DNA from: Solirubrobacteraceae bacterium | Lineage (GTDB): Bacteria > Actinomycetota > Thermoleophilia > Solirubrobacterales > Solirubrobacteraceae | Direction: 5' to 3' | Length of the DNA stretch: 54,415 bases | Assembly: GCA_017882375.1 (NCBI GenBank) | Contig: JADGPP010000013.1 | Coordinates: forward strand, 1-54,415 | Made by a program: the position numbers and the translations under genes | In this document: positions 1 to 54,415 of the stretch, piece after piece | Layout of the letters: each line of letters opens with the position of its first letter | Numbering within the stretch: the stretch's first letter is position 1 | Notes under the pieces: model-generated | Told to the model about the DNA's origin: nothing | Database searches by the model: none | The model's input: the letters and a program-made list of their open reading frames with translations, nothing else

Positions 1-99
1 ACCCCTTTCGACCAGAAACCCACTCATTTGCAGGACATTCTGGCGATCAGACCGGACGGAACAAGCCCCCCAACACCCTACTTTTTCCGCAGGAAGTAG
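1..99 (+). CDS. Possible 3' end of an unidentified gene (partial)
   Basis: Frame 1 is open from the window edge to a TAG at 97-99 and encodes 32 residues ending in Tyr-Phe-Phe-Arg-Arg-Lys. The composition looks protein-like, but third positions are less GC-rich than in neighbouring genes. It would converge on the cysNC gene, and the hairpin at 107-149 lies between the two stops, as expected of a shared terminator. I do not recognise the sequence. It could equally be chance open frame in an intergenic region. Confidence 0.3.
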   Translation, partial: TPFDQKPTHLQDILAIRPDGTSPPTPYFFRRK

Positions 100-106
100 T
101 TAGGCG

Positions 107-149
107 CTTCGCCGAGCACCGGCCGACCCGGCGTCGGCGCCCGGCGAAG
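107..149. terminator. Hairpin after the cys operon
   Basis: Outer arms CTTCGCCG (107-114) and CGGCGAAG (142-149) are perfectly complementary, and the GC-rich interior pairs further. It sits directly after the cysNC stop on the minus strand and after the possible partial gene on the plus strand. There is no clean T-run, so it is called a terminator by position and structure only. Confidence 0.45.
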
Positions 150-151
150 GC

Positions 152-2173
152 TCAGCTCTCGCCGGTCACGATCCCGCGGGCGGCGAGCAGCTCCATCACG
201 CGCTCGACGCCGCGCTCGACCGATTCCTCGAGCGTTCCAAGCACCATGTCGGGGTCGGCAGGCGGCTCGTAGGGCGCGCCCACTCCTGTCATCCCCGACA
301 GCTCGCCGGCGCGTGCACGCGCGTACAGGCCCTTCGGGTCGCGCTTCTCGCACAGCTCCAGCGGCGCGTCGACGAAGATCTCGACGAACTCCAGGTCGTC
401 GCCGGAGTGCAGCGCCGCGGCGAGCGCGCGATCGGCGGCATACGGGCTGACGAGACTGACGAGCGCGATCGTGCCGGACTCCGCCAAGAGCCTGGCGACG
501 TGCGCGGTGCGCCGCACGTTCTCGCGCCGCGCCTGCTCGTCGAAGCCGAGGTCGCCATTGAGACCGTGGCGCAGGTTGTCGCCGTCCAGCAGAAAGGCCG
601 ACTGTCCCGCGGCGATCAGGCGCTCCTCCACCGCCGCGGCGATCGTCGACTTGCCAGCGCCGGGCAGGCCGGTGAACCAGAGCGTCGCGCCGGGATGGCC
701 GAGCGCCTGCCAACGCTTCTCGCGGGTCATCCGCGTCCCCTGCCAGCGCACGTTCGGGCTGCGCTCGCTCTTGACGTCCGTATCGAAGCCCTCGACCTCG
801 GTGTCGAGGATCACGCCCGCGGCGACCGTTTCGTTGGTCGCCTCGTCGATCACGATCAGGCTGCCGGTCGTGCGGTTGCGCCGGTAGGAGTCGAACACGA
901 GCGGCACGCTCAGCTCCATGCGCACGCGACCGAGATCGTTGAGCTCGAGCACCGTGGCACTCTCGTCGCGGTGCAGCGTCTCGACGTCGATGCGGTAGCG
1001 CACGTCCAGTCCGCCGACCATCGCGGTTCGCGTGGTGTGCTTGACCTGGTAGCGCCTGCGGCGGTCCAGCGGCCGCTCGGACATCCAACAGAGCAGCGCC
1101 TCGAAGTGGTTTGCGACGGTCGGCTGATTCTGCGTGCGCACGATCGTGCTGCCGCGCCCCACGTCGATGTCGTCGGCCAGCCGCAGCGCGACCGACATCG
1201 GCGGAAACGCCTCCTGCAGCGGACCGTCGAACGTGTCGATCGCGGCGATCGTGCTGTGCTGGCCTCCTGGCAGCACGACCACGTCGTCGCCGGGGCGCAT
1301 CACGCCGCCGGCGACCTGCCCGGCATATGCGCGGTAGTCGGTGACGCTCGAGGACGGCGGGCGGATCACCCACTGCACCGGAAAGCGCACGTCGATCAGG
1401 TTTCGATCGGAGGCGATGTGCACATGCTCGAGGTGGTAGAGCAGCGGCGGGCCCTGATACCAGGGCATCGCCTGCGAGCGATCGACGACGTTGTCGCCGA
1501 GCAGCGCCGAGATCGGGATGAACGTCACGTCGGACATCTCCAGGCGAGCGGCGAACTGATCGAAGTCCTCGACGATCGCGTCGAACACGCCCTCGTCGTA
1601 GTCGACGAGGTCCATCTTGTTGACACACACGACAAGGTGCGGGATCGCCAGCAGCGAGCTGATGAACGCGTGGCGCTTGGACTGCGCGATGACGCCCTTG
1701 CGTGCGTCGATCAGGACGATCGCCAGATCCGCCGTCGAGGCGCCCGTGACCATGTTGCGCGTGTACTGCTCGTGGCCGGGGGTGTCGGCGATGATGAAGC
1801 GGCGCTGCGTCGTCGCGAAGTAGCGATAGGCGACGTCGATCGTGATCCCCTGCTCGCGCTCGGCGCGCAGGCCGTCGGTCAGCAGCGACAAATCGAGGAA
1901 GTCGTGGCCCATCCGCTCGCTCGCCTGCTCGACGTGCTCGAGCTGGTCGGTGAGCACCTGCTTTGAGTCGTACAGCAGCCGCCCGATCAGCGTGCTCTTG
2001 CCGTCGTCCACCGAACCCGCCGTGGCAAATCGCAGCAGGTCGGCGGGTCGCTCGGTCAGCCGCCGGAACACCTCGCGCCCGTCGACCTTCGGCGCCTGCA
2101 CGCCGTCGCCCACGGCCGCGGCGTGCCCGTTGCCGTTGCCGCCCGCCACGTCTGCCGATCCGGGGATCTTCAT
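152..2173 (-). CDS. cysN: CysN-CysC fusion: sulfate adenylyltransferase large subunit / APS kinase
   Basis: This bifunctional sulfate-activation protein of 673 residues resembles NodQ. The N-terminal part is the GTPase subunit of ATP sulfurylase, with G1 GSVDDGKST at about 53-61, G3 DTPGH at 130-134 and G4 NKMD at 185-188, followed by EF-Tu-like beta-barrels to about residue 465. The C-terminal part is an APS kinase with P-loop GLPGAGKST at about 502-510. With CysD it would turn sulfate and ATP into APS and then PAPS in the cytoplasm. Its ATG overlaps the cysD stop by one base (TGATG), so the two are probably translationally coupled. No APS or PAPS reductase gene is present, and the seven sulfotransferases nearby suggest the PAPS is for sulfation rather than cysteine synthesis. 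Confidence 0.95.
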   Translation of the reverse strand: MKIPGSADVAGGNGNGHAAAVGDGVQAPKVDGREVFRRLTERPADLLRFATAGSVDDGKSTLIGRLLYDSKQVLTDQLEHVEQASERMGHDFLDLSLLTDGLRAEREQGITIDVAYRYFATTQRRFIIADTPGHEQYTRNMVTGASTADLAIVLIDARKGVIAQSKRHAFISSLLAIPHLVVCVNKMDLVDYDEGVFDAIVEDFDQFAARLEMSDVTFIPISALLGDNVVDRSQAMPWYQGPPLLYHLEHVHIASDRNLIDVRFPVQWVIRPPSSSVTDYRAYAGQVAGGVMRPGDDVVVLPGGQHSTIAAIDTFDGPLQEAFPPMSVALRLADDIDVGRGSTIVRTQNQPTVANHFEALLCWMSERPLDRRRRYQVKHTTRTAMVGGLDVRYRIDVETLHRDESATVLELNDLGRVRMELSVPLVFDSYRRNRTTGSLIVIDEATNETVAAGVILDTEVEGFDTDVKSERSPNVRWQGTRMTREKRWQALGHPGATLWFTGLPGAGKSTIAAAVEERLIAAGQSAFLLDGDNLRHGLNGDLGFDEQARRENVRRTAHVARLLAESGTIALVSLVSPYAADRALAAALHSGDDLEFVEIFVDAPLELCEKRDPKGLYARARAGELSGMTGVGAPYEPPADPDMVLGTLEESVERGVERVMELLAARGIVTGES

Positions 2174-3084
2174 CAGAAGTACCCCTGCCGCTTACGATCC
2201 TCCATCGCCGCCTCGCTCACGCGGTCGTCACCGCGTGTCTGCCCGCGCTCGGTCACCTCGGTCGCGGCGATCTCGGCGACGACCTCCTCCAGCGTGGCCG
2301 CGGAGGACTCGACGGCGCCCGTGCAGCTCATGTCGCCGACGGTCCGGTAGCGCACGCTAGTCGAGAACGGGCGCTCGTCGTCCATCAGCTGCATGAACGG
2401 GCTGTTGGCGTACAGCATGCCGTCTCGCTCGAACACCTCGCGATCGTGCGCGAAGTAGATCGACGGCACCTCGAGCTCCTCCTCGGCGATGTACTGCCAG
2501 ACGTCGAGCTCGGTCCAGTTGGAGATCGGAAATACCCGCGCATGCTCCCCCTTGTGAATGCGCGCATTGTAGAGCGCCCACACCTCCGGGCGCTGACGCT
2601 GGGGCTCCCACTGACCGAACTGATCGCGGAACGACAGGATTCGCTCCTTGGCCCGAGCGCGCTCCTCGTCGCGCCGCGCCCCGCCGAAGGCCGCATCGAA
2701 GCCGTGCTCGGCGATCGCGTCGAGCAGCGTGACCGTCTGCAGGCCGTTGCGCGACGCACGCGGGCCGGTCTCCTCGACGACACGGCCCTGGCGGATCGAG
2801 TCCTCGACGGAGGCGACGATCAGGCGCTCGCCGAGCTCCCGCATGCGCCGGTCGCGGAACTCGATCGCCTCGGGGAAGTTGTGCCCGGTGTCCACGTGCA
2901 TCAGCGGGAAGGGAAAGGGGGCGGGTCGAAACGCCTTCTCGGCAAGTCGCAGCAGCACGATCGAGTCCTTGCCGCCGCTGAACAGCAGCACCGGCCGCTC
3001 GAACTCGGCGGCGACCTCGCGCATGACCTGAACCGCCTCGGCCTCGAGCGTACGCAGATGCGACAGGTGATAGGTAGCGGGCAT
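2173..3084 (-). CDS. cysD: CysD: sulfate adenylyltransferase small subunit
   Basis: This 303-residue protein is the catalytic subunit of the heterodimeric ATP sulfurylase, of usual length for the family. The N-type ATP-pyrophosphatase loop SGGKDS lies at about 36-41. The C-terminal part carries the family's typical sequence around the Arg-Tyr-Arg-Thr-Val-Gly-Asp motif. It forms APS from sulfate and ATP, driven by GTP hydrolysis in CysN. It is followed directly by cysNC with a one-base overlap. It is separated from the upstream glycosyltransferase gene by about 165 bp that contain a good promoter, so it can be transcribed independently of the asnB block. Confidence 0.96.
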   Translation of the reverse strand: MPATYHLSHLRTLEAEAVQVMREVAAEFERPVLLFSGGKDSIVLLRLAEKAFRPAPFPFPLMHVDTGHNFPEAIEFRDRRMRELGERLIVASVEDSIRQGRVVEETGPRASRNGLQTVTLLDAIAEHGFDAAFGGARRDEERARAKERILSFRDQFGQWEPQRQRPEVWALYNARIHKGEHARVFPISNWTELDVWQYIAEEELEVPSIYFAHDREVFERDGMLYANSPFMQLMDDERPFSTSVRYRTVGDMSCTGAVESSAATLEEVVAEIAATEVTERGQTRGDDRVSEAAMEDRKRQGYF

Positions 3085-3183
3085 CCGTGCTAGGTGGTTG
3101 GAGTTAGCCTGCGTCTCTGGGTTCGTGCTCGGGTCTGCGCCTGCGCGTTCTTGCGCTGCTGACAGTCCGATCGCCGGCGCCCA

Positions 3184-3212
3184 ACCTTAGGGCGCGTTCG
3201 CGCTGTTTGCAA
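3184..3212 (-). promoter_or_regulatory. Predicted promoter of cysD-cysNC
   Basis: Read on the minus strand, TTGCAA (3207-3212) and TAAGGT (3184-3189) are separated by exactly 17 bases, a good sigma-70-type match. Transcription would begin near 3177, leaving a leader of about 90 nt before the cysD ATG. I saw no recognisable riboswitch in that leader. Confidence 0.5.
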
Positions 3213-3249
3213 CATTCGCCCGGTCGCGCCCAGGGGTCTGCGCCGATGC

Positions 3250-4431
3250 TCACAGAGGCCGTCGGCCCGTCTCGGCGATAGCGCGTTCATACACGTCAAG
3301 TGTCGCATGGACGTGCCGGGCGATTGTGAACTGCTGCTCGGCTCGCTCGCGCCCCGCTCGGCCCATCGCCGCGCCGCCGTCCGCGCTCTGCGCGACTCGC
3401 GCGATCGCCCGCGCCCACGCGCTCGGCTGACGCGGCGCGACGAGGTAGCCCTCGCGTCCGTCCTCGATGATCTCGCGCGGGCCGCCGACGTCGGTCGCGA
3501 CGACCGGCACGCCGAGGGCCATCGCCTCGATCGCCGCGCGCCCGAACGGCTCCTCCCAGGAGGGCAGCAGCAGCACGTCCAGCGCGCGGATGATCTGCGG
3601 GACGTCCTCGCGCTCGCCCAGCCACGAGACGCGATCCTCCAGACCCGCCGTCGCGATGAGCTCGCGCAAGCGGGCGACGTAGTCCTCGTTGTCAAAGCGC
3701 GTCGAGCGTGCCACGAACTTCGCCGAGCCGATCAGCAGCAGGTGCGCGTCGAACCCCTCGCCGCAGAGCAGGCCCAGCGTCTCGATCGCCGTGTCCTGAC
3801 CCTTCCACGGGCTGAGTTGAGCGACCACGCCGAGTAGCAGGCGGCGTCCGCCGGCCTCGCCCAGACGAGCGCGCGCCGCGTCACGATCGATCGACTCGGG
3901 GTCAAAGCGCTGCAGGTCGACGGCGTTGTGCACGACCTCCACGCGGGCACTCGGCGCCGCGGCCAGCACCGACGCTGCCGTGTACTGGGAGTTGGCCACG
4001 ATCGTCGTCGCCGTGGACGCGATCAGGCGCAGCGTGGCTCGGCTCACGCGGCCCGGGGGCAGGCAGTCGCGCACGTGCACGATCGTCGGCGTTCGCCGCA
4101 GCCGCGCGAGGCCGAGCACGAGGCCCGCGCGAATCGAGTTGGCATGCACGACGTCGGCGCCGTGACGCGCCGCCGCGCGGCGCACCTGCCACGCCGCGAC
4201 GGCCATCTCGATCAGGGCCCTGGGCGTGTGCAGCGGGTGCACCCGTAGGCTGCCCGCCGTCCCGGCGATCACGGTCGTCGTGATGCCCCGCTGCTGCGCG
4301 AGCGCCTGCAGCGGGCCCGGCGGCGTTGCCAGCAGCGGCTCCACCGTGTCTGGCAGCGCGCCGAGCAGATCCAGCAGCGAGCGCTCGGCGCCACTGACGA
4401 CGGCCGTGTGGCTGACATAGAGGACCTTCAC
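3250..4431 (-). CDS. GT-B glycosyltransferase, family 4 type
   Basis: The protein of 393 residues has the two-domain GT-B pattern of glycosyltransferase family 4. The N-terminus has the acceptor-side Gly-Ala-Glu-Arg-Ser motif at about 14-18. The C-terminal donor domain has the E-x7-E signature in EEPFGRAAIEAMA, followed by GVPVVATDVGG. It probably transfers a nucleotide-activated sugar to the growing polysaccharide repeat at the inner membrane; donor and acceptor cannot be read from sequence. Its ATG lies within a 4-bp overlap with the preceding glycosyltransferase gene, so it belongs to the asnB-GT-GT operon. Confidence 0.9.
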   Translation of the reverse strand: MKVLYVSHTAVVSGAERSLLDLLGALPDTVEPLLATPPGPLQALAQQRGITTTVIAGTAGSLRVHPLHTPRALIEMAVAAWQVRRAAARHGADVVHANSIRAGLVLGLARLRRTPTIVHVRDCLPPGRVSRATLRLIASTATTIVANSQYTAASVLAAAPSARVEVVHNAVDLQRFDPESIDRDAARARLGEAGGRRLLLGVVAQLSPWKGQDTAIETLGLLCGEGFDAHLLLIGSAKFVARSTRFDNEDYVARLRELIATAGLEDRVSWLGEREDVPQIIRALDVLLLPSWEEPFGRAAIEAMALGVPVVATDVGGPREIIEDGREGYLVAPRQPSAWARAIARVAQSADGGAAMGRAGRERAEQQFTIARHVHATLDVYERAIAETGRRPL

Positions 4432-5615
4432 GAGCCGCCGTGCTCCGGCTCACGCGCGCGTTGACCGTCGGCGGCCCCGGCCCCGCCGTCCAGCTGGGCC
4501 AGCAGCAGCGCTTCGACCCGCTCGACGACCCGCGACCACGCGTAGGTCTGCGCGCGAGCCGCTCCGGCGGCCCCCAAGCGCCGCGCCAGCTCGCCGTCTT
4601 GCAGCAGTCGCGTGATCGCCTCGGCCACCGCGAGCGGATCGAGCGGGTCGACGAGCAGCCCCGTCTCGCCGTCGACGACCGCATCGACCGCGCCGCCGAC
4701 GTTGCCCGCGACGACCGGCTTGCCGTACGCGGCCGCCTCCAGGTAGACGATGCCGAAGCCCTCCCCCGCGAACTCGCCGGCGGGCAGGCGGCTGGGCATC
4801 GCCAGCAGCTGCGCGCGCGCCAGCCACGCATCGCGCTGATCGTCGGGGACGGCGCCGAGGAAGCGGATCGAGTCGGCGACGCCGTAGGAGCGCGCGAGCT
4901 GCTCCAGGCCCGGGCGCAGCGAGCCGTCGCCGATCACGACCCATTGCGCGTCTGGCACCTTCGCGAGCACGAGCGCGAGCGCGCGGACCATCACGTCGTG
5001 GCCCTTGTAGCGCTCCTCGATGCGGGCAATCGTGAGGATCGTCGGACGATCGACCGGCCTGGGCGCCGGATCGCTCGGGATGTCGGTGCCGTTGGCGATC
5101 ACGTGCACGCGCTCCGGCGGCCCTCCGGCGGCGGCGATCAGGCTCGCCGTGTAGGCGCTGACGGCGATCGATGCGTCCGCGTGGCGCGCGGCGAAGGCCG
5201 CCAGGCGCGGCTTGGCGCCGATCTCTTCGGCGTGGAAGTACTGGACCGTGCGCGAGCCGCGCGCTCGGCGGATCGCCGCCGCAGCCGGGCTGGTGACGAT
5301 GTGGGCACTGAGCGTCACATCCGGGCGAAAGCTCAGCGCGTGCTTCAGTGCCGCCGCGTTGAGCAGCGCGTTGCGCCCGCCGCGCAGCCCTCCCCCGCCG
5401 CGCACTCTGTGCACGCGCACGCCGCTGGCGGCGTCGAACTGCGCGGCGCCCGGCGAGTCTGGCGCGATCACCTCGGTCTGCAACCCGCGGATGCCTGCGG
5501 CCAGGCGATGGGCCACCACCTGGATCCCGCCCGGGGCGGGTGGGAAGTCCGGCGTGAGGATGAGCAGCCGCGGCCGCTCGCGCAGCCGTGAGACGCTAGG
5601 CGCCATCGAGTCCAT
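4428..5615 (-). CDS. GT-B glycosyltransferase, family 4 type
   Basis: This 395-residue protein carries family 4 features: the N-terminal P-P-A-P-G-G-I-Q motif, a central donor-binding region starting around TILTIARIEERYKGHD, and the E-x7-E pair in GEGFGIVYLEAAAYGKPVV. It is a likely sugar transferase for the exopolysaccharide. The gene overlaps the end of asnB by 20 bp if the first ATG is used, or by 11 bp from the internal ATG three codons later. It overlaps the next glycosyltransferase gene by 4 bp. The tight packing suggests co-translation of asnB and both transferases. Confidence 0.9.
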   Translation of the reverse strand: MDSMAPSVSRLRERPRLLILTPDFPPAPGGIQVVAHRLAAGIRGLQTEVIAPDSPGAAQFDAASGVRVHRVRGGGGLRGGRNALLNAAALKHALSFRPDVTLSAHIVTSPAAAAIRRARGSRTVQYFHAEEIGAKPRLAAFAARHADASIAVSAYTASLIAAAGGPPERVHVIANGTDIPSDPAPRPVDRPTILTIARIEERYKGHDVMVRALALVLAKVPDAQWVVIGDGSLRPGLEQLARSYGVADSIRFLGAVPDDQRDAWLARAQLLAMPSRLPAGEFAGEGFGIVYLEAAAYGKPVVAGNVGGAVDAVVDGETGLLVDPLDPLAVAEAITRLLQDGELARRLGAAGAARAQTYAWSRVVERVEALLLAQLDGGAGAADGQRAREPEHGGS

Positions 5616-7476
5616 AGAAGCGATCCGCCCACAGCCCCAGCGCGAGCAGGGGCCACAGCTGATCGCTGTGATCGTGCGTCGACGCCGTGTGCTCGCGCAC
5701 CAGCACCTCGGCGGCGTGCCGGTCGAAGTACCCCTCGCGGTAGATCACGCCGTGCTCGAGCTGGCGGCTCATCACGGGCGCCAGGGGTCCCCGCAGCCAC
5801 TCCGCGGCCGGGACCCGGAAGGCCGTCTTGCGATAGCGCCCGAATCGAGCCGCCGGGATGATGCCCGGCGGCAGCATCTCGTGCACGAGCGCCTTGCCCG
5901 CTCCGGCGAGATGCATCGACGTGTCCAGCGAGCCGGCGAGCTCGGCCAGGCCGGCGTGCAGGAAGGCCGTGCGGATCTCCAGCGAGACGAGCATGCTCGC
6001 CCGGTCGGTCTTCACGAGCACGTCGTCGGGCAGGTAGTGCACCTGATCGAGATGCATCAGCCAGCGAGCCGCCGTGCCGCCGTCGAGCTCGCCGGCCTGC
6101 GTGGCCAGGTTCGCGAGCACGCGCCCGCGGTCCAGTTGCGCCAGACGGGGTCCGTAGAGAGCTTCGCGGCGGTGACGACGCTCGCTGGTCACCCAATCCA
6201 GGTTGCGCTCGAGCACCGGCGTCGGCGCCAGGCGCGCCGACGCTCGCGCCGCTTGACGCACGCGCCCGGACTGGCGCAGCACGCCGCCGAGCGAGCGCAC
6301 GGCGACCTCCGGCAGGGCCGACTGCAGGCGCCTTGCTCTTTCCAGCCAGCGATACCGCGGATAGCCGCCGAACAACTCGTCCGCGCCCTCGCCGCCGAGG
6401 GCGACGGTCACGCGCGGACGCGCGAACTCCGAGAGCGCGTGCAGTGGTATCGCCGCACGGTCGCCGAGCGGCTGGTCCAGGCGAGACAGGACCGCCGGGG
6501 CCCGCTCGGCGACGTCCGCCTGCGTGAGCGTCACCTCGTGGTGGTCTGAGTCCAGACGCCCGGCCACGGCCCGTGCCCGCTCGGTCTCGTTGACCGCGCC
6601 GGTGTCGTAGCCGACCGTGAACGTCTTCAGACGCTGCGAGGACGCCTCGGCCGCCGCGACGGCCACGAGCGTTGAGTCCACGCCACCGCTGAGGAACACG
6701 CCCACCGGCACGTCGGCGACCATCCGCGTGCGCACCGACTCCGCGAACAGCAGCTTCGCCTCCGCCGCCACCGACCGAAACGACTCGCGCCGCCGCACGC
6801 CGCGCTCGGGCGGCGCCCACCAGCTGCGCTCTCGGCTGACGCCCCCGTCGCGCTCCCAGCTGAGCAGATGCCCGGGTGGGAGCTGGCGCACGCCCGGGAC
6901 GATCGTGCCGGGACCGGGCACGTAGGCGAAGACGAAGAAGGCATCGATCGCGTAGGGATCGAGCTCGCGCAGCTGCGGCTTGACCTCGAGCAGCGAGGTC
7001 AGTTCCGAGGCGAACAGCAGCTCGCCGTCGTGCTCGTGCAGGAACAGCGGCTTCTCGCCGAAGCGGTCGCGCGCGAGCAGCAGGCGACGGCTGCGCTGAT
7101 CCCAGATGGCAAACGTGAACATGCCCTCGAGCGCGTGCACCATCGCCTCGCCGTACTCCTCGTAGAGGTGAACGAGCACCTCGGTGTCCGTGTTGGTGGA
7201 GAACCTGTGGCCCCGGCGGCGCAGGTCCTCGCGCAGCTTCGGGTGGTTGTAGATCTCGCCGTTGAACGCCGCCCACACCGAGCCGTCCTCGTTGCACAGC
7301 GGCTGATGGCCGCCGTCGATGTCCATGATCGCCAGACGGCGAGCGCCGATCGTCACGCCGCTGGCCACGTCGCTGTGCACCCCCTCGTCGTCGGGGCCGC
7401 GGTGGCGCAGCGTCGCGCACATCGCCCGCACCGCGCGGCCATCGGCGTCCGCCGTACTCCCTGCAATTCCGCACAT
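5596..7476 (-). CDS. asnB: AsnB-type glutamine-dependent asparagine synthetase / amidotransferase
   Basis: The chosen start gives 626 residues beginning Met-Cys-Gly-Ile-Ala-Gly, placing the catalytic Cys at position 2 as required in class II glutamine amidotransferases. The open frame extends upstream, but that extension lacks the family start. Other N-terminal signatures are the RHRGPDD and FNGEIYN motifs. The synthetase half has the pyrophosphatase loop SGGVDST and a GGEGADELFGGY motif. The family makes Asn from Asp and Gln, but paralogs in polysaccharide loci may amidate other carboxylates such as uronic acids. It is the first gene of a minus-strand operon with two glycosyltransferases. 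A TATGTT hexamer seven bases before the ATG suggests a leaderless transcript. Confidence 0.92.
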   Translation of the reverse strand: MCGIAGSTADADGRAVRAMCATLRHRGPDDEGVHSDVASGVTIGARRLAIMDIDGGHQPLCNEDGSVWAAFNGEIYNHPKLREDLRRRGHRFSTNTDTEVLVHLYEEYGEAMVHALEGMFTFAIWDQRSRRLLLARDRFGEKPLFLHEHDGELLFASELTSLLEVKPQLRELDPYAIDAFFVFAYVPGPGTIVPGVRQLPPGHLLSWERDGGVSRERSWWAPPERGVRRRESFRSVAAEAKLLFAESVRTRMVADVPVGVFLSGGVDSTLVAVAAAEASSQRLKTFTVGYDTGAVNETERARAVAGRLDSDHHEVTLTQADVAERAPAVLSRLDQPLGDRAAIPLHALSEFARPRVTVALGGEGADELFGGYPRYRWLERARRLQSALPEVAVRSLGGVLRQSGRVRQAARASARLAPTPVLERNLDWVTSERRHRREALYGPRLAQLDRGRVLANLATQAGELDGGTAARWLMHLDQVHYLPDDVLVKTDRASMLVSLEIRTAFLHAGLAELAGSLDTSMHLAGAGKALVHEMLPPGIIPAARFGRYRKTAFRVPAAEWLRGPLAPVMSRQLEHGVIYREGYFDRHAAEVLVREHTASTHDHSDQLWPLLALGLWADRFYGLDGA

Positions 7477-7483
7477 TCGGGCA

Positions 7484-7489
7484 AACATA
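7484..7489 (-). promoter_or_regulatory. -10 element close to the asnB start (leaderless transcript)
   Basis: On the minus strand TATGTT is followed by seven bases and then the asnB ATG, so transcription would start at or within a base or two of the start codon. I see no good -35 hexamer. The same spacing occurs at four other starts in this window. Confidence 0.4.
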
Positions 7490-7652
7490 GATGATCGGCT
7501 GCCGGCGTCGCGGCGCGCCGAGACGGGCCCGCAGCGCGCCTGCCCGGGCGTGTCCACGCTGCCCGCGCGAACGTCAAGCATCGCCATGCGACAGCCGATA
7601 GGCACCGCGAGAGCGACTTTCAGACACGTCCGTCCTTCAAGCCAAAGGCACC

Positions 7653-9263
7653 ATGCACACACCCTTCCGCCAGTCCCGCCTCCCGCTTGCCCTCCTGAGC
7701 GCCGCAGCCCTCGGCCTCGGACTCCTCGCACCGGTCTCGGCCTCGGCGCACGGCGCCGGCGGACGCGACCGCAGCGCCCAGCGGGAAAGCCGCGAACGGC
7801 AGCGCGCAAGCCGTACCGAAGAACGCGCCACGCGTGCCCTGCAACGGCGTGCCGCGCGGGAACAGCAACGAACCGCGCGCAGGGCCACGCGAGCGCAGGA
7901 ACGAGCCGCCCGTCCCAGCGCCCGCGGCGGATCGGCCGGCGAAGCAGCCGCCGAACCGGGTGCCAGCGCGATCGAAGCGCCCGCCGCTGCAGCGCCGGCG
8001 GAATCCGGCGCGCCGGCCAGCGCTGAGGCCAGCGGACGATGCCGCGCCACGATCGAGTCGAGCGCCGCCCGCATCACAGCCGGCGAAACGGTGACGATCT
8101 TCGGCAAGCTCACGTGCCCGACCGCCATCAGCGCCGCCGAACGGCAGGTCACCGTCTATCGGGGCCAGCACGGGACCGCCGCGTCGAGCTTTGCGGCGCT
8201 CGGCGTCGCGACGACCGAAGCCGATGGCTCCTACAAGCTCACGTCGCTGGCGTTCGACACGAACACGACCTTCCGTGTCCGCGTCGGCGACCACGGCGCG
8301 CGCGCCGTGGTCAAGGTCGCGCCGGTGGTCACGCTCAGTGGACCGAGCCCTGCCGCCACGCTGTCGACCGTGGGCGGTCGTTCGCTCGGCCGCCGGGCCG
8401 CCAGGGTCACCTTCAGCGGAACCGTTAATCCCGGCGCCGACGCAGGCCGCGTGTCGCTGCAGGTCGCCTATGCCGCAACCGGCGAACAGTGGCGAACGGT
8501 CTCCTTCGCCAGCGTCGGCTCCGACGGCAGCTACTCCGTCGCACACGGCTTCAGGACGGCCGGTCAGGCGAGCGTCCGCGTGCTCGTTCACATGCGCGGC
8601 CAGAACGTCGTCGGCGCCTCCGAACCGCTCACCTACGAAGTGGCACAGGCGCAGAACCCAAAGCTCACGATCCAGTCCTCGGCGGCTCCGGTCACCTACG
8701 GACAGTCGGTGACGATCACCGGCGTCGCCGCTGAAGCTCCCAATCAGACGGTCACGCTGCTGGCGCGCACGCGCTCGGGCAACTTTGCCCAGGCGGCGAC
8801 CGCGACGACGGACGCCGGCGGCGCCTACAGCTTCACGCAGGCGCCGTCGCAGAGCACCTACTACAGGGTGACCGACGCCAAGACTCGCTCGACGGTGCTG
8901 TTCGCGGGCGTCAAGCGCGCGCTCGCGTCCGACTCCGTCGCGAGCTCGCTGCCGGCCGGACAGCAGGTCGCGTTCACCGGCACGGTCACCCCCGCAGACG
9001 AAGGACAGGTCGTCTACGCAGAACGCGAGAACGCGTCGGGCATCGGCTTTCACATCGTCGCGAGCGCGACCGTCAGCGGCGCCGCCTACTCGATCGCCCA
9101 CATGTTCGCCAACGCCGGCAACTACGTCATGCGAATCAGGATTCCAGGCGACTCGGCATACCAGGCGACCACCAGCGCGCCGTTCAGCTTTGCAGTGACA
9201 CCCGCGCCGGCCACGGTGCTCACACCGGAATCGCCGGGCGGCGCGACTCCTGGCGAAGGCTAG
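7653..9263 (+). CDS. Secreted Ig-like repeat protein with a basic low-complexity region
   Basis: I do not recognise a named family. The 536-residue product has a signal peptide (residues about 1-32, hydrophobic core LALLSAAALGLGLLAP, then Ala-x-Ala). It is followed by a low-complexity stretch to about residue 85 dominated by Arg, Glu, Ala and Gln, and an Ala/Pro/Glu-rich linker to about 125. The rest comprises about four beta-sandwich repeats, each with a D-G-S/A-Y strand motif and a later R-V or R-I strand, like Ig-like or carboxypeptidase-regulatory-like folds. The start is supported by AAAGG just upstream and by the signal peptide. It is divergent from asnB. An extracellular role, perhaps binding the anionic polysaccharide, is inference. 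Confidence 0.75.
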   Translation: MHTPFRQSRLPLALLSAAALGLGLLAPVSASAHGAGGRDRSAQRESRERQRASRTEERATRALQRRAAREQQRTARRATRAQERAARPSARGGSAGEAAAEPGASAIEAPAAAAPAESGAPASAEASGRCRATIESSAARITAGETVTIFGKLTCPTAISAAERQVTVYRGQHGTAASSFAALGVATTEADGSYKLTSLAFDTNTTFRVRVGDHGARAVVKVAPVVTLSGPSPAATLSTVGGRSLGRRAARVTFSGTVNPGADAGRVSLQVAYAATGEQWRTVSFASVGSDGSYSVAHGFRTAGQASVRVLVHMRGQNVVGASEPLTYEVAQAQNPKLTIQSSAAPVTYGQSVTITGVAAEAPNQTVTLLARTRSGNFAQAATATTDAGGAYSFTQAPSQSTYYRVTDAKTRSTVLFAGVKRALASDSVASSLPAGQQVAFTGTVTPADEGQVVYAERENASGIGFHIVASATVSGAAYSIAHMFANAGNYVMRIRIPGDSAYQATTSAPFSFAVTPAPATVLTPESPGGATPGEG

Positions 9264-9285
9264 CCTCGGGCTCTGCACGAGCCAC

Positions 9286-9302
9286 TCGCGGGCGTTGCGC
9301 CC
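9286..9302. terminator. Hairpin between convergent genes
   Basis: GCGGGCG, loop TTG, CGCCCGC form a 7-bp perfect stem between the stop of the secreted protein gene (9263) and the stop of the FkbM gene on the other strand (9309). A second small hairpin (GGCTC/GAGCC) precedes it. No T-run is present. Confidence 0.4.
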
Positions 9303-9308
9303 GCAGCG

Positions 9309-10067
9309 TCACCCCGGTGTCGCCAGCCAGTTGATCACGGTGGTGTTATCGGTGAAAGTCGAGCGTGCGATCGGGCCGTCGCCGGTGATCGCGAACACCC
9401 TGTAACCCAGTTCGCTGAAGAGGTCCCACAGCGACCCCGGTTGTGAGCCATACAGCCGCGCGGCGGCGGCAACGTGCTCGAAGACGACGATCGGGTTGGC
9501 CCGGGACAGAACGGCGCGGGCGCCTTCGAGCACCTGAAGCTCGGCGCCCTCGACGTCGATCTTGATCACGCTCGCCAGCAGGTCGCTCAACTCGGCATCG
9601 AGCGTCGAGACCTGCACCTGGATGTACTGCGGGTGACCCCGCTCGTCGCTGATCTCCGGGCTGCGCCGCAACCCGCTCCAGCCGTCGAGGGCCGTGAAAT
9701 GACAGAACTCGGCTACGTCCGGACCGGCGCCGAGCGCCAGCTGACGGCAGTCGACGCCGGGAAACGACCGTGCCAGCTCGGCGGCGAGAGCGGGAATCGG
9801 CTCGAAGGCGACGTGCCGCCCAGCCGGCGCCAGGCGCACGGCCTCGCGCAGGATCTGACCGCGGTTGGTGCCGACGTCGACGAACATCGAGTCGCTGCGC
9901 AGCACGCCAGCGAGGATCGCACCGATCGCGATCTCCTCGCGCAAGATCTGCGCGGCCTGCGGATAGAAGGCGGCCAGCAGCTCCGGTCGTCCGGAGCGTC
10001 GCGACGCCGCACCGACCGCCCTTCTCACAAGATCTGCAGGCCCCTCCATCGCGGGGCAGTGTTCCAC
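9309..10067 (-). CDS. FkbM-family SAM-dependent methyltransferase
   Basis: The 252-residue protein has the FkbM layout: SAM-binding motif I in FVDVGTNRGQIL at about 82-93, an acidic FEPIPAL loop at about 112-118, and the family motif VIKIDVEGAELQVLEGA at about 165-181. FkbM-type enzymes O-methylate sugars or polyketides, so a role in methylating the polysaccharide is likely. The start used is GTG; an ATG six codons downstream (10049) is an equally possible start. The gene is monocistronic and divergent from the glycosyltransferase pair beginning at 10209. Confidence 0.85.
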   Translation of the reverse strand: MEHCPAMEGPADLVRRAVGAASRRSGRPELLAAFYPQAAQILREEIAIGAILAGVLRSDSMFVDVGTNRGQILREAVRLAPAGRHVAFEPIPALAAELARSFPGVDCRQLALGAGPDVAEFCHFTALDGWSGLRRSPEISDERGHPQYIQVQVSTLDAELSDLLASVIKIDVEGAELQVLEGARAVLSRANPIVVFEHVAAAARLYGSQPGSLWDLFSELGYRVFAITGDGPIARSTFTDNTTVINWLATPG

Positions 10068-10132
10068 AATGCCTCACTCGCGTACCGGCCGAGCAGGCGG
10101 TTGGGCCGGTCAGAGGACGGCACGGCGTTGGC

Positions 10133-10138
10133 TATGAT
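10133..10138 (+). promoter_or_regulatory. -10 element upstream of the glycosyltransferase pair
   Basis: TATGAT is a near-consensus -10 hexamer within the 141-bp divergent intergenic region. A transcript would start near 10145 and carry a leader of about 64 nt before the ATG at 10209. No convincing -35 hexamer is seen at 16-18 bp. Confidence 0.4.
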
Positions 10139-10208
10139 TCGTGACGCATGGCCGACAGCGAACGCGGAGCCCGGCGGCACCCCTCGAGCACAGCAGCGAT
10201 TTGACCAC

Positions 10209-11447
10209 ATGTCGATAGAGCCCGGCTCGGTTCTGCTGGCGACGCCGCGATGGACGCGAAACGGTGGGGTGGCAACGCATGTGATGGCCAGCGCCACGGC
10301 GCTCGTCAAGAGCGGTGTGAACGTGCACGCCGTGGCGGCGCGAATCGAGTCAGAGCCGATCTCCGGCGTGACCCTGCATCACGCCCCGGACCTCTTCAAG
10401 CAGCATGTTTCACCTGAGCTGAGACTCGGCGAGGCTCGGTTCCTGCGCCCGTCGGTAATTCACCTGCATCAATTCGACGATCCCGAGGTGCTTGCGGTCA
10501 TGCAGGGGATCGCACCGGTGGTGATCAGCGTTCACGGCTATTCCGCGTGCACCTCCGGAGTTCACTACTTCCGGCCCGGCCAGGAGTGCACTCGCGCGCA
10601 CGGGCCCGGCTGCGTGCCCAACCTCGCGCTGCGCGGCTGTGCCCACACCCGCGACCCGCGCACGCTGCCCGCGGGATACAGGCGGGCGACGCTCGCGGTG
10701 CAGGCGCTGAGGCGCGCGGACCTTGCGATCTCCTACTCCAGCACGATCGACCGTCACCTCGCCGCCAACGACGTGCTGCAGCGCACGGTCGTTCCCCTGT
10801 TCGCGACGATGAGACCGGCAAGCGCCACAGGTCACGCCACCCGGCGACGGGTCGTCTTCGCCGGGCGAGTAGTGACCCCGAAGGGGATCGGCGTCCTGAT
10901 CCGCGCGGCGCGCGACGTCGACGCCGAGTTCGTGATCTGCGGCGACGGCTGGCAGCTCGAGGCGATGCGCAGGCTCGCCCGGCGTCTGGGGGTGCAGGGG
11001 CGCGTGCGCTTCACCGGCTGGCTGGCCGCGCAGGAGCTCGCGCGCGAGCTGGCGGAGGCATCGGTGGTGGCGATGCCGTCGCTGTGGCCCGAGCCGTTCG
11101 GCCTGGTCGGGATCGAGGCCCACGCCGCCGGGCGGCCGGTCGTGGCCAGCGCGACCGGAGGAGTGGGCGACTGGCTGCAGGACGGGGTAAGCGGCCTGTC
11201 GGTGACGCCAGGCGACGAGCGCGCGCTCGCGGCAGGGCTCAACGAGCTGCTCGCGGACCCCGCGCGGCAGGCGGCGATGGGCGAGGCCGGCAGGAAGATC
11301 GTCGCCGCCCGCTTCACGCCCGAGCGCCACGTCGAGGCCCTCGCGCGGGCCTATCGAATCGCCCGCGCGACCTGGGAGTCGGATCGCAGCGAGGCCTCCG
11401 CACGAGCTTGCGCCTCCACCACGCCGGCCGAGCCATCGCAAGTGTGA
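10209..11447 (+). CDS. GT-B glycosyltransferase, family 4 type, with a four-Cys insert
   Basis: From the ATG at 10209 the product has 412 residues. The N-terminal Arg-Asn-Gly-Gly-Val-Ala-Thr-His motif and the C-terminal EPFGLVGIEAHAAGRPVV (E-x7-E) identify a family 4 transferase. After a His-Gly-Tyr motif near residue 110 there is an insert with four spaced Cys residues, a pattern met in some family 4 enzymes that could bind metal. The open frame runs much further upstream, but that part is antisense to the FkbM gene and was not used. A start 25 codons earlier (10134) overlaps the -10 element and is less likely. The stop overlaps the next start as GTGA. Confidence 0.88.
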   Translation: MSIEPGSVLLATPRWTRNGGVATHVMASATALVKSGVNVHAVAARIESEPISGVTLHHAPDLFKQHVSPELRLGEARFLRPSVIHLHQFDDPEVLAVMQGIAPVVISVHGYSACTSGVHYFRPGQECTRAHGPGCVPNLALRGCAHTRDPRTLPAGYRRATLAVQALRRADLAISYSSTIDRHLAANDVLQRTVVPLFATMRPASATGHATRRRVVFAGRVVTPKGIGVLIRAARDVDAEFVICGDGWQLEAMRRLARRLGVQGRVRFTGWLAAQELARELAEASVVAMPSLWPEPFGLVGIEAHAAGRPVVASATGGVGDWLQDGVSGLSVTPGDERALAAGLNELLADPARQAAMGEAGRKIVAARFTPERHVEALARAYRIARATWESDRSEASARACASTTPAEPSQV

Positions 11448-12805
11448 AGCCGACACTTCTCTGCATCTCGCAGTCGTTTGCCCCCGACACCACGCCGACG
11501 GGAATTCGGGCGAGCAAGCTGCTCGACCGGCTCAGCGCGCAGTGGGACATCACGGTCGTGACCGAGGCACGGGGACCGCACGGCGTCGACGGCGTGCGGG
11601 TGCAGAGCGTGCGCAGCCGACGACCCACCAGGCTGTTCGCGGCGATCCGGCGGTTGCGGCTGGACAAGCTGCTCGAGCTGGCGGTCTGGCCCGACGACTC
11701 GATCTTCTGGGTCGTGCCGGCGGTTCTCGCCGGACGACGCCTGATTCGCGAGATCAAGCCGAGCGCGATCGTCGTGTTCATGATGCCCTACTCCGCGGGC
11801 CTCGTTGGCGTCGTGCTCAGCCGGCTCACGGGCGTCCCGCTCGTGCTCAACCTCGACGACTCGCCGACGTGCACCGACATGCACCCGTACTTCCCCACGC
11901 GCCTGCACTACCACCTCGCGAGAAAGCTCGAGGACTTCTACGCCGCATCGGCGGATGCGGTCGTCTACGTGTCCGAGACGAACCTCGACGCCGTGCGCGC
12001 GCGCCAGCCCGAGCACGTTCGCCAAAGGCTTCATCTCGTGCGCTACGGAGCCGATCGGACCGACGTTCGCCAGCAGCCGACGCGCGACACGCACTTCGAG
12101 ATCGCCTATGTCGGGGCGATGTCCGGCTGGTGGGCGCTAATCGAGCAGGACGCGCCACCGGCCGGGCTCAAGCGCCTGTTTCGCGCCTGGACGCGCCTCG
12201 GCCGCTACGAGCGCACGGTGCTGGACCAACGCACATCTTCTCCGGCCGTGATCGGCCGCGCGATCGTCGACGCGATCGACGCGCATCCCGACTGGGCCGG
12301 GCGCGTGAGGCTGGCCGTCCACGGCAATCCCTACCCACCGTCCGTGGTCGCGCGCGCTCTCGCCGGCGCGGCGGTCGACGGGGTCGTGGACGTCAGCGGT
12401 CCCGTCCCGCACGACGAGGTCGCCCGGATCATCGCCGAGGCGGACCTGCTGTTCTTGACGCTGCCGGCGAGAACCGACGGGTCGCGCGGCGGACGGATCT
12501 CCGCGAAGACCTACGAGTACCTCGCGACCGACCGGCCGATCCTCGCCGCGGCGCCGCAGGGCGAGAACTGGGACTACCTTCAGGACAAGCCCGGCGTGTG
12601 GCTGGTCGCGCCCGACGACCGACGCGGCATGAGCGAGGTCGTCCAGCAGCTCGCGGCAGCCAAGTTCGCCGGAACGCCGCTGTCGTTCGACCGCCGCGAG
12701 CTGAGCGGGCAGCTCTCATACGACACGCGCGCGTGGGAGTTCGCGGCCGTCATCCGTGCGGGGATCGAGCGTCGCCGCGACGGCGAGCCGCAGGCTCGGC
12801 GTTAG
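11444..12805 (+). CDS. Glycosyltransferase, GT-B fold
   Basis: The product of 453 residues starts at a GTG inside the previous gene's stop (4-bp overlap), a classic translational coupling. The N-terminus SQSFAPDTTPTGIRASKLL resembles the acceptor domain of family 4 enzymes, and the C-terminal half has a donor-domain pattern (AEADLLFLTLPA, then YEYLATDRPILAAAP). The E-x7-E motif is less typical than in the other transferases here. The stop overlaps the stop of the convergent FkbM gene by 4 bp, leaving no room for a terminator between them. Confidence 0.82.
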   Translation: MKPTLLCISQSFAPDTTPTGIRASKLLDRLSAQWDITVVTEARGPHGVDGVRVQSVRSRRPTRLFAAIRRLRLDKLLELAVWPDDSIFWVVPAVLAGRRLIREIKPSAIVVFMMPYSAGLVGVVLSRLTGVPLVLNLDDSPTCTDMHPYFPTRLHYHLARKLEDFYAASADAVVYVSETNLDAVRARQPEHVRQRLHLVRYGADRTDVRQQPTRDTHFEIAYVGAMSGWWALIEQDAPPAGLKRLFRAWTRLGRYERTVLDQRTSSPAVIGRAIVDAIDAHPDWAGRVRLAVHGNPYPPSVVARALAGAAVDGVVDVSGPVPHDEVARIIAEADLLFLTLPARTDGSRGGRISAKTYEYLATDRPILAAAPQGENWDYLQDKPGVWLVAPDDRRGMSEVVQQLAAAKFAGTPLSFDRRELSGQLSYDTRAWEFAAVIRAGIERRRDGEPQARR

Positions 12806-13626
12806 AGGCTAGGAGGCTCGCGCGGCGTGGCGAGCACGTGGACGTACCACTCCGCCTCCTGCGGCGGGACCTCCGGCGTCTCGATCGTCCGCACCTCATA
12901 GCCTTTGGACTCGAGCAGCTCGGTGACGGCGCGGTTTGTTCCATGCAGCTCGCAGATCAGCGTCGGGCGGTGCTCGCTCAGCAGCTTGGATGCCCCGCGC
13001 AGCGCCGCGACCTCAGCTCCCTCGATGTCCATCTTCACGAGGTCCGGAGCGGCGGCGTACGCCAGCTGGGCGTCGAGCGTCGACAGCTCCACGCGGACGC
13101 GGCCGGCGATGTCGGTGCCGCGCTTGAACGCCGTGTCGACGCTCGTATCGAGCTTTGCCCACGTCGGCGAGGCGTGGATCTCCAGCTCCGCCGTGCCCTC
13201 GGCGTCGCTCAGCGCGACACCGATCAGCTCCACGTTGGCGAGCTCGTTGAGCGCGATGTTGCGGCGGATCGCCTCCTGGTTGGCGGGCAGCGGCTCGAAT
13301 GCCACCACCTTCCCGTCGCCGACGAGGCGAGCGGCGATCAGCGTATAGAAGCCGACGTTCGCGCCGACGTCCCAGACGACCCCGCCGCTGGGAATGTGCT
13401 CGGCGAAGACGTCCTGGATCAGCGGCTCGCTGGTGCCGAGCGCGTAGCCGGCGGCGGCGCCCGCCGGATCGATGCGCATCCCCGCAGCCTGGCCGTGGCC
13501 GACGACGCGCGCGCGATGCAGCAAGCGCGAGCTGGCGGCCTTGACGACCGGTCCGATCACGGGGCGAAACTGCTGCCGGCCCGCCCATCGCAGGGCCGAC
13601 GCCGGCAGACGGTCAACTAGGCCCAT
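12802..13626 (-). CDS. FkbM-family SAM-dependent methyltransferase
   Basis: This 274-residue protein carries motif I VWDVGANVGFYTL at about 104-116, FEPLPAN at about 133-139 and the FkbM motif VKMDIEGAEVAALRGA around 200-215. It most likely O-methylates a sugar of the polysaccharide. It is the last gene of the long minus-strand operon, overlapping the preceding sulfotransferase gene by 14 bp and the convergent glycosyltransferase gene by 4 bp. Confidence 0.87.
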   Translation of the reverse strand: MGLVDRLPASALRWAGRQQFRPVIGPVVKAASSRLLHRARVVGHGQAAGMRIDPAGAAAGYALGTSEPLIQDVFAEHIPSGGVVWDVGANVGFYTLIAARLVGDGKVVAFEPLPANQEAIRRNIALNELANVELIGVALSDAEGTAELEIHASPTWAKLDTSVDTAFKRGTDIAGRVRVELSTLDAQLAYAAAPDLVKMDIEGAEVAALRGASKLLSEHRPTLICELHGTNRAVTELLESKGYEVRTIETPEVPPQEAEWYVHVLATPREPPSL

Positions 13627-14557
13627 GGCTCGGCAAGCTATCAGCGGGCCTGTCGGCGTCCGGCTCGACCGCCGAGCCCCCGCGAGCGCGCGCGCCGACC
13701 GCCGGCTGCAGCCGTGAGAAGACCAGCTTGAACGGGAACTGCAGGACTTTCGTCAGCAACGACGACCTCTGCGGCGAGCCCGGACCCTTCAAGGCGATCG
13801 CGTCAGAGCGCTTGAGGAAGCGGTTTCCCTGCAACGGGCTGCCCGTGCTCAGCGCGGTCAGATCGGGGATCGCCGAGGACGAGCCGGTCCGCTGCAGGAT
13901 CTGCGCGAGCACGCCTTCCGGGTCGGCGAGGAAGTCCTCGTGGCGCACGAACATGCGCCGCTCGGGCGGGTGGCGCAGAAACGCGAGCAGCGAGAGCAGA
14001 TGCGTCACCCACAGCTGAGCGTTGGTCGTGAACGCCGACTTCGAGGGCGAGTCGGTGTGGCGCGCATCGAAGGAGTCGACCACCCCCTGCGGGTCGCGCA
14101 CCAGGAACAGCAGATAGAGATCGATGCCCGTCAGCGCCTGCAGCTCGATCGCCCGCAGCGGATAGTGCGACGTGTCGACGATGTGGCTCGAGCGCGTCTG
14201 GCGTGCGATCGCGCGATAGAGGTCCTCATAGATTCGCCGGTAGGGCGCGCGCAGGTGACGCCGCGCCGGCCACTTGTGGATCCGGTAGATCACCGAGGAG
14301 CGATCGAGATACAGCTGTGTCTCGTGGCCAAACAGCTCATCCGCGCCGGGGACTTCATCGGCGATCGCTTGCCACAGTTGCACGCCCTGCGCTCCGCCGA
14401 AAGACGCTATGCCCCTGCGCGTCAGCCAGGAATGCAGCTCGCCGGCGAAGAACACACCGTCGCAGTTGCCGAGCGTGACGCCGAGGACGGTGCTGCCGCT
14501 GCGGTGCGCGCCCATCACGTAGATGACCTTCGGCTTCTCGTCGCTCGTCTCAGCCAT
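13613..14557 (-). CDS. Sulfotransferase (GxxRSGST class)
   Basis: The product has 314 residues. The 5'-phosphosulfate-binding loop is GAHRSGSTVLG near residues 16-26, followed by the family's LGNCDGVFFAGELHSWL block. The 3'-phosphate-binding strand is LLFLVRDPQGVVDSF near 148-162. These identify a PAPS-dependent sulfotransferase of the broad Sulfotransfer_3/TPST-like group. It has close relatives in the two genes upstream. It is probably cytoplasmic, sulfating sugar hydroxyls of the lipid-linked repeat or polymer; the exact substrate is unknown. It overlaps the preceding gene by 8 bp. Confidence 0.88.
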   Translation of the reverse strand: MAETSDEKPKVIYVMGAHRSGSTVLGVTLGNCDGVFFAGELHSWLTRRGIASFGGAQGVQLWQAIADEVPGADELFGHETQLYLDRSSVIYRIHKWPARRHLRAPYRRIYEDLYRAIARQTRSSHIVDTSHYPLRAIELQALTGIDLYLLFLVRDPQGVVDSFDARHTDSPSKSAFTTNAQLWVTHLLSLLAFLRHPPERRMFVRHEDFLADPEGVLAQILQRTGSSSAIPDLTALSTGSPLQGNRFLKRSDAIALKGPGSPQRSSLLTKVLQFPFKLVFSRLQPAVGARARGGSAVEPDADRPADSLPSHGPS

Positions 14558-15524
14558 CCGGCTCCTGCAGCGCCCGAGCCGTGGCCACCGGGCGCAGCCG
14601 CGCGAGCACGGGAACCCAGCACGACTGCAGCAAGGTCGTCAGGCGCGACCAGCGCACGGTCGGATGGGTCGACCGCTTCACCGCGATCGCCCGCGACATG
14701 ATCAGCGAGTTGCCCTGCAGTGGGACGCCACCGCGCAGCGACGTCAGGTCGGGCATCGCCACGCCGGTGGCGAAGCGGTCGAGGATCTGCTGCATCACGC
14801 CCTCCGGATCGGCCAGAAAGGACTCGTGGCGAACGAACATGCGCCGCCGTCGTGGATGGCGCAGGAACACGAATATCGACAGCAGCTGCGTCAGCCAGAG
14901 GTTCGCGTTCATCGTGAGAATGCGAATTCTTCGCTCTGCCACTTCGTGGCGGCTGATCTCGCGGACGTTTGACGCGACGACGTCCTGCGGGTCGCGGACG
15001 AGCAGCACGAGATACAGCTCGATACCGCTCAGCTTCTGCAGCTCGCGGGCGCGCAGCGGGAAATGCGACGTGTCGACGATGTGGCTGGCACCGGCGGTGC
15101 GCGCGATCGCCTGGAAGAGGTCCTGTGCAACCTGGCGATAGCGGCGCAGCATCCGCCGACGAGCCGGCCACCGGTCGACGCGCAGCAGGGCCGACGAGCG
15201 CTCGACCAGACGGTTGGCCTCGCCGCCGAAGAGCTCCTCGGCGCCCGCTCCATCCATCGCTTCGCGCACACCCCTCCAGAACTCGGTCCGCTCCGAGCCG
15301 CCCCGGCTGGACGCCCCGGAGCTTGCCAGCCACTCGTCGACCTCGCCAGCGTAGAAGGAGTCCGAGCAGTTCCCCAGCGCGACGCCGAGGATCGTGCTGC
15401 CGCTGTGGCCTGCGCCCATCACGTAGATCACCTTGGGCGCTTGGCGCGGCGACTCGGACGGAGGACCCTCGCTTGACTGGAGCAGCGCCGCGGCAGAGGG
15501 GCTTGACCTAGGCGGCGCGGGCAT
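14550..15524 (-). CDS. Sulfotransferase (GxxHSGST class)
   Basis: From the ATG at 15524 the protein has 324 residues; a TTG nine codons earlier is less likely because a TACACT -10-like hexamer lies between. The PAPS loop is GAGHSGSTILG near residues 37-47, with His where the two paralogs have Arg. It is followed by LGNCSDSFYAGEVDEWL. The 3'-phosphate motif is VLLVRDPQDVVASN. It is the middle member of a three-gene set with the genes at 13613 and 15621. It is separated from the upstream member by about 96 bp, the largest gap in this operon. Confidence 0.87.
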   Translation of the reverse strand: MPAPPRSSPSAAALLQSSEGPPSESPRQAPKVIYVMGAGHSGSTILGVALGNCSDSFYAGEVDEWLASSGASSRGGSERTEFWRGVREAMDGAGAEELFGGEANRLVERSSALLRVDRWPARRRMLRRYRQVAQDLFQAIARTAGASHIVDTSHFPLRARELQKLSGIELYLVLLVRDPQDVVASNVREISRHEVAERRIRILTMNANLWLTQLLSIFVFLRHPRRRRMFVRHESFLADPEGVMQQILDRFATGVAMPDLTSLRGGVPLQGNSLIMSRAIAVKRSTHPTVRWSRLTTLLQSCWVPVLARLRPVATARALQEPDG

Positions 15525-15535
15525 GGAGAAGCGGC

Positions 15536-15541
15536 AGTGTA
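15536..15541 (-). promoter_or_regulatory. Possible internal -10 element in the long operon
   Basis: TACACT on the minus strand lies 11 bases before the ATG at 15524, in the only sizeable gap among the downstream genes of the operon. It could give a second transcript with a leader of only a few bases covering two sulfotransferases and the FkbM gene. Confidence 0.25.
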
Positions 15542-15620
15542 GCGGTCCCAAGATCCCCGGCGACGCTCTGGAAAGGGCCGATCGGGCAGCTTCGCCGCCG
15601 CAATCGGGCGCCCGCTGCGC

Positions 15621-16523
15621 CTACTCGTCGGCGGCGGGTGCAAGCCGCGAAAAGACCGCCCGCCATGGCGCCTGCAGCACCGCCGTGACACGCGATCGCG
15701 CAACCGGCGCGGCTGGCCGCGCATCGAGGGCTACGACCTGTGAGCCGACCAGCCGGTTGCCGTGAAACGGCAGACCGGTGCGAAGCGACCGCAGGTCGGG
15801 CACCGCCGAGGACGAGCCGACGCCGTCGAGAATCCTCCTGAGCACGCGTGCTGGATCGGCGACGAAGTCCTCGTGGCGAACGAACAGGCGCCGGTCGCGC
15901 GGATGGCGCAGGAAGACCCACACCGACAGCAGATGCGTCAGCCACAGATACGCATTGCCCGTCGGCACGTCGAAGCTGCGCTCGGCGACGTCTGTGCGGC
16001 CCAGCGATGCGACCACGCTCTGTGGATCGCGCACCAGCAGCAGCAGGTGCAGATCGATGCCGTCGAGCGCCTGCAGCTCCCGCGCGCGCAGCGGATAGTG
16101 GGAGGTGTCGACGACGTGCGTCGCCCCGGATACCGCCGCGAGCGCGAGGTAGAGCTGTTGTGAGACGCGGCGATAGCGCGCGCGCAGTCGACGTCGCGTG
16201 GGCCACTTGCGCGGATCCAGCAGGGCCGAGGAGCGCTCCAGCCAGCCGGTCCTGGCGGCGAACAGACCTTGCTCGTCGCCGACGTCGCGCGAGACGGCCT
16301 CCCAGAACGACGCAAGCTCCGCACCGCTGCGACGGGGAACCCCCGACCGCGCGAACCACTTGTCCAGCTCGCCGGCGAAGAGCACGCCGTCGCAGTTGCC
16401 GAGCGCGACGCCGAGGATCGTGCTGCCGCTGCGCCCGGCCCCCATCACGTATACGACCTTTGGCCGCGCGAGATTTGCATCGGCGCCGGCGGCTGGCTGT
16501 GGCGTCCGAGCGCCGCGGATCAT
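15621..16523 (-). CDS. Sulfotransferase (GxxRSGST class)
   Basis: The 300-residue product starts at an ATG overlapping the stop of the preceding glycosyltransferase gene (ATGA). The longer open frame upstream is antisense-like sequence within that gene and was rejected. The PAPS loop is GAGRSGSTILG near residues 28-38, then LGNCDGVLFAGELDKWF. The 3'-phosphate motif is LLLLVRDPQSVVASL. Strong similarity to the genes at 14550 and 13613 points to duplication within the locus. The likely role is PAPS-dependent O-sulfation of the polysaccharide. Confidence 0.88.
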   Translation of the reverse strand: MIRGARTPQPAAGADANLARPKVVYVMGAGRSGSTILGVALGNCDGVLFAGELDKWFARSGVPRRSGAELASFWEAVSRDVGDEQGLFAARTGWLERSSALLDPRKWPTRRRLRARYRRVSQQLYLALAAVSGATHVVDTSHYPLRARELQALDGIDLHLLLLVRDPQSVVASLGRTDVAERSFDVPTGNAYLWLTHLLSVWVFLRHPRDRRLFVRHEDFVADPARVLRRILDGVGSSSAVPDLRSLRTGLPFHGNRLVGSQVVALDARPAAPVARSRVTAVLQAPWRAVFSRLAPAADE

Positions 16524-17683
16524 CGGCGAGACCCCCCGACGACGTCGCCGAGCAGCTCGGCGATCACGTGCGCGGCGTGCGCGGCGCTCATGCTCTGCGT
16601 GGCGAACGTCCGCCCGCGCGAGGCGAGCGCCGCACGGGCGCTCTCGTCGCCGAGCAGCCCGGCGAGCGCATCGGCGAGCGCGGATGGGGTCGGCGCGACG
16701 ACGTCGGCCGCCCCTGCATCGGCAAGCTCGCTCCATCGACGGGGGCCGTCGATCGCCACCAGCGGCCTGCCCGATGCGAGCGACGCGGCGAGCGTCGTCT
16801 TGCGCGAGTTCGGCCCCAGCGGGTCGACGAACAGCAGCACGTCGCAGGCGCCAAGCGCATCGGCGAGCTCCTGCGCGGCGAGCGTGCCCGAGAACGACGG
16901 CGCGTGCGTCAGCGTTGCACCGCTTGCCGCGGCGAGCCATGCGTCGGCCGTCGCAGACGGTCGCCCCGGCGCGCCGAGCAGCGCCAGTCGCGCGCGCACG
17001 CCGCGGTCCTCGAGCAGGCGCAGGGCGTCAACGACCAGCGACACCGTCGCCTGCCCGTAGGCATAGCCGAACAGGCCGATCGTGGCGATGTCGTCATCTG
17101 CTCGCCGAATCGGCCCAGGCGCCGGCAGGTTGGAGAACACCGGAGCAACCGCGACGCGACGCTTTGCCAGCCAGCGACGTGATGCAAGCCACTCGGCTTG
17201 AAAGTCGGTCGTCGTCAGCACCGCGTCGGAGGTGCGCATCACGTCGATCAGCAGCGCGCGCTGACTCGCCGCCCACGCCGCGCCGCGCAGACCGTCGCGC
17301 CGCCACGGATACACGAACTCGTGCAGGATCGTCACCAGCGGCAGCTGCGCGCTGCGCACCGCCGCGAGCGTCGGATGGACGAACAGCGGCAGCCCGCGGA
17401 AGGAGAAAGAGAAGACCGAGTAGTGCAGCAGCGCCACATCGGACCGCGCGCTTGCGAGCTCGGCGGGGAGCCCTCCCGTCCACGAGTGGATCTCCGCGCG
17501 CGCGGCGCGCAGCGATCCGCCGCGGCGATCGAGCCAGTGCATCGAGCACTCCCAGCTCTCGCGCTCGAGCGCCTGGGCCAGCAGCGCCGCGTGATCGCGC
17601 ACGCCGCAGATCGCCGTCGTCGAGATGCCCAGCGCGGCCGTCCGTACCGAGCGCTGAGACCGCCCGTCGCCCGCCGCCGTCAT
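16520..17683 (-). CDS. Glycosyltransferase, GT-B fold
   Basis: The 387-residue product is bounded by ATGA overlaps on both sides, which fixes the start at 17683. The donor domain is recognisable from TIGLFGYAYGQATVSLVVDAL (near 215-235) and LGACDVLLFVDPLGPNSRKTTLAASLASGRPLVA, but the E-x7-E motif is replaced by a different sequence. This makes it a divergent relative of family 4 enzymes. The N-terminal half has the ISTTAICGVRDHAALLAQAL acceptor-side pattern. Substrate unknown. It sits between a glycosyltransferase and a sulfotransferase in the long operon. Confidence 0.78.
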   Translation of the reverse strand: MTAAGDGRSQRSVRTAALGISTTAICGVRDHAALLAQALERESWECSMHWLDRRGGSLRAARAEIHSWTGGLPAELASARSDVALLHYSVFSFSFRGLPLFVHPTLAAVRSAQLPLVTILHEFVYPWRRDGLRGAAWAASQRALLIDVMRTSDAVLTTTDFQAEWLASRRWLAKRRVAVAPVFSNLPAPGPIRRADDDIATIGLFGYAYGQATVSLVVDALRLLEDRGVRARLALLGAPGRPSATADAWLAAASGATLTHAPSFSGTLAAQELADALGACDVLLFVDPLGPNSRKTTLAASLASGRPLVAIDGPRRWSELADAGAADVVAPTPSALADALAGLLGDESARAALASRGRTFATQSMSAAHAAHVIAELLGDVVGGSRR

Positions 17684-18882
17684 CCGTCGCCAGATGGCTC
17701 GACGCCCGCTCGGCTCGCCGCGAAGGCCTCGCCGCGATAGGCAGCCTCGATCGCCTCGGTGAGGACGTCGAGATCGCCCGTCGGGAGCACCAAACCCCTG
17801 CGCGGGGTGTCGATCAGGTCCTTCATGCCGGTGTCCTCGCTGACGAGCACCGGCACGCCACAGGCGAGCGCCTCGGCGGGGGCGTAGGCGAAGCCGTCCT
17901 CGTAAGCCGGATGCACGCAGAGGCTCGCGGCACGCAGGTGTGGCAGCGGGTCGCCGGGGCTGACGACGATCCGCCGATCGCCCGCGCATGCGCTCTGCAC
18001 GAAGCGCCGCATGCCCCGCGTCCCCCAGCCGCCGACGAGCGTGAGCCGGACATCCGCTTGAGGCAGGCGACGCACGGCGTCGATCAGCAGCGGCACGCCC
18101 TTGTGCACGGCGAGGCTGCCGACGTAGACGATGTCGAAGCGATCGGAGCCCGTACGCGGGCCTTCTTCGCGGTAGCGAGGGTCGGGCGTCAGCGGAAGCG
18201 CAGACAGCAGCTCCGGTGAAAAGCCCTCCTGCAGAAACGATTCGCGCACGTAGCGCGACGCTACGTAGATGCGATCTGCGCGCCCGTACTCGGCGAGGTT
18301 GCGCTTGACCAGGTGCGCGGTCCACGACCCCTCCAGCGGATAGCGCCTATGCGCCTTGGCATGCTGGGCTGCGACTTGGCGCATGTGCGAGTTCGCCGAG
18401 ACGAGCGCGAGCGAGCGGTAGCCCGCGCGGCGCGCAACTGCGAACTGCGTCAGCGCCTGCCCGTTGAACGCGACGAGATGCTCGGCGGCCGGCAGGCGCC
18501 GCGCGGCGTACGCGTCGAAGTCGGTCATGAACGCGCGCGTGCGCACGCCAGGCGTCAGCGGCAGCGGCGAGCGGGCGAGCATCCTGCTCGCGCCGAACGC
18601 CGCGAGCCTCGCGCGCAGGACTCGGCGTGAATCGGGGGGTGGTGCAGCGCGCGTCGAGCCGCTGATGCAGACGGTCGGCTGCTCGGCGCGCTGCAGCGCA
18701 GCGACGATCTCGCGCAGGTGCCGCCCCAGACCTCCGGTGCCGAGCGCCGCCGAGCACGACACGACCACACGCCCGGACGGCAGCGCAGCCTCCTGTGCGG
18801 CCAGCGTCGCTTCGCGCCAGCTCGCGCCGAGCGGCCCGTCGCCTTGGTCGGCCTCGACGCTCGGCTCAGTCGAGGCGGTCAT
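17680..18882 (-). CDS. GT-B glycosyltransferase, family 4 type
   Basis: The protein of 400 residues has the family 4 acceptor-side motif LGTGGLGRHLREIV, the donor-domain strand IVYVGSLAVHKGVPLLIDAV, and the signature EDGFAYAPAEALACGVPVLV. Its first six codons lie in a 17-bp overlap with the C-terminal codons of the sulfotransferase gene upstream. The N-terminal Met-Thr-Ala-Ser-Thr-Glu-Pro-Ser closely matches the start of the sulfotransferase at 21795, including two residues beyond the overlap. The conserved part of the transferase begins only near residue 37, so the first 30 or so residues may be a relic or linker. Confidence 0.88.
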   Translation of the reverse strand: MTASTEPSVEADQGDGPLGASWREATLAAQEAALPSGRVVVSCSAALGTGGLGRHLREIVAALQRAEQPTVCISGSTRAAPPPDSRRVLRARLAAFGASRMLARSPLPLTPGVRTRAFMTDFDAYAARRLPAAEHLVAFNGQALTQFAVARRAGYRSLALVSANSHMRQVAAQHAKAHRRYPLEGSWTAHLVKRNLAEYGRADRIYVASRYVRESFLQEGFSPELLSALPLTPDPRYREEGPRTGSDRFDIVYVGSLAVHKGVPLLIDAVRRLPQADVRLTLVGGWGTRGMRRFVQSACAGDRRIVVSPGDPLPHLRAASLCVHPAYEDGFAYAPAEALACGVPVLVSEDTGMKDLIDTPRRGLVLPTGDLDVLTEAIEAAYRGEAFAASRAGVEPSGDG

Positions 18883-19861
18883 AGCCCCAGAGCGCGACGA
18901 GGTCGCGATCCAGATACTCGCTCAGCGCCACGACCTCTCCCTTGAAGCGTCGGCGCAGCTCCAGCATCAGCTCCTCGTCGGGAGGGCGGGGCGTGCCGTT
19001 TACGAGATGACGCTGGGTCAGGGCGATCGCGCGGCCTCGCAGCTCGCTGGGCATGACGACCTTCAGCCCGGCCTTCACCGCCCGCGACACCGGCCCCCTG
19101 CCAACCGAGACGACGTTCAGCAATTCGTCGATCTGCTGCGAGCGCATGCGCGCATTCGTCGGGTTCGCGTCCTTCACTTCGACCGGAGAGTCCTCCTCGA
19201 CGCCGAGGAATCGCCGCACCGTTCGCACGGTTCCCTCGTTGTCGCGACGGAAGTCGTCGTAGATCAAGACGAGCACCTGCTCTGGCGGAAACGCCTCGTG
19301 ATAGCGGCGCAGCTGCTCGACGTAGCGCACGTGGTCTGAGTACAACAGCAGTTGCGGGCGGTGTGAGCGCCGGGGTACCTTCTTGCCTTCGCGCCGAGCG
19401 CCCTCCAGAGAGATCGCCCGTCGCAGGTCCTGCTGGTTCTCGACGTGAGTCCTCAGCAGTTGCAGGTGAAGTGAACGCAGAAAGCTCGCGGGCTCGCGCA
19501 GGATCGCGATGATGCGCGCATCAGGGCGCACCTCGGCGATTCGCGCGGCGGCGGTGCGTGACAGCAGGTATGACGACGATGCCTCGCCGATCCGCTGCTC
19601 GGGACGGGCATCGGCGAACAGTGACCGGTACTCGTCGAGCGTCTTCAGCGGCGCGGCCGAGCGCGGCGGTTGAAAACGCGCGACCATGTCACTGGCGAAG
19701 TACCACGGCTCCTTGAGCTCGGGCATGTAGATCTGCGGGTGATGCCTGAGCATCTCGTACAGCGCCGTGGTGCCGCTCTTGGGCTGGCCGACGATGAAGA
19801 AATCCGGCACCCCCGCCTGCGGCACGCGCGCAGTCGTCGGTGCCTCAGCCGATGCTGTCAT
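18866..19861 (-). CDS. Sulfotransferase, tandem array copy 4
   Basis: From the ATG at 19861 the protein has 331 residues; the earlier start thirteen codons upstream would lie deep in the previous gene and breaks the array pattern. The PAPS loop is PKSGTT at 27-32. The 3'-phosphate motif is REPASFLRSLHLQ, and the C-terminus ends Trp-Gly-Tyr-Asp-Arg-Leu-Asp. This is the Sulfotransfer_1 / heparan-sulfate-sulfotransferase-like group, distinct from the RSGST class at 13.6-16.5 kb. Both ends overlap neighbours by 17 bp. It probably transfers sulfate from PAPS to sugar hydroxyls or amines of the polysaccharide. Confidence 0.9.
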   Translation of the reverse strand: MTASAEAPTTARVPQAGVPDFFIVGQPKSGTTALYEMLRHHPQIYMPELKEPWYFASDMVARFQPPRSAAPLKTLDEYRSLFADARPEQRIGEASSSYLLSRTAAARIAEVRPDARIIAILREPASFLRSLHLQLLRTHVENQQDLRRAISLEGARREGKKVPRRSHRPQLLLYSDHVRYVEQLRRYHEAFPPEQVLVLIYDDFRRDNEGTVRTVRRFLGVEEDSPVEVKDANPTNARMRSQQIDELLNVVSVGRGPVSRAVKAGLKVVMPSELRGRAIALTQRHLVNGTPRPPDEELMLELRRRFKGEVVALSEYLDRDLVALWGYDRLD

Positions 19862-20819
19862 AACCCCAGAGTCTAACGAGGTCACGGTCCAGGTATTCAC
19901 TCAGCTCGACGATCTCTCCCTCGAAGCGACGGCGCAATTGCAGCATCAGCTGCTCGTCTGCGGGACGTGGTTTGCCGTAGAGCACGCGGCGGCGCAGCGT
20001 CCTCAGCGCATCGCGGCGCAGGCGCCGTGGAGTGAGCGCCTTGACGCCCGCCTTGAGCGTCCGCGCGACCGGTCCCCGGCCCATGTACAGCGAGCGCACG
20101 AGCTCGTACATGCGCAGCGAACGAACGCGCACCGTCGGGTTCGCATCGGTCGCCTCGATCGCAGCGGCGGCGTCGACTCCCAGGAATTGCAGGACCGAGC
20201 GCACGGTCGACTCGTTGTCACTGCGAAAGTCGTCATAGATCAGCACGAGCACCTGCTCAGGCGGAAACACGGCGTGGTAACGGCGAAGCTGCTCGACGTA
20301 GTGCACGTACTCCGAATACACCAGCCCCGGAGACCGACGGCGCGCCTCCTCTCCACTTCTCAGCGGCTCGAGCGCCATCGCCTTGGCGAGATCGGGCTCC
20401 GTCTCGACGTGATCGCGCAGCAGCTCCATGTGCAGCGAGCGCAGGAAGTCCGCCGGCTCGCGCAGAATTGCGATGATCCGCGCGTCGGGCTGCAGCTCGG
20501 CGATCCGCGCGGCCGCGCTGTGCGAACGCAGGTACGACGGCGAGGCCTCGCCGAGGCGCTGCTGGGGCTCGGCGCCGGCGAACAGCGCGAGATAGTCCTC
20601 GATCGTCTCCGGGTGTAGCCGGGATTTGTGTGACCCGGGATGCAGCTCGGGGGCGAAGAATCGAGTCTCCTTGACGTCAGGCATGTAGATCTGCGGGTGG
20701 CGCCGCAACATCTCATACAACGCGGTGGTGCCGCACTTGGGGTGACCGACGATGAAGAAGTCGGGCACCCGTCCCTGACTCGCGCGAGCGACGGCCGGAG
20801 CCTCAGCCGAGGCTGTCAT
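19845..20819 (-). CDS. Sulfotransferase, tandem array copy 3 (PKCGTT loop)
   Basis: This 324-residue paralog has the PAPS loop PKCGTT at 27-32, with Cys where the other copies have Ser. The 3'-phosphate motif is REPADFLRSLHME, and it ends with a Trp-Gly-Tyr-Asp-Ser-Ile-Gly tail. The start at 20819 is chosen because it repeats the 17-bp junction seen at each boundary; an upstream in-frame start thirteen codons earlier is less likely. Divergence from its neighbours is moderate across the whole length, so the copies have probably drifted toward different substrates or positions. Confidence 0.9.
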   Translation of the reverse strand: MTASAEAPAVARASQGRVPDFFIVGHPKCGTTALYEMLRRHPQIYMPDVKETRFFAPELHPGSHKSRLHPETIEDYLALFAGAEPQQRLGEASPSYLRSHSAAARIAELQPDARIIAILREPADFLRSLHMELLRDHVETEPDLAKAMALEPLRSGEEARRRSPGLVYSEYVHYVEQLRRYHAVFPPEQVLVLIYDDFRSDNESTVRSVLQFLGVDAAAAIEATDANPTVRVRSLRMYELVRSLYMGRGPVARTLKAGVKALTPRRLRRDALRTLRRRVLYGKPRPADEQLMLQLRRRFEGEIVELSEYLDRDLVRLWGYDSIG

Positions 20820-21795
20820 AGCCCCACAGCCCGACCAGGTCGCGATCGAGATAGTCACTCAGCGCGACGACCTCGTCCTTGAAGCGATGACGCAACTCGA
20901 GCATCAGCTGCTCGTCGGCAGGCTGGGGCGCACCCAGCTGCGCACGATGCTCGATCGCGATGACCTCGTGGCGCAGCCGCTGCGGGGTGAGCGCTTTGAT
21001 CACCTTCTTTGCACGACGCGATCCCGGGCCCCGGCCGAGGTAGAGCGAGCGCACGAGACCGTAGAGCCGCGGAGAGCGAACTTGGACGGTCGGATTCGCG
21101 TCCGTCTGCTCGATCGCGGACGTGTCGTCGACGTCGAGAAAGCGCAGCACCCGGCGCACGATGGAATCGTTGTCGGCGCGGAAGTCGTCATAGATCAGCA
21201 CGAGTATCTGCTCAGGTGAGAAGACGTCGTGATAGCGGCGCAGCTGCTCGACGTAGCGAACGTGATCGGAATACAGCAGAGCCTGCGGTCGAGTGCAGTT
21301 GGGCGGGAGGTCCTTGCCTTCACGCCGGCGACCCTCCAGGGAAATCGCCTTGCCGAGGTCGCTCTCGGTCTCGACATTGGTTTGCAGGAATTGCAGGTGA
21401 AGCGAGCGCAAGAAGCTCGCCGGCTCACGCAGGATCGCGATTATCCGCGCCGCGGGCTGCACTTCGGCGATGCGCCTGGCGGCGTCGTGTGAGAACAGGT
21501 AGGAAGGGGTTGCCTCGCCGGCGCGCTGCTCCGGTTTGGCGTCCTGAAAGAGTGACAGATACCCCTCGAGCGTGTGCGGGTGCCTGTCAGCGTTTCCCCT
21601 ACGGGCGGGAGAGCGCAGCTCGGGAACGAAGAACCACGACTCCTTGACGTCGGGCATGTAAATCTGTGAATGCTGCTTGAGCATCTCATACAGGGCCGTC
21701 GTGCCGCTCTTGGCGTGCCCGACGATGAAGAAGTCGGGCAGGCGCGCATGCGCGGTGGTATTGACCGCGGCAGACGGTTCAAGCGATGCTGTCAT
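20803..21795 (-). CDS. Sulfotransferase, tandem array copy 2 (AKSGTT loop)
   Basis: This 330-residue paralog has PAPS loop AKSGTT at 28-33, with Ala replacing the usual Pro. The 3'-phosphate motif is REPASFLRSLHLQ, and the tail is Trp-Gly-Tyr-Asp-Ser-Leu-Gly. The start ATG overlaps the preceding gene's last codons by 17 bp. It is the same group as the other three array members, and the Lys-Ser-Gly-Thr-Thr core that contacts the phosphosulfate is intact. Confidence 0.9.
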   Translation of the reverse strand: MTASLEPSAAVNTTAHARLPDFFIVGHAKSGTTALYEMLKQHSQIYMPDVKESWFFVPELRSPARRGNADRHPHTLEGYLSLFQDAKPEQRAGEATPSYLFSHDAARRIAEVQPAARIIAILREPASFLRSLHLQFLQTNVETESDLGKAISLEGRRREGKDLPPNCTRPQALLYSDHVRYVEQLRRYHDVFSPEQILVLIYDDFRADNDSIVRRVLRFLDVDDTSAIEQTDANPTVQVRSPRLYGLVRSLYLGRGPGSRRAKKVIKALTPQRLRHEVIAIEHRAQLGAPQPADEQLMLELRHRFKDEVVALSDYLDRDLVGLWGYDSLG

Positions 21796-22774
21796 AGCCC
21801 CAGAGTCTAACGAGGTCGCGTCCCAGGAAATCGCTCAGCGCGACCACCTCCGGCTTGAATCGACGGCGCAGTTCGAGCATCACGAGCTCGTTTGCCGGCG
21901 GCGGCTCGGTGTAGAGCAGGCGGTTGCGAATCGTGCCGACGGCGCCGCGGCGCAGGCGCTGGGGCAGGAGTGTCTTGATCGCTGCCTTGACCGTCAACGA
22001 CAGCGGGCCCCGCCCGACGGACACGGCGTGCAGCAGCTCGTGCGTGCGCTGCGAGCGCGCGCGCACGGTCGGGTTGGCGTGCAACGGCTCGATCGGCGCC
22101 CCGGCATCGACCTCGAGGAAGCGCAGAACCTGGCGAACCGTGGCCTCGTTGTCCTCGCGGAAGTCGTCGTAGGTGAGAACCAGGATCTGCTCGGGTGAAA
22201 AGACGGCGTGATATCGACGCAGCTGCTCGACGTAGCGCACGTGCTCTGAATACAGCAGCGTCTGCGGCCAGTAGGTGTAACGGGGTATCTCTCGACCTTC
22301 GCGTCTGGCCGGCTCCAGCGCGATCGCCTTCGCGAAATCGTTCTCCGTCTCGATGTACGTCTGCACGAACTGGAGGTGAAGCGAGCGCAGGAAGCTCGCG
22401 GGCTCGCGCAGGATCGCGATTATGCGCGCATCGGGTCGCACCTCGGCGATCCGCTTCGCCGCCGTGTGCGACCACAGGTACAAGGGAGACGCCTCGCCCA
22501 CACGCTGCTCGGCACCGGCGCCGTCGAACCACGCCATGTACTGCTGCAGCGTCTTCGGCGTCCCTTCCGGCCGCGGCGGGGTCCGCTCGTGCAGCTCGTC
22601 GGCGAGGAACCACGGCTCCTTGCCGTCGGGCATGAAGATCTGCGGGTGGCGTCGCAGCATCGAGTAGAGGGCTGTCGTGCCGCTCTTGGCGTGCCCGACG
22701 ATGAAGAAATCGGGGATCCGACCCTTCGCCGCGGCGCTCGCAGGCCCCACCGCCTCGTCGGGCCTCGGTCTCAT
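21779..22774 (-). CDS. Sulfotransferase, tandem array copy 1 (AKSGTT loop)
   Basis: The first gene of the tandem array encodes 331 residues. PAPS loop AKSGTT lies at 29-34, the 3'-phosphate motif is REPASFLRSLHLQ, and the tail is Trp-Gly-Tyr-Asp-Ser-Ile-Ala. Unlike the downstream copies its N-terminus does not begin Met-Thr-Ala-Ser, which fits the idea that those residues are imposed by the overlap with the upstream copy. A gap of 39 bp separates it from the ABC transporter gene. Confidence 0.9.
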   Translation of the reverse strand: MRPRPDEAVGPASAAAKGRIPDFFIVGHAKSGTTALYSMLRRHPQIFMPDGKEPWFLADELHERTPPRPEGTPKTLQQYMAWFDGAGAEQRVGEASPLYLWSHTAAKRIAEVRPDARIIAILREPASFLRSLHLQFVQTYIETENDFAKAIALEPARREGREIPRYTYWPQTLLYSEHVRYVEQLRRYHAVFSPEQILVLTYDDFREDNEATVRQVLRFLEVDAGAPIEPLHANPTVRARSQRTHELLHAVSVGRGPLSLTVKAAIKTLLPQRLRRGAVGTIRNRLLYTEPPPANELVMLELRRRFKPEVVALSDFLGRDLVRLWGYDSIA

Positions 22775-22813
22775 GCGCGGTGATCGGTTGGCGCGAACAT
22801 CTTGCCGAGCCGG

Positions 22814-24604
22814 CTAGCGCTCGGTCGTCGATCCGGCGGCGAGCTGCGAGGCGTGGCGGTAATAGGTGTTCTGCGTCTGCAGCAGGGCTTTCGTGTCGAA
22901 GGCGACCAGCCTGCCGTCGACGATCACCATCACGCGATCGCAGATGTCCAGAGTCGACATGCGGTGGGCGATGATGAACAGCGTCAACTCACTCTTCAGC
23001 GCAGTCAGCGACTCACCGATCAGGGTCTCCGATTGGGGATCGAGCGCGCTCGTCGGCTCGTCGAGCACGAGCACCTCGGGCCGCGCCACGAGCGCTCGAG
23101 CGAGGCAGATCCGCTGTTGCTGACCACCGGAGACCGCATCGGCGCGCGGTCCGACGATCGTCTCATACCCATCAGCCCAGGCGATGACGTCGTCGTGGAT
23201 GCGCGCGAGCTTGGCGGCGCGCTGCACCGCATCGTCGTCGACGTCGCGGAAGAAGCGGATGTTGTCGGCCACGGACGCGTGCAGCAGGCGCGGTTCCTGT
23301 GGCACGTAGGCGACCTGCCGGTACCAGTCGACGCGGGCGAACTGATCGGCGGGGACGCGGTTGACCAGGTAGCGGCCCCGATCGGGCTTTCGCAGCTGAA
23401 GCAGCAGCTGCACGATCGTCGACTTGCCGGCGCCCGACGGGCCGATTATCCCAATCACCTCTCCGCCGGAGACCTCGAAGCTGAGGTCCGTGAGCACGGG
23501 CCGATCGGCGCTGTAGGCGAAGGAGACCCGCTCGAACTTCAAGTCGTCCACGCGGGGCAACGGCTGCTCGCCATACACCGGCGCGCTGGCCTCGTAGCGC
23601 TCGACGGCCTCCTGCGTGCGTTCGATGAACGGAAGCGCCTGCGCCAGGCCCTGATAGGCGCCCTGGACGAGTTGCCCGGCCGTCCCGGCTCGGAGCAGCA
23701 CGAGCACCACGGCGGCGAGCGATCCGACGTGCGAGCGCCCCGCAGCCACGAGCCCGGCGATCCCGCCGACGACGAGCAGGTAGATCACGCTCTGGTAGAA
23801 GTTGAGCACGAGCCTGTTCAGCAGCTGCGTGCGGTAGTAGTACTCGCGAGCGTTGCCGGCGAGCGTGGCAATTCGACCGCGCTGGGCGCCGGTCACACCG
23901 AAGACCTGACTCTCTTCGGCGACACGGATCGACTCGGCGATGCCGCCCGCGTATTCGACCTGCGCCTTGGAGAGCCCGCGCGAGCTGCGGACGCCGCGCG
24001 CGCGCAGGGGCCGGAGCAGTCCGAACAGCGCCACGGTCGCCGCGAGCACCGCGACGGCCGCAACGGGATTCAGCGCCACGGCCGAGGCGAGCAGCACGAG
24101 GAAGGTGAACGAGGAGGTGATCAGGCTCGTCGCCTGCAGCGCGCCGCCGGTCGCCGACATCACCTGGCTGGTCGCCGTCTCCTGAAGCTGTCCCTCGCGA
24201 TCCTGGGACTGCACCGACCACGAGGCGCGCGTGAACGCGTCGAACAGGTTCGTGCGCATGGTCGCCTGGACGTCGGAGGCGATCCGCGCGGGCAGAATCG
24301 AGATCGGGAACTGCAGCAGGATGCGCAGCAGGACCAGGCCGAACGCGACGAGGATCAGCGTTGTCATCGTTGCGTTGATCTGGATCGGCCCATGGTCGAA
24401 ATGGACCACTTTGTGGCCGCTGACGAGAGTCGCCGCGACCTGCGCGATCAGCGCCAGAGTGCCCGCTTCGGTGAAGCCGGAGAAGATCGAGCAGATCGCG
24501 AGCACGACTACCGACCTGCGCCGCTTGCCCAGCAGCAGGTTGACGCGGTAGCGCGTCGAGCCCCGCTGCGGGCCGGCGTCCTTGCGTCGCTTGCCCACGC
24601 GCAT
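22814..24604 (-). CDS. ABC transporter, exporter/flippase type (fused membrane and ATPase domains)
   Basis: From the ATG overlapping the upstream stop by one base (TGATG) the protein has 596 residues. The open frame further upstream is antisense-like and was rejected. Residues about 28-340 form an exporter-type membrane domain with about six hydrophobic segments. The ATPase domain has Walker A GPSGAGKST at 388-396, signature VSGGQQQ at 491-497, Walker B VLVLDEP at 511-517 and the H-loop His in IIAHR. This is the half-transporter architecture of MsbA/PglK, which flip lipid-linked molecules. Placed between a Wzy-like gene and sulfotransferases, it is the best candidate here for the flippase, since no Wzx-type protein is seen. 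Confidence 0.9.
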   Translation of the reverse strand: MRVGKRRKDAGPQRGSTRYRVNLLLGKRRRSVVVLAICSIFSGFTEAGTLALIAQVAATLVSGHKVVHFDHGPIQINATMTTLILVAFGLVLLRILLQFPISILPARIASDVQATMRTNLFDAFTRASWSVQSQDREGQLQETATSQVMSATGGALQATSLITSSFTFLVLLASAVALNPVAAVAVLAATVALFGLLRPLRARGVRSSRGLSKAQVEYAGGIAESIRVAEESQVFGVTGAQRGRIATLAGNAREYYYRTQLLNRLVLNFYQSVIYLLVVGGIAGLVAAGRSHVGSLAAVVLVLLRAGTAGQLVQGAYQGLAQALPFIERTQEAVERYEASAPVYGEQPLPRVDDLKFERVSFAYSADRPVLTDLSFEVSGGEVIGIIGPSGAGKSTIVQLLLQLRKPDRGRYLVNRVPADQFARVDWYRQVAYVPQEPRLLHASVADNIRFFRDVDDDAVQRAAKLARIHDDVIAWADGYETIVGPRADAVSGGQQQRICLARALVARPEVLVLDEPTSALDPQSETLIGESLTALKSELTLFIIAHRMSTLDICDRVMVIVDGRLVAFDTKALLQTQNTYYRHASQLAAGSTTER

Positions 24605-26211
24605 CACGCAGCCACCGGAGAGGCCGAGCCGACGTGACGATCGGGACGGACGATCTTCGCCTCTCGCGTCTGGCGTCCCGGCCCGGCGAACCAGTACGCG
24701 GCCATGCCGACCGCCAGCCAGAAGTAGGGGCCCGACGCCGTGCTCGTGATGAACGGCCCCGAGAACCCCTCGAGCGTCAGCGCGATGAAGGGAGCGAATG
24801 CTCCCGCGAGCATGATCGCGAGCTCGCCGTCGCCGACTCTTCGGATCCCGCGAGCGACCAGCACGATCACGAAGATCGTCAGGGCGATCCACGCGAGCAG
24901 GCCAGGGGCGCCGAGTTCGTCGGCGACGAGGTTGTACTGCGTCTCGGCGCTCACCCCGTGGCCTTCCACCAGTTCTGTGACCTTGCCGCCGAAGCCGCCA
25001 GCGGCCCCGACCGTTCCGAGCCCGACGCCCAGCGGCGCCGACGCGAGGAACTGTGGGATTTTGCTCCAGGCCGATGACTTGTGGCTGGGCACCGTCGACA
25101 CCGCTTCGCTGGGCGCGATGCTTTCGTAACGCTTGAACGTCCCGCCGCCCACCGCGGACACGAACACGGCGCCGAGCGGCACGGCGAGCGCGACGATCAC
25201 GAGCATCGCCCCGAGCGCACGCGTGACTCTGCGCCCGGCCAGCGACGCGAGCGCGACGAACGCGAAAACCCCCAGCACGGCTCCGACGACCTGCAATCTC
25301 CCTAGGCCGGTCGCGACGGCGACCAGCGCACCCAGACCCAGCAGCGCGGCGACCCATCTTCGGCGCGACCGCCAGGTCGCCAGCAGCGCCAGGCAGCAGG
25401 GCAGCGCGATCACTCCTACGCCGCCGCTGAAGCCGCTGTCAGAGCCGAGTCCCAGCGGCCGTACCCGCGCCTGGCCTTCGCTGCTGTAGGTGCGGGCGAT
25501 GGAGCCCTTTTTGCCGACCGTCGTGGGCTGCACCAAGGCCCGGTAGCCCGGCCCCCAGCTGGCCAGCTGGGCGGGGCTGAGACCCGTCTGATAAGTGGCC
25601 ACCGCACCGTTGGCCAGCCCGATCACGCCGATGATGATGAACAGCTGGCGCAGGCGCTTCTTGGAGCGCACAAGCACGTACCCGAAGAAGAAGAAGGGAA
25701 CCCATTGCAGCTCCTGCCTGAAACCGCCGAGGACGTGCAGCACTCCGTGGGTCTTCGGGTTGAAGGCGTTGACGACGACGATCGCGACGAACGCGAGGAC
25801 CCAGCCCGAGAGAGGAGGCAGCTTGACGCGCTCCCTGCGCGCGAGCAGACGCATCACCGCGCCCAGGCAGACCGCGAGGATCAGGACGTTGCGGATCGCG
25901 GCGGTCGCTTCGCTGCGTCCGATGCCAAGCTTCACCGGGCCGTCGAGCAATCCCAGGTAGACGGCTAGCAGCCCGACGGTGACCTCGAGACGGCTGTTGA
26001 CGATCAGCGCGACGATCGCGAGCACAGCGAGGATCGCCCCGAGCACGACCAGCACGCTCGTGTTGGGCAGCGCAACGGTGAGGCCGAGAGCGATGACCGC
26101 GGGAACCAGCCCCGAGAGCCCAACCAGCGCGATGTCGCGGATGCGCCTGTCCAAGACCACCGGATGCACCGCGCCGGCTCCCCCCGACAGGCGCAGGCGG
26201 GGGGTGGTCAT
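24604..26211 (-). CDS. O-antigen polymerase/ligase-like membrane protein (Wzy/WaaL type)
   Basis: The 535-residue protein is very hydrophobic, with about eleven or twelve predicted membrane segments spread from residue 27 to the C-terminus. Between about 215 and 410 there is a large, more polar portion. The pattern of many helices with one long periplasm-facing loop is that of the Wzy_C/O-antigen ligase superfamily, which joins lipid-linked sugar units or transfers them to a carrier. It overlaps the Wzc-like gene by 4 bp and the ABC transporter gene by one base, so all three are probably made together. Confidence 0.82.
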   Translation of the reverse strand: MTTPRLRLSGGAGAVHPVVLDRRIRDIALVGLSGLVPAVIALGLTVALPNTSVLVVLGAILAVLAIVALIVNSRLEVTVGLLAVYLGLLDGPVKLGIGRSEATAAIRNVLILAVCLGAVMRLLARRERVKLPPLSGWVLAFVAIVVVNAFNPKTHGVLHVLGGFRQELQWVPFFFFGYVLVRSKKRLRQLFIIIGVIGLANGAVATYQTGLSPAQLASWGPGYRALVQPTTVGKKGSIARTYSSEGQARVRPLGLGSDSGFSGGVGVIALPCCLALLATWRSRRRWVAALLGLGALVAVATGLGRLQVVGAVLGVFAFVALASLAGRRVTRALGAMLVIVALAVPLGAVFVSAVGGGTFKRYESIAPSEAVSTVPSHKSSAWSKIPQFLASAPLGVGLGTVGAAGGFGGKVTELVEGHGVSAETQYNLVADELGAPGLLAWIALTIFVIVLVARGIRRVGDGELAIMLAGAFAPFIALTLEGFSGPFITSTASGPYFWLAVGMAAYWFAGPGRQTREAKIVRPDRHVGSASPVAA

Positions 26212-27860
26212 CTACCCATCAGCTTGCCCGACCACACCCGCCCGTTGGCCGCCGCGAAGCCGTATCGCTTGATTTCTCTGCGCGGCAGGCAGTTGGCAAC
26301 GATGCCGAGCGCAGGAGCATTGGATTGGGCGAGCAGCTGGACGAGCCGCTGCGCGGACATTTCTCGCGTGTGACCGGCGCGCGCGACGATCACGATCGCA
26401 TCGACGAGCTTGAGCAGTGGCATCACGTCGCTGACTTCCAGCGGCGAGGGAGCGTCGATCAGCACGTAGTCGAAGTCCTCTGAGACCGAGCGCAGCAGAT
26501 CGGCCATCGCCGCATGCCCGAGCAGCGCCGGGGGGTTGGGAACCGATCGGCCGCCCGCGAGCAGGAACAGCGTGCCGGCCTCACGCGACTCGACCATGGT
26601 CGCAACCGGCGCTCCCGCGCCGGGATCGTCGGAGAGCTCGGCCGGCTGGATCGGATGCACGCGCTGCATGGCCTGACCGACAGCGAGCTTTCCCGTGAGC
26701 ACCTCCGCGAGGCCCTCAGCGCCATCGAGGCCCAGCAGCCTCGCCTGGGCCGGGCGGCGGAAGTTGGCCTCCACGACGGCCACGCGCTCACCGGAGTCAC
26801 GCTGGACCAACGCCAGATCGGCGACCAGCGTCGACTTGCCGTCGCCCGCGTCCGCGCTGACGAACAGGACCGTCCGCGATGGCCTGGTGCGCCGGGGATC
26901 GGGGTTCACACCGAGTTGCAGCGCTGTGTGCAATCGCCGCAGTGGCTCGACAAGAAACTGCGACGGCGTCGGCTCTCCGTCGCGTCGCACGATCGGGCGT
27001 CTGACCTTGGGAAAGCTGGCGAGGATCTGCGATCCGAACGCTCCCTCGATGCCGGCCAGCGAACGCAGCCGACGGTCGAATCGACCGAGCGCGTATGCCG
27101 CGATCGCCGCCAGGACGATCCCGATGACGAAGCCGAAGATCGCGTTTTTGCGCGGCTTGGGCGAGAGCAGCAGAGCCGTGGTCGCCTTGGCGGGCTTGAT
27201 CTGCTCGGCGCCAGCGACACCAAGGCTCGCTTCGAGCTGGTTGATCTTGCTGTTCAACGCCGCCGCCTGCAGCACGCTGGAGGTGCTGGGCGTCCTGGTG
27301 ACAGCGGGCGCGTTCTTGGATTTGCCTGCCGTCTTCGGCACAGCCTTGGGCACGCTCGCCGCTTCGATCCTGCGCAGCTGGCGGCGGGCGATCGCGATCG
27401 CCCGTTCTGTGGCGCGCTGTCGGCTGGCGTGCTGGCGCCGGATGAAGGTACGCGCGGTGGTGTTCGCCAGCAGCGCCGCGCCTTTGGCCGTGTGCGCTTC
27501 GGCGGTTATCGCTATGAACTCGCTCTTTTCGGGCGACTTCGCACGGACCTTGCTGCCACGTATCAGCGCCTTGTCTTTCTGGCGCAACTGCTGTCGCACC
27601 TGTTCAATGACGATCGAATTGATGATCGCCACCTGATTGGCGACGTTTGCCGTCTGCCCTTTGCTGCTCGTCTTTTCACCCGGAGCCTGTTCTTCGAGGC
27701 TGGCGCCGAGATAGATCTGCGTCGTCGACTGATAAACACGCGTGGCGTGCTTGTAGTAGAAGTAGCTCGCAGCCGCGACTACTACCCCCACCGTGAGGAT
27801 CAACCACTTGCGCCTCCAGAGCGGAAGAAGGATGGAGGTGGCGTCGGTCGTCTCGTTCAT
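26208..27860 (-). CDS. Wzc-like chain-length determinant fused to a BY-kinase-type ATPase
   Basis: This 550-residue protein has a Wzz domain with a first membrane helix at about 17-33 (LILTVGVVVAAASYFYY) and a second around 236-255. A cytoplasmic P-loop ATPase follows: Walker A DAGDGKST at about 337-344 and Walker B YVLIDAP at about 461-467. Such proteins set polysaccharide chain length. Two departures are notable. The Walker A' strand reads VVEANFRR, so both usual acidic residues of the D-x-D motif are replaced by Glu and Asn. The C-terminus lacks the tyrosine cluster, with one Tyr in the last 25 residues. It is the first gene of the long operon. Confidence 0.88.
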   Translation of the reverse strand: MNETTDATSILLPLWRRKWLILTVGVVVAAASYFYYKHATRVYQSTTQIYLGASLEEQAPGEKTSSKGQTANVANQVAIINSIVIEQVRQQLRQKDKALIRGSKVRAKSPEKSEFIAITAEAHTAKGAALLANTTARTFIRRQHASRQRATERAIAIARRQLRRIEAASVPKAVPKTAGKSKNAPAVTRTPSTSSVLQAAALNSKINQLEASLGVAGAEQIKPAKATTALLLSPKPRKNAIFGFVIGIVLAAIAAYALGRFDRRLRSLAGIEGAFGSQILASFPKVRRPIVRRDGEPTPSQFLVEPLRRLHTALQLGVNPDPRRTRPSRTVLFVSADAGDGKSTLVADLALVQRDSGERVAVVEANFRRPAQARLLGLDGAEGLAEVLTGKLAVGQAMQRVHPIQPAELSDDPGAGAPVATMVESREAGTLFLLAGGRSVPNPPALLGHAAMADLLRSVSEDFDYVLIDAPSPLEVSDVMPLLKLVDAIVIVARAGHTREMSAQRLVQLLAQSNAPALGIVANCLPRREIKRYGFAAANGRVWSGKLMGR

Positions 27861-27896
27861 CGACTGCAGGATCCGTCCGTGGGCCGGTCGGGAGCC

Positions 27897-27902
27897 ATCA
27901 TA
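27897..27902 (-). promoter_or_regulatory. -10 element of the long polysaccharide operon
   Basis: TATGAT on the minus strand, 36 bp before the ATG of the Wzc-like gene, matches the -10 consensus closely. The leader would be about 30 nt. It is the only obvious promoter for the thirteen genes down to 12.8 kb apart from a weaker internal candidate at 15536-15541. No convincing -35 hexamer is seen. Confidence 0.45.
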
Positions 27903-27979
27903 CGGTCTTGCGTAATTGGGGACTAAAGACTACCGCTCCACCAGCGACGCTCGGCAAGGCTGCATGCAACGATGTCGCC

Positions 27980-29176
27980 GTGTCCAGCTCGCCGGCTCCT
28001 CCCGCTTTTCCCCTCTCGCAGAGCAGCGACGACGAGCCCTCACCAGCGGGTCGGCGCCGGCTTTTGGTGGTCAGTCATCCCGCCGTCGTGAGTGTCAACC
28101 AGGAGGTCTACCGCGAACTCGACAGACGTGGCTGGCAGACGACGATCGTGCTGCCGAGCCGCTGGCGCAGCGAGTACTCGCTCAAGGATACCGAGCCCCA
28201 GGTGCTCGACGGAATGCAGGCGGCGCTGCTGCCAACCCCCGTGGCCCTGCGCGGACGTCCGCAGCGGCATTTCTACCTAGCCAACTGTCGCGCGCTGGCA
28301 GCCCGGATCAACCCCGACGTGGCGTTCGTCGAGGCCGAGCCGTTCTCGATCTCGGCGACCCAATGGGCCCGGGCGCTGACCAAGCTCGGCATCCCCTTCG
28401 GGGTGCAGTGCGCGGAGAACATCGACAGGCGATTCCCGCTTCCCGTTCGCCTGATGCGCTCTCGCGTGCTGCGCGACGCGGCCTTCGTCGCCACGCGCTC
28501 TGACAGCGCCGGGCGACTCGCGCGGGCGTGGGGAGCCAGGGGAGCGGTCGCGCTGGCGCCGCACGCGGTGCCGGCCTGGGAGAGCGTGTCCTCCAGCGGC
28601 GAGCGCCCTTTCACCGTCGGGTACGCCGGGCGCCTGGTGCCGAGCAAGGGCCTGCTCGACCTGCTGGCGGCGGTGCGACGACTGCAGGCGCCCGTGGAGC
28701 TACTGATGATCGGCGACGGTGAGCAGCGACCGCAACTGGAGGGACAACCGATCCCCGGCTCGCGCGTGAAGGTGTTGGACGGCGTGAGTCACGACGAGAT
28801 GGGCTCCGCCTACGCCAAGCTCGACGTGCTCGTGCTGCCTTCACACACCACGCCGACCTGGAAGGAGCAGTTCGGCCGTGTGATCGTCGAGGCGCTGTGG
28901 TGCGGCGTCCCGGTGGTCGGCTCGGACTCCGGCGAGATCCCGTGGCTGATCGAGCTCACCGGCGGCGGCCTGGTCTTCCCCGAGGGCGACGCTGAGGCGC
29001 TGGCTGCCCGGCTGATCGAGCTGCGCGAACAGCCGGCTCTGCGTCAGCGGCTGGCGACGGCCGGGAGAGCCGCGGTCGCCGAGCTCTTCTCCGTGCCGGC
29101 GGCCAGCGACGCGCTGGAGCGCCTGCTCGCGGGCGCATGCGACCCTGCCGCCGCCGAGCTGGCCCGCGCGAACTGA
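27980..29176 (+). CDS. GT-B glycosyltransferase, family 4 type
   Basis: With the GTG at 27980 the protein has 398 residues; a TTG at 27908 would add 24 residues of unlikely sequence. The N-terminal LLVVSHPAVVSVNQEVYREL and the donor-domain motif KEQFGRVIVEALWCGVPVVGSDSGE (E-x7-E) identify a family 4 transferase. It is transcribed divergently from the Wzc-like operon and converges on the next glycosyltransferase gene. The start is uncertain because neither candidate has a good ribosome-binding site. Confidence 0.85.
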   Translation: MSSSPAPPAFPLSQSSDDEPSPAGRRRLLVVSHPAVVSVNQEVYRELDRRGWQTTIVLPSRWRSEYSLKDTEPQVLDGMQAALLPTPVALRGRPQRHFYLANCRALAARINPDVAFVEAEPFSISATQWARALTKLGIPFGVQCAENIDRRFPLPVRLMRSRVLRDAAFVATRSDSAGRLARAWGARGAVALAPHAVPAWESVSSSGERPFTVGYAGRLVPSKGLLDLLAAVRRLQAPVELLMIGDGEQRPQLEGQPIPGSRVKVLDGVSHDEMGSAYAKLDVLVLPSHTTPTWKEQFGRVIVEALWCGVPVVGSDSGEIPWLIELTGGGLVFPEGDAEALAARLIELREQPALRQRLATAGRAAVAELFSVPAASDALERLLAGACDPAAAELARAN

Positions 29177-29205
29177 CCTCACTGCGCGACGATCGCCGCG
29201 GGCTC

Positions 29206-30390
29206 TCAGACTCGCCGCTCGGCGGCCACGCGTGCGTACAGCTGCTCGTGCTTGCTGACCATCTGTTCCCAGCTGAATCCGAGCGCCGACTCACGCGCGC
29301 TGCGTCCGAGTCGCGTTCGCAGTGACACATCCTCGCTGAGCTGGTTCAGCCGTCGCGCGATCGTCTGTGGATCGCGATCGATCAGAAACCCGTTCTGTCC
29401 GTCGTCGATCAGCTCGCGCACCCCGCTCACAGGTGTGGCGAGCAGCGGCAACCCGCTCGCGGCGGCCTCGAATGTGACCAGTGAAAAAGTCTCATAGCTG
29501 GAGGGCAGAACGAACACGTCTGCGAGCGCGTACACGAGTTGCACATCGCCGGTCACTCCGAGCCAGTGAATCGCGCCTCCGACCCCGAGCGAGTCGGCGA
29601 GCTCCTGGTAGCGCTGGCGATCTCCGTCGCCGGCGACGACGACATCCCAATCGGCTGCGGACGCAAGCGCCCGGATCAGCGGCGCGAGACCCTTGCGCTC
29701 CCACTCGCTGCCCACGAACACGGCGATCAACCGGTCCGCCGAGATGTCGAGCTTTGCCCGCAGCGCCCGCGCGTCGGGCTCGCGGGCTCCGGGCGAGAAG
29801 CCCACCGTGTCGACGCCGTTGTGAATGCTCATAACGCGCTCGCGCAGCGCGGGGTAGTGTTCGCCGACCTCCTCGGCGACGCCTTCGGAGACACCTACGA
29901 AGGTGGCCGATCTGTTGGCGCGAAAGTACATCCGCTCGGCAATCCGCAGCAGGTGACCCACCAACCACGCGTGCACGCGAAACAGCGCCGAGGAGCGACT
30001 CGGGTTGGCCGGCCCCACCTGGTGGCAATAGTGGACCGCCACGACGTCGACGCGATTGAACACGATCGCACCGGTCGCTTGAACGACGCCCCGGCGCCAA
30101 CGCCAGAGCAGCAGCGAGCCGGCCAGCATGAACCACGGATAGGCAAGCAGCGCGGGGCGGCTGGGTCCTCGCACGCGATGAAACTTCACTCCCGCATCTT
30201 GCGGCAGCGCGCACGTGCGCGCGATCACTGTGACTTCGTGGCCGCGAGCTCGCAGCCCGAGGATCAGCTCTGCGAGCACGCGCTCCATCCCTCCCACCGA
30301 GCCGATGTCGTGCGCGACGATCGTCACCGCACCGGGCGCCGCGCTGCGGTCAGTCACATCGCTTGGCACTAGGTCCGCTCGCGCATGCAT
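29206..30390 (-). CDS. GT-B glycosyltransferase, family 4 type
   Basis: The protein of 394 residues has the acceptor-side motif GSVGGMERVLAELI near residues 31-44, a donor-domain strand LIAVFVGSEWERKGLAPLI and the signature SYETFSLVTFEAAASGLPLLA. It is a single gene, convergent with the previous glycosyltransferase and divergent from an FkbM gene. TAACCT nine bases before the ATG may be its -10 element, which would give a nearly leaderless message. Confidence 0.88.
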   Translation of the reverse strand: MHARADLVPSDVTDRSAAPGAVTIVAHDIGSVGGMERVLAELILGLRARGHEVTVIARTCALPQDAGVKFHRVRGPSRPALLAYPWFMLAGSLLLWRWRRGVVQATGAIVFNRVDVVAVHYCHQVGPANPSRSSALFRVHAWLVGHLLRIAERMYFRANRSATFVGVSEGVAEEVGEHYPALRERVMSIHNGVDTVGFSPGAREPDARALRAKLDISADRLIAVFVGSEWERKGLAPLIRALASAADWDVVVAGDGDRQRYQELADSLGVGGAIHWLGVTGDVQLVYALADVFVLPSSYETFSLVTFEAAASGLPLLATPVSGVRELIDDGQNGFLIDRDPQTIARRLNQLSEDVSLRTRLGRSARESALGFSWEQMVSKHEQLYARVAAERRV

Positions 30391-30467
30391 CCGCGTCCCA
30401 GGTTACTGGACGACATTGCCCGCGAATCGGGCGCTGCGACCCGCCGTACGCGGATTTTGCCGTCGTG

Positions 30468-30473
30468 TAGGCT
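30468..30473 (+). promoter_or_regulatory. Possible -10 element upstream of the FkbM gene
   Basis: TAGGCT in the 169-bp divergent intergenic region would start transcription near 30480, about 80 nt before the ATG at 30560. There is no clear -35 hexamer. Confidence 0.3.
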
Positions 30474-30559
30474 CTCGCCGCGCCGGTCGGGTCGGCGGGA
30501 TCGAAATCGCACGCGCCAGCATTCGCCCGGCGCGTCGATCACGCACAGAGCGCGCCTTC

Positions 30560-31498
30560 ATGAGTGACACCGTCCACCGACCCCCCTCACCGGCGCTCCG
30601 GGCCTACCGGTTTGTCAACCGTCCCTACTACTGGTTTCGCCCAGCGCAGCTGGGCGCCCGCCTGCGGACGACGGCGCCGGCTGACGGCAGTCCGCATCTG
30701 GTGCGCACGGCCTGGGGCTCGCAGCTGTATTGCTGGCCCGACTCGCTCGGGCGGGCGGTGGCGCGAGCCGGCGTCTACGACCTGATCGTCGCCGAGACGC
30801 TCGCGCGTCTGACCGACCCGGGCGAGACCGCCGTCGACGCGGGAGCGAACGTGGGATTGATGTCCAACCTGCTCGCCCACGCCGTCGGCACGCGCGGGCG
30901 CGTGATCTCCTTCGAGCCACACCCGCTCATCCTGCAGACGCTCGCGCGCAACGTCGCTCTCTGGCGGGATGTCGACGGACTGGACGTCGTCGACCTGCGC
31001 CGGGCCGCCGTCTCCTCGACCAGCGGGACACTCCCGCTGGTCGTCGACCCGGAGATGTTCGCCTACAACAAGGGCACCGCGTCGCTGCAGGCCGGCGAGC
31101 AGGTGAACTCCACCGAGGTGCGCACCGTGCGTCTCGACGACGAGCTCACGGAACCGATCGGCGTGCTCAAGCTCGATGTGGAGATGCACGAGCTGCAAGC
31201 CCTCGACGGCGCCCGAGCGCTGCTGTCGGCCAAGCTCATTCGCGACATCGTCTTCGAGGAGCACGAGCCGCCGCCGACGCCGGTGACCGAGCTGCTCGAG
31301 TCCTACGGCTACACGATCCTCGGCGTGCGCCAGGGAATCACCCGGCCGATCGCCTCCGCGCCCGGCGAGGCGTACCGGCGGAAGCTGTGGGACCCGCCGG
31401 CGCTGCTGGCGACGACCGATGTCCGGCGCGCCGAAGAGCGGCTGAGGCGCCGCGGGTGGCTGTGTCTCGGCAGGGGCCTGCGCCGCCGTGGCGCCTGA
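30560..31498 (+). CDS. FkbM-family SAM-dependent methyltransferase
   Basis: From the ATG at 30560 the product has 312 residues; the open frame extends upstream without support. Motif I AVDAGANVGLMSNLL lies near 92-106, FEPHPLI near 118-124, and the FkbM motif VLKLDVEMHELQALDGA near 202-218. In that motif a Met-His replaces the usual Gly-Ala, a departure from the other two FkbM proteins here. It probably methylates a sugar of the polysaccharide. A second methyltransferase gene follows 23 bp downstream. Confidence 0.86.
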   Translation: MSDTVHRPPSPALRAYRFVNRPYYWFRPAQLGARLRTTAPADGSPHLVRTAWGSQLYCWPDSLGRAVARAGVYDLIVAETLARLTDPGETAVDAGANVGLMSNLLAHAVGTRGRVISFEPHPLILQTLARNVALWRDVDGLDVVDLRRAAVSSTSGTLPLVVDPEMFAYNKGTASLQAGEQVNSTEVRTVRLDDELTEPIGVLKLDVEMHELQALDGARALLSAKLIRDIVFEEHEPPPTPVTELLESYGYTILGVRQGITRPIASAPGEAYRRKLWDPPALLATTDVRRAEERLRRRGWLCLGRGLRRRGA

Positions 31499-31508
31499 GC
31501 CGCGCAGC

Positions 31509-31514
31509 TAGGAT
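31509..31514 (+). promoter_or_regulatory. -10 element close to a methyltransferase start (leaderless transcript)
   Basis: TAGGAT is followed by seven bases and then the ATG at 31522. It lies just after the FkbM stop, so the methyltransferase may have its own leaderless transcript as well as read-through. Confidence 0.4.
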
Positions 31515-31521
31515 CGCCGCG

Positions 31522-32202
31522 ATGCGCACCTACGCAGACCAGATCGACTCGGCCGGCGCATCGATGGCGGAGATCGTGCGGACGGCGCTCGCGGCGGCGC
31601 GACCGCAACCGCACCTGCGCTGGCTGGACATCGGCTGCGGTCGCGGAGACCTGCTGCGCAAGCTACGCGACGATTGGCAGCCGGCGAGCCTGAGCGGGAT
31701 AGACCCGATCGACTGGCTGGACGACGACCTCAGAGCAGACGTGACGTTTCACGCACGCGCGGCCGAGAACGCCGGTGACCTGCCGCCGGCCGACCGCGTC
31801 CTGCTGATCGAGGTCATCGAGCACCTCGAGGCGCCGTGGAGCGCGCTGCGCACAGCCGCGCGACTGGTGGCGCCCGGCGGATGGCTCGTCGTGTCCACGC
31901 CCAACCTGGCGACCCTGCGCAATCGGCTCGAGCTGGGTCTGCGCGGCAACCTGACGAGCTTTCGCCCCGACTATCAGCCACACATGTCACCGGCCCTGCC
32001 GCATGTCACCGGTCGCATCCTGGGCGAAGAGGGCCTCGCCGTCGAGGCGCCGGAGTTCGCCGGCGCCGATGTGATCTCGCTGAGCAAGGGGCGCGTCTGG
32101 CCGGAGAGCATTCGCACGCGCTGCCCGTCGCTCGCGTCGGTCTCGATCGTGATCGCCGCGCGGCGCCCCGGCGAGCCCGACGGTCCAGCCGTGTCCGCCT
32201 AG
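31522..32202 (+). CDS. SAM-dependent methyltransferase (class I, methyltransferase-11/23 type)
   Basis: The 226-residue protein has motif I WLDIGCGRGDLLRKL near 34-48, an acidic residue ending the next strand (SGIDPIDWL), the IEVIEHLEAPW motif, and the APGGWLVVSTPN strand typical of small-molecule methyltransferases of the UbiE/Methyltransf_23 type. A sugar or lipid-linked intermediate is the likely substrate given the context; this is inference. Its stop overlaps the stop of the convergent glycosyltransferase gene by 4 bp. Confidence 0.82.
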   Translation: MRTYADQIDSAGASMAEIVRTALAAARPQPHLRWLDIGCGRGDLLRKLRDDWQPASLSGIDPIDWLDDDLRADVTFHARAAENAGDLPPADRVLLIEVIEHLEAPWSALRTAARLVAPGGWLVVSTPNLATLRNRLELGLRGNLTSFRPDYQPHMSPALPHVTGRILGEEGLAVEAPEFAGADVISLSKGRVWPESIRTRCPSLASVSIVIAARRPGEPDGPAVSA

Positions 32203-33305
32203 GGAGCCGGCGGGAGCGCCTGAAGGCTCGCGAAGAACCGCTCCTGCAGGGCGCCGTCGGTGAAGTCGCGCAGGAAGCTCTCGCGACCGGCACGAGCGAC
32301 ACGAGCGCGCAGATCGGGGTCGCTCAGCAGGATCTCCAGCGCATCGGCCAGGTCGCCGGGCTCGCCCGAGCGCGCGAGCACCCCCGTGCGGCCGTTGTCG
32401 ATGAACTCGCCCGGCCCGCCCGAGTCGACCGCGACCACGGCCACCCCCCTGGCCATCGCCTCCAGCAGGACGATCCCGAACGGCTCCGGGTCAGACGCGT
32501 TGACGAGAATGTCCATCCGTTCGATGTACGGGCCCGCGTCGGGCACCTCTCCGGTCATCGTCACGGCTCCGGCGAGCTTCAGCCTGTCGACGAGCTTGGG
32601 CAACGATGCGGCGTACTCGGGCGAGAGGTCCCACGAGTCGCCGCCGACGATGACCGCGTGGATCGCCTGACCGCGCTGGCCGAGCAGCGCCTGGGCCGCC
32701 AGCAGACGATCCTGTCCCTTCCATGGCTGCAGCCGACCGACCAGTCCGACCACGGGCACATCCGCGGGCAGCTCCAGCGCAGCCGGTTGCGAGCTCGCTT
32801 GCGGGACCGGCGCGCCGGCGCCGACGACGAACGTCGGGCGCGAGGGGAACAGCTGCGCCTGCGCTTCGGCGGCGGGTGTGGAGTAGCAGCCGACGGCGAT
32901 CGCCGGCAGCAGCGTGGCGGTGCGGTCGAGCCACCCCTTGCCGGAGGGAATCGCCTGCTGCCACCACACCACGCGCTTGCGCATCCCGGCAAGCACCGCG
33001 GCAGGTGAGCCGTACAGCTGGGTTTTGGCCGACCAGTTGAGGATCAGGTCCGGTCGCCGGCGCCGGAGTATCCGCGCCAGGCGCAGGACCGTGGCCAGCG
33101 ATCTACGGGCTTGGCGAAGCCGCCCGGCCTCGATCACCTCGACGTGAAAGCCGGCCGCGCTCAGCTCCTGCGACCAGGACCCGGGCTCGAAGAACACGAG
33201 CTCGAACTCGTGGCCGCTGCGCTGTGCTCCGTCGAGGATCGCCTGCAGCATCGCCTCGGCACCGCCGAGTCGCTCCCCCCACGGCACCGTTACCAATACA
33301 CGCAT
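32199..33305 (-). CDS. GT-B glycosyltransferase, family 4 type
   Basis: The 368-residue protein begins MRVLVTVPWGERLGGAEAML, a typical family 4 acceptor-side start. The donor domain has VVGLVGRLQPWKGQDRLLAA and the signature DPEPFGIVLLEAMARGVAVVAVDSGGPGE (E-x7-E). It is probably co-transcribed with the methyltransferase gene 28 bp upstream. Confidence 0.9.
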   Translation of the reverse strand: MRVLVTVPWGERLGGAEAMLQAILDGAQRSGHEFELVFFEPGSWSQELSAAGFHVEVIEAGRLRQARRSLATVLRLARILRRRRPDLILNWSAKTQLYGSPAAVLAGMRKRVVWWQQAIPSGKGWLDRTATLLPAIAVGCYSTPAAEAQAQLFPSRPTFVVGAGAPVPQASSQPAALELPADVPVVGLVGRLQPWKGQDRLLAAQALLGQRGQAIHAVIVGGDSWDLSPEYAASLPKLVDRLKLAGAVTMTGEVPDAGPYIERMDILVNASDPEPFGIVLLEAMARGVAVVAVDSGGPGEFIDNGRTGVLARSGEPGDLADALEILLSDPDLRARVARAGRESFLRDFTDGALQERFFASLQALPPAP

Positions 33306-33333
33306 GGACGATGTGGATGATGACGCGAGCCGC

Positions 33334-34092
33334 TCAGCGCCGCTTCGTGGCGCACAGGGCTACGCTCAGGTACGGGCATCGCAGCAGCTTCGTCAGCGGC
33401 GCGTCGAGGAAGACGAGCGCGCGCAGGGGCAGAACGAGAGCCCACGCCGCCGTCAGGCCGAGCCGCTCTGTCGCCCTGCGCATCAAATCCGTCATCCTCT
33501 GCGAAACCACGCCGCTGATGAATCCCCTATCGACGACGTCGAGGCCGGCGCCATCGGCAATTTCACTCAATCGCTCTGACGAGTAGCCGTAGCGCACGTG
33601 TGAACCATCCTCGACCGGGCTCGGGTCCCGCTGCTCGGAATACAGGGGTTGATGACCGTCGAACGGAGTGCTGAGCATCAGCTGACCGCCGGGAGCGAGC
33701 ATCGCGGCGAGCGTTCGCACGAGCCCCTCGTCGTCTGTCACATGCTCGATCGTCTCCAAGCAGATGATCTGGTCGAACAGGCCCAGCGAGTCGCGATGAT
33801 CCTCCAGCTCACGGAGATCGAGCGTACGAAAGTCGATCTCTGTCGCCCCCGCGGAGTCGGCCCTGCGGCGCGCATCCTGCTGCTCCTGTGCCGAGAAGGA
33901 TGCTGCTACGACCTCGTTACCACTCAGCGCCGCGAATATGCTGAACACGCCATTGCCGCAGCCGGCGTCGAACGTCCTCACCGGGCCCTTGCGCAGGTGT
34001 CGCCGCAGCCACAGCCATCGATCCAACACGCACGGGTCTCCGTGGATCAGCAGCGAGCGCCAGCCGAGGACCTTGAACATGGTGTCCGACAT
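33334..34092 (-). CDS. SAM-dependent methyltransferase (class I)
   Basis: The ATG at 34092 gives 252 residues. A TTG six codons earlier is possible, but a TATGTT hexamer lies exactly six bases before the ATG, which argues for a leaderless start there. Motif I is TFDAGCGNGVFSIFA near 40-54, then IICLETIEHVTDDEG and APGGQLMLSTPF. The C-terminal third has a hydrophobic stretch (AWALVLPLRALVFL) that could associate with membrane. It is likely a modifier of the polysaccharide or its lipid carrier; the substrate is unknown. Confidence 0.82.
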   Translation of the reverse strand: MSDTMFKVLGWRSLLIHGDPCVLDRWLWLRRHLRKGPVRTFDAGCGNGVFSIFAALSGNEVVAASFSAQEQQDARRRADSAGATEIDFRTLDLRELEDHRDSLGLFDQIICLETIEHVTDDEGLVRTLAAMLAPGGQLMLSTPFDGHQPLYSEQRDPSPVEDGSHVRYGYSSERLSEIADGAGLDVVDRGFISGVVSQRMTDLMRRATERLGLTAAWALVLPLRALVFLDAPLTKLLRCPYLSVALCATKRR

Positions 34093-34098
34093 CGGCCA

Positions 34099-34104
34099 AA
34101 CATA
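34099..34104 (-). promoter_or_regulatory. -10 element close to a methyltransferase start (leaderless transcript)
   Basis: TATGTT on the minus strand is followed by six bases and the ATG at 34092. It is the same hexamer and nearly the same spacing as at asnB. Confidence 0.4.
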
Positions 34105-34144
34105 TCTCAACGACGCTCGCGGCCGGCGACGACTCGGGCCAGGG

Positions 34145-34150
34145 TACTCT
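34145..34150 (+). promoter_or_regulatory. -10 element close to a GTG start (leaderless transcript)
   Basis: TACTCT is followed by seven bases and the GTG at 34158. The only Shine-Dalgarno-like bases (GGAGG) overlap the GTG itself and cannot act as one, which favours leaderless initiation. Confidence 0.4.
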
Positions 34151-34157
34151 TGCGGAG

Positions 34158-35273
34158 GTGAATGACAACGGCTCTCAACCCGCGCCCGAGCGGCGCGTCA
34201 CACTCGCACACGACTATCTGCTGGTCATGCGCGGCGCCGAGCGCACCTTTGCCGCGATGGCAGAGCTGTATTCACGCGCGCCGATTTTCACTCTGCTCTA
34301 CGACGAGCGTGGAACGCGCGGGCGTTTCGCGGGGCGAGCGATCACCACATCTCCGCTGCAGCGGCTGGGCGTCGGGCAGAAGACCTTCAGGCGCCTGCTG
34401 CCGCTGTACCCGCTCGCCGCGCAGCGCCTGAGGCCGCCGCCGTGCGATCTCGTGCTCAGCAGCAGCAGCGCGTTCGCCCACGGCGTGCGCGTGCCCCAGG
34501 GCGCCGTGCACGTCTGCTACTGCCATGCCCCGTTTCGCTACGCATGGTATGAGCAGGAGCGCGCGCTCGGCGAGCTACCCTCGGCGCTGCGACCGCTGCT
34601 GCGCGTCCAGCTGCGGTGGATGCGCAGCTGGGATCTCGCGGCGAGCCGCCGGGTGGACTCATACATCGCCAACTCGCGCCTGACCCAGGATCGGATCAAG
34701 GCCTTCTATGGCCGCGAGGCGGCGATCATCCACCCACCCGTGGAAACCTACCGCTTCCGCCCCGGCCAGCCGGGCGACGCCCTGCTGGTGGTCTCCGAGC
34801 TGGTCGCGCACAAGCGCGTGCACGTCGCGCTGGAGGCGGCCCGGCGCGCCGGCGCGCCGATTCGCATCGTCGGCTCGGGTCCTGAGCACGCCGCGCTCAG
34901 CGAGGCCTATCCCGAGGCCGAGTTTCTCGGACGCGCCAGCGACGAGGACCTGGTCGACCTGTACGCGAGCGCCCGGGCGGTCGTGGTCCCCAGCATGGAG
35001 GAGTTCGGCATCACCGCCGTCGAGGCCCAGGCGGCAGGACGGCCGGTCGTCGCAGCTGGCGTCGGCGGCGCCCTGGAGACGGTGCTGGAGGGCCGCACCG
35101 GGAGCCTCGCGCGACTGGACGACGTCGAGTCGTTCACGCGCGCGATCCAGGCCATCGATGCACTCGGCCTCGACCCCGCCGACGCAGTCGAGAACGCGGC
35201 CCGCTTCTCCGTCGCGTCGTTTCAGCGGCGCCTATCAGAGCATGTCGAGCGGGTGCTCGGCGACCGAGGTTAA
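34158..35273 (+). CDS. GT-B glycosyltransferase, family 4 (WbaZ-like)
   Basis: The 371-residue product starts at GTG. The N-terminus RVTLAHDYLLVMRGAERTF and the HAPFRYAW segment are typical of the WbaZ/WbdB-like group of family 4, many of which are mannosyltransferases. The donor domain has VVSELVAHKRVHVALEAA and the signature SMEEFGITAVEAQAAGRPVVA. Mannose as the donor is only a family-based guess. It is divergent from the methyltransferase at 33334 and is followed after 36 bp by another glycosyltransferase. Confidence 0.88.
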   Translation: MNDNGSQPAPERRVTLAHDYLLVMRGAERTFAAMAELYSRAPIFTLLYDERGTRGRFAGRAITTSPLQRLGVGQKTFRRLLPLYPLAAQRLRPPPCDLVLSSSSAFAHGVRVPQGAVHVCYCHAPFRYAWYEQERALGELPSALRPLLRVQLRWMRSWDLAASRRVDSYIANSRLTQDRIKAFYGREAAIIHPPVETYRFRPGQPGDALLVVSELVAHKRVHVALEAARRAGAPIRIVGSGPEHAALSEAYPEAEFLGRASDEDLVDLYASARAVVVPSMEEFGITAVEAQAAGRPVVAAGVGGALETVLEGRTGSLARLDDVESFTRAIQAIDALGLDPADAVENAARFSVASFQRRLSEHVERVLGDRG

Positions 35274-35297
35274 TCGCTCGAAAACGGGGTTGACTGC

Positions 35298-35303
35298 TAG
35301 GGT
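35298..35303 (+). promoter_or_regulatory. -10 element close to a GTG start (leaderless transcript)
   Basis: TAGGGT is followed by six bases and the GTG at 35310, in the 36-bp gap between two glycosyltransferase genes. A TTGACT lies only two bases upstream of it, too close to serve as its -35. Confidence 0.35.
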
Positions 35304-35309
35304 CCCCGC

Positions 35310-36605
35310 GTGCCTACGGAGAGACCTTTGCGGATCGCGTGGCTGGGCGGAGCCCCACAGGAAACGGGCGGCGCTCCCGGTGTTGTCACCGAGTTGTTGG
35401 ACGGTCTGACACGACGCGGTCACGAAATCGACTGCTTCTTTCCCGGAGCCGGTGTGACCGTGCCGGCTCACCTCGCCGAGCGCGACAATCTGAACTTCAT
35501 CTGGGGCACCAGCGAGTGGCGCTGGGACCGCTGGTACAGCCGCACGAAGATCACCTCGTTCGCCACCGGCCTGCTGTCTCGTGCAATCGCATCGGTGCGA
35601 CTTCAGCAGGAGATCGCGCGCAGGCATCGCGAGCGCCCTTACGACTTGATCTATCAGAACCAGACGATCGAGTCACTCGGCGTGCCGTCGAGCGTCCTGC
35701 GCACGATCCCTCTGGTGATCCGCCCGGACAGTCACATGGCCGGCGAGCTGCGATGCCTGATAGCCGAGCGCAAGCTCGCGTTTCGCAGTCAGCCGCGTTA
35801 CATATTCTTCGTCGTCGCTGCGATCATGGCATTTCGCGCGCTGATACAGAGAATCAGAATAGGGCGTGCAAGCCTGTTGATCGCCATCAGCAGCGTATTT
35901 CGCGATCACATGGTGCACGACTACGGCTTTCCGATCGAGAAGACCGTGGTGGTGACAAACCCGGTGCGCCTCGACCGCTTCGAGGTCGCCGATCGGCCGC
36001 CCGGCGAGCCACCGCTCGTGCTCGTGCCGACGCGAATCTCCGTGCGCAAGGGCATCGAGGACGTCATCGCGGTGGCGAGACTGCTGCACGAGCGCGGCGT
36101 CGAGGCGCGCATCCGCGTCATCGGCGGTCCGAGCAACTGGTCGGACTACACCAAGCTGCTCGACGACCTGCCGGGCGAGAACGCCGAATACGGCGGTCGC
36201 ATCCCCCCTGCGCAGATGTCCGCGGAGCTGCAGGCGGCCGGCGTGGTGCTGCTGGCGAGCAAGTACGACCCGTGCCCGATGTCCGTGCTCGAGGCGCTCG
36301 CCTCCGGCGTTCCGGTCGTGGCGACCAATGAGGTCGGCTCGATCGAGGGCGTCGACCGATCGGTCGTCTCCGAGGTTCAGGTGGGAGATGTCCCAGCGAT
36401 GGCCGGCGCGATCGAAGACATGCTTGGCCGAGTCCGGGCAAGGCCGGCGGAGATGCGCGCGATGGCGCGATCGGAGGCCGAGCGCCGGTTTGCGCGCGAC
36501 GTCGTGTGCGAGCAGATCTCCGACGCGCTCGAGCGCCTGGTCGGCGGGCGCACCGGCGAGCCGACGAGCTCGGCTGAGCCCGCCGTGGCAAGCCAGCCCG
36601 GATAG
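35310..36605 (+). CDS. GT-B glycosyltransferase, family 4 type
   Basis: The 431-residue product starts at a GTG. The N-terminal WLGGAPQETGGAPGVVTELL is a typical acceptor-side loop. The donor domain has LVLVPTRISVRKGIEDVIAVA and a C-terminal block KYDPCPMSVLEALASGVPVVATNEVG. This fits family 4, with a Pro-Cys-Pro segment in the position of the usual Glu-x-Phe-Gly. It is probably another sugar transferase of the locus. Confidence 0.86.
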   Translation: MPTERPLRIAWLGGAPQETGGAPGVVTELLDGLTRRGHEIDCFFPGAGVTVPAHLAERDNLNFIWGTSEWRWDRWYSRTKITSFATGLLSRAIASVRLQQEIARRHRERPYDLIYQNQTIESLGVPSSVLRTIPLVIRPDSHMAGELRCLIAERKLAFRSQPRYIFFVVAAIMAFRALIQRIRIGRASLLIAISSVFRDHMVHDYGFPIEKTVVVTNPVRLDRFEVADRPPGEPPLVLVPTRISVRKGIEDVIAVARLLHERGVEARIRVIGGPSNWSDYTKLLDDLPGENAEYGGRIPPAQMSAELQAAGVVLLASKYDPCPMSVLEALASGVPVVATNEVGSIEGVDRSVVSEVQVGDVPAMAGAIEDMLGRVRARPAEMRAMARSEAERRFARDVVCEQISDALERLVGGRTGEPTSSAEPAVASQPG

Positions 36606-36721
36606 GCGCCTTCCCGGACATTCGTCCGCCCTGCGGCCTCGCCATCACGATCTGGGCGATCGCGTCCGACGGCAGGAATAGACCCTCAGCTTGAAGAAAC
36701 AGGCACCGGGGGCAAGCACCC

Positions 36722-36985
36722 ATGCTCTTCATCCTCATTCCAACAGCTTGGCTGGCGGTTCTGTTGCTGTTCGCGGCGGTCTGTCGTGTTGCCGCAGAAG
36801 GCGACGCCGAGCCCGCTTCCCCCGGACGCGCGCAGGCCGACTTGATCGGCGTCAGGCTGGTGCTGTCGCCGGCGCCAGCGACGCCGCACGCCCGTCCGCG
36901 GCGGTGGCACGGGCGCACGCCTGCCCATCCGCACGTAGCCGCTCGCACGCGGCGACTCGCAGCGCGCGACCTGCGCCAGCGCTAG
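36722..36985 (+). CDS. Small membrane protein of unknown function
   Basis: The frame encodes 87 residues beginning with an N-terminal membrane helix (about residues 2-26, LFILIPTAWLAVLLLFAAVC). A polar, Arg- and His-rich tail follows. A GGGGG run nine bases upstream could serve as ribosome-binding site. I do not recognise a named family. It is placed between a glycosyltransferase and the convergent sugar-phosphate transferase gene. Confidence 0.55.
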   Translation: MLFILIPTAWLAVLLLFAAVCRVAAEGDAEPASPGRAQADLIGVRLVLSPAPATPHARPRRWHGRTPAHPHVAARTRRLAARDLRQR

Positions 36986-37021
36986 AGCCTCGATGCTTTC
37001 AGGCTTGCCGCCGCGCGCTGA

Positions 37022-38554
37022 CTAGAGCCCGCGCCGACCGAGCACGTGCGGCACGGTGCGCAGCAGGATCTTCACGTCGGTCCACAGCGACCAGTTGGCC
37101 ACGTACAGGTAGTCCAACGCCACCATCCCCTTCAGCGGCACGCGGGCGGGGCCGAGAATCTGCCAGGGGCCGGTCATCCCGGGCATCAGTGCCAGGCGCC
37201 GGCGGTGCCAGCCCTCGATGCGCTCGTCCTCATCGATGACCAGCGGACGCGGGCCGACGAGGCTCATCTCGCCTTTGACGATGTTCAGCAGCTGCGGCAG
37301 CTCGTCGAGCGCGGTTATCCGCAGGAACCGGCCCATGCGCGTGGCGCGCGGGTCCCGCGCGATCTTGAACAGTCCGCCCTGCGCCTCGTTGCGATGGCGC
37401 AACGACTCCTTCATCGCGTCGGCGTCGGGGACCATCGTGCGGAACTTGAGCATGTAGAAGCGCCGCCCGTGACGCCCGACGCGCAACTGGCGGAAGAACA
37501 CGGGTCCACGGCTGTCGAGCTTGATCGCGAGCGCGAAGGCGATCAGCAGCGGCGAGATCACCAGCAGGCCGACGGAGGCGCCGAGCAGGTCGAACGCCCG
37601 CTTGATCGCCGACGAGGAGCGCGTCAGGTCAAAGCGCCGGACGCCCATCAGCGTCACGCCATGCAGCTCGTCGAACTCGACCGACGATCCGACCACCTCG
37701 AGCATTCGCGGCAGGACGCTGACCCGCACGCCGACCGCCTTGAGCGTGCGCACCAGGTTGAGCGTCTCGTTCTCATCCGCGCCGGATCCCCACCCCGGGG
37801 CGATGATCGCGCGGTGCACGTCGAGCGTTTTCGCGAGGTCGCGGATCTCGGTGAGCCGCGGAGCCGAGAAGGTGTCGGTCGACCACGGCGCGACCTGGTC
37901 GAGAGCGAGGTGCGCGACGATCTTCGCCTTGATCCCGCCATGACCGGTCAGCTTGCCTGCGACCATCTCGGCCGAGCGTTCGTCGCCGATGAACAGGCAT
38001 CGCTCAGTCGGGCCGGCCCACAGCGCGATGCCGCGGGCGGCGGCGCGGGCGAGCAGCAGCAAGGCGCTGAGCGCGATCCACAGGAACAGCGCCTCCCTGC
38101 GGTTGAGCGTCCCGGCGACGACCAGCCGGCCCGCCAGCAGCGCGACGAGCGTGCTCAGCGTCGCCAGCTGGAACAGCTTCGGCGCCTCGTCGAGCGTCGT
38201 CTTGCGCAGCAGCGTCTCGTCGCGGTCATACAGGCCGAGCAGCTTGGCCCCCACGAGCAGCAGCGGGACGCCGACGAGGCTCTCCCAGGTCAGATGCAGC
38301 GGCACGCGCCGCGAGGACAAGGCGACCGTCATCACCAGCGCGCCGAGGATCGCGACCACGTCGGCGCCGAGCAGTGCCCGGCGAAACAGCGCATCGCGGC
38401 GTAGGCACACCGACGGGCCGCGCAGGTCGCTGAACGATCGAGCCGAGAAGCCCCGCCGGCTCGCACTGCGCCGCGCGCTTCTCGTCCCAGCAACCGGTGG
38501 TCCCCATCGCAGGCCCGTCTCGGGCCCGTTCCCCATCCCCGTCTCAACGCTCAT
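37022..38554 (-). CDS. Polyprenyl glycosylphosphotransferase (WbaP/ExoY-type initiating sugar transferase)
   Basis: The 510-residue protein has four or five N-terminal membrane helices (about 60-175), a central soluble domain, and a C-terminal bacterial sugar transferase domain from about 310. That domain begins [19 protein letters not shown], followed by [50 protein letters not shown] and PGMTGPWQ, all hallmark motifs. It transfers a sugar 1-phosphate to undecaprenyl phosphate at the inner membrane, the first step of repeat-unit assembly. The start has an AGGAG sequence five bases upstream. It is monocistronic with its own promoter and closes the polysaccharide region. Confidence 0.93.
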
Positions 38555-38655
38555 GAGCGCTCCTCGCCTCCTTGCCCTCCATCAGACATCCCCGCATGAT
38601 GGCTCTACCGGCTCGAACAAATGTCGAGATCCCGTTATTACTGCCCAATGCCTGC

Positions 38656-38685
38656 ATCATGCACTTAAGTCGGCTGTAAAGTCAA
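38656..38685 (-). promoter_or_regulatory. Predicted promoter of the sugar-phosphate transferase gene
   Basis: On the minus strand TTGACT (38680-38685) and CATGAT (38656-38661) are separated by 18 bases. The leader would be about 95 nt and ends with an AGGAG ribosome-binding site just before the ATG at 38554. Confidence 0.45.
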
Positions 38686-38930
38686 GCCTGGTCGCGAAAG
38701 TCTCAGCCGGGCGGGTGCTCGGACGGCGGCTTTTGCGCTCGACTTCGCTGCTCCGGCCGCCTCGGCGGGCCACGGTCGGGGCAGCGCCCCGGTTCGCCGA
38801 CGTCCGCGGCATCGCGGCTCAACGCTCATCCGCCCGAGCCGCCGCCGGCCGGTCGACCAAGCGCGTGCGCGTCGTCACGCGCATTCGCCAGCGCCGTCAG
38901 GCGCACTGGCAATCGCCGGGCGAAAAGACG

Positions 38931-38964
38931 CCGGCCGGGCCGCCCTCTCGAGCGGCCCGGCCGG
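38931..38964 (-). terminator. Strong terminator of the PstS-like gene
   Basis: Two perfectly complementary 13-base arms (38931-38943 and 38952-38964, CCGGCCGGGCCGC type) enclose an 8-base loop. On the minus strand the stem is followed by CGTCTTTT, a short T-run. It lies about 60 bp after the stop of the PstS-like gene. Confidence 0.7.
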
Positions 38965-39024
38965 TTTGCCTGCGTGCTGTTGCTTCGATCCTTCGTCGGT
39001 CGCCTCAGCGATCAAAAGGGACTG

Positions 39025-40404
39025 CTAGAAGCCGACTTTCGAAACACCTTCCTGGGCGATTTTCAGCACGCTCAGGGTCGGGTTTTCGTTCGTCGGGAGC
39101 TTTGCGTAGTCGTTGCCTGCGGCTGCTTCCTGCCCGCCGCCGGTTCCGGTGCTGAGCTCGTAGCCGAGGTAGTCGGCCACGGTCCTCGCCTCCGCTTCGG
39201 TCGGGGCTTCTTCGACCGTCGTGCCTTTCGTGAAGGCGGAGTATTTGGTCAGAGCGAGGTCATACGTGATGTAGCAGATGTCGTAGTTTTTCTGCTTCTT
39301 CGACGTCGTGACTTCGTTCCAGAGTTCCGTGGTCGTCGGCGGCGGGAACTTCTTCTTGCCGTTTGTGTAGAGCGTTTCCGCACAGTTGGAGTCGGCCACG
39401 GTCGCGACCTCACCGTTGGTCGACGGGTCCACGTAGAGTTCCTTGTTGCTTTCCACCACGGCCCAGAACACCGCCTTTTCCGACCCACCTGCCGGTGGGA
39501 CGAAGGCTGCGTTCGCACGCGCGTCGGCGACGTTCGCGTAGCCGACGCTGCCTGGGGTTTCAGCGACTTTTTTCACGACGCCGCCACCACCGTTGCCTCG
39601 CAGCACGGGGTGTTCGGCTTCGTTGGGCCACGTCGTGTTGTTGGCCACTTCGCCCAGCTGGCTCCAGGTTTTGCCCGGCGCCACTTCCTTCTTGGAGACC
39701 ACGCCGAGGTATTTCATGTACGCATCGGTCGTCCCCGATCCGTCTTCGCGCACAACACGGCTGATGGGGGCTTTTGACAGAAGCGACTTCGTGCATTCTG
39801 AGTTGCCCACGAGCTTCGCCTTGTTGAGGACCTTGCTCCACGTCGTAGCCGTGCCCTGGAAGATCTTCTCCACGGTCGAGTCCTTCATCGCAAGACGGCC
39901 CGGGGCCGGCCCACCGGTCGCCTTTTCACAGCCTTTCGGCAGGTGAATGAGGATCGCGATCGCGGGCTGCGCGACCGGAATCGTCAGCAGCGCTCCCGCC
40001 GCGCCATGCGACGTGATTTCTTCGGACTGTTTTTTGTTCGGCGCTATCTCGGTGCCGACGAAGGCGTTTTCCTTGCCGAAGCGGATTTCACCGCCGGCTT
40101 TGGTTTCGACGCCCCACGATTCCATGCCTGCGCCGCTGCCGGTCGAGGTGTATGTCACCGCCGGTTTGCCACCAGAGCCCTGAGTTCCGTTACAGGCCTT
40201 GCCGTTCGCCGACGTGTTGAACTGCGGGTTCCAGATGTTGATCTGGAGCAGCTTCTGAGCGGAGGAGCCTTTGCCGTGAATCGCTCCCCCTTCGCACTGC
40301 ACGAGCGTAAATGCGCTCGCGGCACCCGGCGCCGCGAGGGCGGCCGCAACGGCCGCTGAAAGTACGCACGCCGACAAGATGCGACGCGCAGATCGAGACA
40401 TCAT
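39025..40404 (-). CDS. PstS-like secreted phosphate-binding protein
   Basis: The start at 40404 is set by AGGAGGT nine bases upstream and gives 459 residues. A signal peptide covers residues 1-31 (core ILSACVLSAAVAAALAAP, then Ala-Ser-Ala). The mature protein begins near a GKGSSAQ segment and contains REDGSGTTDAYMKYL, which matches the phosphate-contacting Asp-Gly-Ser-Gly-Thr-Thr loop of PstS, followed by the GSVGYANVADA motif. No pstC, pstA or pstB lies nearby and there is no lipobox Cys after the signal. It may be a free or wall-associated phosphate-binding protein rather than a transporter part; that is inference. Confidence 0.8.
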   Translation of the reverse strand: MMSRSARRILSACVLSAAVAAALAAPGAASAFTLVQCEGGAIHGKGSSAQKLLQINIWNPQFNTSANGKACNGTQGSGGKPAVTYTSTGSGAGMESWGVETKAGGEIRFGKENAFVGTEIAPNKKQSEEITSHGAAGALLTIPVAQPAIAILIHLPKGCEKATGGPAPGRLAMKDSTVEKIFQGTATTWSKVLNKAKLVGNSECTKSLLSKAPISRVVREDGSGTTDAYMKYLGVVSKKEVAPGKTWSQLGEVANNTTWPNEAEHPVLRGNGGGGVVKKVAETPGSVGYANVADARANAAFVPPAGGSEKAVFWAVVESNKELYVDPSTNGEVATVADSNCAETLYTNGKKKFPPPTTTELWNEVTTSKKQKNYDICYITYDLALTKYSAFTKGTTVEEAPTEAEARTVADYLGYELSTGTGGGQEAAAGNDYAKLPTNENPTLSVLKIAQEGVSKVGF

Positions 40405-40413
40405 TACTAGACT

Positions 40414-40420
40414 ACCTCCT
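40414..40420 (-). promoter_or_regulatory. Shine-Dalgarno sequence of the PstS-like gene
   Basis: AGGAGGT on the minus strand is nine bases before the ATG at 40404. It decides the start among several in-frame candidates and contrasts with the leaderless-looking starts of the polysaccharide genes. Confidence 0.75.
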
Positions 40421-40497
40421 GGTAGCAGGTTCCACTCCTGATGAGCTGAGAGCCATCCGCTCCCGGACCTCACATTTCCAGGCACGCGCCAGCCCCG

Positions 40498-40568
40498 CGT
40501 TACGATTCTGGTTCTTCACAAGCCATCTCGTAACGACCCGTTTACGAGTCGGCAACAAGCGGTAAACG
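40498..40568 (-). promoter_or_regulatory. Four phased CGTWACG-like sites upstream of the PstS-like gene
   Basis: CGTTACG (40498-40504), CGTAACG (40529-40535), CGTTTACG (40539-40546) and GGTAAACG (40561-40568) start 31, 10 and 22 bp apart. That is close to three, one and two helical turns. Such phasing suggests binding sites for a regulator acting on one DNA face. No known regulator site is claimed; a PhoP-type site is possible given the downstream gene but does not match a consensus I know. Confidence 0.35.
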
Positions 40569-40651
40569 TTGCATTGACCAGCGCTTTACACTGCCGGTCT
40601 CGGCTCTTGGCGCACGCGGACAACTGGCGTGCTTGAAACACCTCGGACCGC

Positions 40652-40699
40652 CGAGTCAAGACCTCCGGCCGCCGAGCCGCGGCCCGAGGTCTTGACTCG
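40652..40699 (-). terminator. Long hairpin after the PKD gene
   Basis: Arms of 14 perfect base pairs (CGAGTCAAGACCTC with GAGGTCTTGACTCG) continue after one mismatch into six more pairs (GGCCGC/GCGGCC) around a 6-base loop. It lies 33 bp past the stop of the PKD gene. No T-run follows. Confidence 0.5.
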
Positions 40700-40700
40700 T

Positions 40701-40726
40701 TCGCGCGCCGCCGTTGCGGCGCGCGA
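40701..40726 (-). terminator. Second hairpin directly after the PKD gene
   Basis: An 11-bp stem (core GCGCGCCGC / GCGGCGCGC) with loop CGTT starts 6 bp after the stop codon. Its outer bases include CGAGTC, which could instead pair with GACTCG in the neighbouring long hairpin. Confidence 0.45.
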
Positions 40727-40731
40727 GTCGG

Positions 40732-43272
40732 TCAATGATGCTTCTTTGCGGCGTGCAACGTAACGACGATCGGCGTCGTGTGCGTCGCGCCCTGCGAGTC
40801 GCGCGCGACGATCGTCGCCTGCGCCTTGAGCACGTGCAAGCGCGTAAGCAGCGCACGGGCCTTGGCCGAGAGGTGAAGCGCGACGACCTTGACGCTTCCG
40901 CCGGGTGCGGAGAAGGAGCCGCCGGCCAGCGTGAGGATCGCCTTCTTCTTCGTGCTCACGCTCACCGCGCTGAGCGTCCGCAGCGTCACCGTCCCCGTGC
41001 AGCTGCTGGGTCCGGCGCAGCTCACCTTCAGGGCGACCGCTCCCGCTGCGCTCGCCGTCAGCGAGGTGCTCGCGACGCCAACTTTGTAGCCGAGCACGCC
41101 GCCGGCACCGCCAGAGCCGCCGGCACCGCCCGTGCCGCCGCTCTGACCCGTGTTGCCGCCGGTGCCTCCGCCCGTTTCGCCACCACCACCGCCGCCACCG
41201 CCACCGCCGCCGCCACCACCGCCGGGCGCTTCGACGTGGACCGTCAGCGTCGCCGGCGCACTTGTCAGTTCGAGCGCGTCGGTCACGGTCAGCGTCACGG
41301 TGTACGTGCCTGCTGCTGCGAAGGTGTGGCCAACGGAGGGCATCGTGGTTGGTTGGGTCGTACCGTCACCGAAGTTCCACGAGTATTTCGTGATCGCCGA
41401 GTGGTTCGGATCGCTCGACGTGCTTGCGTCGAACGTCGCGCCCTGGCCCAGCGTCACCACCGATGGCCCCGTGAGTCGCGCGGTCGGAACCGGTGTGTTG
41501 ATGTTGATCGTCTGCGTCTTGGTGACCGTCGGGCTTTTGAAGCCGCCTTCCCAAACGAGGCTTTCCGGAGCCGCGAAGTCGTCGAGGTGGACGGTCTCGG
41601 TGACGGTTCGTTTACCCGTCGTTTCGTATTTGTGCTTGACGAGCGTAGTCTGGTACTGGTCTTCTTTGACCGTCTGCGTCGCGCCGTCGCCGAAGCTCCA
41701 TTCGACTTCAAGGGCGTCGGCCTGTTTGACGTGCGAGGAGAACGTCACTTCCGTCCCCGGGCGCACCGGTTCTTCGCCTTTGACTTCAATTCCGTTGACG
41801 TGCGCCACGGGCGCGGTCACGCTGGCCTGCGGGCAACCGGTGCCGCCCGGACCGAACTCGACCACCGCCCCGAAGAAGGGTCCTTCCAGTGGGACGAACG
41901 TGATTTCTTCTTCTTCTTCTTCGGTTTCTTCGTTGAACACGATTGTGACGACTTCTTCCTGTCGCAGCAGGAATTCCGGCGCCAGCACGAACACCTTACC
42001 CCCGGAGCCCGCAGCGACCGTGGTCGACAGCGACGGCGGGACCGATTCGATGTGGGCCGGTTCTTCGATCACGCAGGAGTCCGTCGATCCCGGCTGTTGG
42101 CCACCGGTCCAGCCGATCTCAGCGCCGGTCGCGCCCGAGAACGCGACGACGCCCCCGAAGCTTTCGGCGCCGGCCGATTCGTTGTGGATCGTGCTGAGCC
42201 CGAAGAGCGTGCCTTCCGGCCCTGCCGCGAGCCTGCCGCCGGATCCGGCGGTCGCTCCAAAGACACCTGGCACGACACCGCCGGCAGGCGCCGGCGAAAG
42301 CAGATGCGGCGCTCCGGCGGCTTTGAAGTCGTAGGGAACTTCGGCGATGTTTTCGACGCCTTCGACGACGTGCCCGACATCGAGGTGCTGCACGGTTTCG
42401 CCTTTGCCGTTCTTGGCGCTCAGCACGATCGGCGAGTGCGGCTTGTTGAAGCCGTTCTTGAAGAAGTTCGTCGTGTCGACGTAGCGTTCGCCGAGTTTGC
42501 CGTCGGATTCGATCCGCTGAAGCACATAGTGGTCGCCGGCGCCCGAGATGTTGTCTTCTTTTGCGCCGTTTTCGTCGACGTGCGCCAGGACGATCACTTC
42601 GTGTTTGGCGGTGTCGACGGTGATGCCGCGCGGTTCCAGCAGGGCCTTGCCCGCCGTCGCAGACTGGGCTTCGAGTTCTTTTTCGTTGGCCAGCACTTCT
42701 TTGTGTTCGCCTTCCTTGCCGGCGCCGATCAGGTTCGCCCCTTCTTCTTTGGTCGAGAACGCGTACAGCGTCGAGGCGACCGGAAGGTACTGCTGTTTGT
42801 GGGGCTGCGAGCGGTCGATCGCCAGCGTTTCTTCGCGCAGGTCGACGGCGAGCAGGTAGACGCGGCCTTCGGCCGGGTCGATCGCCAGGCCCTCGGCCTG
42901 CGGTTCCCACTGCCCGTAGGCGGGCGAGGTGTTCGTGAACTGCACAGACGCGCTCATCGAGTATTTGTGCGTCACGGGCGAAGCCACGAACTTCTGCAAG
43001 CGGAACACGCGTTTGCTGTTCGTCGCCGGTTTGGCTTCATCGAGCAGGTAGACGCTGTTATCGGTCGGATCGACGCCTATCGCGCGCGCTGAGAGTTCAC
43101 CGAGCTTGCCGGCTTCGCCGTTTTTGGAGGCCGTTTCGCCGAAGCGCGTCAGTTCGCCGTAGCCGTTCGGTTCCGCCGCGCGGACCGTCCCGGGCAGGAT
43201 GCTAAGGAGCGCGCTCGCAAGTGCGAGGCTGGCGAGAATTGCGATCGCGCGGGGACGGTGGGCGTGGGTCAT
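40732..43272 (-). CDS. Secreted PKD-domain surface protein with a propeller-like N-terminal half
   Basis: The start at 43272 has GGAG five bases upstream and a signal peptide (residues about 1-32), giving 846 residues. The N-terminal half has repeated blade-like segments such as AIGVDPTDNSVYLLDEA and LAIDPAEGRVYLLAVD, suggesting an NHL/SMP-30-like propeller. Two PKD domains follow, with WSFGDG near 522-527 and WNFGDG near 629-634. A run of 15 Gly and a Gly/Thr/Ser-rich linker (684-730) lead to a C-terminal beta domain and a His-rich end. No sorting signal is seen. It is probably an extracellular or wall protein with adhesive or carbohydrate-contacting function; that role is inferred from the domains. 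Confidence 0.82.
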   Translation of the reverse strand: MTHAHRPRAIAILASLALASALLSILPGTVRAAEPNGYGELTRFGETASKNGEAGKLGELSARAIGVDPTDNSVYLLDEAKPATNSKRVFRLQKFVASPVTHKYSMSASVQFTNTSPAYGQWEPQAEGLAIDPAEGRVYLLAVDLREETLAIDRSQPHKQQYLPVASTLYAFSTKEEGANLIGAGKEGEHKEVLANEKELEAQSATAGKALLEPRGITVDTAKHEVIVLAHVDENGAKEDNISGAGDHYVLQRIESDGKLGERYVDTTNFFKNGFNKPHSPIVLSAKNGKGETVQHLDVGHVVEGVENIAEVPYDFKAAGAPHLLSPAPAGGVVPGVFGATAGSGGRLAAGPEGTLFGLSTIHNESAGAESFGGVVAFSGATGAEIGWTGGQQPGSTDSCVIEEPAHIESVPPSLSTTVAAGSGGKVFVLAPEFLLRQEEVVTIVFNEETEEEEEEITFVPLEGPFFGAVVEFGPGGTGCPQASVTAPVAHVNGIEVKGEEPVRPGTEVTFSSHVKQADALEVEWSFGDGATQTVKEDQYQTTLVKHKYETTGKRTVTETVHLDDFAAPESLVWEGGFKSPTVTKTQTININTPVPTARLTGPSVVTLGQGATFDASTSSDPNHSAITKYSWNFGDGTTQPTTMPSVGHTFAAAGTYTVTLTVTDALELTSAPATLTVHVEAPGGGGGGGGGGGGGGGETGGGTGGNTGQSGGTGGAGGSGGAGGVLGYKVGVASTSLTASAAGAVALKVSCAGPSSCTGTVTLRTLSAVSVSTKKKAILTLAGGSFSAPGGSVKVVALHLSAKARALLTRLHVLKAQATIVARDSQGATHTTPIVVTLHAAKKHH
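41179..41223 (-). repeat. GGN simple repeat encoding 15 glycines
   Basis: Forty-five bases of GGC/GGT codons encode an uninterrupted polyglycine linker between the PKD domains and the C-terminal domain. The near-identical codons make the tract prone to length changes by slippage. Confidence 0.85.
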
Positions 43273-43474
43273 CTTGCTCCGATCTCTATTGGCGTGCGCT
43301 TGCGGGCGTTGGCTGGCTGGCTCTCGGTGCCTGCACCGCCAAGCAATACGCGGCGGGGCAATCTCGCCGCTCTGCTCCATCCTCTTACCTTCCCCCGGCG
43401 GCGGTGAGCGGGCTGTCCTACGCAACGCTGGCGTATGGAGTCGTGCACACTGTTGCCAATTCGTGAAGAGCCGC

Positions 43475-46400
43475 TCACGGCAACCGCCGCCCGTCGCGGC
43501 TGAACCGTCGCTGCGTGCGCATCGTCGAGATCGTGGCGGGCGCGACGCGCGCGGGCTGGCGGCCCCCGCGCGGGCGGCGGCGAATCGACGCGCCGGCGAA
43601 TGCCGCGAGCAGCACGATGCCCAGCAGATAGACGGGCGAGGGCTCGTGCTCGGAGGCGCGGTAGGCGACCGCGTTGTTGCCGACCGACTCGGTCGCCTCC
43701 TCCTCCTCTTCTTCGCGCTCGGGAGCCTCGACCGGGGAGGTCACCGCCGAAGTGCCGCTTGGCGGCGTCGGGCGAGCGGGCGTCGGCACGGGCAGCGGCA
43801 CGAACGGCAGCAACGGCACGGCCACGACCGCCGGCACGAAGAACGGCGACGCAGGAGTCGCCGGATGCGCGGCCGCAGCGGGCGCGGGCGCCGGCGGCGG
43901 CGGCGGCGGCGGGGCCGGCACCGGCACGGGAGGCGGCGCCGAGGAGGCGGGCCCGGCGCCGGCTGGAGCGGGCGCCGGTGCGGGTGCGGGCGGCGAGACC
44001 GAGGCTTCCTGCGCCGCCGCCGGGATTTCTTTCAGCGGCGTCGTCCCGCACGGACGCCGCACGCTTCCCGGCTGCACCGTGACGGTCAGCGAGGAGGAGA
44101 GGCCGCCCGCGCTGATCGTGACGACCGTCTTGCCGGCGTTGAACGCGCAGAACAGATCTGATTTGGAGTCGGGCACCGGTTCTTCGTGTTCGAGCAGCAC
44201 GGCCTTCGGATCCGACACCGCGAGGTTCGGCTTGACGAAGTTGCCGATGTCCGGGCGCGAGGAGCTGAAGCCGTATTCGGGGACGATGCCGTTGCTGCAC
44301 CCGCTGCCGACGCAGTTGGCGGGAAGTGGCACGTACAGCGTCGATTCGTTGATCGTCGAGCCGCGGTTCGCTCGCCCGCCCGCGCGCGGGCGGCGGGCGA
44401 GACCGGCGAACAGCGTGGCCTGGCTACGGTGCAGCAGTAGCCCTTCCTTCGCTTCCATCGCCAGCTCGCTGATGTTCGGGATCAGCGCGGCCGAGACCGG
44501 GGCGACGTTTTCCGCGTTTCGCTTGCTGACTTCGACCTGCGCGAGCAGAAAGCCCATCTGCCCGATGAAGTTCTGTTTCTGCGCGTTGCTCGAGGTCACG
44601 TACCCGAGCGTCCCCGAGCCGAACGTCGGGATCGAGCGGGTGCCGACGCGCAGCGGCAGTTCGATGTTCTGTTCCGGCGCATCGTAGAAGTACGCCGAAG
44701 CGCCCCCGTTGACCAGGGTCTGCGCCACTTCGGCCGCCGAGCCCTCGCCGGCCGCGAGCTCCGCGTTGAGGTCGGCGCTGCCGAGAACGATCGCCGGCAC
44801 GCCAAGCTCTTTGGCTTCGCTCAGCTCCTGCGCGAGCCAGGCTCGCTGGACGCCGTCGACTTCGCCCGACTCGTCGAGCACGATCACGCGCACGGTGCCG
44901 GCCGTCCCTGGTGAGTCGAGCGCGTAGTAGCTGGGGCAGGGTTCGCTCGGCGTGCCGGCCCACGGGAAGCCCGGAAAGGCCTGTTGGAAATCGCACTCGC
45001 TGCCCGGACCGCGGTCGCTCGGAGACGCGGCGGCGTAGGCGGGAAGCGCTCCACCGAGCACCGCGGCGTACCGTGCGAACTCGCGCTGGTAGGGAACCGA
45101 AACGGGGCCGTGCCCCACGCCCGTCGTCACTCGTGGTCCCGTATATAGGAACGCCCGCAGCCCGGCGATCTGCGCGGCCTGGCCAAGCGCCGAGGTCAGC
45201 CACACATCGGGCCCCAGCCGCGCGTTCTGGCGGTCGGCGCACGGCGCCAGGCATTCCGCGCCGCCGGCGACCGCAAACGTCGCGTTGGCCGCACTGGCCT
45301 GCACCGGCGCTGAGCCAGCGCCTGGCGGGGCGACCCCGTCATCCGGATACCGCGAGACATCGGCCGTATCGAGCGCCGGCGTCGTTTCGTTCACAGCGCC
45401 GCCCACGGCCCAGCCCTGCGCCCCCGTTGGATCGATCAGCACCGCCGAGCTCGGGTCGGCCTGGAAGGGCTGGTCATAGAATTTGTATTCCCCGAGTGGA
45501 TCTTGGGCATGGTTGCGTTCGTGCTCCTCGTCGTTCCAGCCGCCGGCGGTCTGGCGCACGATGTAGCCGGTCGCCAGCGGGTACGGTTTGATCCGCGGAG
45601 GCGGAAAGCCGGTCGGCGGCGCGCGTTCGTTGTCGATTCTCAGCGTCGCGGGCAAGCCGCCCGAGCCGACCGCGCGCAGCGCGCCGGCATCGCGGAACAG
45701 CGCGAGCGAGCCCGGCGCTTCGACGCCCGGATACGGGGGCGTTGGTTGCCAGGACGCGCCGGGGACGTTGCGCTCGAGCACCAGCGGCGCCTCGTCGATC
45801 CCGCCGGGCGTGGCCGACACAGCGGCGCCACCGTCTGGCAGCCCGGCGACCGCCCACGGCACGTCGCCGCCCAGCGCCTGCGCCGCCCCGGCATCGACCT
45901 GCCAGCCGCTTCCGCTGTTGACCAGCAGCCCACCCGTGTAGTGCGCGGCTTCGCCGTCGCTCTGCTGGTGGAACAGGCGAAAGGCGATGATCGCTTCCGA
46001 GCCGGCGAAGGCGATCGAGGTGAAGCTCGCGCCAGCGACTTCGCTCGGCAGCGCTTCCTGGCTCCACGTCTTGCCGTAACGCAGAAGCGTCCCCTGCTGG
46101 CCGACCGCATAGCCGCGGCTCGGGTTCTGCGGGTTAAAGGCAATGCCGAGCAGGTCGCCGGTGAAGTTGATCGGTGTGGCGGGGTCGGGTTCCCACAGCC
46201 CGGTTTCTCCTCGCCACAGCCACATTTCGCCTTCTTCGCCGACCGCGAAGGCGCGTGCGGCGGTCGGCCAGGCGACCGCATGCAGGCGCCGCGTGGAAAC
46301 GCCGCCACTGGGACTGAGCAGACTTTCCGGCTCCCAGCCCTGACCGGGCTCGTAGCGGGCCACCTCGCCGTCGTCGCCGACTGCGAGCGCCTGGCTCGAA

Positions 46401-47842
46401 AGCGCGCCGACGGGCACGCCCGGCTGTGGCGCGATCGCCACGAGCGCGTGGCGAAACGGCACCGGGAAGGTGCGCAAGCGGTCGGGCGCGGGTTTGACCG
46501 TCAGGTGGACCGGAAGCGCCTCGTTGCCGAGCCATCCCTCGCGCGGACTCGAGAAGGCAGCACCCAGCGAGCCGCCGACGTCGTTCGGCGGTTCTGAGCC
46601 TCCGAGTGAGAGAACGCGGGCGAACGTTTCGCCTTGCAGGCGCAGGCTGACGCCTTCGCCGAGGCCGGCGATCACCCGTTCCCCAAATGGCGTCCCCGGA
46701 CTCGACCACGCAAAGCTGCGCAAGCGTCCAAGGGGAAGCGACTCGGGCAGCGAGTGGCCGCACGCGGCGAACGACGCCGCAGCATTGCACCAGCTCCCGG
46801 TCACTTCGCCGTGGTCGGGACTTTCGCTGGTCAGCTTGAAGAACATCGTCACCGGCGTGGCTGCGTCGGAGCGTTCGCCGTCCAGCCAGAGGCCCTGATC
46901 GGTCACAGTGAGGATCTGCGTGGATGACGTCGGCGGCTCATGCCCGGCGCCCAACACGGTGAATGGCTCCGACGGCTGCCCGTCCACGGTCAGCGGCGCC
47001 GGGCCGACCTCGCTCCATGTCGTTCCGTGACGCCGAAACAGCGCCAGGTCGGACGATCCCGACGAGAGCTGCGCGAGCAGCCATGCGTTGCCCGGCGAGC
47101 TCGCGGCGATCGCGAGCACGCGGAAACCACCGACTTCTTCGCTCGCGGTCGGCAGTTCGATCGTCTCGCGCGTCCATTCTTTGCCGTCCCAGTGCAGCAC
47201 GCCGGTCTCGGCGCCGCCCGCGCTGCGGTTGACCGGCACGACGAACGCGCCCGCGTGGCCTCCTTCGTGCAGCGCCGCCAGCAATGGCGTGCGGCTGGCG
47301 CTAAAGAGCTCTTCTTCGGGCGCCAGCGCGGCTTCGCCGGTGCTCGGCAGCGGTTGCGCCTGGAAGGCTCCGCTCGGGTTGCGCACCAAGACGACCTGTT
47401 TCGTCGCCCCGACGGTTCCGATCAGCACGCCGTCGCCGCTCGCCGTCACGCCGCCGGTCAGCGACGTGCTATCCGGTCGGAAATCCGCCAGGGGCTGGCC
47501 GGAAGCGTCGAGGAGCGGTTCGCCGCGCGTCCAGCCCCCGCTGCTCGTGTAGCGCACGATCGCCCATGATTCGGAGGAGATCGAGCCGACTTCGCCGATC
47601 CCCCATGTCTCGCCTTCGGCCTCGCTCGGCGATGAGCCGATCATCAGAACGTCTCGCGCCGGCACCGAGTCGTCGGTCTGCGCTGTTGGTTCGCCTTCCT
47701 GTGCCGCGGCGCGGGAGATCGGATCGATCCAGTGCACGACGCCGCTCAGCACGAAGGCAAGCGCAGCCACGGCGAGCACTCCCGCCACGGGCAGGATCCC
47801 CGCTCGGCGAAGCCAAGCGCCGATCGGCGGGAGCAGTCTCAC
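43475..47842 (-). CDS. Giant surface protein: propeller-like region, degenerate phosphoesterase-like region, Pro-rich stalk, C-terminal membrane helix
   Basis: The 1455-residue product starts at GTG within a 4-bp overlap with the gene before it. A membrane helix or signal anchor covers about 14-36. Residues about 50-780 contain repeated Trp-rich blade motifs such as AWLLAQLSSG and GWAVGG, typical of propellers. Residues about 855-1140 resemble a calcineurin-like phosphoesterase (NARLGPDVWL, then VRVIVLDESGEVDGVQRAWL), but the position of a metal-binding His reads IVLGSADLN. An Ala/Pro-rich stalk (about 1270-1345), an acidic patch and a C-terminal helix (about 1400-1420) with a basic tail follow. 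This suggests a membrane-anchored extracellular protein; its function is unknown. Confidence 0.75.
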   Translation of the reverse strand: MRLLPPIGAWLRRAGILPVAGVLAVAALAFVLSGVVHWIDPISRAAAQEGEPTAQTDDSVPARDVLMIGSSPSEAEGETWGIGEVGSISSESWAIVRYTSSGGWTRGEPLLDASGQPLADFRPDSTSLTGGVTASGDGVLIGTVGATKQVVLVRNPSGAFQAQPLPSTGEAALAPEEELFSASRTPLLAALHEGGHAGAFVVPVNRSAGGAETGVLHWDGKEWTRETIELPTASEEVGGFRVLAIAASSPGNAWLLAQLSSGSSDLALFRRHGTTWSEVGPAPLTVDGQPSEPFTVLGAGHEPPTSSTQILTVTDQGLWLDGERSDAATPVTMFFKLTSESPDHGEVTGSWCNAAASFAACGHSLPESLPLGRLRSFAWSSPGTPFGERVIAGLGEGVSLRLQGETFARVLSLGGSEPPNDVGGSLGAAFSSPREGWLGNEALPVHLTVKPAPDRLRTFPVPFRHALVAIAPQPGVPVGALSSQALAVGDDGEVARYEPGQGWEPESLLSPSGGVSTRRLHAVAWPTAARAFAVGEEGEMWLWRGETGLWEPDPATPINFTGDLLGIAFNPQNPSRGYAVGQQGTLLRYGKTWSQEALPSEVAGASFTSIAFAGSEAIIAFRLFHQQSDGEAAHYTGGLLVNSGSGWQVDAGAAQALGGDVPWAVAGLPDGGAAVSATPGGIDEAPLVLERNVPGASWQPTPPYPGVEAPGSLALFRDAGALRAVGSGGLPATLRIDNERAPPTGFPPPRIKPYPLATGYIVRQTAGGWNDEEHERNHAQDPLGEYKFYDQPFQADPSSAVLIDPTGAQGWAVGGAVNETTPALDTADVSRYPDDGVAPPGAGSAPVQASAANATFAVAGGAECLAPCADRQNARLGPDVWLTSALGQAAQIAGLRAFLYTGPRVTTGVGHGPVSVPYQREFARYAAVLGGALPAYAAASPSDRGPGSECDFQQAFPGFPWAGTPSEPCPSYYALDSPGTAGTVRVIVLDESGEVDGVQRAWLAQELSEAKELGVPAIVLGSADLNAELAAGEGSAAEVAQTLVNGGASAYFYDAPEQNIELPLRVGTRSIPTFGSGTLGYVTSSNAQKQNFIGQMGFLLAQVEVSKRNAENVAPVSAALIPNISELAMEAKEGLLLHRSQATLFAGLARRPRAGGRANRGSTINESTLYVPLPANCVGSGCSNGIVPEYGFSSSRPDIGNFVKPNLAVSDPKAVLLEHEEPVPDSKSDLFCAFNAGKTVVTISAGGLSSSLTVTVQPGSVRRPCGTTPLKEIPAAAQEASVSPPAPAPAPAPAGAGPASSAPPPVPVPAPPPPPPPAPAPAAAAHPATPASPFFVPAVVAVPLLPFVPLPVPTPARPTPPSGTSAVTSPVEAPEREEEEEEATESVGNNAVAYRASEHEPSPVYLLGIVLLAAFAGASIRRRPRGGRQPARVAPATISTMRTQRRFSRDGRRLP

Positions 47843-49752
47843 CCGATCGGCCCCAGCCCGGCGAAAGTGCGCGCACGCGGAAGGACCACGAAGCCCGTGC
47901 TCACCGAGTCGTTGCCGGCCCCTTTCGTCGAGGTCGTCGGCAGAGGCGCGAGCGCGTGGCTCTGGAGGTCGAGCTTGGTCGGCCAGCGGTTGCGGCGCAG
48001 GCGCAGCAACAGCTTGCGATTGCCGGACGCGAACGTCCGTGTCGGGGTGCTCGCCACGACCTGCTTGCGCCGCTTGGCGATCAAGCGCACATTTGCGCGC
48101 ACGGCGAGGCGGAAGCTGAGCTCGAGCGTCGTGCCGTGCACGAGCCGCGTGTGGATGCGTGACACCAGGGGCACGGTGACGCGCGATTCCGTTGGTCCGG
48201 ATGAGGTTTCGACGAGGGTGCCGGGCTGCTGCGGGATTTCGCCTGGCAGCCCCGAGTTGTCGACCGGCGGGGCGTCGGGCACGACCGGCGGGATACCGGC
48301 ATCCGGCGGGCGGAACGTGATCGGCTGCGCCCTGTTGAAATACGGGTCGGTGTCCGGCGATTCGATTTCAGCCTGACGTCCTTGCGGCGTCGTCAGGTGA
48401 AACAGCCAACCCTGGCTCGTCGTCAGCCAGCAGTCGTGCGGCGCCGGACAGGCGATCTTGTCTGCCGTGCCCTTCGGACCGACGCCTTCCGCCGCTTCCT
48501 GAGCGTTCGGCAGCGAGCTCCGTTCGGAAACCGTCCCTTCGGCGGTGAGCCGCGCGACGAGCGCTGGCGCGACGGGTTCCTTGCTGGCGTTTTCACCGGA
48601 GCTGAGGGCGAGCCACGCATTTTCGGCGCCGGAGCCGCTTTCGCCGGCGTCGGGCGGCTCGGCGGCGATCGAGCCAATCGTCTCGTTCTTGGACGTGGCG
48701 CCGCGTTCTTCGCCGGGCTGTTTGGTGAACGGGTTTTCCCCTTCCGGGTGCGTGCCGGGCCCGAGCAGCTGGCTCCACAGCCCCCCGGCGAAGCGCAAGA
48801 CGGTCGCCTCCCCCGGGGCCGAGCCTTGCGGCGTGGGGACGGTCGGGTTCGCCGCTCCCCACAGCGCGCCATCGTCGGCGCTGAGGTGCAGGAAGTCGAG
48901 CCCCTCGGGGAACTCTTCCGAGTTGTACGTGGGCACGCCGGGAAACAGCGAGACGAACGTCGGCTGGACACCGTTGGGCTCGATCACGTGCAGGTCCGAC
49001 GGTTCGGACGCTGATTCTTCTTCGCCGAGCAGATCGTCGCTCTTGATGCGGAGTCCCTCGTAGAGCAGCCCGCCGAAGCGCCGCATGTCCTCGACGGCGT
49101 GGCCCTGCGGCGCCGGTTCGGCGTTCAGCGAATGGCCGTCCCAGTGCAGGTGAAACGCGCCGACCTGCCCTTCCGGCAGTTTCTCGCCGCCGAACCAGCA
49201 GTCTTCACCGCCGACGCACGCGGCGCCGTGCATCGCCTGGTAGGAGCTCGGCCGGAACGCGAGCGAGCCGTAGGAGCCGACGATTTCGCCGTTTGCGAAA
49301 TGACAGAGCGTGTTGTCAGCCAGCGGCGGCGTGCCTTCGATGTTGGCCTGTCCCGGCCGACCGTCGGAGACTGTCCAGAACTCATCCGGCCCTGCCCAGG
49401 CGATCCGCCCGTCGGTGGCCCCGCATTTGTCCGACAGCTCGTGCCATGTCACGCCGTTGTACGCCCAGATCCCCGGAGGGATCGTCGGCGGGTTGCCAGC
49501 AGCGATCAGCAGGCCGCGGTTCGGCGCCCAGAACTCGATGTCGCCGATCTTGCCCAGCCCGATCGGCGTGGGCGCTTTCTGGCCGGTCGGGAGTTCAGGC
49601 GCCGACGGCTGTTCCAGGCGCCAGGAGGCGCCTTCGTCGGCGCTCGCTGCGCTCGCGGTGGGGCCGGCTCCAAGCGCCAGCGCGAGGAAGGCCCCGAGCA
49701 TCGCGAGCAGGGGTCGAGAGTCGCAGCGCCCGATCGATCGAGATCGTCTCAT
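47839..49752 (-). CDS. Secreted propeller-like protein of unknown function
   Basis: The 637-residue product begins at an ATG within a 4-bp overlap with the upstream stop. A signal peptide covers about 1-38 (LLAMLGAFLALALGAGP, then Ala-Ser-Ala). The body has Trp/Gly-rich repeats such as GIWAYNGVTWHEL and AFHLHWDGHSLNAEP, with scattered Cys pairs, similar to the propeller part of the 1455-residue neighbour. A C-terminal beta-rich domain from about 540 (LELSFRLAVRANVRLIAKRR) recalls stalk modules in other secreted proteins here. I cannot assign a function. Confidence 0.72.
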   Translation of the reverse strand: MRRSRSIGRCDSRPLLAMLGAFLALALGAGPTASAASADEGASWRLEQPSAPELPTGQKAPTPIGLGKIGDIEFWAPNRGLLIAAGNPPTIPPGIWAYNGVTWHELSDKCGATDGRIAWAGPDEFWTVSDGRPGQANIEGTPPLADNTLCHFANGEIVGSYGSLAFRPSSYQAMHGAACVGGEDCWFGGEKLPEGQVGAFHLHWDGHSLNAEPAPQGHAVEDMRRFGGLLYEGLRIKSDDLLGEEESASEPSDLHVIEPNGVQPTFVSLFPGVPTYNSEEFPEGLDFLHLSADDGALWGAANPTVPTPQGSAPGEATVLRFAGGLWSQLLGPGTHPEGENPFTKQPGEERGATSKNETIGSIAAEPPDAGESGSGAENAWLALSSGENASKEPVAPALVARLTAEGTVSERSSLPNAQEAAEGVGPKGTADKIACPAPHDCWLTTSQGWLFHLTTPQGRQAEIESPDTDPYFNRAQPITFRPPDAGIPPVVPDAPPVDNSGLPGEIPQQPGTLVETSSGPTESRVTVPLVSRIHTRLVHGTTLELSFRLAVRANVRLIAKRRKQVVASTPTRTFASGNRKLLLRLRRNRWPTKLDLQSHALAPLPTTSTKGAGNDSVSTGFVVLPRARTFAGLGPIG

Positions 49753-52010
49753 TTTCGCTTGCCCCTCCGCGAGTCGGACTTCGCTGTGCGCGGTTGCGCC
49801 CGCTTGTGCGCCTTGGCGTGAACGGTGCGCGCGAACGTGACGGGGACGCTCTGGCGCAGGGTCTTGTGCCCGGACGCGGAGAAGGTCACGGTGACCGTTG
49901 CCGACAGCCCGCCGCGCGCGCCGGCAAGCGAGCCATAAGGGCGTGCGAGCTTCAAGGTCAGCGTCGCAACGCCGTATGCGCTCGGCCGGGTTGAGCGCGT
50001 CGCGACCGTGCGGGTCTGCACCGTCGTGCGCGCGCGCGCGCGTCGCGCCGTACCGTGGGCCTTGCGCGGCTTTCCCGCCAAGCGCACCCACACCGCACTC
50101 TGCGCGCCGGCGCGCAGAGTGCCCGCGCCGGGAACGCGAGCCTCCAGCACGACGGTGCCGTCGCGCCGGGAGAGCGCCGTCAGGCCGAGCGACCAGACCG
50201 AGCCGAGCAACGGGCCCGCCGGCGGGGGCGAGATCAGCTGCGGCGTTGGTGTGGCCGCAAAGCGCATCCGCGGCACGACGAACGCGTCGCTGGCGTGGTT
50301 GCCGTCGCCATAGACCAGGTTGTCCGCTTCGGAGGAGAACGCAAGCTCGTCGCCATTGTTGGACAGCGACGGCGACGCGGTCGTACCGGGGTCGCCGCTC
50401 GGGGCTTCGCTCGGTTCGCCGTTGAAGCCCCGCGTGACGCGCGTCAGCGTGTCGTTGGCGAAGTCGACGTCGTAGAGCTCGACCATGCCGACGGCGGCGC
50501 CTGCCCCACTCACGTAGCTCGGGGAGCCGAGCGGAAAGACCGTTCGCGCGGTCGTGAAGACGACCTGACTGCCGTTGGGGGAGACGCCGAGATCGACGAT
50601 CGGGGCAGTCCGCGCCTCGTTGCTGGTGCTGCCGCCGGCGAGCTCGGTCAGCCTGCGCGCCGACTGCACGCGGGTCAGCCCGTCGCGCATGTCGACGACG
50701 TACAGGTCGTCGGAGGATTCGCCGACTTTCAGTTCTTCGCCGCTGGCGACTTCGCGCGCGGTCGCGATGAACGCGACCGTCGTGCCATCGGCGCTGAGGC
50801 GCGGAAGATAGTCATAGAGTGTGCTCAGGGTCCAGATCCCCGGCGCCGAGTTGCTCCCGCCCGCTGTGTCGAACGGTCCCTGGCAGGGGTCGGCGAGCGT
50901 CGCCGGCGCGATCAGGCTTTCCTCCCCGCTGGCGGCGCACGCGGGGTTTGCCGGATCCGAGCCGCCGGTGACGCGCCGCGTCGGGGCGCCCTGGCCCGCG
51001 CCGATCCTTCGCCAAAGCGGCTCGTTGTAGATCGGTTCGTGAGCGTGGTCGTTTCCAAGCGCCGCCGCCTGTTCGCCGATCTGCTGACCCATCCAGGCAA
51101 CCGTCGAGCCGTCCGCGCTGAGCGAGGCGCCGGCCCAGGGGGCTGGGAAGGCCATGCTGGCGGGGAACGGACCGCCGCCATACACGGCGCCGTAGTGTTC
51201 GCTGAGCGGGACGGGTTCGGGTTGTCCGGCCGCATCGAGCAGAGCGCCCCCGCTGCCGGGGTCGCGGCGCACGCTCACCAGCTCGGTGGCACGGGTGTCG
51301 AGGTTTCGCACGAGCACCTGCAGCGCCGGCGTTTCAGGAGCTTCCGACAGGCCGGACGGAGCCGCGCGGCCGGGGTTCGTGGCGTCCGATGCCGCCGTGG
51401 TGACGAACGCGACCAGGCGGCCGTTCGCGCTGAGCGCGGAGCGTCCGCTGGCCACGGAGCCGAGGTGGGTTTCTTCGAATGCCTGTTCGGAACCGTAGGT
51501 ATAGGTCAGACCCTGATTCCCGCCACTGACCGAGGAGGCGAGCGTGAACGCGCACGCTTCTTGCGAGGACGCCGCTTCTTCCCAGCCGATCGGGCAAGGG
51601 CTTGAGTCGGGCTTGCCCATGTCGCGCACGTACACGTCGGGCGCGCGGTTGACGTCGTGCTGTTCGTCCAGGCGCGCGGTCGTCGTAAAGCTGACGTAGC
51701 GGCCGTCTTCGCTGATCGACGGCTCGACCGCGTCGCCTTCGGCGACCACCGACACCACACCGCTGACGAGGTCGCGCCGGAAGACGCCCTGCCGGCCGCC
51801 GAGCGAGCCGTCGAAGGCGACATAGCGCCCGTCTCCCGAGATCGCCGCGTGGGCTGCGTGGTCGGCCTGCTCGTTGTGCGAGGTCCCCGCGACGGTGCCC
51901 GCCGAGACGAGCGAGATCGGACCGAACACATCGGCTCGGGCCGGCGCGCCGCCGGCGAGCAGCACGATCGAGACGGCGCCCACGACCGCCGTTGCGAGCC
52001 CGGCCCTCAT
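49749..52010 (-). CDS. Secreted TolB/WD40-like beta-propeller protein
   Basis: The 753-residue product has a signal peptide (about 1-27) and repeated S-x-D-G-x-x-V-x-F blades, for example AISGDGRYVAFDGS, SISEDGRYVSFTTT, ALSANGRLVAFVTT and RLSADGTTVAFIAT. This pattern is that of TolB/PD40 propellers. A C-terminal beta domain with a basic Arg/Lys-rich tail follows (about 620-753). It is flanked by 4-bp overlaps on both sides. Likely extracellular; ligand unknown. Confidence 0.8.
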   Translation of the reverse strand: MRAGLATAVVGAVSIVLLAGGAPARADVFGPISLVSAGTVAGTSHNEQADHAAHAAISGDGRYVAFDGSLGGRQGVFRRDLVSGVVSVVAEGDAVEPSISEDGRYVSFTTTARLDEQHDVNRAPDVYVRDMGKPDSSPCPIGWEEAASSQEACAFTLASSVSGGNQGLTYTYGSEQAFEETHLGSVASGRSALSANGRLVAFVTTAASDATNPGRAAPSGLSEAPETPALQVLVRNLDTRATELVSVRRDPGSGGALLDAAGQPEPVPLSEHYGAVYGGGPFPASMAFPAPWAGASLSADGSTVAWMGQQIGEQAAALGNDHAHEPIYNEPLWRRIGAGQGAPTRRVTGGSDPANPACAASGEESLIAPATLADPCQGPFDTAGGSNSAPGIWTLSTLYDYLPRLSADGTTVAFIATAREVASGEELKVGESSDDLYVVDMRDGLTRVQSARRLTELAGGSTSNEARTAPIVDLGVSPNGSQVVFTTARTVFPLGSPSYVSGAGAAVGMVELYDVDFANDTLTRVTRGFNGEPSEAPSGDPGTTASPSLSNNGDELAFSSEADNLVYGDGNHASDAFVVPRMRFAATPTPQLISPPPAGPLLGSVWSLGLTALSRRDGTVVLEARVPGAGTLRAGAQSAVWVRLAGKPRKAHGTARRARARTTVQTRTVATRSTRPSAYGVATLTLKLARPYGSLAGARGGLSATVTVTFSASGHKTLRQSVPVTFARTVHAKAHKRAQPRTAKSDSRRGKRK

Positions 52011-54019
52011 CGGACGCTCACCAGCCGGCGCACGATCGCTTGGTTTCCGATCCGATCGCGGACGCGAGCGACGATCGTGTAGACCCCCGGCGAGGCATAG
52101 CGATGGCTGACACGAGCCCGCTTGGCAACACGGTGGCCGTCGCCGAAGCTGACGCTGATCGCCGCCTTGGCGACGCCCGAGTCAGGATCGCGGATCCGCA
52201 CGCTCACGGCGTGGCCGCCGGCCGTCTGCACGATCTTCACGGTCGGCGGCGTCCCGTCGACGCGAAGCGACGCCGCCGAGCTCAAGGTCTGCTGGCCGTC
52301 GAGGTCGGTCGCCAGGACCTGGACGCGATGGACACCGCTTCCCAGGCCCCTGGCGTCAAGGCGCATCGCGAGATTCCCGGTCGGCCCCGCCTGCGGGCGG
52401 CCGTCGAGGACGACGCGATAGCTCAGCGGCCCGTCGGCGCTCGTCGCCGGCAGCCAGCCGACACTCGCCGCCGATGGCTTCACCCAGCCTTGCGGCGTCG
52501 TGAGGATGAACTGCACCGGAGGCGCGGTCGCCTGCGCGGCGACGATCGCGGCGTTTCCGAGCGGTCCCTGGCGAAATCCGACGAGCCCGTCGCCCAGGCC
52601 CGAGCGCCCGACCGCCAGTTCGACGACTTCGCCACCGGCGCCGCCGCTGACGAGCGCCGTCTGCGCCGCGCCGCCGGAGAAGTCCTCGAGCACGCTGACC
52701 GCCGGGTTGCCCTGGGCGTCAGCGCTCGGCCACGCGGAGACGCCGCCGCCGGTCGGGTTCATCACGCTCGCCGCCGCCAGTTCGCCGCCGGCGAAGGGCG
52801 GACCGAGCGACAGCGCAGCGGTGAGTCCACGGCCGTTGCCCTCGATCACGCGGGGGGTCCCGTTGGAGTCGTACACGAGGCGCATGTCCTGCTTTTCGTC
52901 GATGTCGATGCTCGGCGGACCGATCTGCGCCGCGGCGCCGCCGGCGACGTCCGCGTCAACGACCGCGGCGCCGAGGAACTTCGAGCCGTCCGCCGATTCG
53001 CCGTCCGGCAGCGTGTTGAGGAAGATCCGCGGGCCCGGTAGCGGCGACCCGGGGCCAACGTCCTGCCGGTAGGCGACCTCAGCTTGCCCGAGCCGCGAGA
53101 TCGCGACGCTGGGAGCGTCGGCGTCGTCGTCGATCGGCGTTCCGTTGAAGCTCGTGGCGCTCACAGGGAGCACGTAGTCGAGCGTGCTGCCGAACAGGCG
53201 CCTCGCCCAGATTCGCGCGACGCCTTCGACGTCGGGCTCCTGCCAGACAACGACGCCGTTGCCGGTCGGGCCGATCGTCATCTGCGGAGCGTTGGCTGCG
53301 GTGGGCGGACGCATCGAGACGCCCGAGTTGCGGTTGATCGCACCCAGTCGCGACCACCGGCGCCCGGCATAGTGGGCCGCACGCACGTCCTCGATCACGT
53401 CGCCCGGGCGCAGCAGCGGGATCACGTTCTGCAGCGCGCGGTTGACGACGCGGTAGACGACATCGGCCTGGCCCGACGAGCTCATCGCCACGTCTGGGCT
53501 CGTGCCGGTCCCGTCGCCGATATTCGGATCGATCAGGATCGCCGGCCCGAACGACGAAGAGCCAGAGCTGAGCGTCGCGCCGACGAGCTCGTCGACCGGG
53601 AGTTCTCCTTCGGTCGCGAACGGCGTCGCCCAGACGACGACGAGCTCGCCGCCGTCAGCCGCCCCGATGCGCGGCCAGCTCGCCGCGAAGGGCTGTTCGG
53701 TATCCACCCGGATCGGCGCCAGCCAGCGGCCTTCGACGTAGCGCGAGACGAATACGTGGGCCACGCCTCCCACTCGCTTGAGATAGACGAGGCCGCCGGT
53801 TCCGTCTTCGGCCATCGCGACGCCGCCAAAGCCGATGATGTCCTCGCTGGGACCGTCGATCGTCGTCGCGGGCAGGATCACGGCGTGCGCCGGTCCGGCT
53901 TGCAACGCGAGCACGATGAGAACCGGGGCGAGCAGCCCGAGCGCGCGTGTGAGGAGCCTCCCGACCCTGGCCGCGTCCGCCGAACTCTCCCGATACGCAA
54001 CCTTCGCGGGCCGCGTCAC
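52007..54019 (-). CDS. Secreted propeller/PKD-type protein
   Basis: A GTG at 54019, within a 4-bp overlap with the upstream stop, gives 670 residues. The first 45 contain a hydrophobic signal segment (LGLLAPVLIVLALQAGPAHA). The main part has about six repeats with Gly/Val-rich strands and D-V-A-M-S-S-S-G-Q-A or V-A-I-S-R-L-G-Q-A motifs, suggesting a propeller. The C-terminal 190 residues are Ig-like and end in a PKD-type module (SVSFGDGH, then YASPGVYTIVARVRD). Probably extracellular and made together with its neighbours. Confidence 0.77.
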   Translation of the reverse strand: MTRPAKVAYRESSADAARVGRLLTRALGLLAPVLIVLALQAGPAHAVILPATTIDGPSEDIIGFGGVAMAEDGTGGLVYLKRVGGVAHVFVSRYVEGRWLAPIRVDTEQPFAASWPRIGAADGGELVVVWATPFATEGELPVDELVGATLSSGSSSFGPAILIDPNIGDGTGTSPDVAMSSSGQADVVYRVVNRALQNVIPLLRPGDVIEDVRAAHYAGRRWSRLGAINRNSGVSMRPPTAANAPQMTIGPTGNGVVVWQEPDVEGVARIWARRLFGSTLDYVLPVSATSFNGTPIDDDADAPSVAISRLGQAEVAYRQDVGPGSPLPGPRIFLNTLPDGESADGSKFLGAAVVDADVAGGAAAQIGPPSIDIDEKQDMRLVYDSNGTPRVIEGNGRGLTAALSLGPPFAGGELAAASVMNPTGGGVSAWPSADAQGNPAVSVLEDFSGGAAQTALVSGGAGGEVVELAVGRSGLGDGLVGFRQGPLGNAAIVAAQATAPPVQFILTTPQGWVKPSAASVGWLPATSADGPLSYRVVLDGRPQAGPTGNLAMRLDARGLGSGVHRVQVLATDLDGQQTLSSAASLRVDGTPPTVKIVQTAGGHAVSVRIRDPDSGVAKAAISVSFGDGHRVAKRARVSHRYASPGVYTIVARVRDRIGNQAIVRRLVSVR

Positions 54020-54415
54020 GATTCGGATTTGTTCAGCGCACCGGGTGACTTGTTGAAGGCGCACCGGAAGTTCTCGGGGTTGATCACCGGCTCGGAGCCG
54101 GCGAAGCCGCCTTTGGTGCCGTTGCTGTACACGGTCACGTACTGCAGCGATTCGGGAAGCGGGTTCGCCGCGAGCGGCACCGGGTTGGCCTGTCCCTGGC
54201 GCGGGTTGCCGGTCGACCCTTCGCTGACGCCCTCGAACCCGGCCGCCGCCGAGCCTGCTTCGGTCGTCACGAGCGTCGAGGTCATCTCGCGCTGGTCTTT
54301 CAGGCCGCGGCTCGGGTCGAGCGGGATCGTCGCCGTCAGCTGGGAGTCGTGGATCGTCGACTCGAGCTTGACCCGATTTGCAGCGCCGAGCAGTTGCGCG
54401 GCCGTCGGCAGCCAG
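54016..54415 (-). CDS. 3' end of an upstream surface-protein gene (partial)
   Basis: The frame is open from the window edge and ends at a TGA overlapping the next start by 4 bp. About 132 residues are visible, including a LESTIHDSQLTATIPLDPSR segment and a C-terminal FRCAFNKS motif. That motif resembles the DLFCAFNAGK segment of the 1455-residue protein. The gene belongs to the same operon; its beginning and function lie outside the window. Confidence 0.65.
   Translation of the reverse strand, partial: WLPTAAQLLGAANRVKLESTIHDSQLTATIPLDPSRGLKDQREMTSTLVTTEAGSAAAGFEGVSEGSTGNPRQGQANPVPLAANPLPESLQYVTVYSNGTKGGFAGSEPVINPENFRCAFNKSPGALNKSES

What the first reader, a model, noticed from the sequence alone, without database searches (positions are those of the whole stretch)
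18866..22774. Every junction of the sulfotransferase array is the same 17-bp out-of-frame overlap
In all four junctions the downstream ATG is formed from the Tyr-Asp codons (tATGac) of the conserved Gly-Tyr-Asp C-terminus, and the upstream TGA lies 14 bases later. The N-terminal Met-Thr-Ala-Ser of each downstream product is thus the frame-shifted reading of the upstream protein's C-terminal motif. The first copy, with no upstream copy, lacks Met-Thr-Ala-Ser. The duplication unit carries its own coupled start site, an elegant way to expand an operon without intergenic DNA.
Basis: seen in the sequence. Interest (0 to 1): 0.8.

Follow-up and report, generated by a model that had tools for sequence, protein, structure and literature searches.

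The report
Sulfotransferase tail doubles as start site
In a cluster of sulfotransferase genes in an uncultured soil bacterium, the conserved last amino acids of each enzyme are encoded by DNA that also contains, in another reading frame, the start codon of the next gene, and the same arrangement recurs in relatives carrying two to five copies, so a fixed protein tail has become a reusable start site.

Summary
ST1-ST4 (minus strand, 22774 to 18866) join by identical 17-nt out-of-frame overlaps, ATG from tATGac of Gly-Tyr-Asp and TGA 14 nt later. One correction: only three junctions are ST/ST; the fourth is ST4 to a glycosyltransferase (GT1), which also starts Met-Thr-Ala-Ser. Among 65 homologous genes in one Solirubrobacteraceae genus, 24 of 25 adjacent ST/ST pairs overlap in this phase (21 at 17 nt, one at 14, two at 11), in arrays of 2-5 copies, and 13 further junctions lead into glycosyltransferases or another sulfotransferase. 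Ordinary junctions of the same operons mostly offer 4-nt overlaps. The Tyr codon is TAT in 34/39 tails followed by an adjacent gene against 7/19 elsewhere (background 23%). So the tail looks like a pre-existing, ordered protein feature recruited as a start site and kept for a long time, not the trace of a recent duplication. Translation by termination-reinitiation is inferred. New variant of a known kind (translationally coupled overlapping genes).

The parts
21779..22774 (-). ST1, first sulfotransferase of the array, no coupled start (MRPRPDEAVG...)
   Evidence: PF13469/PF00685; 39-nt gap to the upstream ABC gene
20803..21795 (-). ST2, sulfotransferase, starts MTASLEPS
19845..20819 (-). ST3, sulfotransferase, starts MTASAEAP
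18866..19861 (-). ST4, sulfotransferase, starts MTASAEAP
   Evidence: AlphaFold model pLDDT 92.5, tail 321-330 about 97
17680..18882 (-). GT1, GT4-type glycosyltransferase, starts MTASTEPS from the ST4 tail
21779..21795 (-). 17-nt overlap ST1/ST2 (ATGACAGCATCGCTTGA)
20803..20819 (-). 17-nt overlap ST2/ST3 (ATGACAGCCTCGGCTGA)
19845..19861 (-). 17-nt overlap ST3/ST4 (ATGACAGCATCGGCTGA)
18866..18882 (-). 17-nt overlap ST4/GT1 (ATGACCGCCTCGACTGA)
16520..17683 (-). GT2, glycosyltransferase, ordinary 4-nt overlap with GT1 (control junction); its homologue in G092 starts instead in an ST tail with a 17-nt overlap
22814..24643 (-). ABC transporter/flippase-like gene upstream of the array (exact start not established)
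24604..26211 (-). O-antigen-ligase/polymerase-like membrane protein (name by context, no Pfam hit)
26208..27860 (-). Wzz-type chain-length/tyrosine-kinase-like protein

Best explanation
The array is part of a polysaccharide-assembly operon (Wzz, ligase/polymerase-like, ABC, ST array, GT1, GT2). The STs carry an almost invariant, structurally ordered C-terminal motif Trp-Gly-Tyr-Asp followed by three residues and a stop. When Tyr is encoded by TAT, the +1 frame contains an ATG exactly 14 nt before the stop. Whatever gene lies directly downstream (the next ST or a glycosyltransferase) uses this ATG; its first residues form a poorly ordered, freely varying linker, so only one of the two overlapping frames is tightly constrained. 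Ribosomes that finish the upstream ST most likely re-initiate at this ATG by backing up 14-17 nt, or the upstream ribosome keeps the site open; no well-placed Shine-Dalgarno sequence is present. Tandem duplication or recombination that keeps ST tails intact automatically yields coupled junctions, so ST number can vary (2-5) without new start sites. Shown: anatomy, recurrence, copy-number range, synteny, codon bias, several downstream families. Inferred: actual start use, the coupling mechanism, the way arrays grow, sulfation of an exported polysaccharide.
For: Exact 17-nt junctions. Across the genus 24/25 ST/ST pairs and 13 ST-to-other junctions are in the same phase. Tail ATG is the only ATG before the P-loop in 22/24 ST/ST junctions and the only ATG/GTG/TTG in 8/24. 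ATG-to-PDFF linker is exactly 18 aa in 10/24. Tail Tyr codon TAT in 34/39 with an adjacent downstream gene vs 7/19 without, Fisher p = 1.6e-4, body background 155/680; where coupled tails have TAC, an ATG 11 nt before the end in the same phase replaces it, 3/3. Other junctions of the same operons mostly offer 4 nt. Downstream families: array ST, GT1, GT2-type GT4, another GT4, a GT2-family enzyme, Sulfotransfer_3. Synteny and copy number. GT1 strong matches occur only in this genus, all nine directly after an array ST. Ordered tail, less confident N-terminus.
Against: Published work says coupling falls with overlap length, strongly from -4 to -25 nt, so -17 is not an optimal spacing (PMC12548453; PMC10666635). 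The tail is inherited, so the 37 junctions are not independent; on the tree only 4 well-supported independent contrasts exist (3 concordant on median, none discordant, p = 0.25). ATG presence is built into the definition of the 17-nt class. GTG alternatives exist in several junctions, e.g. ST3 and ST4 here. One ST/ST pair uses a spacer. The coupled-versus-uncoupled gene calls rest on a simple codon model.
Confidence: 0.75

Rival explanations
1. Recent tandem duplication with gene conversion: the junctions are identical because the copies are young or are homogenised, and the overlap has no functional meaning.
For: ST1 and ST3 share a tail with a rare codon (gttagactctgggg); G110's two copies share a 42-nt identical run near the tail.
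Against: Window copies are only 60-65% identical, and three of the four are 71-74% identical to a gene of another genome. Genome labels change 30 times on the tree for 10 genomes. Codon identity at shared residues is no higher within than between genomes (tail 0.591 vs 0.580).
Confidence: 0.1
2. The tail ATG is a by-product of the Tyr-Asp codons; true initiation is at GTG codons in the linker, with ordinary independent ribosome binding.
For: GTG codons lie close to PDFF in several junctions; the MTxS linker is not otherwise conserved.
Against: In 8/24 junctions no other ATG/GTG/TTG start precedes the P-loop; TAT is strongly enriched only where a gene follows directly; coupled TAC tails carry another ATG in the same phase. 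The downstream frame is open through the overlap in every coupled case.
Confidence: 0.12
3. Convergent recruitment: neighbouring genes each independently adopted the tail ATG after deletion of spacer DNA, rather than the junction being inherited. (Not exclusive of the best explanation: it concerns origin, not function.)
For: Several different downstream families use the same site; GT2 has a 4-nt overlap after GT1 here but a 17-nt overlap after an ST in G092; state changes on the tree are at least 9.
Against: The 18-aa linker recurring in 10 of 24 ST/ST junctions and the shared operon order point to inheritance for most ST/ST and ST/GT1 junctions.
Confidence: 0.3
4. The overlap is a programmed frameshift site making fused multi-sulfotransferase proteins.
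For: The downstream frame is open across the overlap.
Against: No slippery heptamer is seen by eye in TGG-GGC-TAT-GAC, and overlap lengths of 17, 14 and 11 are not tied to one site (sequence).
Confidence: 0.03

Closest known systems
Translational coupling by termination-reinitiation at overlapping gene pairs (Huber 2019, PMC6728339; Huber 2023, PMC10666635; review PMC12548453)
   Same: Co-directional overlapping genes, start codon upstream of the stop, expected dependence of the downstream gene on upstream translation.
   Different: Canonical overlaps are 4, 1 or 8 nt; here it is 17 nt (14 or 11 in some relatives), in the phase of long overlaps, anchored in a conserved protein motif and repeated along an array of paralogues. 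Coupling is not measured here.
Long phase-1 unidirectional overlaps (Fonseca 2013, PMC3887535)
   Same: Overlap length and phase fall in this class, the common one among long overlaps.
   Different: Those are explained as by-products of start or stop codon loss; here one position recurs in 33 of 37 coupled junctions and across several downstream families.
Heparan-sulfate-type PAPS sulfotransferases (3RNL, NDST, 3-OST; PF13469/PF00685)
   Same: Sequence and fold of the encoded enzymes.
   Different: Array organisation; most sampled distant homologues end within a few residues of the conserved Trp and lack the Tyr-Asp tail.

Membership tests
Translationally coupled overlapping gene pair (termination-reinitiation) | Same-strand genes with downstream start at or before the upstream stop | tested here: met
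   17-nt overlaps
Translationally coupled overlapping gene pair (termination-reinitiation) | Downstream translation depends on upstream termination | not testable with these tools
   needs reporters or ribosome profiling
Translationally coupled overlapping gene pair (termination-reinitiation) | Spacing in the efficient range (about -8 to +6 nt); typical, not strictly required | tested here: not met
   -17 nt; published coupling falls with overlap
PAPS-dependent sulfotransferase (PF13469/PF00685) | Profile match above the curated cut-off, and PAPS-binding P-loop (KSGTT) | tested here: met
PAPS-dependent sulfotransferase (PF13469/PF00685) | Sulfation of a polysaccharide acceptor | not testable with these tools
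   inferred from operon context only
Recent tandem duplication array | Copies within a genome closer to each other than to genes of other genomes | tested here: not met

The most novel reading that the evidence does not exclude
The almost invariant C-terminal WGYD motif of this sulfotransferase clade is a portable start-site module under selection in both frames: it lets ST genes and glycosyltransferases be gained, lost and exchanged between operons at the tail while every gene remains translationally coupled, and the suboptimal 17-nt spacing sets decreasing enzyme amounts along the array.
Probability: 0.25. Interest if true: 0.7.

Novelty: new variant of a known kind. Interest (0 to 1): 0.5.

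Why it matters
Long gene overlaps are usually treated as scattered by-products. Here one position recurs in dozens of junctions because a protein motif supplies the start codon, with uncoupled relatives as natural controls (TAC instead of TAT, closed +1 frame, or a spacer with GGAGG). This makes a testable case of how operons of paralogues grow and shrink while keeping translation coupled, and of whether selection in one frame fixes regulation in the other.

Tried and rejected
One region request failed on length. Gene conversion or tail homogenisation: tested, not found overall. A well-placed Shine-Dalgarno sequence upstream of the tail ATG: not found; the only G-rich stretch is the TGGGG of the Trp-Gly codons, 2 nt from the ATG and too close by the usual rule. 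Polarising the event with GT1 outside the genus: impossible at the threshold used, GT1 matches only in this genus. Deciding from outgroups whether the protein tail or the start came first: distant homologues mostly end soon after the Trp and one ends WGFEEN; the mostly uncoupled clade in the genus keeps WGYD or close variants, which favours tail first but does not prove it. Literature searches for tandem arrays sharing a conserved overlap found nothing of the kind, in the open-access library only.

Full report
Observation. On the minus strand ST1 (22774-21779), ST2 (21795-20803), ST3 (20819-19845) and ST4 (19861-18866) and the glycosyltransferase GT1 (18882-17680) follow each other with four overlaps of exactly 17 nt. 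In each, tATGac comes from the Tyr-Asp codons of the tail WGYDxxx* and the TGA begins 14 nt after the A of ATG. All four downstream proteins start MTAS; ST1 starts MRPRPDEAVG.

Identity. The STs match Sulfotransfer_3 and Sulfotransfer_1, share the P-loop KSGTT/KCGTT, and resemble 3RNL and heparan-sulfate sulfotransferases in sequence and fold. They lie between an ABC gene and GT1 in a Wzz / ligase-like / ABC / ST array / GT1 / GT2 operon, so they probably sulfate an exported polysaccharide (inference).

Relatives. Close homologues were found only in the same genus, in 12 further genomes among 146 of the family, one of which has weak matches only. Named records are Solirubrobacteraceae/Solirubrobacterales metagenome-assembled genomes; homologues outside reach about 40-46% identity at most in that scan. 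I fetched the loci and found 65 ST open frames including the window's. Of 25 adjacent ST/ST pairs, 24 overlap in the same phase: 21 by 17 nt, one by 14 (tail one residue shorter), two by 11. The exception, G106:C66, has a spacer with the next likely start about 90 nt downstream and a GGAGG before it, and its tail ATG frame closes after three codons. Thirteen further junctions run from an ST tail into a non-array gene: GT1 nine times (eight at 17 nt, one at 11; one of the nine is cut by a contig end), and once each a GT2-type GT4, another GT4, a GT2-family glycosyltransferase and a Sulfotransfer_3, all four at 17 nt. Copy numbers in complete arrays are 2, 3, 4 and 5.

Controls. Other junctions of the same operons mostly offer 4-nt overlaps: Wzz to ligase, ligase to GT2, GT1 to GT2 in the window, GT2 to STb, STb to STb, Wzz to ST. 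GT2 overlaps GT1 by 4 nt here, yet its homologue in G092 starts in an ST tail with 17 nt. So the 17-nt length is a property of the upstream ST tail.

Selection on the start. The tail Tyr codon is TAT in 34 of 39 tails followed directly by a gene, 7 of 19 otherwise (Fisher p = 1.6e-4), against 23% TAT in ST bodies. The test is partly circular because a 17-nt start needs TAT, but the uncoupled tails sitting near background, and the ATG at 11 nt in the three coupled TAC tails, are not built in. Only four well-supported independent contrasts exist on the tree, too few for significance. Uncoupled tails also use the rare Ile codon ATA (5 of 11; 38 of 674 in bodies), which closes the +1 frame when followed by G or A; none of 11 in coupled tails do. 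Four of these five are in one clade.

Start choice. In 22 of 24 ST/ST junctions the tail ATG is the only ATG before the P-loop, and in 8 the only ATG/GTG/TTG. No well-placed Shine-Dalgarno sequence was found; the G-rich match is the TGGGG of the Trp-Gly codons, 2 nt from the ATG. Published data say coupling is best at -4 to +3 nt and falls with overlap, to nothing at -25 nt in one study (PMC12548453), and overlaps longer than 8 nt are rare (PMC10666635). Hence reinitiation from 14 nt downstream is plausible but likely weak.

History. On the tree, first copies of most arrays fall in one 13-row group, with mixed support, and the window's ST1-ST4 are each nearest by path to a gene of another genome; within the window they are 60-65% identical. 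Tail DNA is not homogenised. The array is therefore old relative to these species. Uncoupled STs, including a clade mostly placed before a thiolase-like gene, retain WGYD or close variants, so the tail seems to be a protein feature first. The AlphaFold model gives the last complete ten-residue block (321-330) pLDDT about 97 and the first ten residues 63: a constrained tail overlaps a free linker.

Verdict. It is a new variant of translationally coupled overlapping genes. Start use and coupling are unmeasured.

Noticed in passing
L041 (G105:C140), L045 (G106:C23), L142 (G103:C107), L143 (G103:C68, stop at 5269): Uncoupled ST tails with Tyr TAC lie opposite a predicted convergent gene whose stop (TAA/TAG) is the reverse complement of TTA/CTA in the same Gly-Tyr (or Asp-Tyr) codons: a 19-nt convergent overlap at the same tail.
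   Followed up: partly
L044, L050, L133, L145, L147 (ST tails): Five uncoupled tails use the rare Ile codon ATA; in four of them (L044, L133, L145, L147) it closes the +1 frame three codons after the Tyr-derived start position.
   Followed up: partly
window 17680-18882: GT1 strong matches are restricted to this genus and were found only directly downstream of an array sulfotransferase, 9 of 9.
   Followed up: yes
window 12802-16517: Three further Sulfotransfer_3 genes (13613-14557, 14550-15551, 15621-16517) and an FkbM-type methyltransferase (12802-13626) lie downstream in the same operon direction.
   Followed up: no
L147 (G000:C19), L050, L130, L133, L145: Solitary ST homologues sit directly before a gene starting VIVDAxRTPIGRA (thiolase-like by eye) in five genomes, without overlap.
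   Followed up: no
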